Shown here: one piece after another, positions 1 to 64,000 of the stretch | How the letters are laid out: every line of letters begins with the position of its first letter | Position numbering within the stretch: position 1 is the first letter of the stretch | Origin: Maritimibacter alkaliphilus | GTDB lineage: Bacteria > Pseudomonadota > Alphaproteobacteria > Rhodobacterales > Rhodobacteraceae | Assembly: GCF_019801605.1 (NCBI RefSeq) | Contig: NZ_JAHVIT010000006.1 | Location: 62,001 to 126,000 of the forward strand | Direction: 5' to 3' | Length of the DNA stretch: 64,000 nucleotides | Program-made: the position numbers and the translations under genes | Notes under the pieces: generated by a model | Database searches by the model: none | What the model saw: only the letters and a program-made list of their open reading frames with translations | What the model was told of the DNA's origin: nothing

Positions 1-173
1 CTGCCAAGGCGCAGATCGCCCGCGCGCTGGAGACGGAGGTCTGGCCCCAGATCGCCGCGGGCCGCATCGGCCCGGTGATGGACAGCGAGTACCCGCTTTC
101 CGAGGCCGCCGCGGCCCATGCCCGGTTGGAAGGCTCGACCCATATCGGCAAGATCGTCCTCAAGGTCAGCTGA
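1..173 (+). CDS. Quinone oxidoreductase / zinc-type alcohol dehydrogenase-like protein, C-terminal fragment
   Basis: The window opens inside this gene; reading begins at base 3 and gives the last 56 residues. The end has the pattern of NAD(P)H:quinone oxidoreductases of the MDR superfamily: a stretch like WPQIAAGRIGPVMDSEYPL, an EAAAAHARLEGSTHIGKIVL segment in which a substrate-binding loop is followed by the final beta strand, then stop. In that family such enzymes reduce quinones or enones with NADPH in the cytosol. The stop is followed 16 bases later by a perfect hairpin, so this gene probably ends its own transcript and is not part of the next cluster. The exact substrate cannot be told from the fragment. 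Confidence 0.8.
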   Translation, partial: AKAQIARALETEVWPQIAAGRIGPVMDSEYPLSEAAAAHARLEGSTHIGKIVLKVS

Positions 174-189
174 CCGCCAAAGGGGCCGC

Positions 190-215
190 GAGGCGGTCGC
201 TTGCGTGACCGCCTC
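190..215 (+). terminator. Hairpin, probable terminator of quinone oxidoreductase gene
   Basis: GAGGCGGTC at 190-198 pairs perfectly with GACCGCCTC at 207-215 around an 8-base loop. There is no T-tract afterwards, so it may be a weak terminator or a 3' stabilising hairpin. It lies just past the stop codon at 171-173. Confidence 0.5.
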
Positions 216-248
216 TCCAGAACAGCAGGTCTCCGGCGGATGCTCTGC

Positions 249-263
249 TGCGAAAGTTTCGCA
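249..263. promoter_or_regulatory. Perfect 15-bp palindrome, candidate IclR operator
   Basis: TGCGAAA-g-TTTCGCA is a perfect inverted repeat. It sits about 240 bases before the first gene of the cluster. Half sites TGCGAA and TTTCGC recur at 7563-7568 and 7615-7620, in front of the IclR gene of the same cluster. Binding by that IclR protein is an inference. Confidence 0.4.
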
Positions 264-499
264 CAGCGGTACTCAAGGCAGAATTGCATCCCCTGTCCCG
301 AGCTAGCGGTTGATCGGCGGGGCGGTTTCCGGTCTCCTTCCTGCATGGGGCGGCGCTGCTGAGGAGAAGCGCCGCCTGCAGCCAGAGAAGACATGGCCGG
401 CGTTTCATGGGCGCTGCCCCCGGTGGGCAGCCCGCGTGGACCGCTGCTGGAAATCGCCTGCGCCGCGCATTCCGCGTCGCGGGCCGGGAGGGACGTGCC

Positions 500-1552
500 G
501 TGACGACGGATCGCTGGAAGAAGAGGCCCGAGGGCTCGAACTGGGGGGATTTCGGTCCCGACGACCAGAAGGGGCGGCTGAACCTGCTGACGCCGGAACG
601 GGTCCGCGCCGCCGTGGCCGAGGTGCGCGAGGGGCAGAGCTTCTGCCTCAGCCTGCCGCTCGACTATCCCGGCGGCAACGCGATGAACGCCAACCGCCAT
701 CCGCCGATCCTGCGCCCCAGCCTGCGCAACGGCGGGGTGAACATGAACTACGTCTACAGCGCGCAGAACGCCCATTCCCATGACGTCCTCTCGGACGATC
801 TGGCGATCCTGCACCTGCAGTATTCGACCCAGTGGGACGGGCTCTGCCACGTCGGCGCGGTCTTTGACGTGATGGACGACGGCCAGCCTTTGCCGGTCTA
901 TTACAACGGTTTCCGCGCCGGGGAGGATGTCGTCGGCCCGGACCGGATCGAGGATTGCGGCTTGCAGGGCGAGATCCCGCCGCGCAGCACCTCGCAGGCC
1001 AAGGCGCTCGGCATCGAGAACATGGCCGCGACCGGTGTGCAGGGGCGGGGCGTGATGATCGACCTGCGGCGCCACTTCGGCGACGCCCGCACCCGGGTGG
1101 GCCATGACCTGCTGATGCAGGTGATCGAGGCCGACGGGATCGAGATCGCGCCGGGCGACATGCTGTGCCTGCACACCGGGCTGGCGGACCTGATCCTCGG
1201 GATGCGCAAGGATCCGGACCCCGCGGTGATCCACGGCAGCTGTGCCGTGCTCGACGGGGGCGATCCGGCGCTGCAGGACTGGATCCGCGACAGCGGCATC
1301 TCGGTCATCGCCAGTGACAATTACGCCGTGGAGGATTTCCCGGCGGAGCTGCCGAACCCCTGCTGCTCGATGCTGCCGCTGCACAACCTGTGCCTGTTCC
1401 GGCTGGGCATCCATCTGGGCGAGCTCTGGCACATGACCCCGCTGGCCGAGTGGCTGGCCGCACGGGGACGCCATCATTTCCTGCTGACCGCGCCGCCGCT
1501 GAGGCTGCCCGGCGCGGTGGGATCACCGGTCACACCGGTGGCGACCGTCTGA
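500..1552 (+). CDS. Cyclase family protein (kynurenine formamidase-like metal hydrolase)
   Basis: This 350-residue protein belongs to the putative cyclase / kynurenine formamidase fold (PF04199), whose members use a metal-bound water to open or close amide, lactone or similar bonds. The family core is visible at residues 110-122 (TQWDGLCHVG), where the usual His-x-Gly-Thr-His-x-Asp metal motif is changed to STQWDG with Asp113 and His117 kept; a YYNGF segment follows at 134-138. GTG at 500 is chosen as start because GGGAGGGA lies just upstream at 486-493; the ATG at 407 has no ribosome-binding site and adds a low-complexity leader. It is the first gene before a TRAP transporter, so it probably acts on the imported compound. 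Confidence 0.75.
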   Translation: MTTDRWKKRPEGSNWGDFGPDDQKGRLNLLTPERVRAAVAEVREGQSFCLSLPLDYPGGNAMNANRHPPILRPSLRNGGVNMNYVYSAQNAHSHDVLSDDLAILHLQYSTQWDGLCHVGAVFDVMDDGQPLPVYYNGFRAGEDVVGPDRIEDCGLQGEIPPRSTSQAKALGIENMAATGVQGRGVMIDLRRHFGDARTRVGHDLLMQVIEADGIEIAPGDMLCLHTGLADLILGMRKDPDPAVIHGSCAVLDGGDPALQDWIRDSGISVIASDNYAVEDFPAELPNPCCSMLPLHNLCLFRLGIHLGELWHMTPLAEWLAARGRHHFLLTAPPLRLPGAVGSPVTPVATV

Positions 1553-1613
1553 GGAGGGGTCGCAGAGCGCAACAAGACCACTGATCAACGCAAGGTCAAC
1601 ACTGGGAGGAGAC

Positions 1614-2660
1614 ATGATGACCAAGACGTTTCACGGAGCGGCCCTGGGCCGGAAAGCGGCTCTCGCAACGGGTCTGATCGCGGGCCTAGGGGCAACGGGC
1701 GCCATGGCCGAGGTCAAGCTGACCTTCGCCGACTGGCAGGTGCCCGCCGCCTCGACCACGCAGGAGGCCGCCAAGGTCTTCATGGACAAGGCGACGGAGC
1801 TGTCGGGCGGCGAGATCACCTTCGACTACTTCCCCGCAGAACAGCTGGGCAAGGGCGGCGAGATGCTGCGCCTGCTGCAGACCGGCGTCGCGGACGTGGC
1901 CCATGTCTCGCCCGCCTACATCACCGACAAGTTCCCGATGACCACCGTCTCGGAGCTGCCGGGGATGCCGCTCGACAGCTGTGCGCTTGCCAATGCGCTC
2001 TACGAGCTCGCCCAGCCGGGCGGGGCGCTCTACGAGGCGGAGTTCAAGCCCAACGGCATCCGCCTGCTCTTTGCCGGCAACCTCGGGCCCTACAGCATCC
2101 TGACCACCGAGAAGCCGATCGCCTCGCTGGCCGATCTTTCGGGGCTGAACATCCGCACCGCCGGTGGCCCGATGGAGATGACGGCGACCGAACTGGGCGC
2201 GAACGCGATCCGGATGACCGGTTCGGAAACGCTGCCCTCGCTGTCGCGCGGCACGCTGGACGGGCTGCTCTGGCCGGTGCCGCTGGTCGAGGACTGGGGA
2301 CTGGAGGAGGCGCTTCACAACGTGACGCCGAACCTCAGCACCGGCAGCTTCGTGGTGACCTACTCGATCAGCGACAGCATCTGGGACGGCCTGAGCGAGA
2401 GCCAGCAGGAGGCCCTGACCGAGGCCGGGAAATACGCGACAGAGCAGTATTGCGGTTTCGTCAACCGGACCTGGGACGAGAGCCTGAAGCGGCTGGAAGA
2501 GGTGCATGGCATCGTGCCGCTCGACTTGCCCGAGAGCGAGCTGGCGGCCGCCGGAGAGCGCTTCGAGATGGTCCACGCCAAGTGGATCGACGGTCTGAAG
2601 GGCCGCGCCGTGTCGAGCCAGGACATCTATGACAGCTTCCGGGCACTCGCGACGGAGTGA
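1614..2660 (+). CDS. TRAP transporter substrate-binding protein, DctP family
   Basis: This periplasmic binding protein of 348 residues delivers a carboxylate-type ligand to the DctQM permease encoded next. A signal peptide covers about residues 1-32, with a Lys/Arg region, a hydrophobic core and an AMA cleavage site before EVKLTFADWQ. The mature part has the DctP hallmark of a ligand-contacting region near NIRTAGGPMEM, where an arginine usually binds the carboxylate. GGGAGGAG stands six bases before the first of two adjacent ATG codons. A hairpin and a tandem repeat lie between this gene and the permease genes, probably to keep binding protein in excess. The ligand is unknown. Confidence 0.9.
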   Translation: MMTKTFHGAALGRKAALATGLIAGLGATGAMAEVKLTFADWQVPAASTTQEAAKVFMDKATELSGGEITFDYFPAEQLGKGGEMLRLLQTGVADVAHVSPAYITDKFPMTTVSELPGMPLDSCALANALYELAQPGGALYEAEFKPNGIRLLFAGNLGPYSILTTEKPIASLADLSGLNIRTAGGPMEMTATELGANAIRMTGSETLPSLSRGTLDGLLWPVPLVEDWGLEEALHNVTPNLSTGSFVVTYSISDSIWDGLSESQQEALTEAGKYATEQYCGFVNRTWDESLKRLEEVHGIVPLDLPESELAAAGERFEMVHAKWIDGLKGRAVSSQDIYDSFRALATE

Positions 2661-2668
2661 CGTTGCGG

Positions 2669-2689
2669 GGCCGGGCCCTGCGCCCGGCC
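2669..2689 (+). terminator. Hairpin after dctP-like gene, possible attenuator
   Basis: GGCCGGG at 2669-2675 pairs with CCCGGCC at 2683-2689 around a 7-base loop, nine bases after the stop of the binding-protein gene. There is no T-run, so partial termination or protection of the upstream mRNA is more likely than full termination. Confidence 0.45.
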
Positions 2690-2756
2690 TCATGGTCCAG
2701 ATCCCGGGGGCGGTCCTGCAACCCGGTCCCTTGGGTCACGGTGCAGTGAGCTCGAA

Positions 2757-2798
2757 CCTTTGATCCCGGTCCTTTGTTCGGGGCCCTTTGTTCGGGGC
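2757..2798. repeat. Three tandem 14-bp repeats
   Basis: Three consecutive 14-base units begin with CCTTTG; the second and third are identical (CCTTTGTTCGGGGC) and the first differs at several bases. They lie in the 246-base gap between the TRAP binding protein and small permease genes. No function is known. Confidence 0.7.
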
Positions 2799-2906
2799 CC
2801 GTCTGATCCATCCACGACACCCGGACCGCCCGCCCCCGCGCGCGGTCCAGACGGTCGGGCCCCAGTGGCCCGCCCCTTCGGCCCACCTCTTGGAATGTGA
2901 CGCCTG

Positions 2907-3455
2907 ATGTACTCGATACCCGATCCCGAACCGACCCGGATGCAGGGCTTCTACCGCCTTGTCTATCGCCCGCTCGACCGGCTGACGACGCTGGTGGAGC
3001 AGGGGCTGCTGACGCTCTGCTCGCTGGCGATCCTTGCCGCGATGCTGCTGACCACGGTGGATGTCTTCCTGCGCTACGGCTTCAGCCGCCCGCTGGGGTG
3101 GTCCTTCGATTTCGTGATGCTCTACCTGATGCCCGCGGCCTACTACATGGCGTTTTCCTACGCGATGAAGATCGGCGCGCATCTCTCGGTCGACTTCTTT
3201 GCCGAGGCCCTGCCGCGCCGGCTGCTGCGCGTGACCTATCCTGTGCTGCTCCTGCTCTCTGCCGCGCTCGTCCTCTTCATCGGGGACCGGATCGCGGAGG
3301 AGGCGGTAGAGAGTTTCCGGGGCGGAGAGACGCTCTTCGGCTCGATCCAGTGGCTGACCTGGCCGACCAACGCGATCATCAGCGTCAGCTTCCTCGCGCT
3401 TGCGGTGCGGCTGCTGCTGGTGGCCTGTCGCGTTGCCTTCTTCGACGAGGAGTGA
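2907..3455 (+). CDS. TRAP transporter small permease, DctQ family
   Basis: The product has 182 residues and four predicted membrane segments, as expected for DctQ, the small membrane subunit that joins the large permease in the inner membrane. Hydrophobic stretches lie near residues 32-55, 70-87, 108-125 and 150-178. The Trp-rich start of the second segment (SRPLGWSFDFVM) is typical of the family. The gene lies 246 bases after the binding-protein gene and ends four bases before the start of the large permease gene. No strong ribosome-binding site is visible before ATG 2907, so the start is less certain than the identity. Confidence 0.88.
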   Translation: MYSIPDPEPTRMQGFYRLVYRPLDRLTTLVEQGLLTLCSLAILAAMLLTTVDVFLRYGFSRPLGWSFDFVMLYLMPAAYYMAFSYAMKIGAHLSVDFFAEALPRRLLRVTYPVLLLLSAALVLFIGDRIAEEAVESFRGGETLFGSIQWLTWPTNAIISVSFLALAVRLLLVACRVAFFDEE

Positions 3456-3459
3456 GCCC

Positions 3460-4734
3460 GTGGACATCGTTCTTCCGATCCTGCTTCTGCTCGTTCTGCT
3501 GGTGCTCAGCGTGCCCGTGGCGCTCAGCCTCGCGCTCGCCGGGGTGGTGGGGATCTACATGCTCAAGGGGCTGCCCTCGCTGATCGGCATCCTCGCCACC
3601 GCGCCGAAATCCTCGCTTTCCAGCTACGAGCTGCTGACCATCCCGATGTTCATCCTGATGGCGGAATTCACCGGGATGAGCGGCATCTCGGGCAACCTGT
3701 TCCGCGCCGTCTCGGTCTGGGCCGGGCGGCTCAAGGGGGGCTTGGGCATCTCGACCGTGATCACCGGGGCGCTCTTCGGCGCGGTCTCCGGCTCCAGCAC
3801 GGCGGCGGCGGCGACACTGGCGCGCACCTCGATCCCGGCGATGCTGGAGCAGGACTACAGCGCGCGCACCGCCGCCGGCATCGTGGCCATGGCGGGAACC
3901 ATCGCCATGCTGATCCCGCCGAGCGTGGCGCTGATCTTCTACGGGCTGCTCAGCGGGACCAATATCTCGCTGCTGCTGATCGCGGGGATCGTGCCGGGGC
4001 TGCTGGTGACGTTGGTGCTCTCGGTCACGATCTGGGCCACCACGGCCAGCCGGGCCGATGCGCCGCGCCACAGCTGGTCGGAACGCCTCGCCTCGCTTTG
4101 GGTGGCTCTGCCCTTCCTCGGTCTCTTCGGCGCGGTGACCGGGCTGATCTACACCGGCATCGCGACGCCGGTGGAATCCTCGGCCATCGGGGCGATGGCG
4201 GCGCTGGTCTTCACGGTGGCCAATGGCAGCTGCAGTTTCGACGGGCTGAAGAAGGCCTTCGTCAACACCTGCACCGTCACCGCGATGATCGGGCTGATCA
4301 TCGTCTGCGCACAGATCTTCGGCTACTTCATCACCATGTCTGGCATCGCGCGGTCGCTGGCCGCCGCGATCAGCGGGGCGGATGTGCCGATCTGGGGCGT
4401 GATGACGGTCATCGTGCTGATGTACCTCTTCCTCGGTCTCTTCCTCGACCTGATCTCGATCCTGATCCTGACGGTGCCGGTGATGCTGCCCGTGGTGCAG
4501 CAACTGGGGCTGGACCCGATCTGGTTCGGTATCGTGATCATCCTGCTGGCGGAAATCGGCATCGTCACGCCGCCGGTGGGGATGAACGTCTTCGTGGTCT
4601 CCTCCGTTTCGGGGATCCCGCTCAAGGAATGCTTCGCCGGGGTGCTGAAGCCGATCCTTGCCGTGCTGCTGCTGGTCATCGTCCTGGTCATCTGGCCGGG
4701 GATCACCCTGTGGCTGCCCAACACCATGCATTGA
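3460..4734 (+). CDS. TRAP transporter large permease, DctM family
   Basis: This 424-residue polytopic protein is the ion-coupled transport subunit of the TRAP system. It has the DctM features of a first helix rich in Leu/Val, a GLGISTVITGALFGAVSGSS segment near residue 90, and a repeated IPPSVALI/TPPVGMNVFV element in the two halves. GTG 3460 is preferred because AGGAG overlaps the end of the small permease gene just upstream; an in-frame ATG at 3400 would add 20 residues that do not resemble the family. It forms one transporter with the proteins encoded at 1614 and 2907. Confidence 0.92.
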   Translation: MDIVLPILLLLVLLVLSVPVALSLALAGVVGIYMLKGLPSLIGILATAPKSSLSSYELLTIPMFILMAEFTGMSGISGNLFRAVSVWAGRLKGGLGISTVITGALFGAVSGSSTAAAATLARTSIPAMLEQDYSARTAAGIVAMAGTIAMLIPPSVALIFYGLLSGTNISLLLIAGIVPGLLVTLVLSVTIWATTASRADAPRHSWSERLASLWVALPFLGLFGAVTGLIYTGIATPVESSAIGAMAALVFTVANGSCSFDGLKKAFVNTCTVTAMIGLIIVCAQIFGYFITMSGIARSLAAAISGADVPIWGVMTVIVLMYLFLGLFLDLISILILTVPVMLPVVQQLGLDPIWFGIVIILLAEIGIVTPPVGMNVFVVSSVSGIPLKECFAGVLKPILAVLLLVIVLVIWPGITLWLPNTMH

Positions 4735-4750
4735 CCGAAGGACAGTCCCC

Positions 4751-5836
4751 ATGGCCAAGAAGAAACTCCTCCTTTTCGGCGCGACCGGTGTCATCGGGCA
4801 GGCGGCGCTGCGCCATTTCCGCAGCCTCGACGGCTGGACCGTCGTGCCCGTCAGCCGCCGCGTGCCCGAGGGCGAGCGGCAGGCCCTCTCCCTCGACCTG
4901 CTGGACGAGGCCGCCTGCGCCGAGACGCTGGGCGCGCTCACCGACATCACACACGTTCTCTATGCCGCGGTCTACGAGAAGCCCGGCGCCCTGATCGAGG
5001 GCTGGCGCGATCCGGAGCAGATGGCCAACAACGACCGGATGCTGCGCAACGTCATGGGCCCGCTGCTGGCCAGCGGCAGCCCGCTGGAGCATGTGACCCT
5101 GTTCCAGGGCTCCAAGGCCTATGGCAGCCATATCGAGACTCAGGTGCCGATCCCGGCCAAGGAACGCTGGCCGCGCCATGACCACCGCAACTTCTACTGG
5201 TTGCAGGAGGACTACCTGCGGGAATGCCAGCAGGGGGCCGACTGGGCCTTTACCGTCCTGCGCCCCCGGATCGTCTTTGGCGGGGCCTTCGGCAGCAACA
5301 TGAACCCGATCTCGGCCATCGGGGTCTATGCCGCCATCCAGCGCGAGAAGGGCGAGCCGCTGCACTATCCCGGCGGGCCCGCGCGGATCAACCAGGCGGT
5401 CGATGCCGACCTGATCGCCCGCGCCTGTGCCTGGGCCGCGACGTCGCCCAACGGCCGGAACGAGATCTTCAACATCGACAACGGCGACCTCTTCGTCTGG
5501 CAGACCGTCTGGCCCAGGATCTGCGAGGCGCTCGACATGCCCATGGGCGAGGCGCGGCCGATGTTCCTCGACACGCTGCTGGAGGAGGGCGCGGAGACCT
5601 GGGCCGCCATCGTCGACCGCCACGGCCTGAAGGCCCCGCGCGAGATCGGCCGCGTGGTGGGGCAGAGCCTGGGCTACACCGACTGGCAGATGTCCACCGG
5701 CAAGGAGGTCGCGCCGAACCCGGTCATCGCCAGCACGATCAAGATCCGGCAGGCGGGCTTTGCCGACTGCATCGACACCGAGGACATGTTCGCCAAGTGG
5801 TTCGAGCACTATCGCCGCGAGGGGTACCTGCCATGA
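4751..5836 (+). CDS. SDR oxidoreductase of the PRISE (progesterone 5-beta-reductase/iridoid synthase-like) family
   Basis: This 361-residue enzyme is an atypical short-chain dehydrogenase. The nucleotide-binding motif GATGVIG is at residues 10-16. The PRISE catalytic signature replaces the usual YxxxK: Lys122 in QGSKAYG and Tyr149 in RNFYWLQEDYL match the lysine and tyrosine that in plant progesterone 5-beta-reductase carry out 1,4-reduction of enones. Activity on an alpha,beta-unsaturated carbonyl is therefore likely, with NADPH as donor. ATG 4751 follows the permease stop by 16 bases, and the stop overlaps the next start by ATGA, so it is co-translated with the AtuA gene. Confidence 0.82.
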   Translation: MAKKKLLLFGATGVIGQAALRHFRSLDGWTVVPVSRRVPEGERQALSLDLLDEAACAETLGALTDITHVLYAAVYEKPGALIEGWRDPEQMANNDRMLRNVMGPLLASGSPLEHVTLFQGSKAYGSHIETQVPIPAKERWPRHDHRNFYWLQEDYLRECQQGADWAFTVLRPRIVFGGAFGSNMNPISAIGVYAAIQREKGEPLHYPGGPARINQAVDADLIARACAWAATSPNGRNEIFNIDNGDLFVWQTVWPRICEALDMPMGEARPMFLDTLLEEGAETWAAIVDRHGLKAPREIGRVVGQSLGYTDWQMSTGKEVAPNPVIASTIKIRQAGFADCIDTEDMFAKWFEHYRREGYLP

Positions 5837-7176
5837 TGCTCAGGATCGGAAGCGGCTCGGGCTGGTGGGGCGACAGGATATCCCCGGCCGAGCAGAGCGC
5901 GCGCGAGGGCGCGCTCGACTACCTCTGCTTCGAGACCATGGCGGAGGCGACGATTTCCACCGCGCAGGTCCGGGCGCGGGCCGATGCCAGCTTCCCGGGC
6001 TATGACACCTACCTCGAGGATCGCATGGCGGCGGTGCTGCCCCATTGCATCGCCAACGGCACGCGGATCGTCTCGAACCAGGGCTGGATCAACCCGCTAG
6101 GCGCGGCGCGGAAGGTGCGGCAGATGCTGGACGATCTGGGCCGCCCCGACTGGAAGGTCGCCGCCGTCACCGGATCGGTGATCACCGAAGGGCTCCGCGG
6201 CTCGGAGGTGGCGATCCTCGAAACCGGCAAGCCGTTGTCGTCGCTGGGCGACACGCTGATCTCGGCCGAGGCCTACCTGGGCACCGAGGCCATCGTCGAG
6301 GCACTGGCGCAGGGGGCCCATGTGGTCATCACCGGGCGGGTGGCGGATCCCGCGCTCTTCCTCGCGCCGATGATCCATACCTTCGGCTGGGGCGCCGGGG
6401 ATCACCTGCTGCGGGCCCGTGGCGCGGCCATCGGGCACCTGCTGGAATGCGGGGCGCAGCTGACCGGGGGCTATTTCTCGGACCCCGGCGTCAAGGACAT
6501 CCCCGAGCCCTGGAACCTGGGTTTTCCCATCGCGGAGGTGACGCCCGACGGCAGTGCGACCTTCTCCAAGATCGCGGGCACCGGCGGGCTGCTGAACCGC
6601 CAGACCGTGCTGGAGCAGATGTTCTACGAGGTCCATGACCCCGCCAATTACATCACCCCCGATGCCGTCGTCGATTTCACCACCGCCGTGATCGAGGAGG
6701 TCGGGCCGGACCGGGTGCGGGTCAGCGGCATCTCGGGCAAACCCGCCACCGACAGCTACAAGGTCTCGATCGGCGCGCAGGAGGGGTTCGTGGGCGAGGA
6801 CATGTTCTTCTATGCCGGGCCCGGTGCCCGCGCCAAGGCGGAGCTGGCCAAGCGCATCCTCGCGGAACGCTTCGACATCGTGGGGCTGCAGGCGCAGGAC
6901 ATCCGCATGGACATCCTCGGCGTCGATGCGATCCACGGCGCGTCCTCGCCGGACCCCGCCTGCGAGCCCTACGAGGTCGCGGTGCGCGTCGCCGCCCGCT
7001 GCCTTACCCGGGCCGAGGCCGCCAAGGTGGGCCGCGAGGTGGACGGCATGGCTGTCTCGGGCATCGCCTCCACCGGCAAGCGGGTCCCGTTCCAGGACCG
7101 CGTGCGCGAGGTGATCGGCATATGGTCCGCGCTGGTGGACCGCTCCGCGGCCCGCGGCCAAGTCGAATTCGTCTAG
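5833..7176 (+). CDS. Acyclic terpene utilization AtuA family protein (DUF1446)
   Basis: The 447-residue product begins with the AtuA pattern: a glycine-rich RIGSGSGWWGDRISPAE segment, then LDYLCFETMAEATI at residues 34-48. AtuA is encoded in the acyclic terpene (citronellol/geraniol) utilization cluster of Pseudomonas, but its reaction is not established. The start ATG overlaps the TGA of the preceding SDR, and the ribosome-binding site would lie inside that gene; the much longer frame reading back to 5224 is antisense-like noise over the SDR. No geranyl-CoA carboxylase subunits are present here, so a role outside the classical Atu pathway is likely. The small protein at 7186 is its usual partner. 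Confidence 0.85.
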   Translation: MMLRIGSGSGWWGDRISPAEQSAREGALDYLCFETMAEATISTAQVRARADASFPGYDTYLEDRMAAVLPHCIANGTRIVSNQGWINPLGAARKVRQMLDDLGRPDWKVAAVTGSVITEGLRGSEVAILETGKPLSSLGDTLISAEAYLGTEAIVEALAQGAHVVITGRVADPALFLAPMIHTFGWGAGDHLLRARGAAIGHLLECGAQLTGGYFSDPGVKDIPEPWNLGFPIAEVTPDGSATFSKIAGTGGLLNRQTVLEQMFYEVHDPANYITPDAVVDFTTAVIEEVGPDRVRVSGISGKPATDSYKVSIGAQEGFVGEDMFFYAGPGARAKAELAKRILAERFDIVGLQAQDIRMDILGVDAIHGASSPDPACEPYEVAVRVAARCLTRAEAAKVGREVDGMAVSGIASTGKRVPFQDRVREVIGIWSALVDRSAARGQVEFV

Positions 7177-7185
7177 GAGGACCCC

Positions 7186-7524
7186 ATGAAGGTCATGCTG
7201 CGCCGGCTGGCGCATTCCCGGTCCGGGGACAAGGGCAACACCTCGAACATCGCGGTCATCGCCTATGATCCCGCGCTCTACCCCCTGCTGCGCGCGGCCC
7301 TGACGGAGGCGCGGGTGAAACAGCGCTTCGGGGCCGCCATGACAGGGCCCGTGACCCGCTACGCGGTCGACGGGCTGGGGGTGCTGAACTTCGTTTGCGA
7401 GGGCGCGCTCGGCGGCGGGGTGTCGCGCAACCTCTGCCTCGACAACTACGGCAAGACGCTGGCGGCGGCGGTGCTCGACATCGAGATCGACGTGCCGGAG
7501 GAGCTCTGCGGCCTGCTGCGCTGA
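7186..7524 (+). CDS. AtuA-related small protein (AtuA-like ferredoxin-fold domain)
   Basis: This 112-residue protein opens with LRRLAHSRSGDKGNTSNIAVIAY, a signature of the small domain that either is fused to the C-terminus of AtuA-family proteins or is encoded next to them. Here it is separate, starting nine bases after the AtuA stop with AGGAGG in front of the ATG. The SRSGDKG motif is the most conserved part of the domain and may form a binding loop. Its function is unknown; the pairing suggests that both chains form one enzyme or complex. The frame ends with LLR and a stop, followed by the IclR promoter region. Confidence 0.82.
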   Translation: MKVMLRRLAHSRSGDKGNTSNIAVIAYDPALYPLLRAALTEARVKQRFGAAMTGPVTRYAVDGLGVLNFVCEGALGGGVSRNLCLDNYGKTLAAAVLDIEIDVPEELCGLLR

Positions 7525-7539
7525 CGTGCCATGTAATTT

Positions 7540-7620
7540 GTACCGCTGAGCGGTCCGTATCGTGCGAATCTGGAAAAGCCCCTGTTTCTGCTGTTGAGTT
7601 TGGCGGTGAATATGTTTCGC
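7540..7620. promoter_or_regulatory. Regulatory region before IclR gene: palindrome and half sites
   Basis: ACCGCT-g-AGCGGT at 7542-7554 is a perfect palindrome. TGCGAA at 7563-7568 and TTTCGC at 7615-7620 are the two arms of the palindrome found at 249-263, here about 46 bases apart. Together they suggest that the IclR protein controls its own gene and the cluster start. Confidence 0.4.
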
Positions 7621-7630
7621 TGAGGGGGTC

Positions 7631-8461
7631 ATGAATATGGATGCGAACAGGAACACAGGTGCTAACGCGATGCTCGGCGTGGGGCGGGCGATTGCGGTGC
7701 TGCGGCTTGTCGGCAGCGCGCCGGAGCCCGGCCTGCGGCTACGGGACATCTCCGAAGCGCTGGACCTGCACAAGACCTCGACCTCGCGGATGCTGGCCAC
7801 GCTGATGAACCTCGGCGTGGTGGAGCGCGACCGGAACCGTTGCTACCGGGTGTCGGATGACTTCCGCGCCAGCTTCGGCACGCCGCTGACCACCACCCGC
7901 CTGCGGCAGGCCGCGCGGCCCGCGCTCGGGATGCTGTCGGAGCGGCTGGAGGACGTGGCCTTCCTGTCGGTGCCCGCCGGGCTCGACTCGCTCTGCGTCA
8001 GCCGCCACATCGGCACCTACCCGATCCAGGCGCTGTCGCTGAACGTCGGCGGGCGCCGCCCGCTGGGTGTCGGCGCGGGCAGCCTCGCGCTGCTGGCCTT
8101 CGCCCCCGACGGCGAGCGGGAGGACCTGATCGAGATGCAGCGCGACCGGCTGGGCAACTACCGCTGCACGGTGGAGGAGATCGCGGCGGCGGTGGAGGTC
8201 GCGCGCGGTCAGGGGTTCACCGACCTGCCGGGTTTCGTGGTGCAGGGCATGACCGGCATGGGCATCCCGCTGCGCGATCCCTCGGGGGTCGTCGTGGGGG
8301 CGCTGTCCGTCGCCGCGATCACGGACCGGCTGACCGGAAGCCGGAGAGACATGGCCATCACGGCGCTGCATGACGCCGCCGCGATGGTCGAGCGCCGCTT
8401 CAGGGAGGGAGCGGCACAGAGCGGCGGTTGGCCGAGCCATGACGGCGAGGAGACCGCCTGA
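7631..8461 (+). CDS. IclR family transcriptional regulator
   Basis: This 276-residue protein has an N-terminal winged helix-turn-helix (about residues 18-80, with LRLRDISEALDLHKTSTSRM as the HTH) and a C-terminal IclR effector domain. IclR proteins are usually local repressors or activators that bind small aromatic or organic acids. GAGGGGG precedes ATG 7631; a second ATG six bases on is also possible. It is embedded between the AtuA pair and the TAXI transporter, all on the same strand, and is the likely controller of the 500-14925 cluster. The effector domain's Cys and His positions give no clear clue to the ligand. Confidence 0.92.
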   Translation: MNMDANRNTGANAMLGVGRAIAVLRLVGSAPEPGLRLRDISEALDLHKTSTSRMLATLMNLGVVERDRNRCYRVSDDFRASFGTPLTTTRLRQAARPALGMLSERLEDVAFLSVPAGLDSLCVSRHIGTYPIQALSLNVGGRRPLGVGAGSLALLAFAPDGEREDLIEMQRDRLGNYRCTVEEIAAAVEVARGQGFTDLPGFVVQGMTGMGIPLRDPSGVVVGALSVAAITDRLTGSRRDMAITALHDAAAMVERRFREGAAQSGGWPSHDGEETA

Positions 8462-8490
8462 GCGGAAGCCTCAATTCCAAGGAGGAGGGA

Positions 8491-9429
8491 ATGATGAAGG
8501 CGATGACGATCGGAATGGTGCTGGGGGCGGGGCTGAGCCTTGCCGCGGCACAGGCAGGGGCCCAGACCCTCACGCTGGCCTCGGGCCCCTCGGGGGGCAC
8601 GTGGTATCCGCTGGGGGCCGCGCTGGCCAAGATCATCGAGGAGGAAGTGCCGGGCACCCGCGTCAGCGTGGTCAACGGCGTGACGGTGGCGAACATCCTC
8701 GGCACCAACGCGGGGCAGTACGATCTGGCCCTGTCGCTCTCGACCTCGAACGTCGATGCGATGGCGGGCACCGGAGAGGTCTTCCCCGCCCCGCAGGAGA
8801 AGATCCGCGGCATCGCGGGCTTCTATTCGGCGCCCTACCAGATGGCCGTGGCGGCGGACAGCGACATCACCTCGGTCAAGGATTTCGCCGGCAAGGTGAT
8901 CAACCCCGGCGTCGTGGGCGGCGCGACCGATGCGCTGACCCGCGTGGTGCTGGAACTCAACGACCTGAGCTATGACGACATGTCCCGGGTCGAGCGCCTG
9001 TCCTATGCCGATGCCTCGATGCAGCTGAAGGACGGGCATCTGGATGTCTTCACCGGCATCCTCTCGGTCCCCTCGGGCGCGATCGCGGAGGCCGCGCTCG
9101 GCAACGGCGTGCGCCTCGTGCCGATGAGCGACGAGACCCTCGCCGCGCTTCAGGAGCGCAACGACGGCTACGTCAAGGTCGAGATCCCGGCCGAAACCTA
9201 CAAGGGACAGTCCGAGGCCGTGCAGGCGGTGGGGACCAACAACGTGCTGATCGCCAATGCCGATCTCGATCCCGCGCTGATCGAGAAGATCACCAAGGCC
9301 ATCGTCGAACACGCGGAAGAGCTGCACGCGGTCAACGCGGCGCTCTCCGGCTTTGGCCGTGCGACCGCGTCCGAGGGGATCGGCGCCCCGCTGCATCCCG
9401 GCGCCGAAGCCTACTACAGCGCCAACTGA
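8491..9429 (+). CDS. TAXI family TRAP transporter substrate-binding protein
   Basis: The 312-residue product has a signal peptide of about 24 residues ending AGA before QTLTLASG. It continues with GPSGGTWYPLGAALAKIIEE, the glycine-rich opening of TAXI proteins, a binding-protein class unrelated in sequence to DctP. TAXI proteins serve fused permeases like the one encoded next. GGAGGAGGG lies directly upstream of the double ATG at 8491. It is the second TRAP binding protein of this cluster, which suggests a second substrate, or a different form of the same substrate, is imported. The ligand is unknown. Confidence 0.92.
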   Translation: MMKAMTIGMVLGAGLSLAAAQAGAQTLTLASGPSGGTWYPLGAALAKIIEEEVPGTRVSVVNGVTVANILGTNAGQYDLALSLSTSNVDAMAGTGEVFPAPQEKIRGIAGFYSAPYQMAVAADSDITSVKDFAGKVINPGVVGGATDALTRVVLELNDLSYDDMSRVERLSYADASMQLKDGHLDVFTGILSVPSGAIAEAALGNGVRLVPMSDETLAALQERNDGYVKVEIPAETYKGQSEAVQAVGTNNVLIANADLDPALIEKITKAIVEHAEELHAVNAALSGFGRATASEGIGAPLHPGAEAYYSAN

Positions 9430-9443
9430 GCCGCTGACCCTTG

Positions 9444-9468
9444 CCGGCCATGCAGGGCGCATGGCCGG
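9444..9468 (+). terminator. Hairpin between TAXI binding protein and permease genes
   Basis: CCGGCCATG at 9444-9452 pairs perfectly with CATGGCCGG at 9460-9468 around a 7-base loop, 15 bases after the binding-protein stop. It lacks a T-tract and probably acts as an mRNA-stabilising or attenuating structure that keeps binding protein above permease. Confidence 0.5.
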
Positions 9469-9491
9469 TGATGCCCCATAGGAGACGACCC

Positions 9492-11357
9492 ATGAGAGCT
9501 GTGGCCATCGCGGCAAGCCTTGCGCTTGCGGCTTTCCACCTGTGGACAGGCCTGACCGGCGTGTTCGAGAGCTTCCTTCAGCGCAACCTGCACCTGCTGC
9601 TGGTGATCCTCGCCATCGCCGCCTTTGCCCTCTCCGACCGGGAGCAGGGCACGCGGCTGCGCCGGGGGATCCTGCTGCTCGCGGCGGCGGCCCTGTCGGT
9701 GTCGCTGGTCTACAACCTGCTGAACGCCACCCATTTCGCCAACCGCATGGCCTATGTCATCCCGCTCGACGGGCTCTCCATCGCCATGGCCCTGCTGGGG
9801 ATGGCGGCGCTGCTGGTGGTGTCGGTCCTGATGATGGGGCGGGCCTTCGGGCTGATCATCGTGGTCTTCCTCGCCTACCTCGCCTGGGGGGCAGGGCTGC
9901 CCGGGGCGCTCGGCCACCGGGGCTTCGGGCTCTCGTGGTCGGTGGACCATCTCTACTACACCAAGGAGGGGGTCTTCGGCATTCCGCTGGGGGTTTCGGC
10001 CACCTACATCTACCTCTTCGTCTTCTTCGGTGCGGTACTGGACCGCTGCGGCGGCGGGCAGTTCCTGATCAACCTCGCCCTCGCCCTGACCTCGCGGCTG
10101 CGGGGCGGGCCGGCCAAGGCCTCCATCGTCGGCTCGGCGCTGATGGGCACGATCTCGGGCTCCGCGGTGGCCAACGTGGTCACCACCGGGGCCGTCACGA
10201 TCCCGCTGATGAAGCGCAATGGCTACCGCCCGCATTTCGCGGCGGCGGTGGAGGCCGCGGCCTCCTCCGGTGGACAGCTGATGCCGCCGGTCATGGGCGC
10301 CACGGCCTTCGTGATCGCCGAGTTCGTCGGCCGCCCGTACCAGGAGATCGCGCTCTCCGCGCTGATCCCGGCGTTCCTCTTCTACCTCGGCCTGTTCAGC
10401 GCCGTGCATTTCGAGGCCGTCCGCCGCGGCATCCCGCGCGCCGGTGTCGGGGCGCAGGTGCGGCTGCTGGAGGGCAGCTTCTACCTGCTGCCGCTGATGG
10501 TGGTCGCGGCCGGGGTCTTCGTCTACTCGCCCATGCGGGCCGGGGTCATGGGCGTGGCGGCGGTGATCTTGGTGGCGCTTGGCTATGGCCTGCTGCGCGG
10601 GGAACTGTCCCGCCTGCCGGTCCGGCTGATGGAGGGCTGCGAGAGCGCGGCGCGCGCCATGGGGCCGGTGGCCATCGCCTGTGCGGCGTCGGGCATGATC
10701 GTCGGGGTGCTGAGCCTGACCGGGCTGGGGCTGGCGATCAACAACGCGATCCTCGCCATGGCGGGGCAGTCGCTGCTGGCGGCGCTCGTGCTGACGATGC
10801 TGTCCTCGCTGATCCTCGGGATGGGGCTGCCGACGGTGGCGGCCTACTTGGTGCAGGCAGGGGTGACGATCCCGGCGCTGATCCAGCTGGGGATCGCACC
10901 CATTCCGGCGCATCTCTTCGTCTTCTACTTCGCGATCCTCGGCAACGTGACGCCGCCCGTGGCGGTTGCGGCCTATGCCGCCGCCGGGGTGGCGGGAACC
11001 GATCCGGCGCACACCGGCTGGACCGCGCTCGCGCTTTCCGTCCCCGCTTTCGTGGTGCCCTTCATGTTCGTGCTGAACCCGGCGCTGGTGTTGCAGGGCG
11101 GCCTTGCGGTCAGCCTCGGCGCGGTGGTCACGGCGATCATCGGGGTCATCGCCCTGTCGGCGGCGATCGTGGGCTGCCTTCAGGCCCGGATCGGTGCGGG
11201 CGCGCGCCTGCTGCTGGCCGGGGGCGCGCTGATGATGCTGGCGCCCGGGCTGCTCACCGACGCGACCGGCGGGGCGCTGATCCTCGCCGGGGCGCTGCTG
11301 GGGCGGCTGCGGCCGCTCGTGGCACCGAGGACTGACAAGGGAGAAGTGGCCGGATGA
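9492..11357 (+). CDS. TRAP transporter fused permease (DctQ-DctM fusion, TAXI type)
   Basis: The 621-residue protein is a fused TRAP permease: an N-terminal region with about four helices replaces the small subunit, followed by the DctM-like transport core. The core is recognised by MGTISGSAVANVVTTGAVTIP near residue 218 and by LGMGLPTVAAY and GNVTPPVAVAAYAAA further on. ATG 9492 is chosen because AGGAGACG precedes it; the 17 codons upstream include the hairpin arm and are not coding. It pairs with the TAXI protein encoded at 8491. Its stop overlaps the start of the thiolase-like gene by ATGA. Confidence 0.92.
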   Translation: MRAVAIAASLALAAFHLWTGLTGVFESFLQRNLHLLLVILAIAAFALSDREQGTRLRRGILLLAAAALSVSLVYNLLNATHFANRMAYVIPLDGLSIAMALLGMAALLVVSVLMMGRAFGLIIVVFLAYLAWGAGLPGALGHRGFGLSWSVDHLYYTKEGVFGIPLGVSATYIYLFVFFGAVLDRCGGGQFLINLALALTSRLRGGPAKASIVGSALMGTISGSAVANVVTTGAVTIPLMKRNGYRPHFAAAVEAAASSGGQLMPPVMGATAFVIAEFVGRPYQEIALSALIPAFLFYLGLFSAVHFEAVRRGIPRAGVGAQVRLLEGSFYLLPLMVVAAGVFVYSPMRAGVMGVAAVILVALGYGLLRGELSRLPVRLMEGCESAARAMGPVAIACAASGMIVGVLSLTGLGLAINNAILAMAGQSLLAALVLTMLSSLILGMGLPTVAAYLVQAGVTIPALIQLGIAPIPAHLFVFYFAILGNVTPPVAVAAYAAAGVAGTDPAHTGWTALALSVPAFVVPFMFVLNPALVLQGGLAVSLGAVVTAIIGVIALSAAIVGCLQARIGAGARLLLAGGALMMLAPGLLTDATGGALILAGALLGRLRPLVAPRTDKGEVAG

Positions 11358-12502
11358 GACAGGCCTTCATTGCCGGAACCGGGCTGACCGCCTTCGGTCG
11401 GTTCGAGGGGGAAAACACGCTCGACCTGATGAGCCGCGCGGCGCGGCAGGCGCTGGCCGACGCGGGGCTGGAGCGCGGGCAGGTGGATGGGCTGGTGACC
11501 GGCTATTCCACCGCCATGCCGCACCTGATGATGGCCACCCTCTTTGCCGAACACTTCGGCCTCCGGCCATCCTATGCCAATGCCCTGCAACTGGGCGGCG
11601 CGACCGGCGCCGCGCTGGTGATGCTGGCCAAGCTGCTGGTCCAGTCGGGCCAGTGCGAACGGGTCCTCGTCGTCGCGGGGGAGAACCGCCTGACCAACCA
11701 GGGCGGGCGGGATCAGGCGATCCAGACCCTCGCGCAGGTCGGCCACGCCACGCAGGAGGTGCCCTTCGGCGCCACGATCCCGGGATACTACGCGCTGCTC
11801 GCGGGCCAGTACCTCGCCCGGACCGGGGCCACCGGGGCGGACCTCGCGGCCATTGCCGTACACATGCGCCGCCATGCCATCGAGACGGAGGGCGCCCATG
11901 TGACCGCGCCGCTGACCGTGGAGGAGGCGCTTGCCTCGCGGCCCATCGCCGAGCCGCTGCGGCTGGCGGATTGCTGTCCGATCTCGGACGGGGCGGCGGC
12001 CTTCGTGATCTCCGCCGCGCCCTCGGAGCAGGGCGCGGTGCGCATCGCCGGGGCCGGGCAGGCACACCGGCATCAGCATGTCTCCATGGCGACCGAATGG
12101 GAGAATTTCGGCGCCGCCGATGCCGCCGACCGGGCCTTTGCCGAGGCCGGGATCGGACGCGACGCGATCGAGGTTCTGGGCATCTACGACAGTTTCACCG
12201 TGACCCTCGCCATGCTGCTGGAGGAAACCGGCTTCGCCCCGCGCGGGCAGGCGGGCCGCCGGATCGCGGAGGGTGCCCATGCCGTGGACGCGCTGCCGCT
12301 GAACACCCATGGCGGGCTGCTCAGCTATGGCCACCCCGGTGTCGCCGGGGGCATGGCCCATCTGGTCGAGGTGACCCGCCAGATGCAGCGCCGCGCCGGG
12401 GCGCGTCAGGTACCGGGGCCCGCGCGCGCGGGTTACGTCCATGCCGACGGCGGGGTGCTGTCGGCCCATGTGGGCCTCGTGCTCGCAACGGATCGGGGGT
12501 GA
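11354..12502 (+). CDS. Thiolase-like protein lacking the nucleophilic cysteine (possible acyl-CoA aldolase/lyase)
   Basis: This 382-residue protein has the thiolase fold, seen in GTGLTAFGRF at the start, VLVVAGENR in the middle and a terminal NTHGGLLSYGHPGVAGG with the conserved GHP histidine. The active-site loop reads QLGGATGAALVM (residues 79-90), so the position of the thiolase nucleophilic Cys is a glycine, and the NEAF motif is replaced by YDSF. This is the pattern of SCP2/lipid-transfer-type thiolase-like proteins, some of which (Ltp2 of steroid degraders) work with a DUF35 partner as retro-aldolases. A DUF35 protein is encoded next. A C-C lyase acting on a CoA ester is therefore more likely than a true thiolase. 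Confidence 0.82.
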   Translation: MRQAFIAGTGLTAFGRFEGENTLDLMSRAARQALADAGLERGQVDGLVTGYSTAMPHLMMATLFAEHFGLRPSYANALQLGGATGAALVMLAKLLVQSGQCERVLVVAGENRLTNQGGRDQAIQTLAQVGHATQEVPFGATIPGYYALLAGQYLARTGATGADLAAIAVHMRRHAIETEGAHVTAPLTVEEALASRPIAEPLRLADCCPISDGAAAFVISAAPSEQGAVRIAGAGQAHRHQHVSMATEWENFGAADAADRAFAEAGIGRDAIEVLGIYDSFTVTLAMLLEETGFAPRGQAGRRIAEGAHAVDALPLNTHGGLLSYGHPGVAGGMAHLVEVTRQMQRRAGARQVPGPARAGYVHADGGVLSAHVGLVLATDRG

Positions 12503-12505
12503 GGA

Positions 12506-12871
12506 ATGCAGTCTCTGGAAACCCATGTCGCACAGGTCTTTGCCTCCGGGCAGATCGCCTATCAGCACTGCCCCGCCTGTGGCGCGTCGCAGGCCCTTGC
12601 ACGTCCCTTCTGTGTCGCCTGCCTGCATCCCGCGCCGGAGTGGCGCCGGGCGCAGGGCACCGGCCGCGTCGTCTCCGTCACGACGATGCACCGCGCCCCC
12701 ACGCCCGAGTGGAAGGGGCGGCTGCCCTATACGATCGCGCTCGTCGACCTCTCCGAGGGGCTGCGGGTGATGGCGCTTGCGACGCCCGGACTGGCTGCCG
12801 GCGATGCCGTGCGGCTGCGGCCCGAACCGCTTCATGATCTTCCCTGTTTCGAACCGATGGTGACAGAATGA
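12506..12871 (+). CDS. Zn-ribbon/OB-fold protein (DUF35 family), partner of thiolase-like protein
   Basis: The 121-residue product has a rubredoxin-like zinc ribbon with Cys22, Cys25, Cys36 and Cys39 (CPAC and CVAC) followed by an OB-fold (GTGRVVSVTTMH to the end). DUF35 proteins act as CoA-ester-binding partners of thiolase-like enzymes such as HMG-CoA synthase, archaeal thiolases and Ltp2-type aldolases. It starts three bases after the thiolase-like gene and its stop overlaps the next start by ATGA, so the three products are probably made together. Confidence 0.88.
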   Translation: MQSLETHVAQVFASGQIAYQHCPACGASQALARPFCVACLHPAPEWRRAQGTGRVVSVTTMHRAPTPEWKGRLPYTIALVDLSEGLRVMALATPGLAAGDAVRLRPEPLHDLPCFEPMVTE

Positions 12872-14925
12872 GCCTCTCTGACCTTCTCAACCCCGCCAGC
12901 GTCGCCGTCTTCGGCGCCTCCCAGAACCCCGAGAAGATCGGCGGCCGGCCGATCCGTTTCATGAAGGAACACGGGTTCCGGGGCCGCATCTACCCGATCA
13001 ACCCGGCGCGCGAGAGCGTGCAGGACCTGACCTGCTACCCCGATCTCGACGCGCTGCCCGAGGTGCCGACGGTGGCCATCATCGCCGTCGCCAAGGAGCG
13101 GGTGATGGACACCCTCCGGCTTTGCGCCGAGCGCGGCGTGAAGGGCTGCGTGGTCATGGCCAGCGGCTTCGGCGAGGTGGACGAGGCCGGGCGCGCCGAC
13201 GAGGCGGAGATGCGGGAGATCTCGGCCCGCACCGGGATGCGCATCGTCGGCCCCAACAGCCAGGGGCTGGCGAATTTCAACAGCGGCGCGATCCTCAGCT
13301 TCTCGACCATGTTCGTCGAGGAACCGCCGACGCCCGGGCCCATCGCCTGCATCAGCCAGAGCGGCGCCATGAGTGTCGTGCCCTACGGCATGTTGCGCCA
13401 GCGGGGCATCCCGGTCGGCCATTGCCATGCCACCGGCAACGACGCCGATGTCACGGTCAGCGAACTGGCCGCCGAAGTGGTGCTGGACCCGGAGGTCAAG
13501 CTCTGCATCCTCTACCTCGAAACCCTGCGCGACCCCGAGAACCTCGCCCTTGCGGCGCGTCGGGCCAAGGAGCGCGGGGTGCCGATCATCGCGTTGAAAT
13601 CGGGCCGCTCGCCCGACGGGCAGCGCGCGGCGGCCTCCCACACCGGGGCGATCGCGACCGAGGACCGGGTGATCGATGCCTTCCTCGAACGGCACGGGAT
13701 CTGGCGCGCGGAGGGGACCGAGGCGTTGGTCCATGCGGCAGAGCTCTACCTGCAGGGCTGGCAGCCGAAGGGCCGCCGGATGGCCGTCGTCTCGAACAGC
13801 GGGGCGACCTGCGTGCTGACCGCGGATGCGGTGGACCGCTACGGGCTGGAGCTGGCGCAGTTCACCGCCGAGACCGAGGAACAGGTCCGGCAGGTGCTGC
13901 CCGATTTCGCCGCCAGCCGGAACCCCGTGGACATCACCGCCGCGCTGCTGAGCGACAGCGGTCTCTTCGGCAAGGTGCTGCCCCGGGTGGGCGAGGATGC
14001 GGGTGTCGATATCCTGATGATCGGCATCCCGGTCAGCGGCAAGGGGTACGACTTCGAGCGCTTCGCGCAGGACACCGCGGATTTCGTGGCGGCCTACGGC
14101 AAGCCGGTGGTCCTTGCCGCGCCGCAGGTCAGTGTCCGGGCGGCCTTTGCCCGGCACGGCATCCCCTCCTTCGAGACCGAGGATGGCGCGGTGCGGGCGC
14201 TCGCGCAGTTCGTCGATCACCTCGCCATGATGGCGCGGGCGGCGGGCGGCGTGCCGCTGCGGGGAGGGCTCTGCGATGGCGGGGCGACGCTCGATGAATT
14301 CGCCTCGCTCGACCGGGTCGCGGCGAAGGGGGTGAAGGTGCCCCTGCGGATGATCTGCCAGACGGAGGAGGAGGCGCAGGACTTCCTCGCGCGCTGCCCC
14401 GGCGGCGTTGTGCTGAAGGCCAATTCGCCGGCGATCCCGCACAAGTCGGAACACGGCCTTGTCCGGGTCGGGCTGCGGACCCCGCAGGAGGTGAGCCGCC
14501 ACTTCGACGAGATCGCGGCCAAGGTGGCCGAGCTTGACGTGCCCTTCGAGGGCGTGCTGGCCGCCGAGATGCTGGGCGGCGGGCGCGAGCTGGTGGTCGG
14601 CGGGCACCTCGACCCGATCTTCGGCCCCGTCGTGGTGATCGGCGATGGCGGCGTCGCGGTCGAGGCGATGCCCGACAACCGCCTGCTGCTGCCGCCCTTC
14701 AGCGAGGGGGAGGTCGAGTCGGCCCTTGCCGGCCTGCGTATCGGTCCGCTCTTCCGCGGGGTGCGGGGGGCCAAGCCGCTCAACGCCCGCGCGGTCTACG
14801 AGGCCGCCCGCGGCGTGGCGGAACTACTGGTCGACGGCGGCGCGGTCTCGGTGGACATCAACCCGCTGATCGCGACCTCCGAAGGGGCCACGGCGGCCGA
14901 CGCACTGCTCGAAGTGCGGCGCTGA
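12868..14925 (+). CDS. Acyl-CoA synthetase, NDP-forming (acetyl-CoA ligase-like)
   Basis: This 685-residue protein has the ADP-forming acyl-CoA synthetase layout: a CoA-binding domain (residues about 7-130, starting with PASVAVFGASQNPEKIGG), succinyl-CoA synthetase-like flavodoxin domains, and a C-terminal ATP-grasp domain (about 470-685, with VLKANSPAIPHKSEHG). His258 in AASHTGA matches the phosphohistidine of the family. It would activate a carboxylic acid, or conserve energy from a CoA product by making ATP. It is the last gene of the cluster and is followed by a hairpin terminator. Confidence 0.88.
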   Translation: MSLSDLLNPASVAVFGASQNPEKIGGRPIRFMKEHGFRGRIYPINPARESVQDLTCYPDLDALPEVPTVAIIAVAKERVMDTLRLCAERGVKGCVVMASGFGEVDEAGRADEAEMREISARTGMRIVGPNSQGLANFNSGAILSFSTMFVEEPPTPGPIACISQSGAMSVVPYGMLRQRGIPVGHCHATGNDADVTVSELAAEVVLDPEVKLCILYLETLRDPENLALAARRAKERGVPIIALKSGRSPDGQRAAASHTGAIATEDRVIDAFLERHGIWRAEGTEALVHAAELYLQGWQPKGRRMAVVSNSGATCVLTADAVDRYGLELAQFTAETEEQVRQVLPDFAASRNPVDITAALLSDSGLFGKVLPRVGEDAGVDILMIGIPVSGKGYDFERFAQDTADFVAAYGKPVVLAAPQVSVRAAFARHGIPSFETEDGAVRALAQFVDHLAMMARAAGGVPLRGGLCDGGATLDEFASLDRVAAKGVKVPLRMICQTEEEAQDFLARCPGGVVLKANSPAIPHKSEHGLVRVGLRTPQEVSRHFDEIAAKVAELDVPFEGVLAAEMLGGGRELVVGGHLDPIFGPVVVIGDGGVAVEAMPDNRLLLPPFSEGEVESALAGLRIGPLFRGVRGAKPLNARAVYEAARGVAELLVDGGAVSVDINPLIATSEGATAADALLEVRR

Positions 14926-14952
14926 TTGGCGCTGTCTGACGCTGACTGCCGG

Positions 14953-14996
14953 GGGGGGGAGCGGCCTGCGGGCCGCCCCTCCCGGGCAACATTTTT
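14953..14996 (+). terminator. GC-rich hairpin and T-run after acyl-CoA synthetase gene
   Basis: A G-run leading into GAGCGGCC pairs with GGCCG(CCC)CTCCC around a short loop centred at 14968, with a three-base bulge, and is followed by ATTTTT. It ends the + strand cluster ahead of the convergent cob operon. Confidence 0.6.
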
Positions 14997-15107
14997 GGCA
15001 CCGTTCTTGGCCATGTTTCTGTCCGTGTAGCTAATTCGGCCGCTGATTTGGCCGCCCGCCGGGCCGCCTGCCGGGGCGCCAGTTGGGCGGCCGGTCTGGC
15101 AATATGG

Positions 15108-15884
15108 TCAGGCTCCGGTCACGGCGGGGCGCCGACGCATCAGGTAGATATCCATGATCCAGCCCTGCGCGGCGCGGGCCCGTGCGCGGGTCTGGCGGAT
15201 CTCCTCGGCTGTCTCGGCAAGGGCGCCCGCCACCAGCACCTGCTGGCGCATGCCCACGTAGGCGCCCCACCAGATTTCGATCCCCGCCGGGTCGAGGACC
15301 TCGAAGGCGCAGCCGTTGTCGAGCAGGACCACGGCGGTATCCGCCCCCTCGGGCCAGCCCTCCGCCCGCAGCCGCCGCCCCGTGGTGACGAGCACCGGCG
15401 CGGCAAGGTCGTTGAGCGGAATCGCATGGGCCGCGCAGAGCGCCTGTATCGCGGTGATCCCGGGCAGGACGCGCAGCTCCAGCTCCATCCCCTGCCGCAG
15501 GCGGGCGGCGATGCGCAGCGTGCTGTCATAGACCGACGGGTCGCCCCAGACGAGGAAGGCCACGCGCGGTCCGCCGCCCCGGGCGAGGTGGGCGAGGATC
15601 GCCTGCTGCCAGACCTCGGCGATCCTGTCGTGCCAGTCGCCGACCCTCTGCAGGTAGTCCGGCGTACCGGGATCGCGCACCGGCAGGTCGAAGCCCTCTA
15701 TCCGCGTGGCGGGGTTGGTCACGCAGCTGCGGCAGATCTCGTGCCGCAGCCCGGCGAGGTCGGACTTCTCCTCGCCCTTGAGGGGGATCAGGATCAGGTC
15801 GGCCGCGTTCATCGCGTGGATGCCCTCGCGGGTGACGTGATCCGGATTGCCGGTGCCGATGCCGATCAGGGACAGCTCGATCAT
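15108..15884 (-). CDS. cobF: Precorrin-6A synthase (deacetylating) CobF
   Basis: The 258-residue protein is a tetrapyrrole methylase with the opening LSLIGIGTGNPDHVTREGI and a long insertion after GRRLRAEGWPEGADTAV typical of CobF. In the aerobic B12 pathway CobF methylates C1 of precorrin-5 with SAM and releases the acetyl group. It is the last gene of the cob operon and starts three bases after the cobA stop. CobF is found only in the oxygen-dependent pathway, which agrees with cobG upstream. Confidence 0.95.
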   Translation of the reverse strand: MIELSLIGIGTGNPDHVTREGIHAMNAADLILIPLKGEEKSDLAGLRHEICRSCVTNPATRIEGFDLPVRDPGTPDYLQRVGDWHDRIAEVWQQAILAHLARGGGPRVAFLVWGDPSVYDSTLRIAARLRQGMELELRVLPGITAIQALCAAHAIPLNDLAAPVLVTTGRRLRAEGWPEGADTAVVLLDNGCAFEVLDPAGIEIWWGAYVGMRQQVLVAGALAETAEEIRQTRARARAAQGWIMDIYLMRRRPAVTGA

Positions 15885-15887
15885 CGC

Positions 15888-16607
15888 CTAGCCCTCCGCC
15901 AACGGGCCGACGAGGATCAGGGCCGGATGCTCGCCCGCGGTTTCGGCGATCTCCTCGGCGAGGCGCGCCAGCGGCCTGCGGGTGAGGCGGGCGTGGGGAT
16001 GGCCCACGGCCTCGGCCAGCAGGGCGGGGGTATCGGGGGGCAGACCGTGGGCGATCAGCCCCTCGGCCAGCCGGGGAAAGCTGCGCTTGCCCATGTAGAC
16101 CACCGTCGTCGCCCCGGGATCGGCAAGGGCGGCCCAGTTCAGCCCCTCGGGCAGCACGCCGGTGACATCGGCCCCGGTGATGAACTGCACCCGCCGGGCC
16201 GTACCGCGCCGGGTCAGGGGAATGCCCGCAGCGGCCGCGGCCGCACTGGCGGCGGTGACACCGGGCACGATCTCGAAGCCGATGCCCGCCGCGCGCAGGG
16301 CGGTGATCTCCTCCTCCAGCCGCCCGAAGATGCCCGCATCGCCGGATTTCAGCCGCACCACCCGTGCGCCGGTCCGGGCGTGATCCACCAGCAGGCGGCT
16401 CACGTGATCCTGCCGCGGAGAGGGGCGCCCGGCGCGCTTGCCCACCGCGATCAGCTCGGCCCCGTCGGCACAATGGTAGAGCAGCGCGCCGGAGGAAAGA
16501 TCGTCGAAGAGCACCACCTCTGCGGCGCCCATCAGCCGCGCGGCCTTGAGGGTCAGCAGCTCCGGATCGCCGGGACCGGAGGAGACGAAGGAGACGAAAC
16601 CGGTCAT
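15888..16607 (-). CDS. cobA: Uroporphyrinogen-III C-methyltransferase CobA
   Basis: This 239-residue methylase makes precorrin-2 by SAM-dependent methylation of C2 and C7 of uroporphyrinogen III. The GPGDPELLT motif is at residues 11-19, and VRLKSGDAGIFGR and ITRRGTAR-like elements follow. It is a stand-alone CobA without the CysG dehydrogenase/ferrochelatase part. The start at 16607 overlaps the end of cobB by ATGA. The frame stays open far upstream, but that part is a shadow of cobB. Confidence 0.95.
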   Translation of the reverse strand: MTGFVSFVSSGPGDPELLTLKAARLMGAAEVVLFDDLSSGALLYHCADGAELIAVGKRAGRPSPRQDHVSRLLVDHARTGARVVRLKSGDAGIFGRLEEEITALRAAGIGFEIVPGVTAASAAAAAAGIPLTRRGTARRVQFITGADVTGVLPEGLNWAALADPGATTVVYMGKRSFPRLAEGLIAHGLPPDTPALLAEAVGHPHARLTRRPLARLAEEIAETAGEHPALILVGPLAEG

Positions 16608-17938
16608 GGGCGGGCCTCTGCGGGGGTGATCAGGTGGAAGAAGGTGCCACTCACCCGTCCGCCCGCGTCGAGGCGGCGCAGCGAGCCGGTCTCCGCCACG
16701 GCGGCGCCGTTGGCGTCCTCCACATGGGCGAGGGGCGTATCGGGCTGGGACAGGATCGAGGCATAGTGGAACTCGTGCCCGCGCAGCGCGGCGTTGCCGA
16801 TCGCGCCGGGCAACGGGTGGTGTGGACGTGCCAGCCGGTAGCCGAGGTGCATCCGGCGCTTGGCAAAGCTCGTTTCCAGCCCCAGCAGCCCGGCCATCCG
16901 GTGGCGCGTGCCGTCCGCCGCCACCAGCCCCGCGCCGAGCGCCATGTAGCCGCCGCATTCGCCATGCACCGGGCGGGTCCGGGCAAAGCGGGTGAGGGCG
17001 GTGCGGAAGCTCCCTGCCGCGGCGAGGCGGCCTGCGTGCAACTCCGGGTAGCCACCGGGCAGCCAGCAGACCGTTGCCGTCTCGTCCGGCCCCTCGTCCG
17101 CAAGGGGTGAGAACGGCAGCAGCGTCGCCCCCTGCGCCCGCCAGTCCGCCAGAAGATGCGGATAGACGAAGGAAAAGGCCGCGTCGCGGGCCAGGGCGAT
17201 CCGCTCGCCGGGGGCGGGCAGGGGCGGTAGCGCGGTGACCTGCGCCGGGCGGGTGGCCGCAAGGGCGCGGATCGCGCCGAGGTCGCAATGCTCTGCCACG
17301 AAGGCCGCGGCCTCGTCGAGGATCGCCCGCAGCCGCGGCAGTTCCTCCGCCTGCACGAGGCCGAGGTGGCGTTCGGGCAGGGCGACGGTGGCGCGCCGGG
17401 GCAGCACGCCAAGGACCGGCAGGCCCGCGGCCTCCATCCCGCGCCGCACCAGCGCCTCGTGCCGGGGCGAGGCAACCTTGTTCAGGATCACCCCGGCCAG
17501 TGTCAGCCCCGGTCGGAAGGCCGCCAGCCCGGCGGCCACGGCGGCGGCGGTCTGGGCCTGCCCCGAGACATCCAGCACCGCCACGACCGGCCAGCCCATC
17601 TGCCCGGCCACGTCGGCGCTGGCGCCGATGCCGGTCTCGCCGGGCTGCGCCACGCCGTCGAAGAGCCCCATCGAGCCCTCCGCCACGATCAGGTCGGCAC
17701 CCTGCGCCACCTGCGCCAGCCGGGCGATCCGCGCGGGCGACATGGCCCAGCTGTCGAGGTTGACCGAGGCGCGTCCGGCGGCAGCGGTGTGGAAGGCCGG
17801 GTCGATGTAGTCGGGGCCGCACTTGAAGGGCTGCACCACCTGACCGGCGGCCCGCAGCGCGGCGATCAGCCCGAGGGTCACCGTCGTCTTGCCCGTGCCC
17901 GAGGCGGGCGCCGAGATCAGCAGGCCCGGCGGCATCAT
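16604..17938 (-). CDS. cobB: Cobyrinic acid / hydrogenobyrinic acid a,c-diamide synthase CobB
   Basis: The 444-residue protein has an N-terminal P-loop ATPase-like domain ([11 protein letters not shown], residues 9-19) and a C-terminal glutamine amidotransferase domain with the nucleophile Cys328 in [11 protein letters not shown]. It amidates the a and c side chains using glutamine and ATP, giving the substrate of the CobNST cobalt chelatase in the aerobic pathway. Start and stop overlap cobM and cobA by four bases each. Confidence 0.95.
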
Positions 17939-18708
17939 TCGGGGAACCGGGGCTGATGGCCGACGGGGCGGTAACGACGGTCGTAGTCGCCCGCGTAGAG
18001 GCGGCTTTCATCGAACTCCTCCGCCCCCAGCGCCGGCCCCACGAGGATCAGCGCCGTCCGCTCGCCCACGCCGATGGCGGGATCGAGCGTGCCGAGCGTG
18101 GCGCGCACCACCTTCTCGTCGGGCCAGCTGGCGCGGAAGACCACGGCCACGGGACAGTCGGCGCCATACTCCGGTGTCAGGCGGCTCAGGACCTGCTCCA
18201 GCACATGGACCGAGAGGTGAATGGCCAGCGTCGCCCCGGTGCGGGCGAAGTTCTCCAGCGTCTCGCCCTCGGGCATGGCGGAGGCCCGGCCGGAGGTCCG
18301 GGTCAGCACCAGCGACTGCGCCACGCCGGGCAGCGTCAGCTCGGCCCCCAGCACGGCGGCGGCAGCGGCGAAAGCGGGCACGCCGGGGGTCACGTCATAG
18401 GGGATCTCCAGCGCGCGCAACCGGCGCAGCTGCTCTCCCATCGCCGACCAGACCGAGAGATCGCCGGAGTGCAGCCGGGCCACGTCCTTGCCTTCCGCAT
18501 GGGCGGCGGTGATCTCCTCGAGGATCTGGTCGAGGCTGAACGGTGCCGTGTTCACGATCCGCGCGCCGGGCGGGCAATGGGCCAGCAGCGCCTCGGGCAC
18601 GAGGCTGCCGGCATAGAGACAGACCGGGCAGGCCGCGATCAGGTCGCGCCCGCGCAGGGTGATCAGGTCGGCGGCGCCCGGGCCGGCGCCGATGAAGTGA
18701 ACGGTCAT
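17935..18708 (-). CDS. cobM: Precorrin-4 C11-methyltransferase CobM
   Basis: A 257-residue SAM-dependent methylase with [16 protein letters not shown] at the N-terminus and [16 protein letters not shown] in the middle, both diagnostic for CobM/CbiF. It methylates C11 of precorrin-4. The start overlaps the end of cobE by ATGA and the stop overlaps the start of cobB. Confidence 0.96.
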
Positions 18709-19094
18709 GGGGAGGGCTCCTTGGACTGGGCGATGGCACAGGTGGCCATGCCGTCGGACGAGATGATCCGCGTGACGACCAGCGTCGCACCGGGGCCCGC
18801 AGCGGCGAGGGCCGCGGCCTCCGCCAGCGAGCCGGTGCCGTGCAGGGCGTGAAGGCGCGGGGATTGGGTCGGGGTGGCGATGCCGCTGACGCAGACCGCG
18901 TGGCAGGGCAGGGCGCGGGCCTCGGCCAGGGCCTGCAGCTGCGGTGCGCGGGTCTTCCCGGGCGTGCTGGCCAGCGCGGTGACGGACCCGGCGATCGCCT
19001 CGGCCTCGGCAAGGACGGCGCGGAGCGCGGCAAGCGGTGCCGTGGTGCGGAAGCCGAGGCCCGCGACGCGGGTGGGGGACCGGGGCGCGCTCAT
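18705..19094 (-). CDS. cobE: Cobalamin biosynthesis protein CobE (CbiG C-terminal domain-like)
   Basis: The 129-residue product matches CobE, which corresponds to the C-terminal domain of Cbi[20 protein letters not shown] at the start, [18 protein letters not shown] in the middle, and a glycine-rich [11 protein letters not shown] segment. Its precise role is unresolved; it binds precorrin intermediates in the aerobic pathway. ATG at 19094 overlaps the cobL stop by ATGA; the frame upstream is a shadow of cobL. Confidence 0.9.
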
Positions 19095-20269
19095 GTGGTG
19101 GCCTGCCATTGCACGATGGGCCGGGCCGCGCGCCAGTCCCGGAACCGTCCCAGCCGGGTTGCCTCCGACAGGTCGACGCGCAGTAGGCTGCCGCCGTGGC
19201 GGGCGTGACACTCGGCCAGCACGGCCTCGGTCTCCAGCGTCACGCCGTTTGCGACGATGCGCGTGCCCGCGGGCAGCAGGGACCAGAGCGCGGCGTGCAG
19301 GGCCGCATCCCCGCCGCCGCCCACGAAGACCGCATCCGGGGCGGGCAGCGTCGGGATCAGGTCGCGCGCCGCGCCGGTCAGCACACGGATCCGGTGCGAC
19401 AGGCCGAAGGCCTCGGCATTGGCGGTGATATTGGCGGACCGGTCGGCGCGCCGCTCGAGGCAGAGGGCCTGCCCGCCCGCAAGGGCCCATTCGATGGCGA
19501 CGGATCCGGATCCGGCGCCGATGTCCCAGAGCAGCGCCTCGGGCCGGGGCGCAAGCGCCGCGAGAGTGAGGGCCCGCACCGGCGCCTTGGTGATCTGCCC
19601 GTCGCTGAGGAAGAGATCGTCCGGCAGGCCGAAGCCCCGGGGCAGCCCGGCCTCCCGCGGCAGCCCGGCCCCGTCGATGGCCATGGCCACGGGGGTGCGG
19701 ATATCGTCCCAGTCGCGGCCCGCGCGGATCCGTTCCCGCGGCCCGCCGAGCGCCTCGCAGAGCGTCAGCCGCGCCGCGCCGAAGCCGCTGTCGTCGAGCC
19801 AGCGGACCAGCGCCGCCACGGCCTCCGCATCGCGCAGGGTGCAGATCACCCGGACGCCGCGGGCCAGCACGGGACGCAGCCGGGCGAAGGGCGCGGCATG
19901 GAGACCGAGGCAGTGACAGGCCTCGATCCGCCAGCCCAGCCGGGCCGCGGCGAGGGAGAAGACCCCGGCGACGGGAAAGGCGCGCCAGTCCTCGGGTGCC
20001 AGATGCGCGGCGACGGAGCCCCCGGCGCCGAACCAGAAGGGATCGCCCGAGACCAGCATGGCCACCGGCCTGCTGCGCTGCACCAGCAGCGGCGCCAGGT
20101 CGAAGGGCACGGGCCAGGGCTCTCCCCGCGCGCCGATCCCGGCGAGGGCGAGGTGGCGGGGGGCGCCGAAGACGACCTCCGCCGCGTCAAGCGCCGCGCG
20201 GCTTGCCTCGCTCAGGCCCGCCGGTCCATCTTCGCCCAGACCGATGATCGAGAGCCAGGGATCAGACAT
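19091..20269 (-). CDS. cobL: Precorrin-6Y C5,15-methyltransferase (decarboxylating) CobL
   Basis: This 392-residue protein fuses two methylases: a CbiE-like tetrapyrrole methylase ([14 protein letters not shown] at the start) and a CbiT-like Rossmann methyltransferase with the SAM motif WDIGAGSGS at residues 248-256. It methylates C5 and C15 and removes the C12 acetate carboxyl. Start 20269 is preferred because [15 protein letters not shown] matches the family start; nine more codons are open upstream. This start codon shares two bases with the start of cobK on the other strand. Confidence 0.94.
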
Positions 20270-21020
20270 GACACGCATTCTCCTGCTGGGCGGCACGACG
20301 GAGGCAAGCGCGATGGCGCGGGCCCTTGCCGTGGCGGGGGCCGATGCGGTCTTTTCCTACGCCGGGCGCACCGCGCGCCCCGTGGTGCAGCCGCTGCCGA
20401 CCCGGGTGGGCGGCTTCGGCGGGGTGGAGGGGCTGGTGGCCTACCTGGGGCACGAGCGGATCAGTCATGTGATCGACGCCACCCATCCCTTCGCCGCGCA
20501 GATGAGCCGCAATGCCCATGCCGCCTGCGCGGCGACCGGCGTCCCGCTGATCGCCTTCGAGCGCCCTGCGTGGCGGGCGGGGCCCGGCGATCTCTGGACC
20601 TGCGTGCCGGACGTCGCGGCCGCGGTGGCCGCCCTGCCAGAAGCGCCCGCGCGGGTCTTCCTCGCCACCGGCAAGCAGGGGCTGGAGCCTTTTGCCAGCC
20701 GGTCGCAGCATCACTACCTCCTCCGGCTGGTCGATCCGCCGGAGGGGCCGCTGCCGCTGCCCGACGCCACCGTCGTCCTGGCCCGCGGCCCCTTCGCGGT
20801 GGAGGCGGACCGGGCGCTGATGGCCGCGCATGGGATCACCCATCTGGTCGCCAAGAACGCGGGCGGGGCAGGGGCGGCGGCCAAGCTCGTCGCGGCCCGT
20901 GCCCTCGCCCTGCCGGTGATCCTGATCGACCGGCCCGTGCTGCCGCCCCGGCGCAGCGCCGCGACGGTCGAGGAGGTGTTGGCTTGGCTGTCTCATGCGG
21001 GCACCGAACGCGGCGTGTAG
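20268..21020 (+). CDS. cobK: Precorrin-6A reductase CobK, on the opposite strand to the rest of the operon
   Basis: The 250-residue protein opens with ILLLGGTTEASAMARAL, the NADPH-binding region of CobK/CbiJ, and carries DATHPFAAQMSRNA, the family's conserved motif. It reduces precorrin-6A to precorrin-6B. It lies between cobL and cobJ in the opposite direction: its ATG shares the CATG sequence with the cobL start, and its last 28 bases overlap the end of cobJ. Any promoter and ribosome-binding site must lie inside cobL. Confidence 0.94.
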   Translation: MTRILLLGGTTEASAMARALAVAGADAVFSYAGRTARPVVQPLPTRVGGFGGVEGLVAYLGHERISHVIDATHPFAAQMSRNAHAACAATGVPLIAFERPAWRAGPGDLWTCVPDVAAAVAALPEAPARVFLATGKQGLEPFASRSQHHYLLRLVDPPEGPLPLPDATVVLARGPFAVEADRALMAAHGITHLVAKNAGGAGAAAKLVAARALALPVILIDRPVLPPRRSAATVEEVLAWLSHAGTERGV

Positions 21021-21733
21021 ACCCAACGGCCGACCCGCCGGGTGGCGGCGGTGCCGACGATCACCACGGTGCGCATGTCGGCCATCTCGACCGTCGCCTC
21101 GGCCAGCGGCAGGCAGGTGATCTCCTCCTCCGGCGTGCTGACGGCGCGGGCGAAGAGGATCAGCCGCTCCGCCTCGCAGTCCTCCCGCAGGATCTCCAGC
21201 ACCCGGCCGAACTGATGCGGGCGGGCCCTGGAGCGGGGGTTGTAGAAGGCCATGGCAAAACCGCCGCGTACCGCATGGCGCAGGCGGCGCTCCACCTCCG
21301 CAAAGGGCTTGAGGTTGTCGGAGAGGTTGATGGCGCAGAAGTCATGCCCCAGCGGTGCCCCGGCGCGGGCCGCCGCCGCCAGCATGGCTGTGATGCCGGG
21401 CAGGACGCGGATGTCGGTGTCCTGCTGTTCGGGCCGGGCCTCCAACGCCTCGAAGAGGGCGGAGGCCATGGCAAAGACGCCCGGATCGCCGGAGGAGACG
21501 ATCACCACCCGCCGCCCCTGTTCCGCGAGATCGAGGGCGAGGGCGGCGCGGTCCAGCTCGACCCGGTTGTCGGAGGCGTGGAGCACCAGCCCCGCGCGCG
21601 GGTGCACCCGGGCGACGTAGGGGATGTAGCCCACCACGTCCGTCGCCTCGGCCAGTGCGGCGGTCACCTCGGGGGTGACCAGCGCCTCGTCCCCGGGGCC
21701 GAGGCCCGCGACCGCGATCCAGCCTGCGCTCAT
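20993..21733 (-). CDS. cobJ: Precorrin-3B C17-methyltransferase CobJ
   Basis: This 246-residue methylase carries AVAGLGPGDEALVTPEV at the start and VIVSSGDPGVFAMA in the middle. CobJ methylates C17 and drives ring contraction from precorrin-3B to precorrin-4. ATG at 21733 overlaps the cobI stop by ATGA. The 3' end overlaps that of cobK by 28 bases in convergent orientation. Confidence 0.95.
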   Translation of the reverse strand: MSAGWIAVAGLGPGDEALVTPEVTAALAEATDVVGYIPYVARVHPRAGLVLHASDNRVELDRAALALDLAEQGRRVVIVSSGDPGVFAMASALFEALEARPEQQDTDIRVLPGITAMLAAAARAGAPLGHDFCAINLSDNLKPFAEVERRLRHAVRGGFAMAFYNPRSRARPHQFGRVLEILREDCEAERLILFARAVSTPEEEITCLPLAEATVEMADMRTVVIVGTAATRRVGRWVYTPRSVPA

Positions 21734-22479
21734 GCCGCGTCCTCCGCTACGGGGCGGCGGCCCCGGCCATGGACCAGCACGATGGCAAAGTAGGGACAAT
21801 CGGCGTCCTCCATCTCGCTCAGCGGCAGCATCCGTTCGCCGGGCATCGTGCCGCGTTCGACCAGCCAGGCATCCTGCAACCGTCCTGCGGCGGCGAGGGC
21901 GCGGCGCACGCGCGGCAGGTTGCGTCCGGTCTTCATGATCGCGAGGGCATCGGCGCTGCGCATGTGGCGGATCAGCTCGGCCTCGGGCAGGGTGCCCATC
22001 AGCACGCTGAGCACGTCATCGCCCCATGTGACCGGCGCGCCGAGGACGTTCCAGCAGCCCACCATGCCGGGAATGCCGGGCAGCACCTCGACCGGGATCA
22101 CGTCCTTCAGCCGGACATGCAGGTGCATGAAGGAGCCATAGAAGAACGGGTCCCCCTCGCAGAGCACGATGATTTCCTGACCGGCCTCGACCCGTGTGCG
22201 CAGCGCCTGCGTCCAGCGGTCGTAGAAGGCCGAGAGGAGGGCGTTGTAGGCGGGGCTGTCGAAGGGGATCTCGGTGGTGACGGGATATTCCATCGCCAGC
22301 TCCTCGACCCCCGGGGCCAGCATCCCCTCGACGATGCGGCGGGCCTGCCCCTGCCGCCCGGCCTTGCGGAAGTAGGCGACGTGGCGCGCGCCGCGGATGA
22401 GGCGATCCGCCCGGACCGAGATCAGGTCAGGGTCGCCGGGGCCGAGCCCGGTGCAGATCAGGCGTCCGGTCATGGTCAT
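21730..22479 (-). CDS. cobI: Precorrin-2 C20-methyltransferase CobI
   Basis: A 249-residue methylase with CTGLGPGDPDLISVRA and VLCEGDPFFYGSFMHL, the two motifs that mark CobI/CbiL. It makes precorrin-3A by methylating C20. Two ATGs six bases apart are possible; the first, at 22479, overlaps the cobH stop by ATGA and is preferred. Confidence 0.95.
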   Translation of the reverse strand: MTMTGRLICTGLGPGDPDLISVRADRLIRGARHVAYFRKAGRQGQARRIVEGMLAPGVEELAMEYPVTTEIPFDSPAYNALLSAFYDRWTQALRTRVEAGQEIIVLCEGDPFFYGSFMHLHVRLKDVIPVEVLPGIPGMVGCWNVLGAPVTWGDDVLSVLMGTLPEAELIRHMRSADALAIMKTGRNLPRVRRALAAAGRLQDAWLVERGTMPGERMLPLSEMEDADCPYFAIVLVHGRGRRPVAEDAA

Positions 22480-23105
22480 TCCTTCCGGCTGGCAAGGGCG
22501 TTGACGGCGGCCACCGTGATGGCCGAGCCGCCGAGCCGCCCCTCGACGATCAGGGCGGGGCAGGGCGGGGCAGCCATCAGCGCGGCCTTGGATTCCGCCG
22601 CCCCCACGAAGCCCACGGGGCAGCCGATGATCGCCGCCGGGCGCGGACAGGCCGGGTCTTCGAGCATGTTCAGCAGGTGGAAGAGCGCCGTGGGCGCATT
22701 GCCGATCGCCACGATGGCGCCGTCGAGATGGGGCCGCCAGAGCTCCAGCGCGGCGGCGGAGCGGGTGGTGCCCATACGCGCGGCCAGGTCGGGTACCTCC
22801 GGGGCCTGAAGCTTGCAGATCACGGCGTTGTCCGCGGGCAGGCGCGGGCGGGTGATCCCCTCGCTCACCATGCGCGCATCGCAGAGGATGGGCGCGCCCG
22901 CCTCCAGCGCCGCGCGGGCGGCCACGGCCATGCCGGGGGTGAAGCGGATATCGGCCTCCAGGCCGACCAGCCCGGCGGCATGGATCATCCGCACCGCGAC
23001 GATCTCCTCCTCGGGGGTGAACCGGTCGAGGGCGGCCTCGGCCCGGATCGTGGCGAAGGATTGCGCATAGATCGCAGCCCCGTCGGTTTCATAGAGATGC
23101 GGCAT
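22476..23105 (-). CDS. cobH: Precorrin-8X methylmutase CobH
   Basis: This 209-residue protein moves the C11 methyl group to C12, giving hydrogenobyrinic acid. The conserved histidine is His42 in VRMIHAAGL, corresponding to the catalytic His of CobH, and IIGCPVGFVGAAESK is the C-terminal family motif. Start and cobG stop share one base (TGATG). Confidence 0.96.
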   Translation of the reverse strand: MPHLYETDGAAIYAQSFATIRAEAALDRFTPEEEIVAVRMIHAAGLVGLEADIRFTPGMAVAARAALEAGAPILCDARMVSEGITRPRLPADNAVICKLQAPEVPDLAARMGTTRSAAALELWRPHLDGAIVAIGNAPTALFHLLNMLEDPACPRPAAIIGCPVGFVGAAESKAALMAAPPCPALIVEGRLGGSAITVAAVNALASRKE

Positions 23106-24247
23106 CAGAACAGCCCTTCCAGATCGATATCCTCGGCGGCAATCCCGCGCCGTTCGGGTGTGTCGCGCGCCGTGCCGGCGCGGATCAGGTCAAAGCCCGT
23201 GTCGGTGGCCACCAGTGTCAGCGCGGCAGGCGCGGGATGGGCGCAGCCCTTGGCGCAGCCGGAGAGGTGCAGCATCCGGCCCTCGGGCACGGATTGCGCC
23301 AGCCGCGCGGCCAGCCCGCGCACGGCGGCGTGGCCCTGCGGACAGCCGGGGGCACCGGTACAGGCCGCCACCCGGCGCAGCGGATCGGCGGCCGAGCGGA
23401 TCACGCCCGGCGCGGCGGCGGGCAGGCTGTGCAGCCGTTCGATCAGCACCATCCGCCACGGCGTCAGTCGGAGCGGTCCGAGGACGGCGAGCCAGGCCAG
23501 CGTCTCTGCTGTCATCTGCCCGAAGGCGAGCCCCAGAAGCGCCCCCTGCGCCACGATCCCCGGGCCCGGTTCCGGCGCGGTTGGGGCAGGGCAGACGGTG
23601 GGCGCAAGTTCCCCCTCGGGACGGGTCCCTTGGGCGATGAGCGCGGCCATCCGCCCGCGCCCGTCCCGGATGCCGCCGGCCGCGACGAACCACTGGGCGA
23701 GCGCGCGTATCCGATCCACGGCCTCCGCCTCTGCAACGACGGCGCCCCGCGCGGCCCCGTCGCAGCGCAGCAGCAGCTGCCCGGAGGCAGTGCGTTCCAG
23801 CCGGATGTCGCCGGGGCTGTGGGTCAGGACCGGGGAAGGGCCGGTATCAAGGACAAAGCCGAACTTGCCCGGCAGCGCGGGAAGATCGTCGAGCCCTGCC
23901 GCCAGCCGTGCGGCCAGATCATCGGTCGCCCCGTCGGCGAAGGGCGTGACGAGGATATTGCGCCGGGCCTCGCCCGCTTCGCTGGCGTCGATCAGGCCGA
24001 GGGGCCGGAGCCTCTCGATCAGCGCGGGATGATCCGCCTCGCGCACCCCGCGCAGCTGCAGGTTCGCGCGCGCAGAGAGGTCGATGAGGCCATTCCCGAA
24101 ATCCCGGGCCGCGCAGGCGATCTCGCTCGCCTGCCGCTGGCTCAGCCGGCCGCCGGGGGCGCGCAGCCGCACCACCAGCCCGTCTCCCGACATCATCGGG
24201 CGCAGCGCGCCGGGGCACCAGCCGCGGACGGTGAATTCGCCTGTCAT
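23105..24247 (-). CDS. cobG: Precorrin-3B synthase CobG (oxygen-dependent)
   Basis: The 380-residue protein is related to sulfite/nitrite reductases and holds the 4Fe-4S ligand set Cys296/Cys302 and Cys331/Cys335 (C-x5-C and C-x3-C). CobG uses O2 to hydroxylate C20 and form the gamma-lactone of precorrin-3B, so its presence marks the aerobic pathway. Many Rhodobacterales use CobZ instead; here the CobG form is intact. The start overlaps the end of cobN by ATGA. Confidence 0.94.
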   Translation of the reverse strand: MTGEFTVRGWCPGALRPMMSGDGLVVRLRAPGGRLSQRQASEIACAARDFGNGLIDLSARANLQLRGVREADHPALIERLRPLGLIDASEAGEARRNILVTPFADGATDDLAARLAAGLDDLPALPGKFGFVLDTGPSPVLTHSPGDIRLERTASGQLLLRCDGAARGAVVAEAEAVDRIRALAQWFVAAGGIRDGRGRMAALIAQGTRPEGELAPTVCPAPTAPEPGPGIVAQGALLGLAFGQMTAETLAWLAVLGPLRLTPWRMVLIERLHSLPAAAPGVIRSAADPLRRVAACTGAPGCPQGHAAVRGLAARLAQSVPEGRMLHLSGCAKGCAHPAPAALTLVATDTGFDLIRAGTARDTPERRGIAAEDIDLEGLF

Positions 24248-27200
24248 GGGCCCTCTCCCAGGGCGGCGGCGATGGAATTGCGGCGCGTGACCCAGAGGCC
24301 CGCCTCCGCCAGCCGGTGGAAGAGGTCACGCAGCGCGGCGAGGGCCTCGGGGTTGGCCCCGGCCATGAAGTCCACCACCTCCGCGCGGCCCAGGGTCGCG
24401 TCGAAATAGAGGTCGAAGAGATGCGGCGGCACGACCCCTGCCAGATGGGCGAAGGCGGCCAGATGCTCGGCGGTGGCGGTGATCTCGGACGCGCCGCGGA
24501 AGCCGTGCCGCATCATCCCCTCGGCCCAGCGGGGCGCGGCGGCGCGGGCCCGGACCACGCGGGCGATCTCCTCGGTCAGGCTGCGGGCACGGGGCCTGTC
24601 GGGCCGCGTCGCGTCGAGGTGATAGAGCGCGGGCTTCGCCGTCCCCAGCCGGGCGAGGGCCGCGGCGAAGCCCGCTTCGTGGGCGGCGTAGTCGGCAGCA
24701 AGCAGCAGGTCGCTTTCGGGCAGGTCCTGCGCATGGACGAAACTGTCGGCGCCGCGCAGGCGGGCCTCCAGCCCGGCGCGGTCGTCGCGCGCGATGCCGT
24801 CCGTGCCGATCGCCCAGCTGGAGGCGGCGATCCATGCCTCGCCCGCCGCCGCGCGGGCCGTGTCGGTGAAGCTGTCCAGCGTCCCGGTCATGCCGAGGCC
24901 ATAGTGCCCGGGCCGGGGGCCGAAGACCCGGGCGCCCGTGGTGCGATAGGGGTTGTCGGCGGGGTCTTCCTCCCGCTCCGCCAGCAGGGCGGCGCCGGTT
25001 TCGAAGAGCGTCGCGAGGCCGGGGAAGACATCGCGGAAGAGCCCCGACACCCGCAGCGTCACGTCGATCCGGGGCCGGTCCAGCAGCGCCATCGGCACCA
25101 CCTCGACCCCCGTCACCCGGCCAGAGGCCGCGTCCCGCACAGGCGCCAGACCGGCGAGATGCAGCGCCATGGCGAAGTCCTCGCCCGCGGTGCGCATTGT
25201 GGCGCTGCCCCAGAGGTCGACGACCAGCCCGCGCGGCCAGTCGCCGTGATCCTGCAGGTGCCGGCGCAGCAGTTCCTCGGCCAGTTTCACCCCCTGCGCA
25301 TGGGCGGCGGCGGTGGGCACCGCGCGGGGATCGACCGCATAGAGGTTGCGCCCGGTGGGCAGCACGTCGGAGCGCCCGCGCGCCGGGCTGCCGGAGGGCC
25401 CGGGGGCCACGGCCTGCCCCGAGAGCGCGCGCAGCAGGCCGGCACGTTCCTGCGCGCCGCAGGCCCCGCGTCCCAGCACGTGGAGCCCGTCGCCATACTG
25501 GCTTTCCTTGATGTCGCAGACGAAACTGTCGATCCGCGGGATCGCCTCGGCGGCACTGGCGGCTTCGGGGATGTCCAGATCGGCCTCGACACCCGCGGCC
25601 CGTGCCTCGGCCCGGATCGCGCCGATCAGCCGGTCGCGCCGCGCAGGATCCAGCCCATCGGCAGTGGCATATTCGTCGAGCAGCCGTTCGAGCGTGAGCA
25701 GCGCCTCGGGCACCTCTGCCTCGACCAGCGGCGGGGGCAGGTGGCCGAGGGTCAGCGCCCCGATCCGCCGCTTGGCCTGGGCCGCCTCGCCGGGGTCGTT
25801 GACGATGAAGGGATAGATGACGGGCAGGTCGCCGGTCAGCGCCTCGGGCCAGCAGGTGGCAGAGAGCGCGACGGATTTGCCTGGCAGCCATTCCAGCGTG
25901 CCATGGGCCCCCATGTGGATCATGGCGTGGAGCCCCTGCGCGTGGAGCCAGAGGTAGAAGGCGACGTAAGCATGACGCGGTACGCGGCCGAGGTCGTGGT
26001 AGGCCTCCTCCCGGTCCCGCATCCCGGCCCGTTCCGGTTGCAGCGCCACCAGCATGGCCCCGCAGCGGTGCGCGTGGAAGTGGAAGGCGCCGTCGTGGCA
26101 GGCGGGGTCGTCCTCGGGCGCGCCCCAGGTGGCGGCGAGCACGTCGCGCAGTGCCTGCGGCAGGCGGGCGAGGGCGGTGCGGTAGGCCTCGAGCGGCCAG
26201 CTGAGGGTCTCCGCGGTCAGGGTCTCTGCGAGCGGGCCGGCGTCGGGGGTGCCTGTCGCATAGCCCGCGGCGGCGAGGTCGGCGCGCAGAGCCTCGGCCG
26301 AGGCGAGCGCATCGAGGCCGACCGCATGGGCCATCTGGTGCCCGCGCCCGGGATAGGTCGAGAGCACCATGGCAAGCTGCCGCTCGGCGGCGGGGGTCTC
26401 GGCCAGGCGGAGCCAGCCCGCGACGCGGGACACCGCGGCCTCGATCCGCGCAGGCTCGGCCCGGTGGGCGAAGCGGGCATATTGCAGATCGGGATCACGC
26501 CGCCCCGGCGACTTGAACGAGACGACGCCCGCGAAGAGACGACCGTCCACCTCCGGCAGGACGACGTGCATCGCCAGATCGGAGGGCGAGAGGCCGCGGT
26601 CGGAGCCGTGCCAGTCGCGCCGCCGGGCGGTGGAGAGCGCGACCTGGAACACCGGGCGGGAGAGGCCGTCGAAGGGCGTGGCCCCCCTGTCGTCCCGGGC
26701 CGAGAAGGCGGTGGCGTTGACAACCGCCCGGGGCGCGGTACGCGTGAAGTGGGGGCGCAGCCAGTCGGTGAGGCCGGGGGCCTTCAGCGAGGGGGCGAAG
26801 AGCCCGCAGGCGGCGATCCCCCGGTCCCGGAAGGCCCGGATCAGCGCATCGACTGGCGCGGTGTCGGCGGCGGTCAGGTAGCTGCGATAGAAGGAGACCA
26901 GCACGCAGCCCGCCTGCGGGGGCGCGGGGATCACGCCGTGATCCGGATCGTAGAACCCCATCTCGGGCACGCGCTTGTCGCCGGGCACCGGCCCCGCGTA
27001 GAGGCCGGAGGCGAGGGCGAGCTGGGCCAGGGCCGCCTGTGCCGCGACCGCGCCGCCCGCATCGCAGAGGTCCTGCAACCGCCGCAGGGTCGAGACCGGC
27101 AGGGTCGAGACCGCATCCAGCGCCGGATCGGGACGTCCGTCGGCGGGCAGCACGGCAAGGGCGATCCCCTGCCGCCGGGCGAGGTCCTGCACCGAGGCCA

Positions 27201-27489
27201 GCCCGTAGGGCCAATAGGCCTCGCCGCCGATCAGCCGGATCAGGATCGCCCGCGCCCCGGTGAGCGTCCGCTCGACATAGGTGTCGACCGAGACCGGGTG
27301 CTTCAGCGCCACGAGGTTCTGGAGCCGCAGCGAGGGCAGCGCCCCCGCAGACCGATGCCAGCCCGCCGCGAAGGCCCCGAGGTCGCTGTCCGAGAAGGAC
27401 AGGACGATCAGCTCCGCCGGGTCCTGCCCGGGATCGAAGGGGGCCTCGGCCGAGTCGAGCCCCCGGCTGTCGCGGAAGATGACGTGCAT
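24244..27489 (-). CDS. cobN: Aerobic cobaltochelatase large subunit CobN
   Basis: At 1081 residues this is the largest gene of the window. It has CobN/magnesium-chelatase-H-type features: HAQGLHAMIHMGAHGTLEWLPGKSVALS near residue 520 and the C-terminal RHGFRGASEITATAEHL. CobN binds hydrogenobyrinic acid a,c-diamide and inserts cobalt with CobS and CobT using ATP. It is shorter than the 1275-residue enzyme of Pseudomonas denitrificans, with no visible break. cobS and cobT are not in this window. The gene starts seven bases after cobW. Confidence 0.95.
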   Translation of the reverse strand: MHVIFRDSRGLDSAEAPFDPGQDPAELIVLSFSDSDLGAFAAGWHRSAGALPSLRLQNLVALKHPVSVDTYVERTLTGARAILIRLIGGEAYWPYGLASVQDLARRQGIALAVLPADGRPDPALDAVSTLPVSTLRRLQDLCDAGGAVAAQAALAQLALASGLYAGPVPGDKRVPEMGFYDPDHGVIPAPPQAGCVLVSFYRSYLTAADTAPVDALIRAFRDRGIAACGLFAPSLKAPGLTDWLRPHFTRTAPRAVVNATAFSARDDRGATPFDGLSRPVFQVALSTARRRDWHGSDRGLSPSDLAMHVVLPEVDGRLFAGVVSFKSPGRRDPDLQYARFAHRAEPARIEAAVSRVAGWLRLAETPAAERQLAMVLSTYPGRGHQMAHAVGLDALASAEALRADLAAAGYATGTPDAGPLAETLTAETLSWPLEAYRTALARLPQALRDVLAATWGAPEDDPACHDGAFHFHAHRCGAMLVALQPERAGMRDREEAYHDLGRVPRHAYVAFYLWLHAQGLHAMIHMGAHGTLEWLPGKSVALSATCWPEALTGDLPVIYPFIVNDPGEAAQAKRRIGALTLGHLPPPLVEAEVPEALLTLERLLDEYATADGLDPARRDRLIGAIRAEARAAGVEADLDIPEAASAAEAIPRIDSFVCDIKESQYGDGLHVLGRGACGAQERAGLLRALSGQAVAPGPSGSPARGRSDVLPTGRNLYAVDPRAVPTAAAHAQGVKLAEELLRRHLQDHGDWPRGLVVDLWGSATMRTAGEDFAMALHLAGLAPVRDAASGRVTGVEVVPMALLDRPRIDVTLRVSGLFRDVFPGLATLFETGAALLAEREEDPADNPYRTTGARVFGPRPGHYGLGMTGTLDSFTDTARAAAGEAWIAASSWAIGTDGIARDDRAGLEARLRGADSFVHAQDLPESDLLLAADYAAHEAGFAAALARLGTAKPALYHLDATRPDRPRARSLTEEIARVVRARAAAPRWAEGMMRHGFRGASEITATAEHLAAFAHLAGVVPPHLFDLYFDATLGRAEVVDFMAGANPEALAALRDLFHRLAEAGLWVTRRNSIAAALGEGP

Positions 27490-27496
27490 GGTGCGC

Positions 27497-28531
27497 TCAG
27501 CCCGCCAGCACGGCCCGGATCGCCTCCGGGTCGATGTGATCGTGCTCGGCGATCACCACCAGCTGCGAGGCGCGGGGCTGATCGCCCCAGGGCCGGTCGA
27601 ACTGGTGGCGCACCCGCTCGCCCACGGCCTGCACCAGCAGCCGCATCGGGCGGCCGGTCACCGCCACGTGACCCTTCACCCGCAGGATGTCCTGCTCGCG
27701 GGCAAGGCGCTGGATGCGGGCGGTCAGGTCGGCGGGATCGGCGACCTCGGGCAGCGCGATGACGATGCTGTCGAAATCCTCGTGCTCGTGGTCGTCGTGG
27801 CCGTCGTGGTGGCTGGGCCGCGCGGCGAGGTTATCCTCGGCCGCCGCGTTCAGCCCGAGGATCACGCGCGCATCCACCGCGCCCTCGGTCACCGCGAGGA
27901 TCGGCACGCGGCGCGGCAGCTCTGCCTCGATCGCGGCTTTCGCGGCGATGACACCGGCCTCTCCGGCAAGGTCGGCCTTGGTCAGCAGCACGATGTCGGC
28001 GCAGGCGATCTGGTCCTCGAAGACCTCCGAGAGCGGGGTTTCGTGGTCCAGCTCCTCGTCCGCAAGGCGCTGCGCCTCGACCGCGGCGGGATCGGGGGCA
28101 AAGCGCCCGGCGGCCACCGCCTCGGCATCGGCGAGGGCGATGACCCCGTCCACGGTGATGCGCGAGCGGATCGCAGGCCAGTCGAAGGCCTTCAGCAGCG
28201 GCTTGGGCAGGGCCAGCCCGGAGGTTTCGATCAGGATGTGATCGGGCCGCTCCTCCAGCGCCATCAGCGCCTCGATCGTGGGGATGAAATCCTCTGCCAC
28301 GGTGCAGCAGATGCAGCCGTTCGCCAGTTCGACGATATTGCCGGCGGGGCAGTTTTCGTCGGCGCAGGACTTCAGGATATCGCCATCGACGCCGACGGTG
28401 CCGAACTCGTTGACGAGGATCGCCAGCCGCTTGCCCTGCGGGTTCTGCATCAGCTGGCGGATCAGCGTGGTCTTGCCCGCGCCGAGGAAGCCGGTGATCA
28501 CGGTCACGGGGGTCTTGGTCAGGTCGGTCAT
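27497..28531 (-). CDS. cobW: Cobalamin biosynthesis GTPase CobW (COG0523 metallochaperone)
   Basis: This 344-residue G3E GTPase has the P-loop GFLGAGKTT (residues 14-22), the zinc/cobalt-binding CICC motif at 73-76, and the NKxD-like TKAD motif. A His/Asp-rich run, HHDGHDDHEHED at 241-252, probably binds metal. CobW is thought to deliver cobalt to CobNST. Its position next to cobN and one base after the DUF1636 gene supports this. The start is at ATG 28531. Confidence 0.95.
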   Translation of the reverse strand: MTDLTKTPVTVITGFLGAGKTTLIRQLMQNPQGKRLAILVNEFGTVGVDGDILKSCADENCPAGNIVELANGCICCTVAEDFIPTIEALMALEERPDHILIETSGLALPKPLLKAFDWPAIRSRITVDGVIALADAEAVAAGRFAPDPAAVEAQRLADEELDHETPLSEVFEDQIACADIVLLTKADLAGEAGVIAAKAAIEAELPRRVPILAVTEGAVDARVILGLNAAAEDNLAARPSHHDGHDDHEHEDFDSIVIALPEVADPADLTARIQRLAREQDILRVKGHVAVTGRPMRLLVQAVGERVRHQFDRPWGDQPRASQLVVIAEHDHIDPEAIRAVLAG

Positions 28532-28532
28532 G

Positions 28533-28889
28533 TCAGCTCTCCAGTGGGGGAATGCGCGCGAGGCTCTGCTTGCGGAAGATCACCGGGCGCTCGCGCCACG
28601 GCACGATGCCGGTCTCGCTTGCGGCATAGAGACCGGCGCCGCGCAGGATCTCGGACACGTCCTCCTCGGTCAGGCGGCCATAGACGTAGGACCACGCCCC
28701 CGGCTTGCTGAGCGCGAGGTTGCACCCGTGATCGCAGGCCGAGAGGCAGTCGGCGGCGCGGATCGTGACGCCCTCGGGCGCGCCCGCCGCGACGAGGGCG
28801 CGGTGCAGGCGGGTCCCGGGACAATCGGTGCCCTCAGGAACGGGCTGCCCGGCGCGGCAGGTGGTGCAGACGTGAAGGACGGCTGTCAT
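28533..28889 (-). CDS. DUF1636 family protein, first gene of the cob operon
   Basis: The 118-residue product carries a cysteine arrangement typical of DUF1636 and thioredoxin-like 2Fe-2S ferredoxins: Cys8 and Cys11 (CTTC) plus Cys48, Cys52 and Cys56 (CLSACDHGC). It probably binds an iron-sulfur cluster or another metal. It is the first gene after the cobalamin riboswitch and ends one base before cobW, so it should be controlled by B12 and act in the same pathway. ATG 28889 is chosen because the conserved part begins there. Function unknown; a cobalt- or electron-delivery role is plausible. Confidence 0.85.
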   Translation of the reverse strand: MTAVLHVCTTCRAGQPVPEGTDCPGTRLHRALVAAGAPEGVTIRAADCLSACDHGCNLALSKPGAWSYVYGRLTEEDVSEILRGAGLYAASETGIVPWRERPVIFRKQSLARIPPLES

Positions 28890-29261
28890 GGCCTTCTCCC
28901 GGTTCAGCGCACGGGACGGCCGACGGCACGGACCGGGTGTACGGGTCCGCTCTCCGAAGACCACGGCACACCCCGTCCGCACGTTTCAGTTCAGGCAGTG
29001 GCAGGTCTCCCGGCTTGCGGATATCGGGTCGGGCAGGGCCAGACCCGGCGCTCTGCCCGCCTTCCCGAACCTCTCGGCCAGTGACATGGGGCAGACCTTT
29101 CCGGTCACGGTCGCGGGGGCGGCTGCGCTTCAGAGCCACGACGCGGCGCGCGTCGCATCTCCTGTCGCATTCCCTTTTCACCTGTCCTAAGACAGGCACC
29201 AGCGCCTATGCAGCCGTAGTCGGCCAGCGGGTGCGTCCTGTCAAGGAAAAGGAGAGAGCCG
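28890..29261. other. Divergent control region between cob operon and cobO
   Basis: This 372-base gap holds the cobalamin riboswitch of the - strand operon and the promoter and ribosome-binding site (AAAAGGAGAG) of cobO on +. A perfect hairpin CCTGTC-ctaa-GACAGG at 29182-29197 lies near the 5' end of the riboswitch. Confidence 0.75.
28990..29197 (-). ncRNA. Cobalamin riboswitch controlling DUF1636-cobW-cobN operon
   Basis: Read on the - strand, the leader contains GGTGAAAAGGGAA at the 5' end, the GCCCCCGCGACCGTGA core segment, GGGAAGGCGGGC, and the B12 box AAGCCGGGAGACCTGCC at 29000-29016. These are the ordered conserved blocks of the cobalamin riboswitch. It lies about 100 bases upstream of the DUF1636 start, so adenosylcobalamin should lower expression of the cob operon. 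Confidence 0.93.
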
Positions 29262-29915
29262 ATGTCCGACACGGGCGAGATCCCCCCCGAGACCGAGGCC
29301 ACGGCCGACACCGACGAACAGGCCCGGCACGCGGCCAAGATGGCCAAGAAGAAGGCCGCCCGCGACCGGATGATGGCCAAGAAATCCGGCGAGAAGGGTC
29401 TGGTGATCGTCCACACGGGGACCGGCAAGGGCAAGTCCTCCTCGGGCTTCGGGATGATCCTGCGCTGCATCGCCCACGAGATGCCCTGCGCCGTGGTGCA
29501 GTTCATCAAGGGCGCGTGGGACACCGGCGAACGGCGGCTGATCGAGGCGCATTTCGGCGCGCTCTGCCAGTTCCACGCCATGGGCGAGGGCTTCACCTGG
29601 GAGACGCAGGACAAGGCGCGCGACATCGCCGCCGCCCGTGCGGGCTGGGAGAAGGCCAAGGAGCTGATCCGCGACCCCGAGATCCGGTTCGTCCTGCTGG
29701 ACGAGATCAACATCGCGCTGCGGTACGACTACCTCGACATCGACGAGGTGGTGACCTTCCTGCGCGAGGAAAAGCCCGAGATGACCCATGTCTGTCTCAC
29801 CGGTCGCCACGCCAAGGAGCCGCTGATCGAGGCCGCCGATCTGGTCACCGAGATGAGCCTCGTGAAGCATCCCTTCCGCTCCGGCATCAAGGGCCAGCCC
29901 GGCGTCGAATTCTGA
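29262..29915 (+). CDS. cobO: Cob(I)yrinic acid a,c-diamide adenosyltransferase CobO
   Basis: The 217-residue enzyme adenosylates the cobalt of cob(I)yrinic acid diamide using ATP. The P-loop HTGTGKGKSS is at residues 51-60, followed by the family motifs FIKGAWDTGE and VLLDEINIALRY. The first 45 residues are rich in Lys, Ala and Asp and look like a flexible extension. It is divergent from the cob operon and convergent with cbiO. AAAAGGAGAG precedes the ATG. Confidence 0.95.
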   Translation: MSDTGEIPPETEATADTDEQARHAAKMAKKKAARDRMMAKKSGEKGLVIVHTGTGKGKSSSGFGMILRCIAHEMPCAVVQFIKGAWDTGERRLIEAHFGALCQFHAMGEGFTWETQDKARDIAAARAGWEKAKELIRDPEIRFVLLDEINIALRYDYLDIDEVVTFLREEKPEMTHVCLTGRHAKEPLIEAADLVTEMSLVKHPFRSGIKGQPGVEF

Positions 29916-29926
29916 CAGTCGAAGTC

Positions 29927-29967
29927 TGACCCGGGGCCCCTGCGCCGTCCCGATCGGCCCCGGTCAG
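29927..29967. terminator. Inverted repeat between cobO and cbiO
   Basis: TGACCCGGGGCC pairs, with one mismatch, with GGCCCCGGTCA across a 16- to 17-base loop. It spans the short gap between two convergent genes and includes the cbiO stop, so it could end transcripts from both sides. The lack of a T-run keeps confidence low. Confidence 0.35.
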
Positions 29968-30800
29968 CCCCCGAGGAGGGCGAGGAACCCCTCCGCCGTG
30001 CGGGGCAGCGGCGCCTCCTTCGGCAGCAGCCCGCGGGCGCGGGCCCCCTGCCAGAGCTCCATCAGAAGCGGCGGCTTCAGCCCGGCTTCGGCCAGCAGAT
30101 CGGGGGCGGAGAGGATGGCCTCCGCCGGGCCCTGCGCAGCCACCCGGCCCGCCCGGAAGAGCGCCACGTCCTCTGCCAGCGTCAGGGCGAGGTCGATGTC
30201 GTGGGTCGAGAAGACCAGCGTCATTCCTGCCGCCGCCAGCTGGTCCAGCAGGGCGATGAGCTGCTCCGTCCCGCCCCGGTCGAGCCCGGCGGTCGGCTCG
30301 TCCAGCAGCAGGACATCGGGGCGCATCGCGACGGCCCCGGCAATCGCGACGCGTTTCTTCTGCCCGCCGGAGAGCATATGCGTCGGCCGGTCCGCCAGAT
30401 CCGCGATGCCGAGCGCCTCCAGCGCCTCCGTCACCCGCTGCGCCGCCTCGGCCTCGCTCAGCCCCATGTTGAGCGGCCCGAAGGAGACATCCTCGGCCAC
30501 CGTCGCGGCGAAGATCTGGTCATCCGCATCCTGAAGCACGAGGGCCACGCGGCTGCGCCATGCGATCAGGCCCCGGCGGCGGTAGTCTCCGGGCCGGCCT
30601 GCCAGCGAGACGGTGCCCCGTGCTGGCCGCAGCGTGCCGTTCAGGTGCAGCAGCAGCGTCGATTTCCCTGCACCGTTCGGCCCGAGGATCGCCAGCCTGC
30701 GCCCGCGCGCGATGCTGAGGTCGAGCCCGGCCAGTGCCTCGGCCCCGCCGGGATAGGCATAGTGCAGCCCCTCGACGCGGAGCAGCGCGCTCATATCCAC
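29964..30800 (-). CDS. cbiO: Cobalt ECF-type ABC transporter ATP-binding protein CbiO
   Basis: The 278-residue ATPase has Walker A GPNGAGKST at residues 40-48, the signature LSGGQKKRVAIAGA, and Walker B LLLDEPTAGLD. It powers the CbiMNQ cobalt uptake complex in the inner membrane. The start is either 30800 or two codons later; both overlap or abut the cbiQ end at 30791. It closes the cbiMNQO operon. Confidence 0.94.
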   Translation of the reverse strand: MDMSALLRVEGLHYAYPGGAEALAGLDLSIARGRRLAILGPNGAGKSTLLLHLNGTLRPARGTVSLAGRPGDYRRRGLIAWRSRVALVLQDADDQIFAATVAEDVSFGPLNMGLSEAEAAQRVTEALEALGIADLADRPTHMLSGGQKKRVAIAGAVAMRPDVLLLDEPTAGLDRGGTEQLIALLDQLAAAGMTLVFSTHDIDLALTLAEDVALFRAGRVAAQGPAEAILSAPDLLAEAGLKPPLLMELWQGARARGLLPKEAPLPRTAEGFLALLGG

Positions 30801-31525
30801 CCCGCCACGAGGACGGTGGCCCCCTGCAGGGCGAGCACCGCCGCCAGCACGCCGCGCGAGGCGCGCGGGGTGGGGGCGAGCACCCGCATCTCGCCTTGCC
30901 AGCCCCGTGCCGCCAGCCCCTGCTCCAGCCGTCGCGCCCGGGCCATGGCCCGGGGCAGCAGTGCCGCGATCAGCAGCGCGGTGGAGCGCAGCCAGCGCGC
31001 GCGGCTCGCATGGCCCAGACGGGCCCGCTGGGCATGGGCCATGGCCCGGGCCTCCTCGGCCAGAAGGAAGGTGAAGCGGTAGGTCAGCAGGGTGATCTCG
31101 ACGATCTCGGCGGGCAGGTGCAGCCGCCGCAGCCCGCCGATCAATGCCGCCGCCGGCGTGGTGAGGGCGAGGAACAGAAGGCAGGAGGTGGCCGCCGCCG
31201 CCCGCAGGCAGAGGAGCGCGGCCTGATGCAGCCCGGCGCGGTTCAGCGCCATTCCGTCGGGTCCCAGCTGCACCGCGAGGGCGAGCGCCCCGCAGCCGAG
31301 GAAGCCGAGCGGCAGCGCCGCCGCCGCAAGCCAGAGCCGCAGCGGCACCCGCGCGCCGAGGAAGGTGATCGCCAGCATGACGGCGCCGCTGAGCGCGGCC
31401 CCGGGCCAGGGCGGCAGGCTGACGGAGAGTGCGAGGAAGCCCAGCCCGATCAGCGCCTTCTCCGCGAGGGGACGATGCCGCCAGCGGTTCACGCTGGCAG
31501 CCCGGTCGAAGGTGGTCATCGACAT
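30791..31525 (-). CDS. cbiQ: Cobalt ECF transporter T component CbiQ
   Basis: A 244-residue membrane protein with about five hydrophobic segments and the coupling-helix motif RARRLEQGLAARG, in which the A-x-x-x-R-G element docks on the ATPase. ATG 31525 lies one base after the cbiN stop; the frame reading further upstream overlaps cbiN and is not needed. It links CbiM to CbiO. Confidence 0.92.
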   Translation of the reverse strand: MSMTTFDRAASVNRWRHRPLAEKALIGLGFLALSVSLPPWPGAALSGAVMLAITFLGARVPLRLWLAAAALPLGFLGCGALALAVQLGPDGMALNRAGLHQAALLCLRAAAATSCLLFLALTTPAAALIGGLRRLHLPAEIVEITLLTYRFTFLLAEEARAMAHAQRARLGHASRARWLRSTALLIAALLPRAMARARRLEQGLAARGWQGEMRVLAPTPRASRGVLAAVLALQGATVLVAGWI

Positions 31526-31526
31526 G

Positions 31527-31799
31527 TCAGTCGCGCGCCTCTCGGCGGCCCCGGGCGCGCCCGATGGCATAGCCGATGACCAGCGCCCCGAGCGCAGCCT
31601 GAAGCGAGAAGAAGAGGCTTTCGATCTCGCCGCTCGGCGGCTCCCAGATCGGATCGAACCACGGGGTGAAGCCCTCGCGGGTCTCGATCAGGGCGGCGGC
31701 CTCGCCATCGGCCCCGGAGAATTCGCCGCCCATGAGCAGTGGCACAACAACGATCAGCGCGACACAGGCGAGCATCCAGACAGAACGTTTCGACATCAT
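31527..31799 (-). CDS. cbiN: Cobalt transport accessory protein CbiN
   Basis: This 90-residue protein has two membrane helices (about residues 7-23 and 65-82) flanking a periplasmic loop with [24 protein letters not shown], the CbiN signature. CbiN is needed for metal loading of CbiM. Its ATG overlaps the cbiM stop by four bases. Confidence 0.92.
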
Positions 31800-32464
31800 T
31801 TCACCTCCCCCGCGAGGGTCGCGATCCGCTGCCCGTCCCGGACCCGGCCCGACAGCGCCTCGATCACCACGACGGTCAGCAGCCCTTCGGCCACGGCCAG
31901 CGGCACCTGCGTGACCGCGAAGATCGCGCCGAACTTCAGCGCGGCGCCCATGAAGCCCGACACCGGGTCGGGATAGGCGAGCGCCAGTTGCAGCGAGGTC
32001 ACCACGTAGGTCGCAAGGTTGCCGAGCGTCGCGGCGAGGAAGACCGAGGCCGCGAAGCCAAGCCCGGCCCGCCCGGCGAGCCGCCAGCTGCCCCAGGCGA
32101 CCCAGGGCCCCACGATCGCCATGGAGAAGGCATTCGCCCCCAGCGTGGTCAGCCCGCCGTGGGCCAGCAGCAGCGCCTGGAACAGAAGGACGATCACCCC
32201 CAGCACCGCCATCACCGGCGGCCCGAAGACGATCGCCCCCAGCCCTGTCCCGGTGGGATGCGAGCAGGACCCGGTCACCGAGGGGATCTTCAGGGCCGAG
32301 AGAACGAAGGCGAAGGCGCCGGAGGCGGCGAGCGTCATCCGCGCCTCGGGGCGCTCCGCGACGAGGCGGCGCAGGCGGCGGGCGCCCAGCACCACGAACG
32401 GGGCCGAGACGGCGTACCAGCCGACGGCATGGGTCACGGGCAGAAAGCCCTCCATGATGTGCAT
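31796..32464 (-). CDS. cbiM: Cobalt ECF transporter S component CbiM
   Basis: The 222-residue substrate-binding membrane protein begins MHIMEGFLP, in which the N-terminal Met-His and following residues supply metal ligands in CbiM/NikM. A second ligand histidine lies in [15 protein letters not shown] 32464 is preferred over one five codons upstream because the ligand His must be residue 2, and AAGGAA lies in front. It is the first gene after the second cobalamin riboswitch. Confidence 0.94.
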
Positions 32465-32888
32465 GTCATTCCTTTCCACATCGGACGCGCTGCTATCGAG
32501 AGACCCGGAGACACCCCGCCCCGGACGGCTTGCAGCGCAAGAGCGATGGCAGGTCTCCTGACTTGCGGGTCATTGCGCCCCGGTCGCCTTCCCGGCTCAT
32601 GCCCCTGTGGAACAGGGCAGCCAGTGGCATCGGACCGGGGTCTCGCCGCTCACAGTTGCGGGGGCAGTCACGGATTCGGCCCCTTTTGGGTAATCCTCAC
32701 CGTGTTCCCTTTTCATCCCGTGGCTTGGGAACCATCCCGGGCAGGTAAGCGGCGGGCGGGCCTCCTGTCAATCATGGCAGGACCGGAGCGCGGTGGGCCC
32801 GGAGTGCCGGACGCCACGCCGTTCACCATTGCTCGGCCCGGTGCAGCTGGTGCTTGCCAGAGCCCTGCGTCAGGCAAATACTCGGGTC
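32465..32888. other. Control region between cbiM and Na/Pi cotransporter genes
   Basis: No gene is seen in these 424 bases. They hold the cobalamin riboswitch of cbiMNQO (- strand) and the presumed promoter of the + strand Na/Pi-like gene at 32889. Confidence 0.7.
32541..32729 (-). ncRNA. Cobalamin riboswitch controlling cbiMNQO
   Basis: On the - strand the leader shows ATGAAAAGGGAACACGGTG, then CTGCCCCCGCAACTGTGA, GCCGGGAAGGCGACC, and the B12 box AAGTCAGGAGACCTGCC at 32548-32564. All conserved blocks of the cobalamin class are present in order and close to consensus. It ends about 75 bases before the cbiM start, so cobalt import should fall when B12 is plentiful. Confidence 0.95.
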
Positions 32889-34544
32889 ATGGTCACCACT
32901 GCACTCAACGCCCTGGGCGGGATCGGCCTCTTCCTCTTCGGCATGATATGGCTGACCGACGGCCTTCAGGCGCTGGCCGGACGACGGATGCGCGAGGCTC
33001 TCGCGCGGTTCACGAACACGCCGCTCAGCGGGGCGGCCACGGGGGCCGCGGTGACGGCGCTGATCCAGTCCTCCAGCGCGACGACGGTGATGGCCGTGGG
33101 CTTCGTCGGGGCCGGGCTGCTGACGTTCCCACAGGCGCTCGGCGTGGTTTTCGGCGCCAATATCGGCACCACGATGACCGGGTGGATCGCCGCGATCCTC
33201 GGGTTCAAGCTCGACCTCGGGCAGGTGACCCTGCCGCTGGTGTTCCTCGGGGCGATGGCCCATCTCTTTGGCAACGGGCGGCTCGCCCGGGCCGGGACGA
33301 TGCTGGCGGGCTTCTCGCTGATCTTCCTCGGCATCGATGTCCTCAAGACGAGCCTCGCGGGGCTCGAAGGGGTCCTGACCCCGTCGGATTTCCCGGCAGA
33401 CGATGTCATCGGGCGGCTGCAACTCGTGGGGATCGGGGCCGCGATCACGCTGGTCACGCAATCCTCCAGCGCCGGGGTCGCGACCGCGCTCGCCCTGATC
33501 GGGGCCGGGGTGATCAGCCTGCCGCAGGGGATGGCCCTCGTCATCGGCATGGACGTGGGGACCACGGGCACCGCGGCGCTGGCCACGCTCGGCGGATCGA
33601 CGGCGGCCCGGCGCACGGGGCTCTCCCACGTGATCTACAACCTGCTGACCGCCGCCATGGCCTTCGCGCTGCTGGGGCCCTTCCAACGGGTCATCGGGCC
33701 TGAAGGGCTGAACTTCGACAGCCAGATCGCCCTCGTCACCTTCCACTCAGGGTTCAACATCCTCGGGGTGGTGCTGATCCTGCCTTTCACCCGCGCCTTT
33801 GCCCGCCTCGTCACGGTCCTCGTGCCGGATCGGGGGCTGGGCCTGACGCGGCGCCTTGGCAAGGAGCTGCTGCGCGATCCCCAGCTGGCCGCAGGTGCGG
33901 CGGTGGCGACGCTGGACGCCATCGTGGCGGCGCAGTTCAGCCTGCTCTCGGGCTGTCTCTGCGAGGGAGAGGGGCCGCGCGCGCGGCGGGAGGCGTTGAA
34001 GGAGATCGATGTCGCGCTGTCCGAACTGCAACGCTTCGTGGCCCAAATTCCGGCGCAGATTCCGGCCCAAATTCCGGCCCAGATCCCCGCCATGGGCCCC
34101 GACATCCCGGACGGGCAGCCCCTCGCCTCGCTGCTGCACGCGGCAGATCATGCGCGGCGGCTCCATGTCCGGCTGACCGAGGAGGCGCGGATCGAGGCGC
34201 TGCCCGGCGACCGGCGCCTGCTCCGCTATGGCCGGATGCTGGGCGGGCTCGCGCAGCAGGCCGTGGCGACGGAAGACCCGATCCTGATGGAGCCCCGGTT
34301 CAACAAGGCGCGGCGCATCCTGAGGCTCCACCGCGAGAGCTACCGCTCCAGCCTTCTCGCGGATGTCGCCGCCCGACGCGCCGCGCCCGATCTGGCGGCC
34401 GTCCGGCTGGATGCGATGCGGTGGCTGCACCGGGTGTCCTATCACCTGTGGCGGATCGAGCTGCATCGCGCCAAGACCCATGGCGGACATCAGCCGGTCC
34501 CGCAGCGGCTGGAAACGGCGATGGATGTGCTGGAAGACGGATAG
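32889..34544 (+). CDS. Na/Pi-cotransporter family protein with PhoU-like C-terminus
   Basis: The 551-residue protein has two inverted NptA-type repeats with QSSS motifs at residues 60-63 and 191-194, each in a GxxxTxLxQSSS context, followed by a helical PhoU-like tail from about 370. Such proteins move phosphate with sodium in the inner membrane, though some members may act in efflux or signalling. A QIPA unit is repeated four times at residues 386-401. ATG 32889 fits the family start (LGGIGLFLFGM follows); an in-frame ATG 32 codons upstream reads through non-conserved sequence. It is divergent from cbiM, with no obvious link to B12. Confidence 0.88.
   Translation: MVTTALNALGGIGLFLFGMIWLTDGLQALAGRRMREALARFTNTPLSGAATGAAVTALIQSSSATTVMAVGFVGAGLLTFPQALGVVFGANIGTTMTGWIAAILGFKLDLGQVTLPLVFLGAMAHLFGNGRLARAGTMLAGFSLIFLGIDVLKTSLAGLEGVLTPSDFPADDVIGRLQLVGIGAAITLVTQSSSAGVATALALIGAGVISLPQGMALVIGMDVGTTGTAALATLGGSTAARRTGLSHVIYNLLTAAMAFALLGPFQRVIGPEGLNFDSQIALVTFHSGFNILGVVLILPFTRAFARLVTVLVPDRGLGLTRRLGKELLRDPQLAAGAAVATLDAIVAAQFSLLSGCLCEGEGPRARREALKEIDVALSELQRFVAQIPAQIPAQIPAQIPAMGPDIPDGQPLASLLHAADHARRLHVRLTEEARIEALPGDRRLLRYGRMLGGLAQQAVATEDPILMEPRFNKARRILRLHRESYRSSLLADVAARRAAPDLAAVRLDAMRWLHRVSYHLWRIELHRAKTHGGHQPVPQRLETAMDVLEDG
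34044..34091 (+). repeat. Four tandem 12-bp repeats in coding sequence (QIPA x4)
   Basis: Four in-frame 12-base units of the type CAAATTCCGGCC encode Gln-Ile-Pro-Ala four times within the Na/Pi-like protein. The units differ by one to three bases. They lie between two helices of the PhoU-like region and could vary in number by slippage. Confidence 0.85.
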
Positions 34545-34612
34545 GGCTGCGACCCTCCGTCGGATGCCTGCGGTCGGCGTGGCCCCAATTCGGTGCGCCC
34601 GGGTGTCCCCCG

Positions 34613-35074
34613 TCAGATCGGCAGCTGGGAGGTGTCCTTGACCACCTCCAGAATGACCGAGCTCTGCATTTCGCGCACCCCCGGCAGATCGACCAGACGG
34701 CTTTGCAGGAGGTGCTGGTAATGCTCGATGTCGCGCACCACGAGCCGCAGGTAGAAGTCGAAATCGCCCAGAACCAGCAGCGCGATCTGGATCTCCGGCA
34801 CGGCGCGGACGGCGGTCCGGAAAGCGTCGAGCGTCTTCTTTTCGTGATTGTGCAGCTTGATCCGCACGATCACCATCGAGTTGAACCCGAGCTTCTTGGC
34901 GTTGAGGACGGTGCGGCGGTCCAGCAGGAAGCCGTCCCTCTGCAACCGCGCGATCCGGCGCGAGCACGGTGACTGGGTCATCCCGACTCGCTCCGCGATC
35001 TCCGAGACCGAGATGGCGCCGTCTGACTGCATGACGCGCAGGATGGCCATGTCGATATTGTCGAGTGTCTGCAT
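34613..35074 (-). CDS. Lrp/AsnC family transcriptional regulator (likely BkdR-type)
   Basis: This 153-residue protein has an N-terminal HTH (ISVSEIAERVGMTQSPCSRRIARLQRDGFL, residues 21-50) and a C-terminal RAM ligand-binding domain. Lrp-type regulators of this kind sense branched-chain amino acids and control the bkd operon in pseudomonads. Here the gene is divergent from the branched-chain keto acid operon, 133 bases away, with an inverted repeat between them. It would probably activate that operon when leucine, isoleucine or valine is present. Confidence 0.92.
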   Translation of the reverse strand: MQTLDNIDMAILRVMQSDGAISVSEIAERVGMTQSPCSRRIARLQRDGFLLDRRTVLNAKKLGFNSMVIVRIKLHNHEKKTLDAFRTAVRAVPEIQIALLVLGDFDFYLRLVVRDIEHYQHLLQSRLVDLPGVREMQSSVILEVVKDTSQLPI

Positions 35075-35078
35075 GACC

Positions 35079-35106
35079 TAGACCCATTTTACCAAAAACG
35101 GGTCTA
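35079..35106. promoter_or_regulatory. Inverted repeat, candidate Lrp-type operator
   Basis: TAGACCC at 35079-35085 and GGGTCTA at 35100-35106 form a perfect inverted repeat around a 14-base AT-rich centre. It is five bases upstream of the regulator start and lies in the divergent promoter region, the expected place for an autoregulated Lrp site. Confidence 0.55.
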
Positions 35107-35207
35107 CCTTCGCCCAAAGGTCGCGAAAGAGCCAGTCAATTCGCCGGAAATATGCGCGCGTGATCGGCTAAGATCCCGGGGATGCTATGACAAGGAGGAG
35201 GTCACGC

Positions 35208-36386
35208 ATGAGCCGGATCGCGGTTCTTTCTGCACGTCGCACGCCTATGGCGGCCTTCCAGGGCCAGCTGGCCTCGGTCCCGGCGCCAAAGCTCGCCGCC
35301 ACGGCCATCGCGGCCGCCGTCGCCGATGCGGGCGTCGATCCATCCACCCTCACCGAAGCGAACATCGGCCTCGTGCTGCAGGCCGGCGTCGGTCAGGCCC
35401 CTGCTCGGCAGGCGGTCCTCACGGCGGGTCTGCCGGAGGCGGTGACCGCCACGACGATCAGCAAGGTCTGCGGCTCGGGGATGAAGGCGATCATCGACAC
35501 CGCCGTCCGCATCCGCGCCGGAGAGGCCGATCTTGCCATCGCCGGTGGGATGGAAAGCATGTCGAACGCGCCGCACCTGCTGCCGACCTCGCGCACGGGC
35601 AAACGTCTCGGACATGGCAGGATCGTCGACCACATGTTCCACGACGGGCTCGAGGATGCCTACGAGACCGGCACGCTGATGGGCGAATTCGCGCAGCGCT
35701 GTGCCGATGACTACCAGTTCACCCGCGAGATGCAGGACGCCTATGCCATCGGGTCGCTGGACCGGGCCCTTGCCGCGCAGGCGCGCGATGCCTTCGACGC
35801 CGAGATCGCGCCGGTCACCGTCAGCGACCGGAAAGGCGAGCATGTCGTTGATACCGACGAAGCCCCGCTGGTGGCGCGCCCCGACAAGATCCCGCACCTG
35901 AAGCCCGCCTTCCGCGCCGACGGCACGATCACGGCGGCGAGTTCCTCGTCGATCTCGGACGGCGCGGCGGCGCTGGTCCTCGCCTCCGAAGACGAAGCGG
36001 CCCGGCTGGGGCGCAGGCCCCTTGGCTGGATCGTGGGAACGGCCGCCCATGCGCAGGCGCCGTCGCAGTTTGCGACCGCCCCGGTGGCCGCAACCCGGAA
36101 ACTGCTGGACCGGCTGGGCTGGCAGGCCGCGGACGTCGACCTGTGGGAGGTCAACGAGGCCTTCGCCATGGTCGCCATGGCCTTCATCCACGACCTCGGG
36201 CTGGAGCGCGACCGGGTCAACGTCAACGGCGGGGCCTGCGCCCTAGGCCATCCGATCGGCGCCTCCGGGGCACGGATCGTCGTCACGCTGCTGCATGCCC
36301 TGCAGGAACGCGGGCTGAACCGCGGCATCGCCTCGATCTGCATCGGCGGGGGCGAGGCCCTCTCCATCGCCGTGGAAAGGGACTGA
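35208..36386 (+). CDS. Acetyl-CoA C-acyltransferase (thiolase)
   Basis: A complete 392-residue thiolase with the nucleophile Cys88 (KVCGSG), His348 (CALGHPIGASG) and the second acid/base Cys378 (ICIGGGEA), in the same spacing as bacterial biosynthetic and degradative thiolases. Context points to 2-methylacetoacetyl-CoA cleavage, giving acetyl-CoA and propionyl-CoA. AAGGAGGAGG lies directly before ATG 35208, which decides this start over one seven codons upstream. It opens a seven-gene operon that continues to 43199. Confidence 0.93.
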   Translation: MSRIAVLSARRTPMAAFQGQLASVPAPKLAATAIAAAVADAGVDPSTLTEANIGLVLQAGVGQAPARQAVLTAGLPEAVTATTISKVCGSGMKAIIDTAVRIRAGEADLAIAGGMESMSNAPHLLPTSRTGKRLGHGRIVDHMFHDGLEDAYETGTLMGEFAQRCADDYQFTREMQDAYAIGSLDRALAAQARDAFDAEIAPVTVSDRKGEHVVDTDEAPLVARPDKIPHLKPAFRADGTITAASSSSISDGAAALVLASEDEAARLGRRPLGWIVGTAAHAQAPSQFATAPVAATRKLLDRLGWQAADVDLWEVNEAFAMVAMAFIHDLGLERDRVNVNGGACALGHPIGASGARIVVTLLHALQERGLNRGIASICIGGGEALSIAVERD

Positions 36387-36387
36387 C

Positions 36388-37539
36388 ATGGATATCCTGC
36401 TGACAGACGAACAGCGCCTCATCCGGCAAACGGCCCGGGAGTTCAGCCGAGACGTGCTGGCCCCCGGCGCTGCGGCCCGCGAAGCGGCGGGCGAGATCGA
36501 GGCCGATCTGCGCACCACCATGGGAGAGCTCGGCTTCCTCGGCATGACCGTGCCGGAGGAGCAGGGCGGGATCGGCGCCGATTATGTCTCCTATGCCCTC
36601 GCACTGATGGAGATCGCCGCCGGTGACGGCGCGGTCTCGACCATGATGTCGGTGCACAACGCCCCGTTCTGCGCGATCCTCAGCCGGTTCGCCGATGCGG
36701 ACCAGCAGGCGCGGTGGCTGGCCCCGGCGGCGCAGGGCGCCTTCATCGGCGCCTTCGCCCTGACCGAACCGCACACCGGCAGCGATGCGGCGGCGATCCG
36801 CACCTCGGCCCGGCGCAGCGGCGAGGACTATGTCCTCAACGGGTCCAAGCAGTTCATCACCTCGGCCCGGATTGCCGGTGGCACCATCGCCTTCGCGGTG
36901 ACCGATCCGGAGCAGGGCAAGAAGGGGATCAGCGCCTTCTACATCGAGGCAGGCACCCCCGGGCTGCATGTCAGCGCGCCCGAGGCCAAGCTGGGCCAGA
37001 AGGCGTCCGACACCTGCTCGCTGCAGTTCGAGGACCTCGCCCTCGGGCGGGACTGCCTGATCGGCGCCGAAGGGCAGGGGCTGTCGATCGCCCTGTCCTC
37101 GCTGGAGACCGGGCGCATCGGCATCGCGTCGCAATGTGTGGGCATGGCGCAACGGGCGCTGGAGGTCGCGGTGGACTACGCGCAGGAGCGTGTGGCCTTC
37201 GGCAAGCCGATCGCGGGCCATCAGGCGGTCGCGTTCCGGCTGGCCGAGATGGACATGCAGGTCGAAGCCGCTCGGCAGCTGGTGCTCTTTGCCGCCCGTC
37301 TCAAGGATGCCGGCCAGCCCTGCCTGCGCGAGGCGTCGATGGCCAAGCTGAACGCCAGCCAGATGGCCGAACGGGTGGTCTCCGACGCGATCCAGACGCT
37401 CGGGGGCTACGGCTACCTCGCCGATTTCCCGCTGGAGCGCATCTACCGCGATGTCCGCGTCTGCCAGATCTACGAAGGCACCTCGGACGTGCAGAAGATC
37501 AACATTTCCCGCGTATTGCTGAAAGGGGCCAAGGCATGA
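36388..37539 (+). CDS. Acyl-CoA dehydrogenase (short/branched-chain type)
   Basis: The 383-residue FAD enzyme has the family signatures FALTEPHTGSDAA and GGYGYLADFPLERIYRDVR, with the catalytic Glu in IYEGTSDVQK, the position used by short- and branched-chain enzymes. It oxidises an acyl-CoA to the 2-enoyl form and passes electrons to ETF. Position after a thiolase and before the keto acid dehydrogenase suggests isobutyryl- or 2-methylbutyryl-CoA as substrate. It begins one base after the thiolase stop. Confidence 0.92.
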   Translation: MDILLTDEQRLIRQTAREFSRDVLAPGAAAREAAGEIEADLRTTMGELGFLGMTVPEEQGGIGADYVSYALALMEIAAGDGAVSTMMSVHNAPFCAILSRFADADQQARWLAPAAQGAFIGAFALTEPHTGSDAAAIRTSARRSGEDYVLNGSKQFITSARIAGGTIAFAVTDPEQGKKGISAFYIEAGTPGLHVSAPEAKLGQKASDTCSLQFEDLALGRDCLIGAEGQGLSIALSSLETGRIGIASQCVGMAQRALEVAVDYAQERVAFGKPIAGHQAVAFRLAEMDMQVEAARQLVLFAARLKDAGQPCLREASMAKLNASQMAERVVSDAIQTLGGYGYLADFPLERIYRDVRVCQIYEGTSDVQKINISRVLLKGAKA

Positions 37540-38306
37540 TCATCGGGTCGAACACGCCGGTCGTCGTGACCGGGGCCGCATCGGGGCTGGGGCTCGCCAC
37601 GGCGCGCGCCTTCGCGGCAAAGGGGGCCCGGGTCGGGATCCTCGACATGAACGAGGCACAGGGCGCCGCCGCCGCGGCCGAGCTGGGCGGGACCTTCGCG
37701 CGCTGCGATGTCTCGGACCCGGCATCGGTCGCCGAGGCGCTCGCCACGCTGCGCGCGGCGCAGGGGCAGGAACGGATCACCGTCAGCTGCGCCGGGATCG
37801 CGCCGGCCAGCCGGACGGTGACGCGGGACGGCGCCCATGATCCCGCGCTCTTCGCGAAGGTCTGCGGCATCAACCTGATGGGCACCTTCAACGTCGCGTC
37901 CCAGTCCGCGGCCGGCATGGCCGGTACCGATCCGGTGGAGGGCAGCGATGCCGAACGGGGCGTGATCGTGAACACCGCCTCCATCGCGGCCTGGGACGGC
38001 CAGATCGGCCAGCTCGCCTATGCGACCTCGAAAGCGGGCGTCGCGGGCATGACCCTGCCGATGGCCCGGGACCTGGCCCGGAGCGGCATCCGCGTCATGG
38101 CGATCGCCCCCGGCATCTTCGGCACCGACATGGTCACCGCCTTCCCGCAGGAGGTCCAGGACAGCCTGGCCCGCCATGCCCAGTTCCCGCCGCGCCTGGG
38201 ACAGCCCGCGGAATTCGCGGCCCTCGTCGTGCATATCGCTGAAAACGCCATGCTGAACGGCGAGGTCATTCGCCTGGACGCCGCCACAAGGATGCCGCCG
38301 AAATGA
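37536..38306 (+). CDS. SDR family oxidoreductase, HSD10-like 3-hydroxyacyl-CoA dehydrogenase
   Basis: This 256-residue short-chain dehydrogenase has the NAD motif TGAASGLG (residues 12-19), the catalytic Ser149, Tyr162 and Lys166 (YATSK), and the IAPGIFGTDM C-terminal region. It resembles type-2 3-hydroxyacyl-CoA dehydrogenase (HSD17B10), which oxidises 2-methyl-3-hydroxybutyryl-CoA in isoleucine breakdown. Its ATG overlaps the acyl-CoA dehydrogenase stop by four bases, and its stop overlaps the E1 alpha start. Confidence 0.9.
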   Translation: MIIGSNTPVVVTGAASGLGLATARAFAAKGARVGILDMNEAQGAAAAAELGGTFARCDVSDPASVAEALATLRAAQGQERITVSCAGIAPASRTVTRDGAHDPALFAKVCGINLMGTFNVASQSAAGMAGTDPVEGSDAERGVIVNTASIAAWDGQIGQLAYATSKAGVAGMTLPMARDLARSGIRVMAIAPGIFGTDMVTAFPQEVQDSLARHAQFPPRLGQPAEFAALVVHIAENAMLNGEVIRLDAATRMPPK

Positions 38307-39535
38307 GCAAGGTGACCCTCAGCTATCCCCATCCCCCGGCCCGGCCCGACCAGGCGCCGGACTTCTCCCGCATCGACCGCTCCGCGCCCGGTGCGCTGGA
38401 CGTGCCGCCCCTCGACATCACGGCGCAGGATTGCTGGCCCTACGCCGTCGGGCTGATCCGCGTTCTGGACGATGACGGTCAGGCCGCCGGCCCCTGGGCC
38501 GACTACCTGGGCGACCTCACCGCCGACCGGCTGAAACAGGGCCTGCGTGACATGCTGCGGATGCGTGCCGTGGACCAGCGGATGCAGAACGCGCAACGAC
38601 AGGGCAAGACCTCGTTCTACCTGCAATGCACCGGGGAAGAGGCCATCGGCTGCGGCTTCCAGCGCCAGCTGGGCGAGGGGGACATGAACTTCCCGACCTA
38701 CCGCCAGCAGTCGCTGCTGATCGCCGCGGACTACCCGCTGGAATCGCTCCTCGGCCAGCTTTATTCCAATGACCTCGATCCGCTGCAGGGCCGGCAGCTG
38801 CCGATCATGCATTCGGCGCGCGATTACGGGTTCTTCTCGATCTCGGGCAACCTGGGCACCCAGTACGTGCAGGCCGTCGGCTGGGCCATGGCCTGTGCCC
38901 TGCGCGGCAACGACAAGATCGCGGCGGGCTGGATCGGGGACGGGGCCACGGCCTCGAACGACTTCCACAGCGCGCTGCTCTCCGCCTCCGTCTACCAGCC
39001 GCCGGTGGTGCTGAACGTGGTGAACAACCAATGGGCCATTTCGACCTACACCGGGGTCGCCGCCGGGCGCAGCCAGACCTATGCGGCCCGCGCCCTCGGC
39101 TACGGCATTCCCGCGATCCGCGTCGACGGCAATGACTACCTCGCCGTGCTGGCGGTGTCGAAATGGGCCATCGAGCGCGCCCGCGGCGGTCATGGGCCGG
39201 TGATCATCGAATGGTTCACCTACCGGGCGGCTGCGCATTCGACCTCGGACGATCCCTCGGCCTATCGCGCCAAGGACGAGGCCGCGGCCTGGCCCTTCGG
39301 CGATCCCGTCGAGCGGCTGAAGGCGCATATGATCCTGCGCGGCGACTGGACCGAGGACCGCCACGAGCAGACCTGGGCCGAACTGCTGGCCGAAGTGGCC
39401 GAGGTGCAGAAGCGGGTCGAGGCGCATGGCACCTTCGTGAACCCCAAGCCGGTCTCTCCGGCCGCGATTTTCACGGGCGTCTATGCGGACATGCCCGAAC
39501 ACCTGCGGCGCCAGCGCCAGGAAATGGGATACTGA
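38303..39535 (+). CDS. bkdA1: Branched-chain 2-oxoacid dehydrogenase E1 component, alpha subunit
   Basis: This 410-residue protein has the thiamine diphosphate motif GDGATASNDFH...NNQW (GDG at about 212, NN at about 241) and the E1 alpha phosphorylation-loop-like region YRAAAHSTSDDPSAYR. The long N-terminal extension before LRDMLRMRAVDQR is typical of the bkdA1 type. With E1 beta it decarboxylates branched-chain 2-oxoacids and transfers the acyl group to E2 lipoate in the cytosol. It overlaps the SDR gene by four bases. Confidence 0.94.
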   Translation: MSKVTLSYPHPPARPDQAPDFSRIDRSAPGALDVPPLDITAQDCWPYAVGLIRVLDDDGQAAGPWADYLGDLTADRLKQGLRDMLRMRAVDQRMQNAQRQGKTSFYLQCTGEEAIGCGFQRQLGEGDMNFPTYRQQSLLIAADYPLESLLGQLYSNDLDPLQGRQLPIMHSARDYGFFSISGNLGTQYVQAVGWAMACALRGNDKIAAGWIGDGATASNDFHSALLSASVYQPPVVLNVVNNQWAISTYTGVAAGRSQTYAARALGYGIPAIRVDGNDYLAVLAVSKWAIERARGGHGPVIIEWFTYRAAAHSTSDDPSAYRAKDEAAAWPFGDPVERLKAHMILRGDWTEDRHEQTWAELLAEVAEVQKRVEAHGTFVNPKPVSPAAIFTGVYADMPEHLRRQRQEMGY

Positions 39536-39536
39536 C

Positions 39537-40550
39537 ATGGCACGGATGTCTATGATCGAGGCGCTGCGCAGCGCCATGGACGTGTCGTTGGAGCGCGATC
39601 CCTCCGTGATCGTCTTCGGCGAGGATGTCGGCTACTTCGGCGGCGTGTTCCGTTGCACCGCCGGGCTTCAGGCGAAGTACGGCGAGGCGCGGGTCTTCGA
39701 CACCCCGATCAACGAAAGCGCCATCGTCGGTCTGGCGGTGGGCATGGCGGCAGAGGGGATGAAACCCTGCGTCGAGGTGCAGTTCGCCGATTACGTCTTT
39801 CCGGCCTATGACCAGATCACCCAGGAGGCGGCGCGACTGCGCCATCGGTCGAACCAGCAGTTCACCTGCCCTCTCGTGGTGCGGATGCCCACGGGCGGCG
39901 GGATCTTCGGCGGCCAGACCCACAGCCAGAGCCCCGAGGCGCTCTTCACCCATGTTGCCGGTCTGAAGGTCGTCATTCCGTCCACGCCCTATGATGCGAA
40001 GGGCCTGCTGGTCGCCGCCATCGAAGACCCGGACCCGGTGATCTTCCTGGAGCCGAAGCGCATCTACAACGGCCCCTTCTACGGCGATCACGCGGGTACC
40101 TCCGTGAACTGGTCGTCCCATCCGGCGGGCGAGGTGCCCGAGGAGCACTACACCGTCCCCCTCGGCAAGGCCGCGGTCACCCGGAGCGGATCGGACGTCA
40201 CGGTCTTGACCTATGGCACGATGGTCTACGTGGCCGAGGCGGCGGTGAAGGCCGCCGGTCTCGACGCCGAGATCATCGACCTGCGGACCCTGCTGCCGCT
40301 GGACCTCGAGACGATCCGCGCCTCGGTCGAAAAGACCGGTCGCTGTGTCGTGGTGCATGAGGCGACGCGGACCAGCGGGTTCGGCGCCGAACTGATCGCC
40401 GAGGTGCAGGAGGCCTGCTTCTGGCATCTCAAGGCCCCGGTCCTGCGCGTCGCGGGATGGGACGCCCCCTATCCGCACGCGCAGGAGTGGGACTACTTCC
40501 CGAGTGCCGAGCGCATTGCGCGGGCACTGTCCAAGGTCATGGAGGACTGA
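39537..40550 (+). CDS. bkdA2: Branched-chain 2-oxoacid dehydrogenase E1 component, beta subunit
   Basis: A 337-residue transketolase-like subunit with VFGEDVGYFGGVFRCTAGL, DTPINESAIVGLAVGMA and RMPTGGGIFGGQTHSQSPE, all hallmarks of E1 beta. It pairs with the product of the preceding gene. ATG 39537 starts one base after the E1 alpha stop; the 18 codons open upstream lie inside that gene. Confidence 0.95.
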   Translation: MARMSMIEALRSAMDVSLERDPSVIVFGEDVGYFGGVFRCTAGLQAKYGEARVFDTPINESAIVGLAVGMAAEGMKPCVEVQFADYVFPAYDQITQEAARLRHRSNQQFTCPLVVRMPTGGGIFGGQTHSQSPEALFTHVAGLKVVIPSTPYDAKGLLVAAIEDPDPVIFLEPKRIYNGPFYGDHAGTSVNWSSHPAGEVPEEHYTVPLGKAAVTRSGSDVTVLTYGTMVYVAEAAVKAAGLDAEIIDLRTLLPLDLETIRASVEKTGRCVVVHEATRTSGFGAELIAEVQEACFWHLKAPVLRVAGWDAPYPHAQEWDYFPSAERIARALSKVMED

Positions 40551-40551
40551 C

Positions 40552-41829
40552 ATGGGTATCAGCACGATCCGAATTCCCGACGTTGGGGAAGGCGTCGCCC
40601 AGGTCGAACTGAGCGAATGGTTCGTCAAACCCGGCGATGCCGTGCGCGAGGACGATATCCTGGCCTCGGTGATGACCGACAAGGCAACAGTCGAGATCCC
40701 GAGCCTCTACACCGGCACCATCGTCTCGCTGGGGGCAGAACTGGGCGAGGTCGTCGCCGTCGGCTCGATGCTCGTCACGATCGAGCACGCGGGCGAGGGG
40801 GCCACCGAGGCCCCCGCAGCAGAGACGGCAGAAGACACGGCAGAGCCCGCGCCCGCCGCCGACGCCACTCCGGCCCCCGCGCCCAAGCTCTCCGCGGCCC
40901 CGTCGGTTGCAGCCGCGCCTGCGGGTGACGCCCGCGCGCCGCGCGCCGCGGGCGAGGCGCCGCTGGCCTCGCCCGCGGTGCGGCGCCGGGCCCGCGAGGC
41001 CGGGATCGACCTGCGCCAGGTCCGGGGCACGGGACGCGCCGGCCGGATCATCCAGGCCGATCTCGACGCGGTCTTTGCCCGTGGTCCGGGCGATGCCCCC
41101 GCCCCCTCGGGGCGGAGCCGGCGGACCGGGACCGAGGACATCCGCGTCATCGGCCTGCGCCGCAAGATCGCGGACCGGATGTCGCTGGCCAACGCGCGCA
41201 TTCCGCATATCACCGTGATCGAGGAAATCGACGTCACCGCGCTGGAGGACCTGCGGGCGGCGATGAATGCCGAGCGCGGCGACCGGGCCAAGCTGACGAT
41301 GCTGCCCTTCGTCACCGCTGCCCTGTCGCGCGCCGTGGCCAGGCACCCCGAGATGAACGCGCATTTCGACGATGACGCGGGGATCGTGACCCGTCATGCG
41401 GCCGTCCACATCGGCATCGCCACGATGACCGACAACGGGCTGATCGTACCGGTCCTGCGCCATGCCGAGGCGCTTGGTCCCCATGCCACCGCCACGGAGA
41501 TCGGCCGCCTGGCCGAGGCCGCGCGCAACGGCAGCGCCAAGCGCGAGGAATTGAGCGGGTCCACCATCACGATCACCTCGCTCGGCCCGCTCGGGGCGAT
41601 TGCCACGACGCCGATCATCAACCATCCCGAGGTCGCGATCCTGGGCATCAACAAGATGGCCGTGCGCCCGCAGTGGGACGGGCAGCAATTCGTCCCGCGC
41701 AAGATGATGAACATCTCGGCCAGCTTCGACCACCGCGTCATCGACGGCTGGGACGCGGCAAGCTTCGTCGCGCTGGTCAAACGCCTGCTGGAAAACCCGG
41801 CCCTGATCTTCATGGAGAGCGAAGCATGA
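40552..41829 (+). CDS. bkdB: Branched-chain 2-oxoacid dehydrogenase E2 (dihydrolipoyl acyltransferase)
   Basis: The 425-residue protein shows the E2 order: lipoyl domain (residues 1-78, lipoylated Lys44 in TDKATVE), an Ala/Pro linker (81-136), a peripheral subunit-binding domain (about 138-174) and a catalytic domain from 195 to the end. The catalytic His394 lies in FDHRVIDG. There is a single lipoyl domain. It starts one base after E1 beta and overlaps the E3 gene by ATGA. Confidence 0.95.
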   Translation: MGISTIRIPDVGEGVAQVELSEWFVKPGDAVREDDILASVMTDKATVEIPSLYTGTIVSLGAELGEVVAVGSMLVTIEHAGEGATEAPAAETAEDTAEPAPAADATPAPAPKLSAAPSVAAAPAGDARAPRAAGEAPLASPAVRRRAREAGIDLRQVRGTGRAGRIIQADLDAVFARGPGDAPAPSGRSRRTGTEDIRVIGLRRKIADRMSLANARIPHITVIEEIDVTALEDLRAAMNAERGDRAKLTMLPFVTAALSRAVARHPEMNAHFDDDAGIVTRHAAVHIGIATMTDNGLIVPVLRHAEALGPHATATEIGRLAEAARNGSAKREELSGSTITITSLGPLGAIATTPIINHPEVAILGINKMAVRPQWDGQQFVPRKMMNISASFDHRVIDGWDAASFVALVKRLLENPALIFMESEA

Positions 41830-43199
41830 AACGCGAAACCTGCAAGGTCCTCGTCATCGGGGCCGGCCCCGGCGGCTATGTCTGTGCCATCCGCGCGGGC
41901 CAGCTGGGGCTCGACACCATCGTGATCGAGGAGGGGCGACCGGGGGGCACCTGCCTGAACGTCGGGTGCATCCCGTCCAAGGCGTTGATCCATGCGGCGG
42001 AGGAATTCCACGTCGCCACGGGGCTGAGCGGTGAGAACCCCTTCGGCATCACCACCTCTGCGCCGCAGATCGACCTCGCCCGGACGGTGGCCTGGAAGGA
42101 CGGGATCGTCGCGCGCCTCACCGGGGGGGTTGCCGGCCTGATGAAGAAGGCCAAGGTCCGTCACCTGGCGGGCCGGGCCCGGGTCGTCGACGGCAAGACC
42201 GTGGACGTGGATACGCCGGAGGGACCGGTGCGGGTCTCGGCCGAGTCGATCGTCATCGCCACGGGCTCACGCCCGACCGAGGTCCCGGCCCTGCCGTTCG
42301 GCGGCGACATCCTGTCCTCGACCGACGCGCTAGACCTCACGTCGGTGCCGGAGCGGCTTGCCGTCGTGGGCGGCGGCTACATCGGGCTGGAGATCGGGAC
42401 CGCGATGGCCAAGCTGGGCGCGCGCGTCACCGTGGTCGAGGCCGCCGGGCGCATCCTGCCGCAGTATGATGCGGAGCTGACCCGACCGGTCAGCAAGCGT
42501 CTGGAGAGCCTCGGCGTGACGGTGCTGACCGGGACCCGGGCGGAGAAGTTCGCTGACGGCGGCCTGCATGTGACGACCGGGGAGGGGGCCGAGATCGTGC
42601 CGGCCGACAAGGTGCTGGTCGCCGTCGGACGCGCACCCGTCACCGCGGGCTTCGACCTTGAAGAGCTGGGGCTGACCATGACGGGCCCCTTCCTCGCCGT
42701 GGACGCGCAGTGCCGGACCTCGATGCGCGGTGTCTTTGCCATCGGCGACGTGACCGGCGATCCGATGCTGGCGCACCGGGCGATGGCGCAGGGCGCGATG
42801 GTGGCCGAGATCCTCGCCGGCACCGACCTGAGCTGGGACAAGCGGGCCATTCCGGCGGTCTGCTTCACCGATCCCGAGATTGTCACCGTCGGGAAGCTGC
42901 CCTCGGAGGCAGAGGGCTGCGAGGTCGCCCTGTTCCCCTTCGCCGGCAATGGCCGTGCGCTGACGCTGGGGCGGGATGACGGCTTCGTCCGGGTGGTGCA
43001 TGACCGTGAGACGGGGTTGGTGCAGGGCATTCAGGCCGTGGGCCCGGGCTGTTCCGAGATGGCCGGGGAGTTCGCCCTCGCGCTGGAGATGGCGGCGACG
43101 CTCACGGATATCGCCGATACGATCCACGCCCATCCGACCCTTGGCGAAACGGTGCAGGAGGTCGCGATGAAGGGGCTGGGCCGCGCGCTTCACATCTGA
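41826..43199 (+). CDS. lpdA: Dihydrolipoyl dehydrogenase (E3)
   Basis: The 457-residue flavoprotein has the FAD motif GAGPGGYVCA, the redox-active pair Cys43/Cys48 (CLNVGC), an NAD motif VVGGGYIGLEIG, and the C-terminal HAHPTLGE that supplies the active-site His from the other subunit. It re-oxidises dihydrolipoamide of the preceding E2. As the last gene of the operon it is a dedicated E3 for this complex. Confidence 0.95.
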   Translation: MKRETCKVLVIGAGPGGYVCAIRAGQLGLDTIVIEEGRPGGTCLNVGCIPSKALIHAAEEFHVATGLSGENPFGITTSAPQIDLARTVAWKDGIVARLTGGVAGLMKKAKVRHLAGRARVVDGKTVDVDTPEGPVRVSAESIVIATGSRPTEVPALPFGGDILSSTDALDLTSVPERLAVVGGGYIGLEIGTAMAKLGARVTVVEAAGRILPQYDAELTRPVSKRLESLGVTVLTGTRAEKFADGGLHVTTGEGAEIVPADKVLVAVGRAPVTAGFDLEELGLTMTGPFLAVDAQCRTSMRGVFAIGDVTGDPMLAHRAMAQGAMVAEILAGTDLSWDKRAIPAVCFTDPEIVTVGKLPSEAEGCEVALFPFAGNGRALTLGRDDGFVRVVHDRETGLVQGIQAVGPGCSEMAGEFALALEMAATLTDIADTIHAHPTLGETVQEVAMKGLGRALHI

Positions 43200-43217
43200 C
43201 CGGGCTATCAGAGCGGC

Positions 43218-43247
43218 CCCGGCCTCCGTCTGTCGGGCAGGGCCGGG
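43218..43247. terminator. Weak inverted repeat between lpdA and XRE regulator
   Basis: CCCGGCC at 43218-43224 pairs with GGCCGGG at 43241-43247 across a 16-base loop, between two convergent genes. It has no T-run and is only a possible terminator. Confidence 0.3.
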
Positions 43248-43300
43248 ACCCATGCAGATCCCTCGGAGCGGCGGGCCCTAGGAATGGAGGGACGCGACCG

Positions 43301-43897
43301 TCAGGTCGCGTCCTCTACGGTCCGCTGCTCGGTGCAGACGCAGATCACATCGGCGTCCTCCGACGTCTTGTTGACGTAGGCATGGCCCATCGAGCTGTCG
43401 AGGAACACGCCTTCGCCCTTCGCGAGCGAGATCGGTGCGTAGAACTCCGTGTGAACCTCGATCGCGCCCTCCAGCACGAAGATGAACTCTTCGCCGCCAT
43501 GTCGTTCCAGCTCGCCGAAGTCTTCGATGGAGTGCGCCTTGACCCGCGCGCGGATCGGCACGAGCCGCTTTACCGAGATCTCGGAGCAGAGGTAGTTGTA
43601 GGCGTAGTTCGGCGTGTCGATCTTCACGCCGTCCTGCGCCCGGGCGACCTGCAGCCGGCTGTTCGGCAAGGTCTCGTTCGCAGGGGGCCTGTCCTCGCCC
43701 AGCAGTTGCCCGACGGTCTGGTCAAGGCCTTCGGCAATCCTGAGCAGCTTGTCCAGCGTCGGGGACAGGGTGCCGTTCTCGATCTTCGAAATCGTCGCGA
43801 TGGACACGCCGGATACCTCCGCGAGTTGCGCGAGTGTCAGTTGCCGGGTCTTGCGAAGGCGACGGATGCGCGGGCCCAACTGCAGTGTCTTGGTCAT
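43301..43897 (-). CDS. XRE family transcriptional regulator with cupin domain
   Basis: This 198-residue protein combines a Cro/CI HTH (residues about 6-62, LTLAQLAEVSGVSIATISKIE) with a C-terminal cupin (about 118-190, GELERHGGEEFIFVLEGAIEVH). Regulators of this kind (PuuR, SutR relatives) usually sense amino acid or polyamine-like ligands through the cupin. ATG 43897 is preferred, with AGGGAG upstream; longer in-frame starts lack a ribosome-binding site. It is divergent from the dadA-like gene and probably controls it. Confidence 0.9.
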   Translation of the reverse strand: MTKTLQLGPRIRRLRKTRQLTLAQLAEVSGVSIATISKIENGTLSPTLDKLLRIAEGLDQTVGQLLGEDRPPANETLPNSRLQVARAQDGVKIDTPNYAYNYLCSEISVKRLVPIRARVKAHSIEDFGELERHGGEEFIFVLEGAIEVHTEFYAPISLAKGEGVFLDSSMGHAYVNKTSEDADVICVCTEQRTVEDAT

Positions 43898-44438
43898 GTG
43901 ATCGGGCTCCCTGTTGCGATCCATCGGTAGCATAGGGTCCCGCCCTGCGATGAAAATACCTTGAGGATAAGAAAAATTTTCCCAGATCGCACACGGGTCG
44001 GAGCTGCAGGGCCCCGGTGATCCGGGAATTCGAGCGTTGCCTTGGGCGTCTTCCAGGACCGTGACCGGTTCGCTATATGTTCGGATTTCCCATGTTTCGT
44101 TGGGTCCGCAGCGGAGGCCCGGGATTCGCCTCACGCCCACGCGGCGGATAGCGCGCCTGCGTCGTGATCGCTCTCCTCGTCGTGAAAAACGAGAAAAAAT
44201 TTTCGGATATGAGGCATGCTTAAATGTGGGGCAGTCCCGAAAACATCATTTTTATTACAACTGGTTAAGCCACATGGATCTATTGCTCGTGTTGAGGCAT
44301 GCCTGCATTTCCACGAAAATCAGCCCTTACAAGGTAAAACAAATTTTACTTTACGAAAAATCCGGCTAGTGTGCGGTCACCTGACCCACCCTGAGGCGCG
44401 GTCGGGACGCCCAACGCCCAACCGGAGGAGACCGCAAA
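43898..44438. promoter_or_regulatory. AT-rich divergent control region before dadA-like gene
   Basis: No gene is seen in this 541-base gap. It has unusually AT-rich stretches for this genome. GAAAAATTTTC-type palindromes occur at 43971-43981 and 44193-44204. GAGGCATGC occurs at 44211-44219 and 44294-44302, the second being part of the palindrome AGGCATGCCT. These are candidate sites for the XRE-cupin regulator. Confidence 0.5.
44344..44372 (+). promoter_or_regulatory. Possible sigma70-type promoter of dadA-like gene
   Basis: TTTTAC at 44344-44349 and TAGTGT at 44367-44372 are separated by 17 bases. The start codon follows about 66 bases later. The match to consensus is moderate. Confidence 0.35.
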
Positions 44439-45707
44439 ATGACCCGGAAAGCGATCGTCATCGGCGCTGGTCTTGCCGGACTCCAGACGGCCTGGTTCCT
44501 GCGGCAGGAGGGCTGGGATGTCACGGTCGTCGAACGCCGCGACGGCGCAGGCCTCGAAACCAGTTTTGCCAATGGCGGCTTGATCACGCCGAGCCATGCC
44601 GCGCCGTGGAATTCGCCGGGCATTTTCCGGACGCTCCTGTCGTCGATCGGCGACGAAACCTCCGCACTCTACCTGAAGCCCACGGCGATCCCCGAGTACG
44701 CCCGCTGGGGTTTGACGTTCCTCCGGAACTCGACGCCCGCGCGGTATCATCGCACGATCGAGCGCAACGGGCGCCTGGCGCGATACAGCGCGACGGTGCT
44801 CAACTCCCTGCTGGATGACCTCACGCTGAAGGTCGATGCGGAGCGGCGCGGGACGATCATGTTCTACCGCAACGCCTCCGCATTCGAGCGCGCCCAGGGC
44901 GTGAATGCCCATGTGGCCAAATCCGGTGTGGACGTCGAAACCTGCTCCCCCGAGAGGCTTGTCGCGCTTGAGCCCGCCCTGGCCGACATCGGTGACCGGA
45001 TGAGCGGCGGGTTCTACTACCGTGGCGATCAGCATGGCGATGCGCATCTCTATTGTCGCGCCCTGTCCGAGAAGCTGGCCGAAGCCGGCGTGACCTTCCG
45101 GTTCGGGGAAGATGTCACCGGGTTCGAAACCGAAGGCGCCCGGGTGACCGGGGTGGTCACGGACAAGGGCCAGATCGACGGCGAGGCCGTGATCCTGGCC
45201 GCCGGGTTCTGGAGCGCCAAGATAGGCAGGCGCCTCGGCCTGCGGCTTCCGATCAAGCCGGTCAAGGGATACTCGGTCACCTACGACGCCTCGAACGGTG
45301 CGCAGCGCCCGAGCCTCCCGGTGGTCGATGACGAACTGCATATCGGCATCACGCCCCTTGGCGACAGGATCCGTTTTGTCGGCACCGCCGAGTTCAGCGG
45401 CTATTCACCCGAGATCAACCCCGCGCGGATCGAGAACCTGCGCAAGGCGGCACAGGCGACCTACCCCTCCCTGGTCGCGTCGATCGGGGAGGACAGCCCG
45501 CTGACCACATGGTGCGGACATCGCCCCATGACGCCCGACTGCCTGCCCCTGGTCGGGCAATGCGGTCCGGAGAACCTCTATCTGAACACAGGCCATGGAT
45601 ACCTCGGCTGGACGACAGCCAGCGGAACCTCTCGCGCCCTCTGTGACGCGATCGTCGGGCGCACGCCTGCGATCGACCTCGCCGACTATGGGCCGCAGCG
45701 GTTCTGA
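44439..45707 (+). CDS. D-amino acid dehydrogenase-like FAD oxidoreductase (DadA family)
   Basis: The 422-residue protein has the FAD-binding GAGLAGLQTAW near its start and the DAO/DadA features FANGGLITPSHAAPWNSPG and HRPMTPDCLPLVG...NTGHGYLGWTTASGT. DadA enzymes oxidise D-amino acids to imines and feed electrons to the respiratory chain. GGAGGAGAC precedes the ATG. RidA, which hydrolyses imine products, is encoded next, followed by a TRAP transporter and a gamma-glutamyltransferase-like protein. It could act on a D-amino acid or another secondary amine; the substrate is not clear. Confidence 0.88.
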   Translation: MTRKAIVIGAGLAGLQTAWFLRQEGWDVTVVERRDGAGLETSFANGGLITPSHAAPWNSPGIFRTLLSSIGDETSALYLKPTAIPEYARWGLTFLRNSTPARYHRTIERNGRLARYSATVLNSLLDDLTLKVDAERRGTIMFYRNASAFERAQGVNAHVAKSGVDVETCSPERLVALEPALADIGDRMSGGFYYRGDQHGDAHLYCRALSEKLAEAGVTFRFGEDVTGFETEGARVTGVVTDKGQIDGEAVILAAGFWSAKIGRRLGLRLPIKPVKGYSVTYDASNGAQRPSLPVVDDELHIGITPLGDRIRFVGTAEFSGYSPEINPARIENLRKAAQATYPSLVASIGEDSPLTTWCGHRPMTPDCLPLVGQCGPENLYLNTGHGYLGWTTASGTSRALCDAIVGRTPAIDLADYGPQRF

Positions 45708-45735
45708 AAACGACTGGAACACGGAAAGGAATGCA

Positions 45736-46131
45736 ATGGGACTCGACGTTATCGGACAGCCACTGATGTTGGCTGACGGCACGCGGCTGCCGCTTTCGAA
45801 GGCAATCCGGGCAGGGGACTTCGTCTTCCTGTCGGGCCAACTCGGCTTCGGGGCCGATGCCAGGATCGTCTCCGGCGGCATCGAGGCGCAGACCCGCCAG
45901 TGCCTGGAGAACATCAAGGCGGTTCTGGCCGAAGCGGGCGCGGAGCTTGCGGATGTGGTGCGCGCGAACATCTGGCTCACCGATGCATCGGAGTTCGGTG
46001 CCTTCAACGCGGTCTACGCGGAGTACTTCGCCCAGACCCCGCCGGCACGATCGGCCGTCTGCTCGGCGCTGATGCTGCCCGAGGCGAAGGTGGAGATCGA
46101 AGTCACGGCCTTCCGGCCGCAGCCGGACTGA
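45736..46131 (+). CDS. ridA: RidA family enamine/imine deaminase
   Basis: A 131-residue Rid protein with FLSGQLGFGADARIV near the start and the key arginine at residue 105 in TPPARSAV, the position that binds the substrate carboxylate in active RidA. It speeds hydrolysis of reactive 2-imino acids to 2-oxo acids. ATG 45736 has GGAAAGGA upstream and lies 28 bases after the dadA-like gene, so it would act on that enzyme's product. A strong hairpin follows the stop. Confidence 0.92.
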   Translation: MGLDVIGQPLMLADGTRLPLSKAIRAGDFVFLSGQLGFGADARIVSGGIEAQTRQCLENIKAVLAEAGAELADVVRANIWLTDASEFGAFNAVYAEYFAQTPPARSAVCSALMLPEAKVEIEVTAFRPQPD

Positions 46132-46452
46132 GCCCTCGCGACCGGACATTGGCGCCAGGCGCAATGTGCGGTCGACCTCTCGCGGATCGCGCCAATTCGT
46201 GACGCCCCGGGCGCCCGCAATTCCAGTGCCGTCGCTCTCCCCCGGAAAGAGCGCCTGAATTGCGCAGATGTACGCGCGGATCGCGAAGGCGAGGCACCCC
46301 GTTAAGGGCAAGCCTAATTGGCGCGGTCGCCTGACGTCCGTGCCGTTTGGAAAACCGGAAGACGCAGGGCCGCATCGCGGCGCAGGACTGAAGACCAAGA
46401 AACGCGTCCAGATGCGTATCGCGCTGACGGACAGCTAACAGCGGAGAAAGAA
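46132..46452. other. Intergenic region between ridA and TRAP genes
   Basis: No gene is supported in these 321 bases. They hold a strong inverted repeat right after ridA (46139-46174) and presumably a promoter for the TRAP operon. Nothing else was recognised. Confidence 0.55.
46139..46174 (+). terminator. Long imperfect hairpin after ridA
   Basis: CGACCG-g-ACATTG-g-CGCC is followed at once by GGCG-CAATGT-g-CGGTCG. The arms match over about 16 pairs with mismatched G residues. It begins eight bases after the ridA stop and could end or attenuate transcription, or protect the dadA-ridA message. Confidence 0.55.
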
Positions 46453-47748
46453 ATGCACTTGTTCGGCCCGATATCTGTGGTGTTGCTGTTCGTTTCGGGC
46501 CTTGGGCTTGCCTATTCCATCGGGGCAGGCTCGGTTCTCGCTTTCTTCATGGTGGAGAAGTCCCGTTTTCTGGCGCTGATGCCGCAAACGATCTTTTCGA
46601 AGATCGATGTCTTTGCCCTGATGGCCATGCCGCTGTTCATTCTCGCAGGCGAGATCATGAACCGGGGCGGCATCACGAAAATCCTGATCCGCTTCTCCAT
46701 GGCGCTCGTCGGGCGCCTGCCGGGGGCGCTTGGAAGCGTCAACATCCTGACCAGCGTGTTCTTCGCGGGGATCTCCGGCTCTGCCGTGGCGGATTCCGCG
46801 GCGCTGTCGAATACGCTCGTCCCGGCGATGCGCGATCAGGGGTATTCGCGGACCTATGCAAGCGCGATCACGGCTGCCTCCTCGGTGATCGGCCCGATCG
46901 TGCCGCCGTCGATCATCATGATCTTCTACGGGGCGATCATGGGGACCTCCGTCGCCGGCATGTTCATCGCGGGGATCATTCCCGGGCTGCTGCTGGCCGC
47001 TTCGTTGTTGATCATGAACACGTTTTTCGCCATTCGGCACGGGCACCCCAGGCTTTCGGCCGAAGATCGGCAGCCCATCCTCCCTGCCCTCATCAAGGCG
47101 CTGCCCGCGCTGTCGCTGCCGATCATCATCGTGGGCGGTATCGTCTTCGGGTGGATGACGCCGACGGAAGCGGCGGCCCTTGCGGTACTCGTGGCGCTCG
47201 GGGCCAGTGCGATCTACGAACGGCTGTCGATTGCGACCCTGATCGAGGCGTTTCAGAAAACCGCAATCCTGTCCGGGTCGATCTTCATCATCCTCTGCGC
47301 CGTTGCGGTCTTCGGGCACCTGATCAGCCTTGAAGGCATTCCGGAAGCCCTCGCCGCGCTGGTGACGGATCTTGATCTGGGGCCTGTGCAATACCTGCTG
47401 GTTCTGAACCTCATTCTCGTCCTGTGCGGCATGTTCCTGGATATTCCCGTCGCGCTTGCGCTTGTCGTGCCGCTTTTTGCGCCGGTTGCCCTCGCGAATG
47501 GCATGGACCCGGTGCATCTGGGAATTGTGGTCTGCTTCAACCTCTGCATTGGCCTGATCACCCCGCCGCTGGGAAGCTGCCTCCTGATCGTGTCGTCGAT
47601 CACCGGGGAGAATTACTGGAAGCTCTCCTATGCCGCCCTGCCCTTCGTGATCGTGGAATACATCGTCCTCGGGCTTCTGGTGGCGTTTCCCGAAATCTCG
47701 CTTTGGCTTCCGTCCGTCACGGGAATCTACACCCCAATCACTCAATAA
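46453..47748 (+). CDS. TRAP transporter large permease, DctM family
   Basis: This 431-residue polytopic protein has the DctM features LPGALGSVNILTSVFFAGISGSAVADSAAL (from about residue 80) and IGPIVPPSIIMIFYGA, plus GLITPPLGSCLLIV in the second half. GGAGAAAGAA precedes ATG 46453. It is followed by its binding protein and then the small permease, an order (M-P-Q) that differs from the usual P-Q-M. Confidence 0.93.
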   Translation: MHLFGPISVVLLFVSGLGLAYSIGAGSVLAFFMVEKSRFLALMPQTIFSKIDVFALMAMPLFILAGEIMNRGGITKILIRFSMALVGRLPGALGSVNILTSVFFAGISGSAVADSAALSNTLVPAMRDQGYSRTYASAITAASSVIGPIVPPSIIMIFYGAIMGTSVAGMFIAGIIPGLLLAASLLIMNTFFAIRHGHPRLSAEDRQPILPALIKALPALSLPIIIVGGIVFGWMTPTEAAALAVLVALGASAIYERLSIATLIEAFQKTAILSGSIFIILCAVAVFGHLISLEGIPEALAALVTDLDLGPVQYLLVLNLILVLCGMFLDIPVALALVVPLFAPVALANGMDPVHLGIVVCFNLCIGLITPPLGSCLLIVSSITGENYWKLSYAALPFVIVEYIVLGLLVAFPEISLWLPSVTGIYTPITQ

Positions 47749-47789
47749 GCCCCGAAATGGGCAGTCCTTACGCCAACATGGAGACTGAA

Positions 47790-48782
47790 ATGGCTATCAA
47801 GACACTCTCGAAACTCAAGATGTCGCTCTTGGGCGCCGTCATCGCGATGCCTGCAAGTGCGGCGGATCTGGGGATCGCGCTCGACACCGCGCCCGATCTG
47901 GAAAATTCCGGCAGCTACGTCTGGGCGCACACCTTCGCGGAGCATCTCAATGCGATCGAAGGCTGGACCGTCAAGGAGCTGGCGCGGGGCGCCGTCGGCG
48001 GAGAGGCCGAGAAGCTCGACCAGATCCAGCAGGGCCTGCTCGAGGTGGCCATGGCCGACCTCAAGTCTGCGGGCTCACTCAATGCCTTCGCCTTCGGTCT
48101 CGGCCTTCCCTACTTCTGGGAGAGCATCGACGAGCTGGATGCCGCGCTGACCGATGGCGGCATCATGGCGCGCATCAACGAGGGCACGCAGCCCCATGGC
48201 GTCCGCGTCGCGGCGATTGCCCCGATCGGGGATTTCTCCGGCATCTTCAATACCAAGCACGCCGTGTCCTCGGTCTCCGAGATGGCGGACCTGCGGATGC
48301 GCGCGCTGGATCAGCGTCAGGTGGACCTGTTCACGGCCCTTGGCGTGAGCTCGACCATCGTGTCTTGGGACGAGGTTCCCAATGCGCTGCAGACCGGGAT
48401 TGCCGATGGCTATGTGAATTCCGCGATGGTGCCGGTGATGTTCGGCCATACCGGCTTCATCAAGCATTTCACCGATGCCAAGGCGTGGTTCTCGACCCGC
48501 ATCGCGATCATCTCGGACGCCTGGCACCAGGGGTTGAGCGAAGAGGATCAGGCGCATGTCGAAGACGCCACGGCCGCAGCAAACCAGGCGCATCGCGCAT
48601 GGCTGGGCGAGCGCCGGGCGGCGGACCGCGAAGGGCTGAAGGCAGCGGGGATCGAGTTCACCGAACTGTCGCCCGAGGCGCGCGCGGAATTCCAGGAACT
48701 GGCTGCATCCACCTATGCAGAGACCCTGGGTGAAGACGCACTGGCCGCATACATCGCGGCGCGCAACGCCTACCAGAACTGA
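47790..48782 (+). CDS. TRAP transporter substrate-binding protein, DctP family
   Basis: The 330-residue protein starts with a signal peptide of about 24 residues (ALKM-type basic start, hydrophobic core, PASA cleavage site). The mature part carries the DctP core, with LRMRALDQRQVDLFTALGVS as the region that contacts the ligand carboxylate. ATG 47790 is chosen because GGAG lies six bases upstream; an ATG 12 bases earlier lacks a site. It serves the permeases on either side. The ligand may be an amino acid derivative, given the DadA, RidA and GGT neighbours. Confidence 0.9.
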   Translation: MAIKTLSKLKMSLLGAVIAMPASAADLGIALDTAPDLENSGSYVWAHTFAEHLNAIEGWTVKELARGAVGGEAEKLDQIQQGLLEVAMADLKSAGSLNAFAFGLGLPYFWESIDELDAALTDGGIMARINEGTQPHGVRVAAIAPIGDFSGIFNTKHAVSSVSEMADLRMRALDQRQVDLFTALGVSSTIVSWDEVPNALQTGIADGYVNSAMVPVMFGHTGFIKHFTDAKAWFSTRIAIISDAWHQGLSEEDQAHVEDATAAANQAHRAWLGERRAADREGLKAAGIEFTELSPEARAEFQELAASTYAETLGEDALAAYIAARNAYQN

Positions 48783-48796
48783 GCGGTACCCGAACC

Positions 48797-49339
48797 ATGG
48801 CCACTATCGCGCGAAAGCTTCTGAGGCTCTCCTCGATGTTGAACAGGATTGCCCTCTACGGGGCGGTTCTCGGAATTTTCACGATGATCCTTGGTTCGTC
48901 GATCCAGGTCGTGGCGAGATACGTCTTCTTCTCGCCGCCGGTCTGGACGGAGGAGCTGGTGCGATATGCCATGGTTTGGGCCGGTATGCTCGGCGCATCC
49001 TGTGCCTACTGGGCGGGCGCAGACCCGTCCCTTTTCCCGGGCATGCGTCAGCCGGGAGGGATCAAGGGCAAGCTGTGGGCCACCATTCGCGTTGTCGGCA
49101 CATTGCTCTTCGTGTCGCCCGTGATCTACTATTCCGTCATCGGGCTGAACGGGAAGATGAGCTTCGGCTTCCTCGGCCGCTCGCTGGCACGCACGGCTGA
49201 AACTCTTGATGTCACGATGATCTGGGTGACCGCTGCCGTGCCGATCGGGTGTGTCCTCGTGGCGTTCCACGCAATTGCCGGTCTTTGCGGCCATGTCTTC
49301 GGCGATCCGGATGATACCCGGACGCAATCCAACATCTGA
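48797..49339 (+). CDS. TRAP transporter small permease, DctQ family
   Basis: A 180-residue protein with four hydrophobic segments (about residues 18-42, 56-72, 96-115 and 138-160) and FFSPPVWTEELVRYAMVW, the family motif at the start of helix 2. It completes the transporter with the DctM and DctP proteins encoded just upstream and begins 14 bases after the binding-protein stop. Confidence 0.9.
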   Translation: MATIARKLLRLSSMLNRIALYGAVLGIFTMILGSSIQVVARYVFFSPPVWTEELVRYAMVWAGMLGASCAYWAGADPSLFPGMRQPGGIKGKLWATIRVVGTLLFVSPVIYYSVIGLNGKMSFGFLGRSLARTAETLDVTMIWVTAAVPIGCVLVAFHAIAGLCGHVFGDPDDTRTQSNI

Positions 49340-49413
49340 CACCTAGGCGAGCGTCGGGGTGCCTCACGGCCCGATACCGTGAAACGCGCCGGCGAAGAGA
49401 AGAAGGAACAGCC

Positions 49414-51036
49414 ATGTCCTCCATGTACGACGAAACCCTGAGCATCGGCGCGCCCTACGGGTCGCGCCGGTCCCCGATCATGGCGCGGAACATGGTCGCC
49501 AGCTCCCATCCGCTGGCCGCGCAGGCGGGCCTCCGGGCGATGGACCGCGGCGGGAATGCCATCGACGCCGCGGTCGCCGCCGCGATCACGATCTCGGTGG
49601 TCGAGCCGACGATGAACGGGATCGGCGGGGACGGGTTCTCGCTGGTCTGGGACGGGACGCAACTGCACGGTCTCGTCGGGTCGGGCAAATCTCCGCATGG
49701 CTGGACGCGGGACCGGTTCGCCGGCCGCAACGGGATGCCGAAATACGGCTGGGAGTCCGTGACGGTTCCCGGAGGGGTCTCGCAGTGGGTCGCCCTGTCG
49801 AAACGTTTCGGGCAGTTGCCCTTCGCGGATCTGTTCGAAGACGCCATCCGGATCATCCACGACGGCTTCGCGGTGTCGCCGGTGCTGGCCCATTGGTGGC
49901 ATATCGCGGGCGAGGAACTGAAAGGCCAGCCCGGCTTTGCCGAGGCCTTCCTGCCGGGGGGCAGGGCCCCGAGATACGGCGAGACATGGCGCTATGCGGA
50001 TCAGGCCAAGACCCTGACGGACATCGCGATGACCAACGGCGAAAGCTTCTATCGTGGTCGCCTTGCGTCGGCCATTGCCGATGCTGCGCGCCAGAACGGG
50101 GCTGTCCTGTGTGAAAGGGACCTCGAGGAGCATGAAGCCAGCTGGGTGACGCCGATTTCCCAAGGCTACAAGGGCTACGAGATGCACGAGATCCCGCCGA
50201 GCGGGCAGGGGCTCACCGCGCTGATCGCCCTGGGCCTTCTCGAACGCTTCAACCTTGAAGAGGCGCCCCGCAATTCTGCGACCCGGATGCACCTGCAGAT
50301 CGAGGCGATGCGCGCAGCCTTTGCCGATGCCCACGCCTATATCGCCGACCCCGCACATATGCCGGTCTCCGCGTCGGACCTGCTGGACCCGGCGTACCTC
50401 GATGCGCGCGCCCGGCTGATCGATCCGGCAAAGGCGGGCACCTATGCGCCCGGCCAGCCGCCCCGCGGTGGCACGACCTATCTGTGCACGGCGGACAAGG
50501 AGGGCCGGATGGTCTCCCTGATCCAGTCGAATTTCAAGCATTTCGGATCGGGTGTCGTGGTGCCGGGCACGGGCATCGCCATGCACAACCGCGGCTGGGG
50601 CTTCGTGCTGGAAGAGGGGCATCCCAACGACGTCGGACCGGCGAAGCGGCCCTACCACACCATCATTCCGGGCTTCCTGACCAAGGGCGGAAAACCGGTC
50701 ATGGCCTTCGGGGTCATGGGCGGGCTGATGCAGCCGCAGGGGCATGTGCAGGTTGCGCTGCGCACGATCCTGGATGGGGAAAACCCGCAGACCGCACTGG
50801 ATGCCCCACGGTTCCGGATCGGCGACGACGGGCGGTTGATGCTGGAAAGCGAAGTGCCGGCGGATGTCGTCGAACAGCTCGTCGCGATGGGGCACAAGCC
50901 GATCGTCACCTCCCCGGGGGCCGGCATCATCGAGTATGGCAGCGGCCAGATCATTGCCCGGCTCTCGGACGACCTGAACGGTGGTTACGTCGCCGGGTCC
51001 GACTGGCGCCGCGACGGTCAGGCCGTCGGGTTCTGA
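49414..51036 (+). CDS. Gamma-glutamyltransferase family protein (cytoplasmic form)
   Basis: The 540-residue product is a GGT-fold N-terminal nucleophile hydrolase. The predicted autoprocessing nucleophile is Thr354 in PRGGTTYLCTADKEG; GSGVVVPGTGIAMHNRG follows as in other members. It has no signal peptide, so it should act in the cytosol, unlike classical periplasmic GGT. Members of this broader family include acylases as well as glutathione hydrolases. Downstream of a TRAP transporter and the DadA/RidA pair it may release an amino acid from a gamma-glutamyl or acylated compound. Confidence 0.88.
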   Translation: MSSMYDETLSIGAPYGSRRSPIMARNMVASSHPLAAQAGLRAMDRGGNAIDAAVAAAITISVVEPTMNGIGGDGFSLVWDGTQLHGLVGSGKSPHGWTRDRFAGRNGMPKYGWESVTVPGGVSQWVALSKRFGQLPFADLFEDAIRIIHDGFAVSPVLAHWWHIAGEELKGQPGFAEAFLPGGRAPRYGETWRYADQAKTLTDIAMTNGESFYRGRLASAIADAARQNGAVLCERDLEEHEASWVTPISQGYKGYEMHEIPPSGQGLTALIALGLLERFNLEEAPRNSATRMHLQIEAMRAAFADAHAYIADPAHMPVSASDLLDPAYLDARARLIDPAKAGTYAPGQPPRGGTTYLCTADKEGRMVSLIQSNFKHFGSGVVVPGTGIAMHNRGWGFVLEEGHPNDVGPAKRPYHTIIPGFLTKGGKPVMAFGVMGGLMQPQGHVQVALRTILDGENPQTALDAPRFRIGDDGRLMLESEVPADVVEQLVAMGHKPIVTSPGAGIIEYGSGQIIARLSDDLNGGYVAGSDWRRDGQAVGF

Positions 51037-51466
51037 CGCCGCAGTGAGACGCCCGGCCGGGTGAGGCGGATATCCGGTGACAGCGGGTGCGGCCTGTCGT
51101 CCTTTCTTTCCGCGCGAGGCGTCAGGTCGGCCCTGACGCCTCCAACCCGTCCGCCTGGAATTTCGAAACGCAGCGACCGGATCGCGGGTGAGGCGCTGAT
51201 GCCTTCCCTATCCAGGCGGGGCGGCTCTGGCTGCGACGCCGCCGCGCGACCGGAGCTCTTCCTTGCGCCGTCGCGACCCGGCGCCGATCCTCCATTCCGA
51301 TCCCCCATCGCGATCGCGTCTGCCGCCGGCGGGCGTCGAGCGGCATGAGCCGCTGTGGCGAGGCGGCGCCTGAGGTCCTGCGCCCGGCGCGTGGCATGCG
51401 CGGGACGCCTGTCAGGTGTTGCGACCTCGGCCCCTCGCATGCGTTCTGCCAGAGAAATCGCCTCAT

Positions 51467-51487
51467 ATTTTTCCCAATATGGAAAAT
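51467..51487. promoter_or_regulatory. Inverted repeat, candidate IclR-type operator (site 1)
   Basis: ATTTTTCC...GGAAAAT is an inverted repeat with perfect TTTTCC/GGAAAA arms (51469-51474, 51481-51486) around CAATAT. Its first ten bases, ATTTTTCCCA, recur at 60221-60230. The layout resembles known IclR-family sites. Confidence 0.5.
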
Positions 51488-51584
51488 GATATCGGGCCGG
51501 CTTGCGCCGTCCATTTTTCTTCATTCCTCATGCACCGCAGGTTGACCGTATTCCGGCATTGTGTGTGTAATCTCTTATGAACAG

Positions 51585-51613
51585 GGAAAATAGTTCCATA
51601 ATATGAAAAATGA
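51585..51613. promoter_or_regulatory. Inverted repeat just before binding-protein start (site 2)
   Basis: GGAAAATAGTTCC at 51585-51597 is followed by ATAATATGAAAAATG, which repeats most of site 1 in direct orientation. It sits immediately upstream of the ribosome-binding site, a position suited to repression. Confidence 0.45.
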
Positions 51614-51624
51614 GAGGAAATCTT

Positions 51625-53154
51625 GTGAAGCGCACCTTACTCACCTTGGCCGCCGCGACAATCTCACTTCAGGCGCCGGCGCTCTACGCGGGACCTGATG
51701 ACGACAGCCTCGTCTGGGTCACCAACCGCGAGGCCAACGTGCCCCTCGTGTGGTGGGAAAACCTCGTCGATATCGCGGCGATGCAGCACCATTTCTTCGA
51801 CACGCTGGTCTACCGCAATCCCGAGACGATGGAATACGAGCCGCTGCTGGCGACCAGCTGGGAGCGGATCGATGACCTGACGCTGGAATTCAAGCTGCGC
51901 GAGGGCGTCACCTTCCACGACGGCTCCGCCTTCGATGCCGATGACGTGGTGGTGAGCTATTCCAAGCTGATCGACCCGGCGACGCAGGTGATGAACGCCA
52001 GCCTCGTGAAGTGGATCTCCTCGGTCGAGAAGGTCGATGACATGACCGTGCGCATCCATGCGGCCAAGCCCTTCCCGGCGGCGTTCGAATTCCTCTCGGG
52101 CACCCGCATGGGGATCATGCCCTCCGAGGTCTGGGAAAACCCGCCCAAGGCTGCCGATGGCTCGCCCGATTATGCCAACATGCCGGTGATCGGGACCGGC
52201 CCCTACAAGATGATCAGCTTCGAGCCGGGCGGCGACATGGTGCTGGAGCGGAACGAAGATTACTTCGACGGGCCGAAGGGGCACCCGGCGATCAAGACCG
52301 TGACCATGAAGACCGTCCTCGACAGCGAAACCGCGATTGCCGAGCTGATGGTGGGGCAGGTCGACTGGGTCACCTCGCTGACGCAGGATGCCGTGGACAG
52401 CCTGCGCGGCATGCCGGGGATCGAGGTGCTGGACGGGCCGGACATGCGGATTTCCTACCTCATGCTCGACGCCACGGGTCGGTCGGGCGAGACGCCGGTG
52501 GCCGATATCCGGGTGCGCAAGGCCATTGCCCACGCCATCGACAAGCCCAGCATCGCCAAGAACCTCGTCGGCCCGGCCGCGCAGGTGCTGAACGCGGGCT
52601 GCTACCCGACGCAGGTGGGCTGTTCGCAGGAGGTGGAGCCCTATGCCTATGATCCGGCCCTCTCCAAGGAACTGCTGGCCGAAGCAGGCTATGGCGAGGG
52701 GCTGCACATCACCATCGACGCCTACCGCGACCGCTATTTGCTGGAGGCCATCCTCGGCAACCTCGCGGAGGTCGGCATCGACGCCGATATCAACATGCTG
52801 CAATGGGCCGGCCTGCGTTCCAAGATGAACGACAGCAAGGTCGAGGTCGCGCAGACCGGCTGGGCGTCTTCGGGGCTCAACGATATCTCGGGCATCGCCT
52901 CTGTGCTGCTGAAGATGACGCCCGATGACTATTGCCAGAACCCGGAGGTGAAGGCGCTGCTCGACACCGCGGATACGACCATCGACGAGGCCAAGCGCGC
53001 GGCGACCTACAAGCAGGCGCTCGAGAAGGTGAACGAGGAGCTGTGCTGGATCCCGCTCTACAGCCACTCGAAACCCTATGCCTACAATGAACAGCTGGAT
53101 TTCCACGCCACGGCCGACGGCTTCCCGCTGTTCTTCCTCGCAAGCTGGAAGTGA
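51625..53154 (+). CDS. ABC transporter substrate-binding protein, family 5 (peptide/opine type), copy 1
   Basis: This 509-residue periplasmic protein has a signal peptide of about 22 residues and the SBP_bac_5 layout: LVYRNPETMEYEPLLATSWE, LREGVTFHDGSAFDADDVV and GTGPYKM...LERNEDY. GTG 51625 is preferred because GAGAGGA lies six to eight bases upstream; the ATG at 51610 lacks a site. It is clearly paralogous to the protein encoded at 55014 (long identical stretches, same CYPTQVGC motif), but has no permease genes of its own and probably shares the transporter encoded at 57398-60217. Confidence 0.9.
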   Translation: MKRTLLTLAAATISLQAPALYAGPDDDSLVWVTNREANVPLVWWENLVDIAAMQHHFFDTLVYRNPETMEYEPLLATSWERIDDLTLEFKLREGVTFHDGSAFDADDVVVSYSKLIDPATQVMNASLVKWISSVEKVDDMTVRIHAAKPFPAAFEFLSGTRMGIMPSEVWENPPKAADGSPDYANMPVIGTGPYKMISFEPGGDMVLERNEDYFDGPKGHPAIKTVTMKTVLDSETAIAELMVGQVDWVTSLTQDAVDSLRGMPGIEVLDGPDMRISYLMLDATGRSGETPVADIRVRKAIAHAIDKPSIAKNLVGPAAQVLNAGCYPTQVGCSQEVEPYAYDPALSKELLAEAGYGEGLHITIDAYRDRYLLEAILGNLAEVGIDADINMLQWAGLRSKMNDSKVEVAQTGWASSGLNDISGIASVLLKMTPDDYCQNPEVKALLDTADTTIDEAKRAATYKQALEKVNEELCWIPLYSHSKPYAYNEQLDFHATADGFPLFFLASWK

Positions 53155-53223
53155 CACCGCGCATTGCGGACCTGACGGGGTGCCCGGGCGGGCGCCCCGT
53201 TCTGTGATGAAGAAAGGAACGAC

Positions 53224-54612
53224 ATGACGAAGACGCTTGTGAAGGGCGGAGAGATCCTCTCGATGGATGACGAGATCGGGCGGATCACGGGCGATGTGCT
53301 GATCGAGGGGGACCGGATCATCGCCGTCGGCCCCGATCTGGAGGCCGAGGGCGCGGAGGTCATCGACGCCGCGGGCGCCATCGTGATGCCGGGCTTCGTG
53401 AACGCGCATCTGCACACCTGGCAGGGGTCGATCCGGGCGATCGCGGCGGACTGGCCCTCGGGCGGGTATTTCCAGCATGTGCACGCGGGCCTCTCGCCCA
53501 TGTTCACGCCCGAGGATACGCGCATCGGCACGCTCATGGGGGCGCTCGCGCAGATCGAGGCCGGGACCACGACGCTTTTCGACTGGTGCCACAACAACGC
53601 AACGCCCGCGCATACCGATGCGGCCATCGACGCATTGCAGGAAAGCGGCCTGCGGGCGGTCTTCGGCCATGGCACCGTCAAGCCGCGTCCCAAGGACGGG
53701 GAGCCACATTTCTCGACCGTGCCGCACCCGGTGGGAGAGATCGACCGGCTTCGCAAGGGGCGGCTCTCGTCCGATACGGCGCTGGTGACGCTGGCGGCCT
53801 GCATCCTCGGGCCGGATTATTCCGGGATCGAGGTCTGTCGCCATGATTTCCGCATGGCGCGGGACTATGACCTGCTGTCCAGCGCGCACATCTGGGGGCT
53901 GAACCGGCTGGTGCCCGATGGCTACATCACCATTGCCAAGGAGGGCCTGCTGGGGCCGGATCACAACATCGTCCACGCGAACTACATCGGGGACGAGGAA
54001 CTGAAGGTGATCCTCGACCACGGCGCCACGATCACCTCCACCCCGCCGGTGGAACTGGGCGGACACCCGGTGGAGCCCATGGTGTCCCGCGTGCTGCGCA
54101 TGGGCGGGCGGCCCTCCATCGGGCCCGATATCGAAGTAGACGTGACCGGTGGCATGCTCGAGACGATCCGTGCCTCGCTGATGGGCGCGCGGCTCTGGAA
54201 CACGGTCCATGCCGACAGCCTGCTGGGGGAAGAGGACACCACGGTGCGCGAGGTCGCCGTGCCGACCGCGCGGGTCAGGACACCCCCGGTGCCCTCACTG
54301 GATGCGCTGAAATGGGCCACCATCGACAATGCCCGTGCGCTGCGGCTCGATCATCGGATCGGCTCGCTGACGCCGGGCAAGCAGGCGGACCTGCTGGTGA
54401 TCCGGCGCGACTCGCTGTGCATGATGGGCACGGTCGATCCGGCGCAGGCGGTGGTGCATTTCGCGCAGAACGCGGACATCGACATCGTGATGATCGCGGG
54501 CGCGGTGAAGAAGCGTGGCGGCAAGGTGCTGGGGCTCGACCTGCCGAAGCTGGCGGCGGAGCAGGCGGCCTCGAAGGAGCGGCTCTTCGCGGCCTATCCT
54601 GTCGAGATCTGA
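53224..54612 (+). CDS. Amidohydrolase family protein, copy 1
   Basis: The 462-residue enzyme has the amidohydrolase TIM-barrel with metal ligands His62 and His64 (NAHLHTW), His222 (SAHIWG), His251 (VHANYI) and Asp302 (IGPDIE). The HxxE glutamate that follows the strand-5 His in nucleobase and triazine deaminases is missing. No signal peptide is seen, so it is cytosolic. AAAGGAAC precedes the ATG, 69 bases after the binding-protein gene. It is paralogous to the protein encoded at 60407. Likely it hydrolyses a compound brought in by the ABC transporter; the bond is unknown. Confidence 0.88.
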   Translation: MTKTLVKGGEILSMDDEIGRITGDVLIEGDRIIAVGPDLEAEGAEVIDAAGAIVMPGFVNAHLHTWQGSIRAIAADWPSGGYFQHVHAGLSPMFTPEDTRIGTLMGALAQIEAGTTTLFDWCHNNATPAHTDAAIDALQESGLRAVFGHGTVKPRPKDGEPHFSTVPHPVGEIDRLRKGRLSSDTALVTLAACILGPDYSGIEVCRHDFRMARDYDLLSSAHIWGLNRLVPDGYITIAKEGLLGPDHNIVHANYIGDEELKVILDHGATITSTPPVELGGHPVEPMVSRVLRMGGRPSIGPDIEVDVTGGMLETIRASLMGARLWNTVHADSLLGEEDTTVREVAVPTARVRTPPVPSLDALKWATIDNARALRLDHRIGSLTPGKQADLLVIRRDSLCMMGTVDPAQAVVHFAQNADIDIVMIAGAVKKRGGKVLGLDLPKLAAEQAASKERLFAAYPVEI

Positions 54613-54705
54613 TCGCCGCCTGTCCGCATGGGGATGGGGCGCCATCCGCCGCTCGACATCTGATCGCGCCGCCCGTCCTGTCGCGGGCGGCTGCGCGACG
54701 ATTGA

Positions 54706-54740
54706 CCCCCGCCGGGTGCGTTCCGGCGGGGGTTTCTTCT
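54706..54740 (+). terminator. Rho-independent terminator after amidohydrolase copy 1
   Basis: CCCCCGCCGG at 54706-54715 pairs perfectly with CCGGCGGGGG at 54723-54732 around a 7-base loop, followed by TTTCTTCT. Confidence 0.85.
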
Positions 54741-54965
54741 GCCAAAGGCTCGGGCGGGGCGTCAGCTCGTCAGCTCGACCGCGATGAAGAACGAAGGGCA
54801 GCAGAGACCCGCGGGGGGGGGCGCGAAAGCGCCGCCCCATGGGGGCGGGTCGGCGCTGCCCGGCCTGCGGCCGGGCGGGACATTCCGCGTGGCTGGGCGC
54901 TGGATGATGGGGTGAGGGTCGCAGGGGCCAGCCAAGCGCGTCATGGGCCGGAGAGACAAACCCCA

Positions 54966-54993
54966 AACGAAATGGGGCGCCCGAAGGCGCCCC
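54966..54993 (-). terminator. Rho-independent terminator after ABC binding protein copy 2
   Basis: On the - strand GGGGCGCC-TTCG-GGCGCCCC (54974-54993) has an 8-bp perfect stem and a UUCG-type loop, followed by ATTTCGTTT. It lies 20 bases beyond the stop of the gene at 55014-56555. Confidence 0.85.
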
Positions 54994-55013
54994 CGTCCGG
55001 TCCCTGATCGGGA

Positions 55014-56555
55014 TCACTCAGCCCATTTGGCGAGGTAGAACAGCGGGAAGCCGTCGGCAGTGGGGAAGAACTCCAGCGCCTCGTTTACGCCGTAGGTCTT
55101 GGAGTAGGAGAAGAGCGGGATCCAGCAGACCTCCTCCGCGACCATGGTCAGGGCCTCCTTGTAGGCGGCCTTGCGGGCCTCCGGGTCCACCGTCGTGTCG
55201 CCCTTGGCGAGCGCGGCCTGGATCTCCGGCGACTGGCAGATGTCATCCGGCGCGCCCGAGAGCTGCACCGAGGCGATGGCCGAGATGTCGTTGAGGCCCG
55301 AGGACGCCCATGTCCGCACCGCCATGTCGATGTCGCCCGCCGTGAGCCGCTCGCGCAGGCCGGACCACTGCAGGTAGGTCAGCTTGGTGTCGATGCCCGC
55401 CTGCGCGAGGTAGCCCATGATCGCCTCGGAGTGGGGCCGTTCGCGATAGGCGCCCATCTCGACGGTGATCCCGTCCGGGTAACCGGCCTCGGCCAGCAGG
55501 GCCTTGGCTTTCTCGGGGTCGTAGTCGTAGTGCGGGATGTCATCGGTGCAGCCGACCTGCGTGGGATAGCAGGCGGCGTTCACCACCTCTGCCGCCGGGC
55601 CGACGATCTGCTTGGCGATCGCCTCGCGGTCGATGGCATGGGCGATGGCCTTGCGCACGCGCACGTCAGCCACCGGCGTGTCGCCGGATTTGCCCAGCCG
55701 GTCGAGCACGAGGTAGGCGATCCGCATGTCGGGGCCGTTGATCACCTTCACGCCGGGCATGGCGCCCAGCTGGTCGATCATGTCCGAGGGCAGGTCCGTG
55801 ATCCAGTCGAGCCCGCCGACCATGAGTTCCGCGACCCGGGTCTCCTGATCAGGGATGGTGCGGAAGGTGATGGTCTCGATCTCGGGCTGGCCCTTGGGCC
55901 CCTCGAAATACGCGGGATTGCGGGTCAGCACCGCCTCTTCACCGGGGATGAAGCTGGCAAGCTCGTAGGGGCCGGTCCCGATCGAGGGCATCTGCGAGAA
56001 GTCGGTGGTGCCGTCAGGCTTCTTGGGCAGGTCGTCCCAGACCTCGGCCGCGGGCACCGCCATGCGGGTGCCGGCGAGGAATTCGAGCGCCGCGGGGAAG
56101 GGTTTCTCGAGGTTCAGCCGCACGGTGTAGTCGTCGATCTTCTCCACCGCGCCCATCCAGCTGACGAAGGAGGCGTTGCGCACGCCCGTCTCCGGATCCA
56201 GCAGCATGGAGTAGCTCTTGACCACGTCGTCGGCGGTGAAGTCGGAGCCGTCGTGGTACGTGACGCCTTCGCGCAGCTTGAACTCCAGCGTGGTGTCGTC
56301 GATCCACTCCCAGCTGGTGGCGAGCAGCGGTTCGTACTCCATCGTCTCGGGGTTCCGGTACACCAGCGTGTCGTAGACGTGGTACATCATCGCGCCCATT
56401 TCGGTCACGGTGTCCCACCAGACGAAGGGCACGCTGATCTCGCGGTCGGTGGACCAGGTGAGCGAGTTGTCATCGGGCCCGGCCACGGCGGGTGTGCTCA
56501 GGCAAAGGGGCATCAGGGCCGCGCCCGCGAGCGCGACTTTCTTGAAGGTTTTCAT
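55014..56555 (-). CDS. ABC transporter substrate-binding protein, family 5 (peptide/opine type), copy 2
   Basis: This 513-residue protein has a signal peptide of about 25 residues (KTFKKVALAGAALM... AVA cleavage) and the same SBP_bac_5 blocks as copy 1: LVYRNPETMEYEPLLATSWE, LREGVTYHDGSDFTADDVV and IGTGPYEL. It is the last gene of the - strand ABC operon, 27 bases after the second ATPase gene, and is the regular binding protein for that transporter. AGGAGAGA lies upstream of the ATG. Confidence 0.93.
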   Translation of the reverse strand: MKTFKKVALAGAALMPLCLSTPAVAGPDDNSLTWSTDREISVPFVWWDTVTEMGAMMYHVYDTLVYRNPETMEYEPLLATSWEWIDDTTLEFKLREGVTYHDGSDFTADDVVKSYSMLLDPETGVRNASFVSWMGAVEKIDDYTVRLNLEKPFPAALEFLAGTRMAVPAAEVWDDLPKKPDGTTDFSQMPSIGTGPYELASFIPGEEAVLTRNPAYFEGPKGQPEIETITFRTIPDQETRVAELMVGGLDWITDLPSDMIDQLGAMPGVKVINGPDMRIAYLVLDRLGKSGDTPVADVRVRKAIAHAIDREAIAKQIVGPAAEVVNAACYPTQVGCTDDIPHYDYDPEKAKALLAEAGYPDGITVEMGAYRERPHSEAIMGYLAQAGIDTKLTYLQWSGLRERLTAGDIDMAVRTWASSGLNDISAIASVQLSGAPDDICQSPEIQAALAKGDTTVDPEARKAAYKEALTMVAEEVCWIPLFSYSKTYGVNEALEFFPTADGFPLFYLAKWAE

Positions 56556-56582
56556 GTGTCTCTCCTGTTGGTCTGGCGCCTG

Positions 56583-57401
56583 TCAGGCGTCGGTCAGTGC
56601 AATCTCCGGCAGGCCCTTGCCGGGTTCCGGTGTGAGGATCGAGTCGAGCAGCATCTGCGTGTAGGCAGAGCCGGGACGGGCGAAGAGCTCCGCCGTCGGG
56701 CGGTGCTCGACCACTTCGCCGTGGTTCATCACCATGACCTCGGTCGCGATATGTTCGACCACGGCGAGGTTGTGGGAGATCAGGACATAGGTAAGGCCCA
56801 GCTCGCGCCGCAGGTCCTGCAGCAGGTTCAGGATCTGCGCCTGGATCGACACGTCGAGGGCCGAGGTCGGCTCGTCGCAGACCACCAGTTCCGGGCGCGA
56901 GATCAGGGCGCGGGCGATGGCGACGCGCTGCCGTTGGCCGCCCGACATCTGGCTGGGGAAGGTGCCCGCCAGCCGCAGGGGCAGGCCGGTCAGCTCCATC
57001 ATCTCGGCCACCCGGGTGCGAATGTCGCGTTCGGGCACCCCGGCGACGCGTAGGGGCAGGCCGATGATCGTGTCCACCCGCTTGCGCGGGTTCAGCGAGA
57101 GGTAGGGATCCTGAAAGATCGGCTGGATATGGCGGGCCCGCGTCTTGCGGTTCATGCCGGCCATGGTCTGACCCTGGAACAGCACCTCGCCGCTGGTGGC
57201 CTCGTCGAGGCCCAGAAGGATCTTCGCCAGCGTGGATTTCCCGCAGCCGGATTCCCCCACGATCCCCAGCACGCCGCCCTTCTTGACGTCGAGGCTGACG
57301 CCCCGCACGGCAGAGACGGTGCGCGCGCGCTTGCCGAAGCCTGCGGAGACGCGGAAGTCCCGGCGGATGTTGCGGGCGCTCAGAAGGATGTCATCGCTCA
57401 T
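56583..57401 (-). CDS. Dipeptide/oligopeptide-type ABC transporter ATP-binding protein (DppF-like)
   Basis: The 272-residue ATPase has Walker [10 protein letters not shown], the signature [16 protein letters not shown] and Walker [13 protein letters not shown]. The segment [14 protein letters not shown] is typical of the DppF/OppF class. ATG 57401 overlaps the stop of the first ATPase by four bases; ten more codons upstream are open but inside that gene. With the other ATPase it energises the import. Confidence 0.93.
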
Positions 57402-58375
57402 GCCGCGGTCTCCTCGGGGGTGTAATGGCACTCATAGACATGGGCAGCACCGTCCCGCTTGCGCTCCAGCGCCCTGGCGCAGAGCGGCGTGGCATGGGCG
57501 CAGCGGTCGCGGAAGGCGCAGCCCGACTGCGGCCCGATGAGCGAGGGCACGACACCGGGAATGGCGCCAAGCGGTTCGCCCGGGCGGGTCTTGCCCGGCA
57601 CCGGAATGCAGTTGATCAGTGCGCGGGTGTAGGGGTGGCAGGGGTTGGCAAAGAGCTCTGCCACCGGTGCCGTTTCGACGATCCGGCCCGCGTACATCAC
57701 CGCCACCCGGTCCGCGAAACGCGCAACGAGGCCGAGGTCATGGGTCACGAAGATGATCCCGAGGCCCATCTCCTCCTTCAGTTGCTGCATCAGGCGCAGG
57801 ATCTGAAGCTGGATGTTCACGTCGAGTGCCGTCGTCGGCTCGTCCGCGATCAGCAGGTCGGGGCCGCAGATCAGCCCCATGGCGATCATCACCCGCTGGC
57901 GCAGCCCGCCCGAGAGCTGGTGCGGATATTGGTGCAACCGCTCCTCGGCGTTGCTCATGCCCACTTTCTTGAGGATCTCGATGGCCCGCGCCCGCGCGGC
58001 GGAGCGGCCACCGGGATGGTGGCGCATGTAGACCTCTTCCAGCAGCGACCCGATGGTGAAGCTGGGATTGAGCGAGGTCATCGGGTCCTGGAAGATCATC
58101 GACATCTTCAGCCCGCGCAGCTTCTGCCACTGGCGCTCCTTCAGGCGGCGCAGGTCGGTGCCGTCGAAGGACAGCGCCCCGGCCTCGACCTTGGCCACGC
58201 GGGGCGACAGGCCGAGCAGCGCGTGGGAGGTCAGCGACTTGCCGCAGCCGGACTCCCCCACGATGCAGAGCGTCTCGCCCTTCTCGACATGGAAGGAGAC
58301 GCCGCGCACCGCGTGCAGGGTGCCGCGCGGATGGGCGATGTCGATGGTCAGGTTCTCAACGTTCAAAAGGCTCAT
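57398..58375 (-). CDS. Dipeptide/oligopeptide-type ABC transporter ATP-binding protein (DppD-like)
   Basis: A 325-residue ATPase with Walker [25 protein letters not shown], the signature LSGGLRQRVMIAM and Walker B LLIADEPTTALD. The C-terminal oligopeptide/dipeptide transporter region includes the cysteine cluster CAFRDRCAHATPLC, which may bind an iron-sulfur cluster as in DppD. It overlaps dppC- and dppF-like genes by four bases. Confidence 0.94.
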   Translation of the reverse strand: MSLLNVENLTIDIAHPRGTLHAVRGVSFHVEKGETLCIVGESGCGKSLTSHALLGLSPRVAKVEAGALSFDGTDLRRLKERQWQKLRGLKMSMIFQDPMTSLNPSFTIGSLLEEVYMRHHPGGRSAARARAIEILKKVGMSNAEERLHQYPHQLSGGLRQRVMIAMGLICGPDLLIADEPTTALDVNIQLQILRLMQQLKEEMGLGIIFVTHDLGLVARFADRVAVMYAGRIVETAPVAELFANPCHPYTRALINCIPVPGKTRPGEPLGAIPGVVPSLIGPQSGCAFRDRCAHATPLCARALERKRDGAAHVYECHYTPEETAA

Positions 58376-59280
58376 GTCCGGCCCTCCGTTGCGGTGACGT
58401 CACGGATGCCGTCGCCCAGCAGGTTGATGGCCAGCACGAGGATGAAGAGCGCGGCGCCGGGCAGCGCGATCACCCAGGGGCGGAAGAACATGTGGCTTTT
58501 CCCTTCGGAAATCATCAGGCCCCAGGAGGGGGTGGGCGGCTGCACGCCAAGCCCGAGGAAGGACAGCGCGGCCTCGAAGAGGATCGCCTGCGCGATCTCC
58601 AGCGTGGCCACGACGATGAGGGCGCCAAGGACGTTCGGCATCACCTCGGTTAGCAGGATGCGCCCGACGGAGGCACCGGCCGCGCGCGCGGCCGAGAGGT
58701 AGTCGAGCGAGCGGATCTGCTGGGTCGCGGCCCGCATGACCACGGCGAAGCGGTCCCAGACGAGGAAGCCCAGCGTCCAGATCACCACGTTGAGCGACCC
58801 GCCCACCAGCGCGACCACCACCAGCGCCACCAGCATGGCGGGCAGGGCGAGTCGCACGTTCACGATGAAGCTGACGATGAAGTCGATCCTGCCGCCGAAG
58901 TAGCCGGCCAGCACGCCCATGGTGGTGCCGATGACGCCGGCAATCGCCGTGGCGCCAAAGCCGATCAGCAGCGAGATGCGCGCGCCGTAGAGCAGCCGCG
59001 AGAGGTAATCGCGGCCGAGCGCGTCGGTGCCGAGCGGATGGGCCCAGCTGCCGCCCTCGCCCCATATCGGCGAGACGAGGCGGTTGTTGAGATCCTGCAG
59101 GTAGGGATCGTGGGGGGCCAGCAACGGGGCCAGCAGCGCGATCAGCACGATCATCAGCACCAGCCCGCCGCCGATGAGCAGCCCGGTGTGACGGCGCCCG
59201 CGCCGCCAGATGTCCGAGGCGGGGCGCGGGGCGGCCTCGATGGCCGGAGCGGCCTGTGGGGAAATGTCGGTTGCAGTCAT
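58372..59280 (-). CDS. ABC transporter permease (DppC-like)
   Basis: The 302-residue protein has an N-terminal OppC/DppC extension (residues 1-60) with one helix, then the binding-protein-dependent permease core; the EAA-type coupling loop is in SARAAGASVGRILLTEVMPNV. It forms the membrane channel with the DppB-like protein. It begins 19 bases after that gene. Confidence 0.93.
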   Translation of the reverse strand: MTATDISPQAAPAIEAAPRPASDIWRRGRRHTGLLIGGGLVLMIVLIALLAPLLAPHDPYLQDLNNRLVSPIWGEGGSWAHPLGTDALGRDYLSRLLYGARISLLIGFGATAIAGVIGTTMGVLAGYFGGRIDFIVSFIVNVRLALPAMLVALVVVALVGGSLNVVIWTLGFLVWDRFAVVMRAATQQIRSLDYLSAARAAGASVGRILLTEVMPNVLGALIVVATLEIAQAILFEAALSFLGLGVQPPTPSWGLMISEGKSHMFFRPWVIALPGAALFILVLAINLLGDGIRDVTATEGRT

Positions 59281-59299
59281 GTCTTGGGTCTCCGTCCGG

Positions 59300-60217
59300 T
59301 CACTGCACGCGCAGGCGCGGGTCGAGCAGACCGTTCAGCAGGTCGGCCATGTAGTTGAGGGCGAGGTAGATGACCGAGATGATCAGGACGAGCGCCTGCA
59401 TCACCTCGAGGTCGGTGCGCTGGATGCTTTGCCACCCCAGACGGCCGATGCCGTTCATGGAGAAGACGGATTCGACGATGATCGACCCCGAGAGCATGAA
59501 GCCCAGTTGAACCGCGGTCAGCGACACGACGGGGATCAGCGCATTGCGCAGCGCGTGTTTCATCACCACCCGGCTGCGGGGCAGGCCCATGGCGCGCGCG
59601 GTGCGGATGTAGTCGCTGTCCAGCACCTCGATCATGCCGGCCCGTGTCAGGCGCATGATCGCGGGCGTCGCGAAATAGCCCAGGGCGATGGCGGGCATGA
59701 TGTAGTGCAGGAAGGTCTTGTCCCCCGAGATCGGCAGCCAGCGGAGCCCGACGCCGAGGACGAGGATCAGCACCAGCGCGAAGAAGAAGTTCGGCAGCGC
59801 CTGTCCCACCACCGCGATGGAGAGCGCCAGCCGGTCGATGATCGTGTTGCGCTTGGCCGCCGCCACGACGCCGAGCGGGATGGCAATGATCAGCGCGAAG
59901 AGCACCGACAGCCCGGCCAGCTTGGCGGTGACAGGCAGGCGTTCCATCACCACCTCCAGCACCGGGCGCTGCAGGATGTTCGAGAAGCCGAGGTCGCCCT
60001 TCAGCACGTCGCCCAGCCAGGTGGCGTATTGCGCGGGCAGGGGGCGGTCGAAACCATAGGCGGTGCGCACCGCCTCCACTTCCTCCGACGTGGCCTCGGG
60101 CCCGGCAAGCGCGATGGCTGGATCGCCCGCCAGCCGCACCAGCGAGAAGGTGATGATCGAGACGCTGACCAGAACGAGCAAGGTGAGGCCGAGGCGTTTC
60201 AGCGCGAAAGCTAACAC
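59300..60217 (-). CDS. ABC transporter permease (DppB-like)
   Basis: A 305-residue permease with the GlnH-type signal of this class: a first helix (AFALKRLGLTLLVLVSVS), LGDVLKGDLGFSNILQ and the coupling loop YIRTARAMGLPRSRVVMKHALRNA. It is the first gene of the - strand ABC operon, divergent from amidohydrolase copy 2. The control region upstream carries inverted repeats. Confidence 0.93.
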   Translation of the reverse strand: MLAFALKRLGLTLLVLVSVSIITFSLVRLAGDPAIALAGPEATSEEVEAVRTAYGFDRPLPAQYATWLGDVLKGDLGFSNILQRPVLEVVMERLPVTAKLAGLSVLFALIIAIPLGVVAAAKRNTIIDRLALSIAVVGQALPNFFFALVLILVLGVGLRWLPISGDKTFLHYIMPAIALGYFATPAIMRLTRAGMIEVLDSDYIRTARAMGLPRSRVVMKHALRNALIPVVSLTAVQLGFMLSGSIIVESVFSMNGIGRLGWQSIQRTDLEVMQALVLIISVIYLALNYMADLLNGLLDPRLRVQ

Positions 60218-60220
60218 TGC

Positions 60221-60240
60221 ATTTTTCCCATCGTGAAATT
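60221..60240. promoter_or_regulatory. Inverted repeat before ABC operon, candidate operator (site 3)
   Basis: ATTTTTCCCATCGTGAAATT shares its first ten bases with site 1 (51467) and has TTTC/GAAA arms. It lies only a few bases upstream of the dppB-like start. A further inverted repeat, GTGA-aaaata-TCAC, is at 60297-60310. Confidence 0.5.
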
Positions 60241-60379
60241 ATATCTGAGTTCTTTTTCAGCATTTCTGGATGCAAACCCGCCTGTCAACGCGTTTCGTGA
60301 AAAATATCACCCGATTTACCCTTGTCTCTGAAAAATGACCGGGGAATAGTCAGGGTGAGTTTCGGAATTTGCTCCGATA

Positions 60380-60396
60380 TTTTCAGATTATGAAAA
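60380..60396. promoter_or_regulatory. Inverted repeat before amidohydrolase copy 2, candidate operator (site 4)
   Basis: TTTTCA-gatta-TGAAAA is a perfect inverted repeat ending about ten bases before the start codon, beside the AAGG ribosome-binding site. It resembles site 2 (ATAATATGAAAAATG). Confidence 0.5.
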
Positions 60397-60406
60397 AGGT
60401 GCTGAA

Positions 60407-61840
60407 ATGGCGGATTATGTGATTCGAGGGGCGGCCATCGTCTCGGTCGACCCGGAGGTCGGGAACCTGTCGCGCGGGGACATCCTCGTGAAGGGGGACC
60501 GGATCGCGGCCATCGGCCTCGATCTCGCGGTCGAGGACGCGGAAGTGATCGAGGCAGACCGCATGATCGCCATCCCCGGGCTGGTGAACGCTCACAACCA
60601 CCTCTGGCAGACGGTGATCCGCGGCATCGGCTCGAACTTCGGCGGAGCGGACTACTACAACTACCTGCACGCGGGCGCCGCGCCGCGCTACACGCCAGAG
60701 GATCTGCTCTGGTCCGAGGCCGCGGGCGGATATTCCATGATCGACGCAGGTACGACGACCGTCTTCGACTGGTGCCACAACAACCCGACGCCGGATCACA
60801 GCGATGCCGCCATCGACGGGCTCATGGCCTCGGGGGTGCGGGCGCTCTTCGGTCACGGCACGGTAAAGCCGAAGCCCAAGCCGGGCGAGCCGCACTTCTC
60901 GGAAATTCCCCATCCGCGCGACCATATCGAGCGGCTGCGCAAGGGGCGGCTGGCCTCGGACGATGCGCTTGTCACACTGGCTATGTGCGTGCTGGGGCCG
61001 GATTACTCCACCATCGACGTCTGCCGGAAGGACTTCGCCCTCGCGAAGGAACTGGGGCTGATCTCCTCCGCCCATGTCTGGGGCCGGCGCAACCGACTGA
61101 ACCCCGGCGGCTACCTCGATCTTGCCAGAGAGGGCCTGCTGCCCGAACGGCACAATGTCGTCCACGCCAACTACATCTCGGACGAGGAAATCCGCCTGCT
61201 GGTGGAGTCCGGTGGCACGATCACCGCGACACCGCCGGTGGAGCTGCGCGGCCATGGCGTGCCCCCGCTGGTGGGGCGTGTCGCGGCACAGGGCGGGCGA
61301 CCGTCGGTCGCGAATGATAGCGAGGTCGGCGTGGAGGGCGACATGTTCTCGACCCTGCGGATCTCGCTTCAGGCGGATCGCTTCTATCGCAACGTCCAGA
61401 CCCAGCGCGAGCTGGAGGAGGGCACCAACCCCGAGGCCGCGGCCTTCGAGGCGGAGAACCTCAAGACCATCGGGACCGGCGGCGGTGTCTACCAGAAGGA
61501 GAGGATCACCACCGGTGAGGCGCTGAAATGGGCGACCCTCAACAACGCCGCCGTCATGGGGATGGAGGACAAGATCGGCTCGCTCACCGTGGGTAAGAAG
61601 GCCGATATCGTGCTGCTGCGCCGCGACGACTGGAACATGACCCCCGCGCTGAACCCGGAAAACGCCGTGGCGATGTTCGCCCACCCCGGCAATGTCGACA
61701 CGGTGCTGATCGACGGCGAGATCCGAAAGCGGGCCGGCAGGCTGGTGGATGCGAGCGGCGCCGCCAGGGCGCTGGCCGAAATTCGCGAACGCGGGCCGCG
61801 CCTGATGGCCGATGCGGGATACCCCGACATTGCCTGGTGA
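60407..61840 (+). CDS. Amidohydrolase family protein, copy 2
   Basis: The 477-residue enzyme is a paralogue of the product of 53224. The metal ligands are His63 and His65 (NAHNHLW), His223 (SAHVWG), His253 (VHANYI) and Asp304 (ANDSEVG). As in copy 1, the strand-5 HxxE glutamate of classic deaminases is missing. Differences around the Asp strand (ANDSEVGVEG against GPDIEVDVTG) suggest a different but related substrate. It lies divergent from the ABC operon and overlaps the following MFS gene by 29 bases. Confidence 0.88.
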   Translation: MADYVIRGAAIVSVDPEVGNLSRGDILVKGDRIAAIGLDLAVEDAEVIEADRMIAIPGLVNAHNHLWQTVIRGIGSNFGGADYYNYLHAGAAPRYTPEDLLWSEAAGGYSMIDAGTTTVFDWCHNNPTPDHSDAAIDGLMASGVRALFGHGTVKPKPKPGEPHFSEIPHPRDHIERLRKGRLASDDALVTLAMCVLGPDYSTIDVCRKDFALAKELGLISSAHVWGRRNRLNPGGYLDLAREGLLPERHNVVHANYISDEEIRLLVESGGTITATPPVELRGHGVPPLVGRVAAQGGRPSVANDSEVGVEGDMFSTLRISLQADRFYRNVQTQRELEEGTNPEAAAFEAENLKTIGTGGGVYQKERITTGEALKWATLNNAAVMGMEDKIGSLTVGKKADIVLLRRDDWNMTPALNPENAVAMFAHPGNVDTVLIDGEIRKRAGRLVDASGAARALAEIRERGPRLMADAGYPDIAW

Positions 61841-63056
61841 TCGCGCGGAGAGCGCAGGCCCGGCGTTCCAGCGCCTCGTCTGGCTGATGGCGGTCACGGC
61901 CGGTCTGGTCGTGGCCAACAACTACTACAATCAGCCGCTGCTGGCCGAGATCGCCGAGGATTTCTCCACCTCCGAGCGGGCCGCGGCGCTGATCGCCACG
62001 CTGACGCAGGTTGGCTATGCGGCGGGGCTGCTGTTCCTGCTGCCGCTTGGCGACATGATCGAGCGGCGGCGGATCATCTCCGTGCTGCTGGTGGCCTCCA
62101 GCGGGATGCTGGTGGCCTTTGCCCTGATGCCCGCGCTGCACCCGCTGATGCTGGTGGGCCTCCTCGTGGGCTTCTCCTCGGTCGTGCCGCAGTTCCTGCC
62201 GCCGATCGCATCGAAGCTAGCGCCCAAGGGGCAGGCGGGGCGGGCCGTGGGCCTCGTGATGGGCGGGCTTCTGCTCGGCATCATCCTGTCGCGCTTTGTC
62301 GGCGGGGTCGTGGGCGGCACGATTGGCTGGCGGACGCTCTACCTCGTGGCCGCGGGACTGATGCTGGTGCTTCTGGTGCTGCTGCGCCGGGCCCTCCCGG
62401 TGATGGAGCCCACGTTCACGGGCAGCTATCGCGGGCTGCTTTCCAGCCTCGGCGTATTGTTCCTGCGCCATTCGCGACTGCGGGTGCTGGCCTGCGTCGC
62501 GGCCCTGCAGTTCGGAGCCTTCTCGCTCTTCTGGACCACGATCATCTTCCACGTCGAGCGCTCCACCGAGGGCGAGGCCACGGTCGTCGTAGGCTTGCTG
62601 GCCCTGATCGGCGCGGTCGGCGTGCTGGCCGCGCCGATGGCAGGGCGGCTGTCGGAACGGCTCAGCTCCGACACGATCCTCGCGGTGAGCGGCGCGCTCA
62701 TGGTGGCGGCCTTCGTGCTGATGGGGCTGGGGGGCGGGCCGCTCTACTGGATCATTCCGGCCGTGGTGCTGCTCGACCTAGGGATGCAGGTTTCGCATGT
62801 CACCTCCATGTCTGAGGTTCTGCAGCTGGAGCCGCAGGCGGGCAACCGGATGAACACGATCTACATGGTGATCCGCTTCGCAGGCGCGGCCATGGGGACC
62901 TTCGCGGGCAGTCAGGCGTGGCACTTCTTCGGCTGGACCGGGGTCACCCTGCTGGGCATCGGCATCACCGCGGCCGCCCTCGTGGTGGCGCGCAGCAATC
63001 GGTTTGCCTTGGGGGCGGCGACGCCCCATGATGGCGGGAGCAGCCGGGAAACCTGA
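61812..63056 (+). CDS. MFS transporter
   Basis: The 414-residue protein has about twelve membrane segments and an MFS opening VVANNYYNQPLLAEIAEDFS, plus the motif GDMIERRR in the loop between helices 2 and 3. ANNYYNQPLL-type carriers are a loosely defined MFS group with few known substrates. ATG 61812 lies inside the amidohydrolase gene in another frame, so translation is probably coupled. A role in export or import of a substrate or product of the amidohydrolase is possible. Confidence 0.88.
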   Translation: MRDTPTLPGDRAESAGPAFQRLVWLMAVTAGLVVANNYYNQPLLAEIAEDFSTSERAAALIATLTQVGYAAGLLFLLPLGDMIERRRIISVLLVASSGMLVAFALMPALHPLMLVGLLVGFSSVVPQFLPPIASKLAPKGQAGRAVGLVMGGLLLGIILSRFVGGVVGGTIGWRTLYLVAAGLMLVLLVLLRRALPVMEPTFTGSYRGLLSSLGVLFLRHSRLRVLACVAALQFGAFSLFWTTIIFHVERSTEGEATVVVGLLALIGAVGVLAAPMAGRLSERLSSDTILAVSGALMVAAFVLMGLGGGPLYWIIPAVVLLDLGMQVSHVTSMSEVLQLEPQAGNRMNTIYMVIRFAGAAMGTFAGSQAWHFFGWTGVTLLGIGITAAALVVARSNRFALGAATPHDGGSSRET

Positions 63057-63064
63057 GGACGGGC

Positions 63065-63952
63065 ATGGCACAAGACATTGAAATCGCCTCCGCGCACCGG
63101 CTCGAACCCGCGGACATCACCGCTGACCGCACCAAGGTCTCGATGGAGGATGCCCATGCGCCGGTCGCCCCGGGCTGGGAAGCCGCGGCCGAAAAGCCGG
63201 GCGACCAGACCACGGTGCAGGCGGTGGACCGGGCGATCAACCTCATCGAGGTGCTGGCCGAGGCCAAGCAGGAGTTGCGGCTGCAGGACATCGCGCGGAT
63301 GACCGGGCTCAAGGTCTCGACCTGCCACCACCTGCTGAACACGCTCCTGCGGCGAGGCTATGTCGCCAAGCTGGACAAGCCGCGCGCCTATTTCCTCGGC
63401 CCGCGCCTGTCCGAGGTCGCCTCGATGCGCGGCGCGCGCTTCGACCTCGTGCGCGCGGCCCGGCCCTTCCTCGAGAAGCTGGCAGAGGAGACCGGGGCCA
63501 CCGTGCGCCTCGCGGCCTTCGAGGACACCGATCTGGCGGTGCTCTGCGAGGTGACGGGCCGGGCCGCCCTGCGTCCCGAACGCTCCGAGATCGTTTCCGC
63601 CGCCCACGCCACGGCGCTCGGCAAGGCGATCCTCGCCTGGCTGCCCGAGCCCGAGATCGCCCGCGTCGTGGCCGATCACGGGCTGCCCGGGTTCACGGAG
63701 CGCACGATCACCTCGCTGGGCGAACTTGTGGAAAGCCTGCGCCAGATCCGGCGCCATGGCTTCGCGGTCGAGGACCGGGAGTTTCGGGAGCGGGAGGTCG
63801 CGGTGGCCTGCGTGATCCGCGAGAAGGCCGGGGCGGTCATCGGCTCCGTCGGCGTCGCGCTCTCCGCCAGCGATGACGACGCGCCGCAGCTTCAGCGCCT
63901 GCAATTGCAGGTGAACAAGGCGGCGCGGGAAATCTCGTCGGTCTGTCGCTAG
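63065..63952 (+). CDS. IclR family transcriptional regulator with N-terminal extension
   Basis: This 295-residue protein has a 45- to 50-residue N-terminal extension, then the winged HTH (about 50-110, LRLQDIARMTGLKVSTCHHLL) and an IclR effector domain to the end. GAGGA lies five bases before ATG 63065; a shorter start at 63143 would remove 26 residues. It begins eight bases after the MFS gene and is the probable regulator of the 51625-63056 cluster, acting at the inverted repeats near 51467-51613 and 60221-60396. Confidence 0.92.
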   Translation: MAQDIEIASAHRLEPADITADRTKVSMEDAHAPVAPGWEAAAEKPGDQTTVQAVDRAINLIEVLAEAKQELRLQDIARMTGLKVSTCHHLLNTLLRRGYVAKLDKPRAYFLGPRLSEVASMRGARFDLVRAARPFLEKLAEETGATVRLAAFEDTDLAVLCEVTGRAALRPERSEIVSAAHATALGKAILAWLPEPEIARVVADHGLPGFTERTITSLGELVESLRQIRRHGFAVEDREFREREVAVACVIREKAGAVIGSVGVALSASDDDAPQLQRLQLQVNKAAREISSVCR

Positions 63953-64000
63953 GCGATCCGTGAGGGCCGCGCCGCCTCTGCGCAATGCGCAAGCTGCCGC

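Follow-up and report, generated by a model that had tools for sequence, protein, structure and literature searches.

A thiolase-like protein without the nucleophilic cysteine and its DUF35 partner in Maritimibacter alkaliphilus as a predicted acyl-CoA retro-aldolase

Background

Several described enzymes join a thiolase-fold protein with a DUF35 or OB-fold partner. CtSal-CtShy (PDB 9MYR) is the aldolase of the C5 side chain of bile acids and TcLtp2-ChsH2 (PDB 6OK1) that of the C3 side chain of steroids; in CtSal the change of Tyr to Phe abolishes activity, in agreement, according to its authors, with the same Tyr in Ltp2, and the change of Cys304 to Ser kills it as well (PMC12329534). The pair IpfD/IpfE (pIBU218) acts on an aromatic substrate, ibuprofen-CoA dihydrodiol, and is described as a retro-aldolase by which propionyl-CoA is released from ibuprofen (PMC9195938, PMC6063337). 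A DUF35 protein also accompanies the true thiolases 6ESQ (acetoacetyl-CoA thiolase) and BbsB (of the benzoylsuccinyl-CoA thiolase BbsAB, 7PXP) and the acyltransferase PhlC (PMC12329534).

We analysed a stretch of 64,000 nucleotides from Maritimibacter alkaliphilus (called the window below), in which the first-pass annotation had read two adjacent genes as an acyl-CoA retro-aldolase. In the public records such proteins are labelled thiolase or acetyl-CoA acetyltransferase.

Results

Active-site residues of the thiolase-like protein

The thiolase-like gene (11354..12502, + strand) shares its first 4 nt with the end of the transporter gene before it and encodes a thiolase-fold protein of 382 aa, which is predicted to be a beta-hydroxyacyl-CoA retro-aldolase; it matches Thiolase_C_1 (PF22691) at 3.5e-44 and, weakly, Thiolase_N at 1.1e-9. 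In alignment the position of the nucleophilic Cys of thiolases is Gly82, within the loop GGATG (residues 81-85), and residues 278-281 read YDSF. The true thiolase of the window (35187-36386) has VCGSG with its Cys opposite Gly82, and NEAF opposite YDSF, so that both replacements pointed out in the first-pass annotation are borne out. The second thiolase Cys (HDCF or the C-terminal CxG) is also absent, Ser280 and His363 being found there, and the thiolase His of the GHP type is kept as His327. Since Gly82, YDSF, His327 and His363 are present in 31/31 distinct sequences at least 47% identical to the protein (itself counted), below which the next sequences have at most 39% identity, the loss of the nucleophilic Cys is not a chance event.

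The only Cys residues left are C101, C207 and C208, the last two of which, invariant in the 34/34 rows with Gly82 and YDSF, lie in a DCC motif. An alignment check for a Cys elsewhere in the active site, proposed in the first-pass annotation, gives a divided answer: C207 and C208 are not the thiolase nucleophile, because the motif is also found in Ltp2 and 4u4e and is absent from Sal, but C208 may lie close to the site, as it is aligned with a Ser of the window's true thiolase in a stretch which we take to line the active site of biosynthetic thiolases.

Fold search with the model of the protein gave the SCP2-type thiolases 6et9 (Z 46.0) and 7yvy (44.4), followed by Ltp2 (41.4), 4u4e (41.0) and Sal (40.4), and profile search ranked 6esq and 7yvy first; the alignment behind both searches included one archaeal row that bears the Cys (L018). 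The model is poor at the active-site loops (pLDDT below 50 at 78-82 and 320-328), and with Z of 40 to 46 for both kinds of enzyme the fold search does not inform on aldolase versus thiolase.

Comparison with the described enzymes

CtSal and the window protein share 30.7% identity over 349 residues and fall into separate clades. Residue 113 of the CtSal chain (Gly89 in the numbering of its paper) is aligned with Gly82, and Tyr302 of its YD motif, its catalytic base, corresponds to Tyr278, whereas the essential Cys304 of its YDCY motif and its Gln352 are faced by Ser280 and His327, and its partner has a C3H1 zinc finger in place of the C4 pattern of the window DUF35. A Ser at the position of CtSal Cys304 is thus the native residue in the window protein. 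Ltp2 (31.9% identity over 367 residues, again a separate clade) agrees in Gly83 for Gly82, in its catalytic base Tyr294 for Tyr278, in the DCC motif and in the C4 zinc ribbon of its partner, and differs in having YDHF and the acid Tyr344 against YDSF and His327. Of the active-site tyrosines of Ltp2 that the first-pass annotation wished to see compared, the first is therefore present and the second is replaced, so the plural does not hold, the second residue being unlike both Tyr344 of Ltp2 and Cys304/Gln352 of Sal.

IpfD, at 31.5% identity, resembles the proposed reading of the window pair in being Cys-less, in having an OB-fold partner and in working outside steroids; its Gly88 is aligned with Gly82 and Tyr292 of its YDAF with Tyr278, but position 280 is Ala and position 327 Tyr, and of the four zinc Cys one is retained in IpfE. 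The best single-sequence match of the window protein (3.4e-50) is 4U4E, a 'putative thiolase' of Sphaerobacter thermophilus, which carries the same Gly/Tyr/Ser/His set at 34.5% identity but belongs to a different clade and has, to our knowledge, no known function. The Cys-bearing 6ESQ and BbsAB have the fold and the DUF35 partner in common with the window pair, but keep the nucleophile (CASG, CSAG) and have HDCF and HDAF.

The DUF35 partner

The gene that follows (12506..12871, + strand, 121 aa) is, as first noticed, a zinc-ribbon/OB-fold DUF35 gene: it matches OB_ChsH2_C (PF01796) at 2.9e-14 and zf-ChsH2 (PF12172) at 1e-4 (22.5 bits, below the cut-off of 23.2), and has Cys22/25/36/39 in a C4 pattern (C-x2-C-x10-C-x2-C) that is kept in 13/13 aligned partners. 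In the fold search with its model the translation recovery factor 6htj came first (Z 13.4), in a near tie with the DUF35 chains of Ltp2 and Sal, whose Z values differ from it by about 1 at most. Among 68 thiolase-like proteins (frames of 330-460 aa, duplicates dropped, all gathered because they resemble the window protein), a DUF35 neighbour was found for 54/54 Cys-less and 2/14 Cys-bearing ones, where 8 of the 14 are near-copies of each other (L072-L079) and the DUF35 model, built from the partners of close relatives and used with a loose threshold, may overlook DUF35 genes of divergent sequence next to thiolases that bear the Cys. The genome itself has three PF01796 genes found in our search, each beside one of its three Cys-less thiolase-like genes.

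Of the traits said to be shared with Ltp2-DUF35, the Gly site, the Tyr and the partner are indeed common to both; the pairing alone is not diagnostic, because 6ESQ, BbsB and PhlC have a DUF35 protein too.

The gene cluster

The genes described here around the pair lie on the + strand. The gene of an ADP-forming acyl-CoA ligase of 685 aa (12868..14925) starts with a 4-nt overlap with the DUF35 stop; its closest solved structure is the 4-hydroxybutyrate-CoA ligase 8wzu (7.7e-88), and it is predicted to activate the substrate. Upstream are a TRAP transporter fused permease (9441..11357, its start uncertain between 9441 and about 9490), a TAXI-family TRAP substrate-binding protein (8491..9429), an IclR-family regulator (7631..8461), an AtuA ferredoxin-like small protein (PF23544, 7186..7524), an AtuA-family protein (PF07287, 5824..7176, start approximate), which would be the second C-C lyase of the cluster, and a short-chain reductase of the PRISE type (progesterone 5-beta-reductase/iridoid synthase family, 4751..5836, start approximate). 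Farther upstream, a second TRAP transporter is represented by DctP-, DctQ- and DctM-like genes (1614..4734), which were assigned by eye from their translations and are conserved in one related locus (L006); they are preceded by a PF04199 'putative cyclase' (407..1552, 9.7e-9). No MaoC hydratase was found within 9 kb of the thiolase-like gene; the whole genome has 8 PF01575 matches in 4.9 Mb, 5 of them above the cut-off. A search of the citramalate lyase literature from 2023 on found no paper behind the PDB label of 9erq.

Relatives and their neighbourhoods

In a tree that omitted 18 of 79 rows as near-duplicates, the Cys-less proteins form one branch (51/61 rows, support 100/100) with the 382-aa protein inside, as a member of a supported clade to which Sal, Ltp2 and IpfD do not belong. 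This family branch is widespread. In the literature, covered mostly outside subscription journals, we recognised no paper on any enzyme of the clade. Of the 54 Cys-less proteins in the similarity-based collection, 52 have the thiolase His, and 46 of these 52 have the Tyr together with Ser or Ala at the position of Sal Cys304.

The neighbourhoods of 31 clade loci were surveyed over 9 kb; in L006, L010, L012, L013 and L066 the contig ends within this distance. The DUF35 gene is directly downstream of the thiolase-like gene in 31/31 loci, and a CoA ligase or CoA-transferase is present on either strand in 30/31. A MaoC hydratase, of the kind that accompanies the aldolase in Shy-Sal and ChsH1/H2-Ltp2, stands on the same strand in 12/31 loci, in 11 of them within 3 kb; the loci are related to each other, and the pattern comes from about four gene arrangements. 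Six genes from these loci served to build the MaoC model, five confirmed by Pfam (L014, L017, L063, L065, L071) and one by annotation (L092), and the calls in L011, L015, L016, L062, L064 and L066 were made by this model or tblastn only.

Discussion

Retro-aldolase chemistry is the best-supported reading for the pair, because of the Gly at the nucleophile site, the kept Tyr, the constant DUF35 partner, and the hydratase and CoA-activating neighbours in relatives. With a probability of about two in three, we infer that the two genes encode a retro-aldolase for acyl-CoA esters akin to Sal, Ltp2 and IpfD, acting on a beta-hydroxyacyl-CoA within an operon for carboxylate degradation. By analogy with the solved Sal and Ltp2 complexes, two thiolase-fold copies would form the core, with a zinc-ribbon DUF35 on each side helping to wall the acyl pocket. 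The acid would be taken up by the TRAP transporters and converted to its CoA thioester by the adjacent ligase; following the substrate model of CtSal, Tyr278 would then take the proton of the beta-hydroxyl, held by the backbone NH of Gly82, and the C-alpha to C-beta bond would break, leaving an acyl-CoA enolate beside an aldehyde or ketone. The enolate may be reprotonated to acetyl- or propionyl-CoA by His327, which is the former thiolase His, or by a different active-site residue. Of this picture the fold family, the loss of the Cys, the conservation, the pairing, the overlap of the genes and the clade are observed, while the chemistry, the parts played by His327 and Ser280, the stoichiometry and the substrate are predicted. 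Several facts speak against the reading: the second catalytic residue is that of neither proven steroid enzyme, the window cluster lacks a hydratase within 9 kb of the gene, and the model fold is as near or nearer to SCP2-type thiolases than to Ltp2, 4u4e or Sal. Moreover, function need not carry over from Sal, Ltp2 and IpfD, since the window clade lies outside their group.

An alternative of low probability, although the least improbable of those weighed, is a Cys-independent decarboxylase or a hydrolase-like retro-Claisen enzyme, whose substrate would be what the AtuA-type lyase releases, a beta-ketoacyl-CoA or malonyl-type compound, and not a beta-hydroxyacyl-CoA. Published AtuA-type lyases do yield beta-oxoacyl-CoA, as ThnQS gives 3-oxoazeloyl-CoA (PMC12016498), and TbSLP decarboxylates malonyl-CoA very slowly; yet CtSal with malonyl-CoA gave no detectable acetyl-CoA (PMC12329534), AtuA was not seen within 9 kb in 21/31 clade loci, some of them cut short, and hydratases occur without it (e.g. 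L062-L066, L092). It is clearly unlikely that the protein is a working thiolase using another residue such as Cys208 or Cys207, a view in keeping with the fold and profile scores, the retained His327 and the invariant C207/C208: all of the 31 close sequences have Gly in place of the nucleophile, and Cys207 is no substitute peculiar to this protein, because DCC belongs also to the proven aldolase Ltp2 and most Cys-bearing thiolases have a Cys at that position.

There is only a slight chance that the pair forms C-C bonds or transfers acyl groups, as a PhlC-like acyltransferase or in a biosynthetic aldol addition, because acyl transfer of the PhlC type depends on a Cys, and the uptake systems, IclR regulator and acyl-CoA ligase of the operon fit degradation better. 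The title of one fold-search entry, 9skm, names a C88S variant. The thiolase and DUF35 build is nevertheless shared by PhlABC and its kin (PMC12329534). Multi-enzyme complexes scaffolded by DUF35 domains are also described (PMC12329534), and a catalytically dead protein that uses DUF35 to hold the remaining enzymes of the operon together may be conceived; this is just as improbable, as a scaffold has no need of unchanged Gly82, YDSF, His327 and His363, which all 31 close sequences keep.

Within the retro-aldolase reading we tentatively propose, as a possibility less probable than the reading itself, a third type of thiolase-fold retro-aldolase with a Tyr278/His327 pair against Tyr/Tyr in Ltp2 and Tyr/Cys in Sal, which would act in sequence with a lyase of the AtuA type, as part of an undescribed pathway for non-steroid carboxylates in Alpha- and Betaproteobacteria. 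Given how many Cys-less proteins carry the His, with Tyr and Ser or Ala, most of the family could even be of the Tyr/His form, with the steroid enzymes as special cases. A C-C lyase of this sort outside steroid side-chain degradation, which the first-pass annotation would have found notable, would not be the first, as IpfD/IpfE is a precedent (PMC9195938, PMC6063337).

Should the retro-aldolase reading be true, the thiolase label would be wrong for many such proteins, and models of beta-oxidation that count them as thiolases would be mistaken about the compounds that a cell is able to cleave. Biocatalysis would also gain C-C lyases for non-steroid substrates, and the reading would indicate a degradation pathway that could be traced by its AtuA, PRISE-reductase and ligase neighbours.

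As for the substrate, a steroid side-chain role was rejected as the default: the genome has five matches, of which the four aligned (the fifth, L005, is partial and outside the alignment) read YDSF, YDAF, YDAF and HDCF, none being YDHF or YDCY. A steroid or terpenoid role is a faint possibility, since the PRISE reductase is related to steroid 5-beta-reductases. One relative (L008) has SDR, ACAD, AMP ligase and APH genes next to it, which hint at a levulinate-type role; this was also set aside, because no such genes were seen in the window cluster. The hints given by neighbours diverge, with TRAP or Tct carboxylate receptors, the PF04199 protein, an SMP-30 lactonase (L091) and a CoA-transferase among them.

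Active-site residues and gene pair

The gene at 11354-12502 (plus strand) encodes in an open frame a thiolase-like protein of 382 residues, and is followed at 12506-12871 on the same strand by an open frame for a DUF35 protein of 121 residues. The family search matched the former to Thiolase_C_1 (PF22691, 3.5e-44) and weakly to Thiolase_N, while none of the 24 listed NCBIfam models matched it over its own cut-off; the latter matched the ChsH2 OB-fold (PF01796, 2.9e-14), the ChsH2 zinc ribbon falling slightly below its own cut-off. The thiolase-like gene overlaps the end of the TRAP permease gene (11357) by 4 nt, and the ADP-forming ligase gene (start 12868) overlaps the DUF35 gene end (12871) likewise, so these genes very probably constitute a single operon.

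We aligned the 68 thiolase-like proteins of the collected loci with five solved chains and the true thiolase of the window (35187-36386). Gly82 occupies the column of the nucleophilic Cys (VCGSG) of the true thiolase and Tyr278-Asp-Ser-Phe that of NEAF, which, with the PF01796 gene next to it, bears out the first-pass annotation of a Cys-less thiolase-like protein paired with DUF35. The thiolase His is retained (His327, in SYGHPG), and the Cys of the C-terminal CIGGG lies at or adjoining His363, with one column of difference between two alignments.

The pair is best read as a predicted retro-aldolase, to which we give a probability of about two in three. With numbering compared with the literature (CtSal chain offset 24), Gly82 corresponds to Gly83 of Ltp2 and chain residue 113 of CtSal (Gly89 in the paper), Tyr278 to Tyr294 and Tyr302, Ser280 to His296 and Cys304, and His327 to Tyr344 and Gln352, respectively. 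PMC12329534 describes the replacement of the thiolase nucleophile by Gly, whose backbone NH is modelled beside the beta-hydroxyl; it gives Tyr294 as base and Tyr344 as acid in Ltp2, and proposes the Tyr as base and Cys304 as acid in CtSal, where Y302F, C304A, C304S and C304H left activity undetectable. In view of these published roles, our protein has the known base Tyr and the Gly and neither known acid (Cys304 or Tyr344 type); His327 is the candidate acid, with Ser280 or Cys208 as alternatives. As Sal or Ltp2 proper, the protein fails in each case on the tested defining residues.

True thiolases and PhlC likewise have DUF35 partners according to PMC12329534. The chain model (mean pLDDT 75.3, pTM 0.82, active-site loops poor) aligns with SCP2-type thiolases and aldolases both: 6et9, an SCP2-type thiolase (Z 46.0, rmsd 2.8, 372 aligned), Ltp2, 6ok1 (Z 41.4, rmsd 2.7, 354 aligned) and CtSal, 9myr (Z 40.4, rmsd 3.1, 358 aligned). 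The DUF35 model (pLDDT 90.2) scores Z 13.4 against 6htj, the translation recovery factor Trf, and Z 11.3 to 12.6 against the DUF35 subunits of Sal, Ltp2, 6esq, PhlB and BbsA. As modelled, the overall fold gives no decision between thiolase and aldolase.

Family and distribution

Sorted by motif, the 68 proteins comprise Gly with YDSF (31), YDAF (15), YDCF (5), YDCY (2) or HDAF (1), and Cys with HDCF (14). A DUF35 gene lies nearby in 54/54 of the Gly type versus 2/14 of the Cys type, eight of the latter being near-copies (L072-L079); His occurs at the 327 position in 52 of the 54. A search of the own genome yielded three PF01796 genes, which adjoin its three Cys-less proteins (that of the window, L002 and L004); the Cys-bearing L003 is without one beside it. 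In the maximum-likelihood tree (61 rows, 18 of 79 being left out as near-duplicates), the Cys-less proteins make one branch of 51 rows (support 100/100). Taken broadly, the group of thiolase-fold proteins lacking the Cys includes our protein. Its clade (22 rows, 100/99) is separate from the group of 25 rows (97/95) shared by Sal, Ltp2, IpfD and 4u4e, where the long branch of IpfD makes its position unsure.

Gly82, YDSF, His327 and His363 are found in 31/31 distinct sequences at least 47% identical to the protein (itself included), beyond which the next ones reach at most 39% identity and carry other motifs; YDSF occurs outside this clade in 4u4e and a second Methylobacterium protein. Of 14 relatives from one search, 12 are alpha- or betaproteobacterial (56-82% identity) and two archaeal, Cys-bearing, at 29%. 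Eleven more genomes among 398 of the same phylum gave a match of E 4e-119 or better. The gene is patchy in distribution, since a clade protein, assigned by identity (48-62%), occurs in 7/21 genomes of the same genus.

A precedent outside steroid degradation

The first-pass annotation regarded a similar C-C lyase outside steroid side-chain degradation as notable; the novelty is only partial because of IpfD of ibuprofen degradation. IpfD/IpfE has been described as a retro-aldolase that yields propionyl-CoA from ibuprofen (PMC9195938, PMC6063337). Beside the aromatic-ring dioxygenase genes of plasmid pIBU218 (NZ_CP059320) stand three genes that we take, from their order, as ipfD (395 aa, annotated "hypothetical protein"), ipfE (OB-fold protein) and ipfF (AMP ligase). 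IpfD shares the Gly at the nucleophile site, but has YDAF and a Tyr at the Ltp2 Tyr344 position instead of YDSF and His327. The plasmid carries a second Cys-less protein (L094:938-2502, Ltp2-like YDHF) with an OB-fold gene, adjoining enoyl-CoA hydratase and CoA-transferase genes.

Gene neighbourhoods

The DUF35 gene is directly downstream in 31/31 clade loci, which are mutually related and fall into about four arrangements. Within 9 kb, 30 of the loci have a gene for an ADP-forming ligase, an AMP ligase or a CoA-transferase, 10 have an AtuA gene, and 12 have a same-strand MaoC hydratase (11 within 3 kb), either of the fused MFE-2 type or as small genes adjoining the thiolase-like and DUF35 genes. 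By our estimate, chance would place a MaoC neighbour within 3 kb at about 1% of places, given eight PF01575 matches (five above cut-off) in the 4.9 Mb of the own genome. No MaoC gene lies within 9 kb of the window's thiolase-like gene; DUF35 and MaoC both adjoin the own-genome paralogue L004. The own-genome YDAF paralogue at G000:C4:22902-24825, with adjacent DUF35 and MaoC domain, has the hydratase-aldolase layout absent from the window.

Locus L006 repeats the whole cluster, cyclase through ligase. At L008 (4221-8762 and 13601-15049), the relative from Maritimibacter is flanked by genes for an SDR, an acyl-CoA dehydrogenase, an AMP ligase and an APH-type kinase, which resemble levulinate (lva) operons, and an aldehyde dehydrogenase gene after the ligase would suit an aldehyde product.

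The surrounding cluster

The AtuA-family gene (5824-7176) encodes the predicted second C-C lyase, and together with a ferredoxin-like small partner it spans 5824-7524; the cluster would hold two predicted C-C bond-cleaving systems. The only solved relative found of the AtuA-family protein is 9erq, labelled citramalate lyase subunit A (E 0.01 with a single sequence; profile E 2.8e-4 over 76 positions). The cluster also encodes a PF04199 protein, a PRISE-type reductase (4751-5836), which in a bacterial carboxylate operon is related (1.2e-33) to the progesterone 5-beta-reductase and iridoid synthase of plants, and two distinct TRAP transporters, DctPQM-like by eye (1614-4734) and of TAXI type with fused permease (8491-11357). 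Taken together, the two predicted lyases, the reductase, the PF04199 protein and the TRAP systems make it likely that the cluster degrades a carboxylate that is branched or cyclic and carries a hydroxyl group or a double bond.

The AtuA pair of Methylobacterium aquaticum has an SMP-30/gluconolactonase gene (L091:10010-10957) beside it. The PF04199 gene may fill this part in the window, a hint of a lactone intermediate. Another AtuA gene lies on the minus strand of the same contig (G000:C6:13827-15137), and cobalamin (corrinoid ring) biosynthesis-like genes were recognised by eye from translations at 15108-18708 of the window, minus strand.
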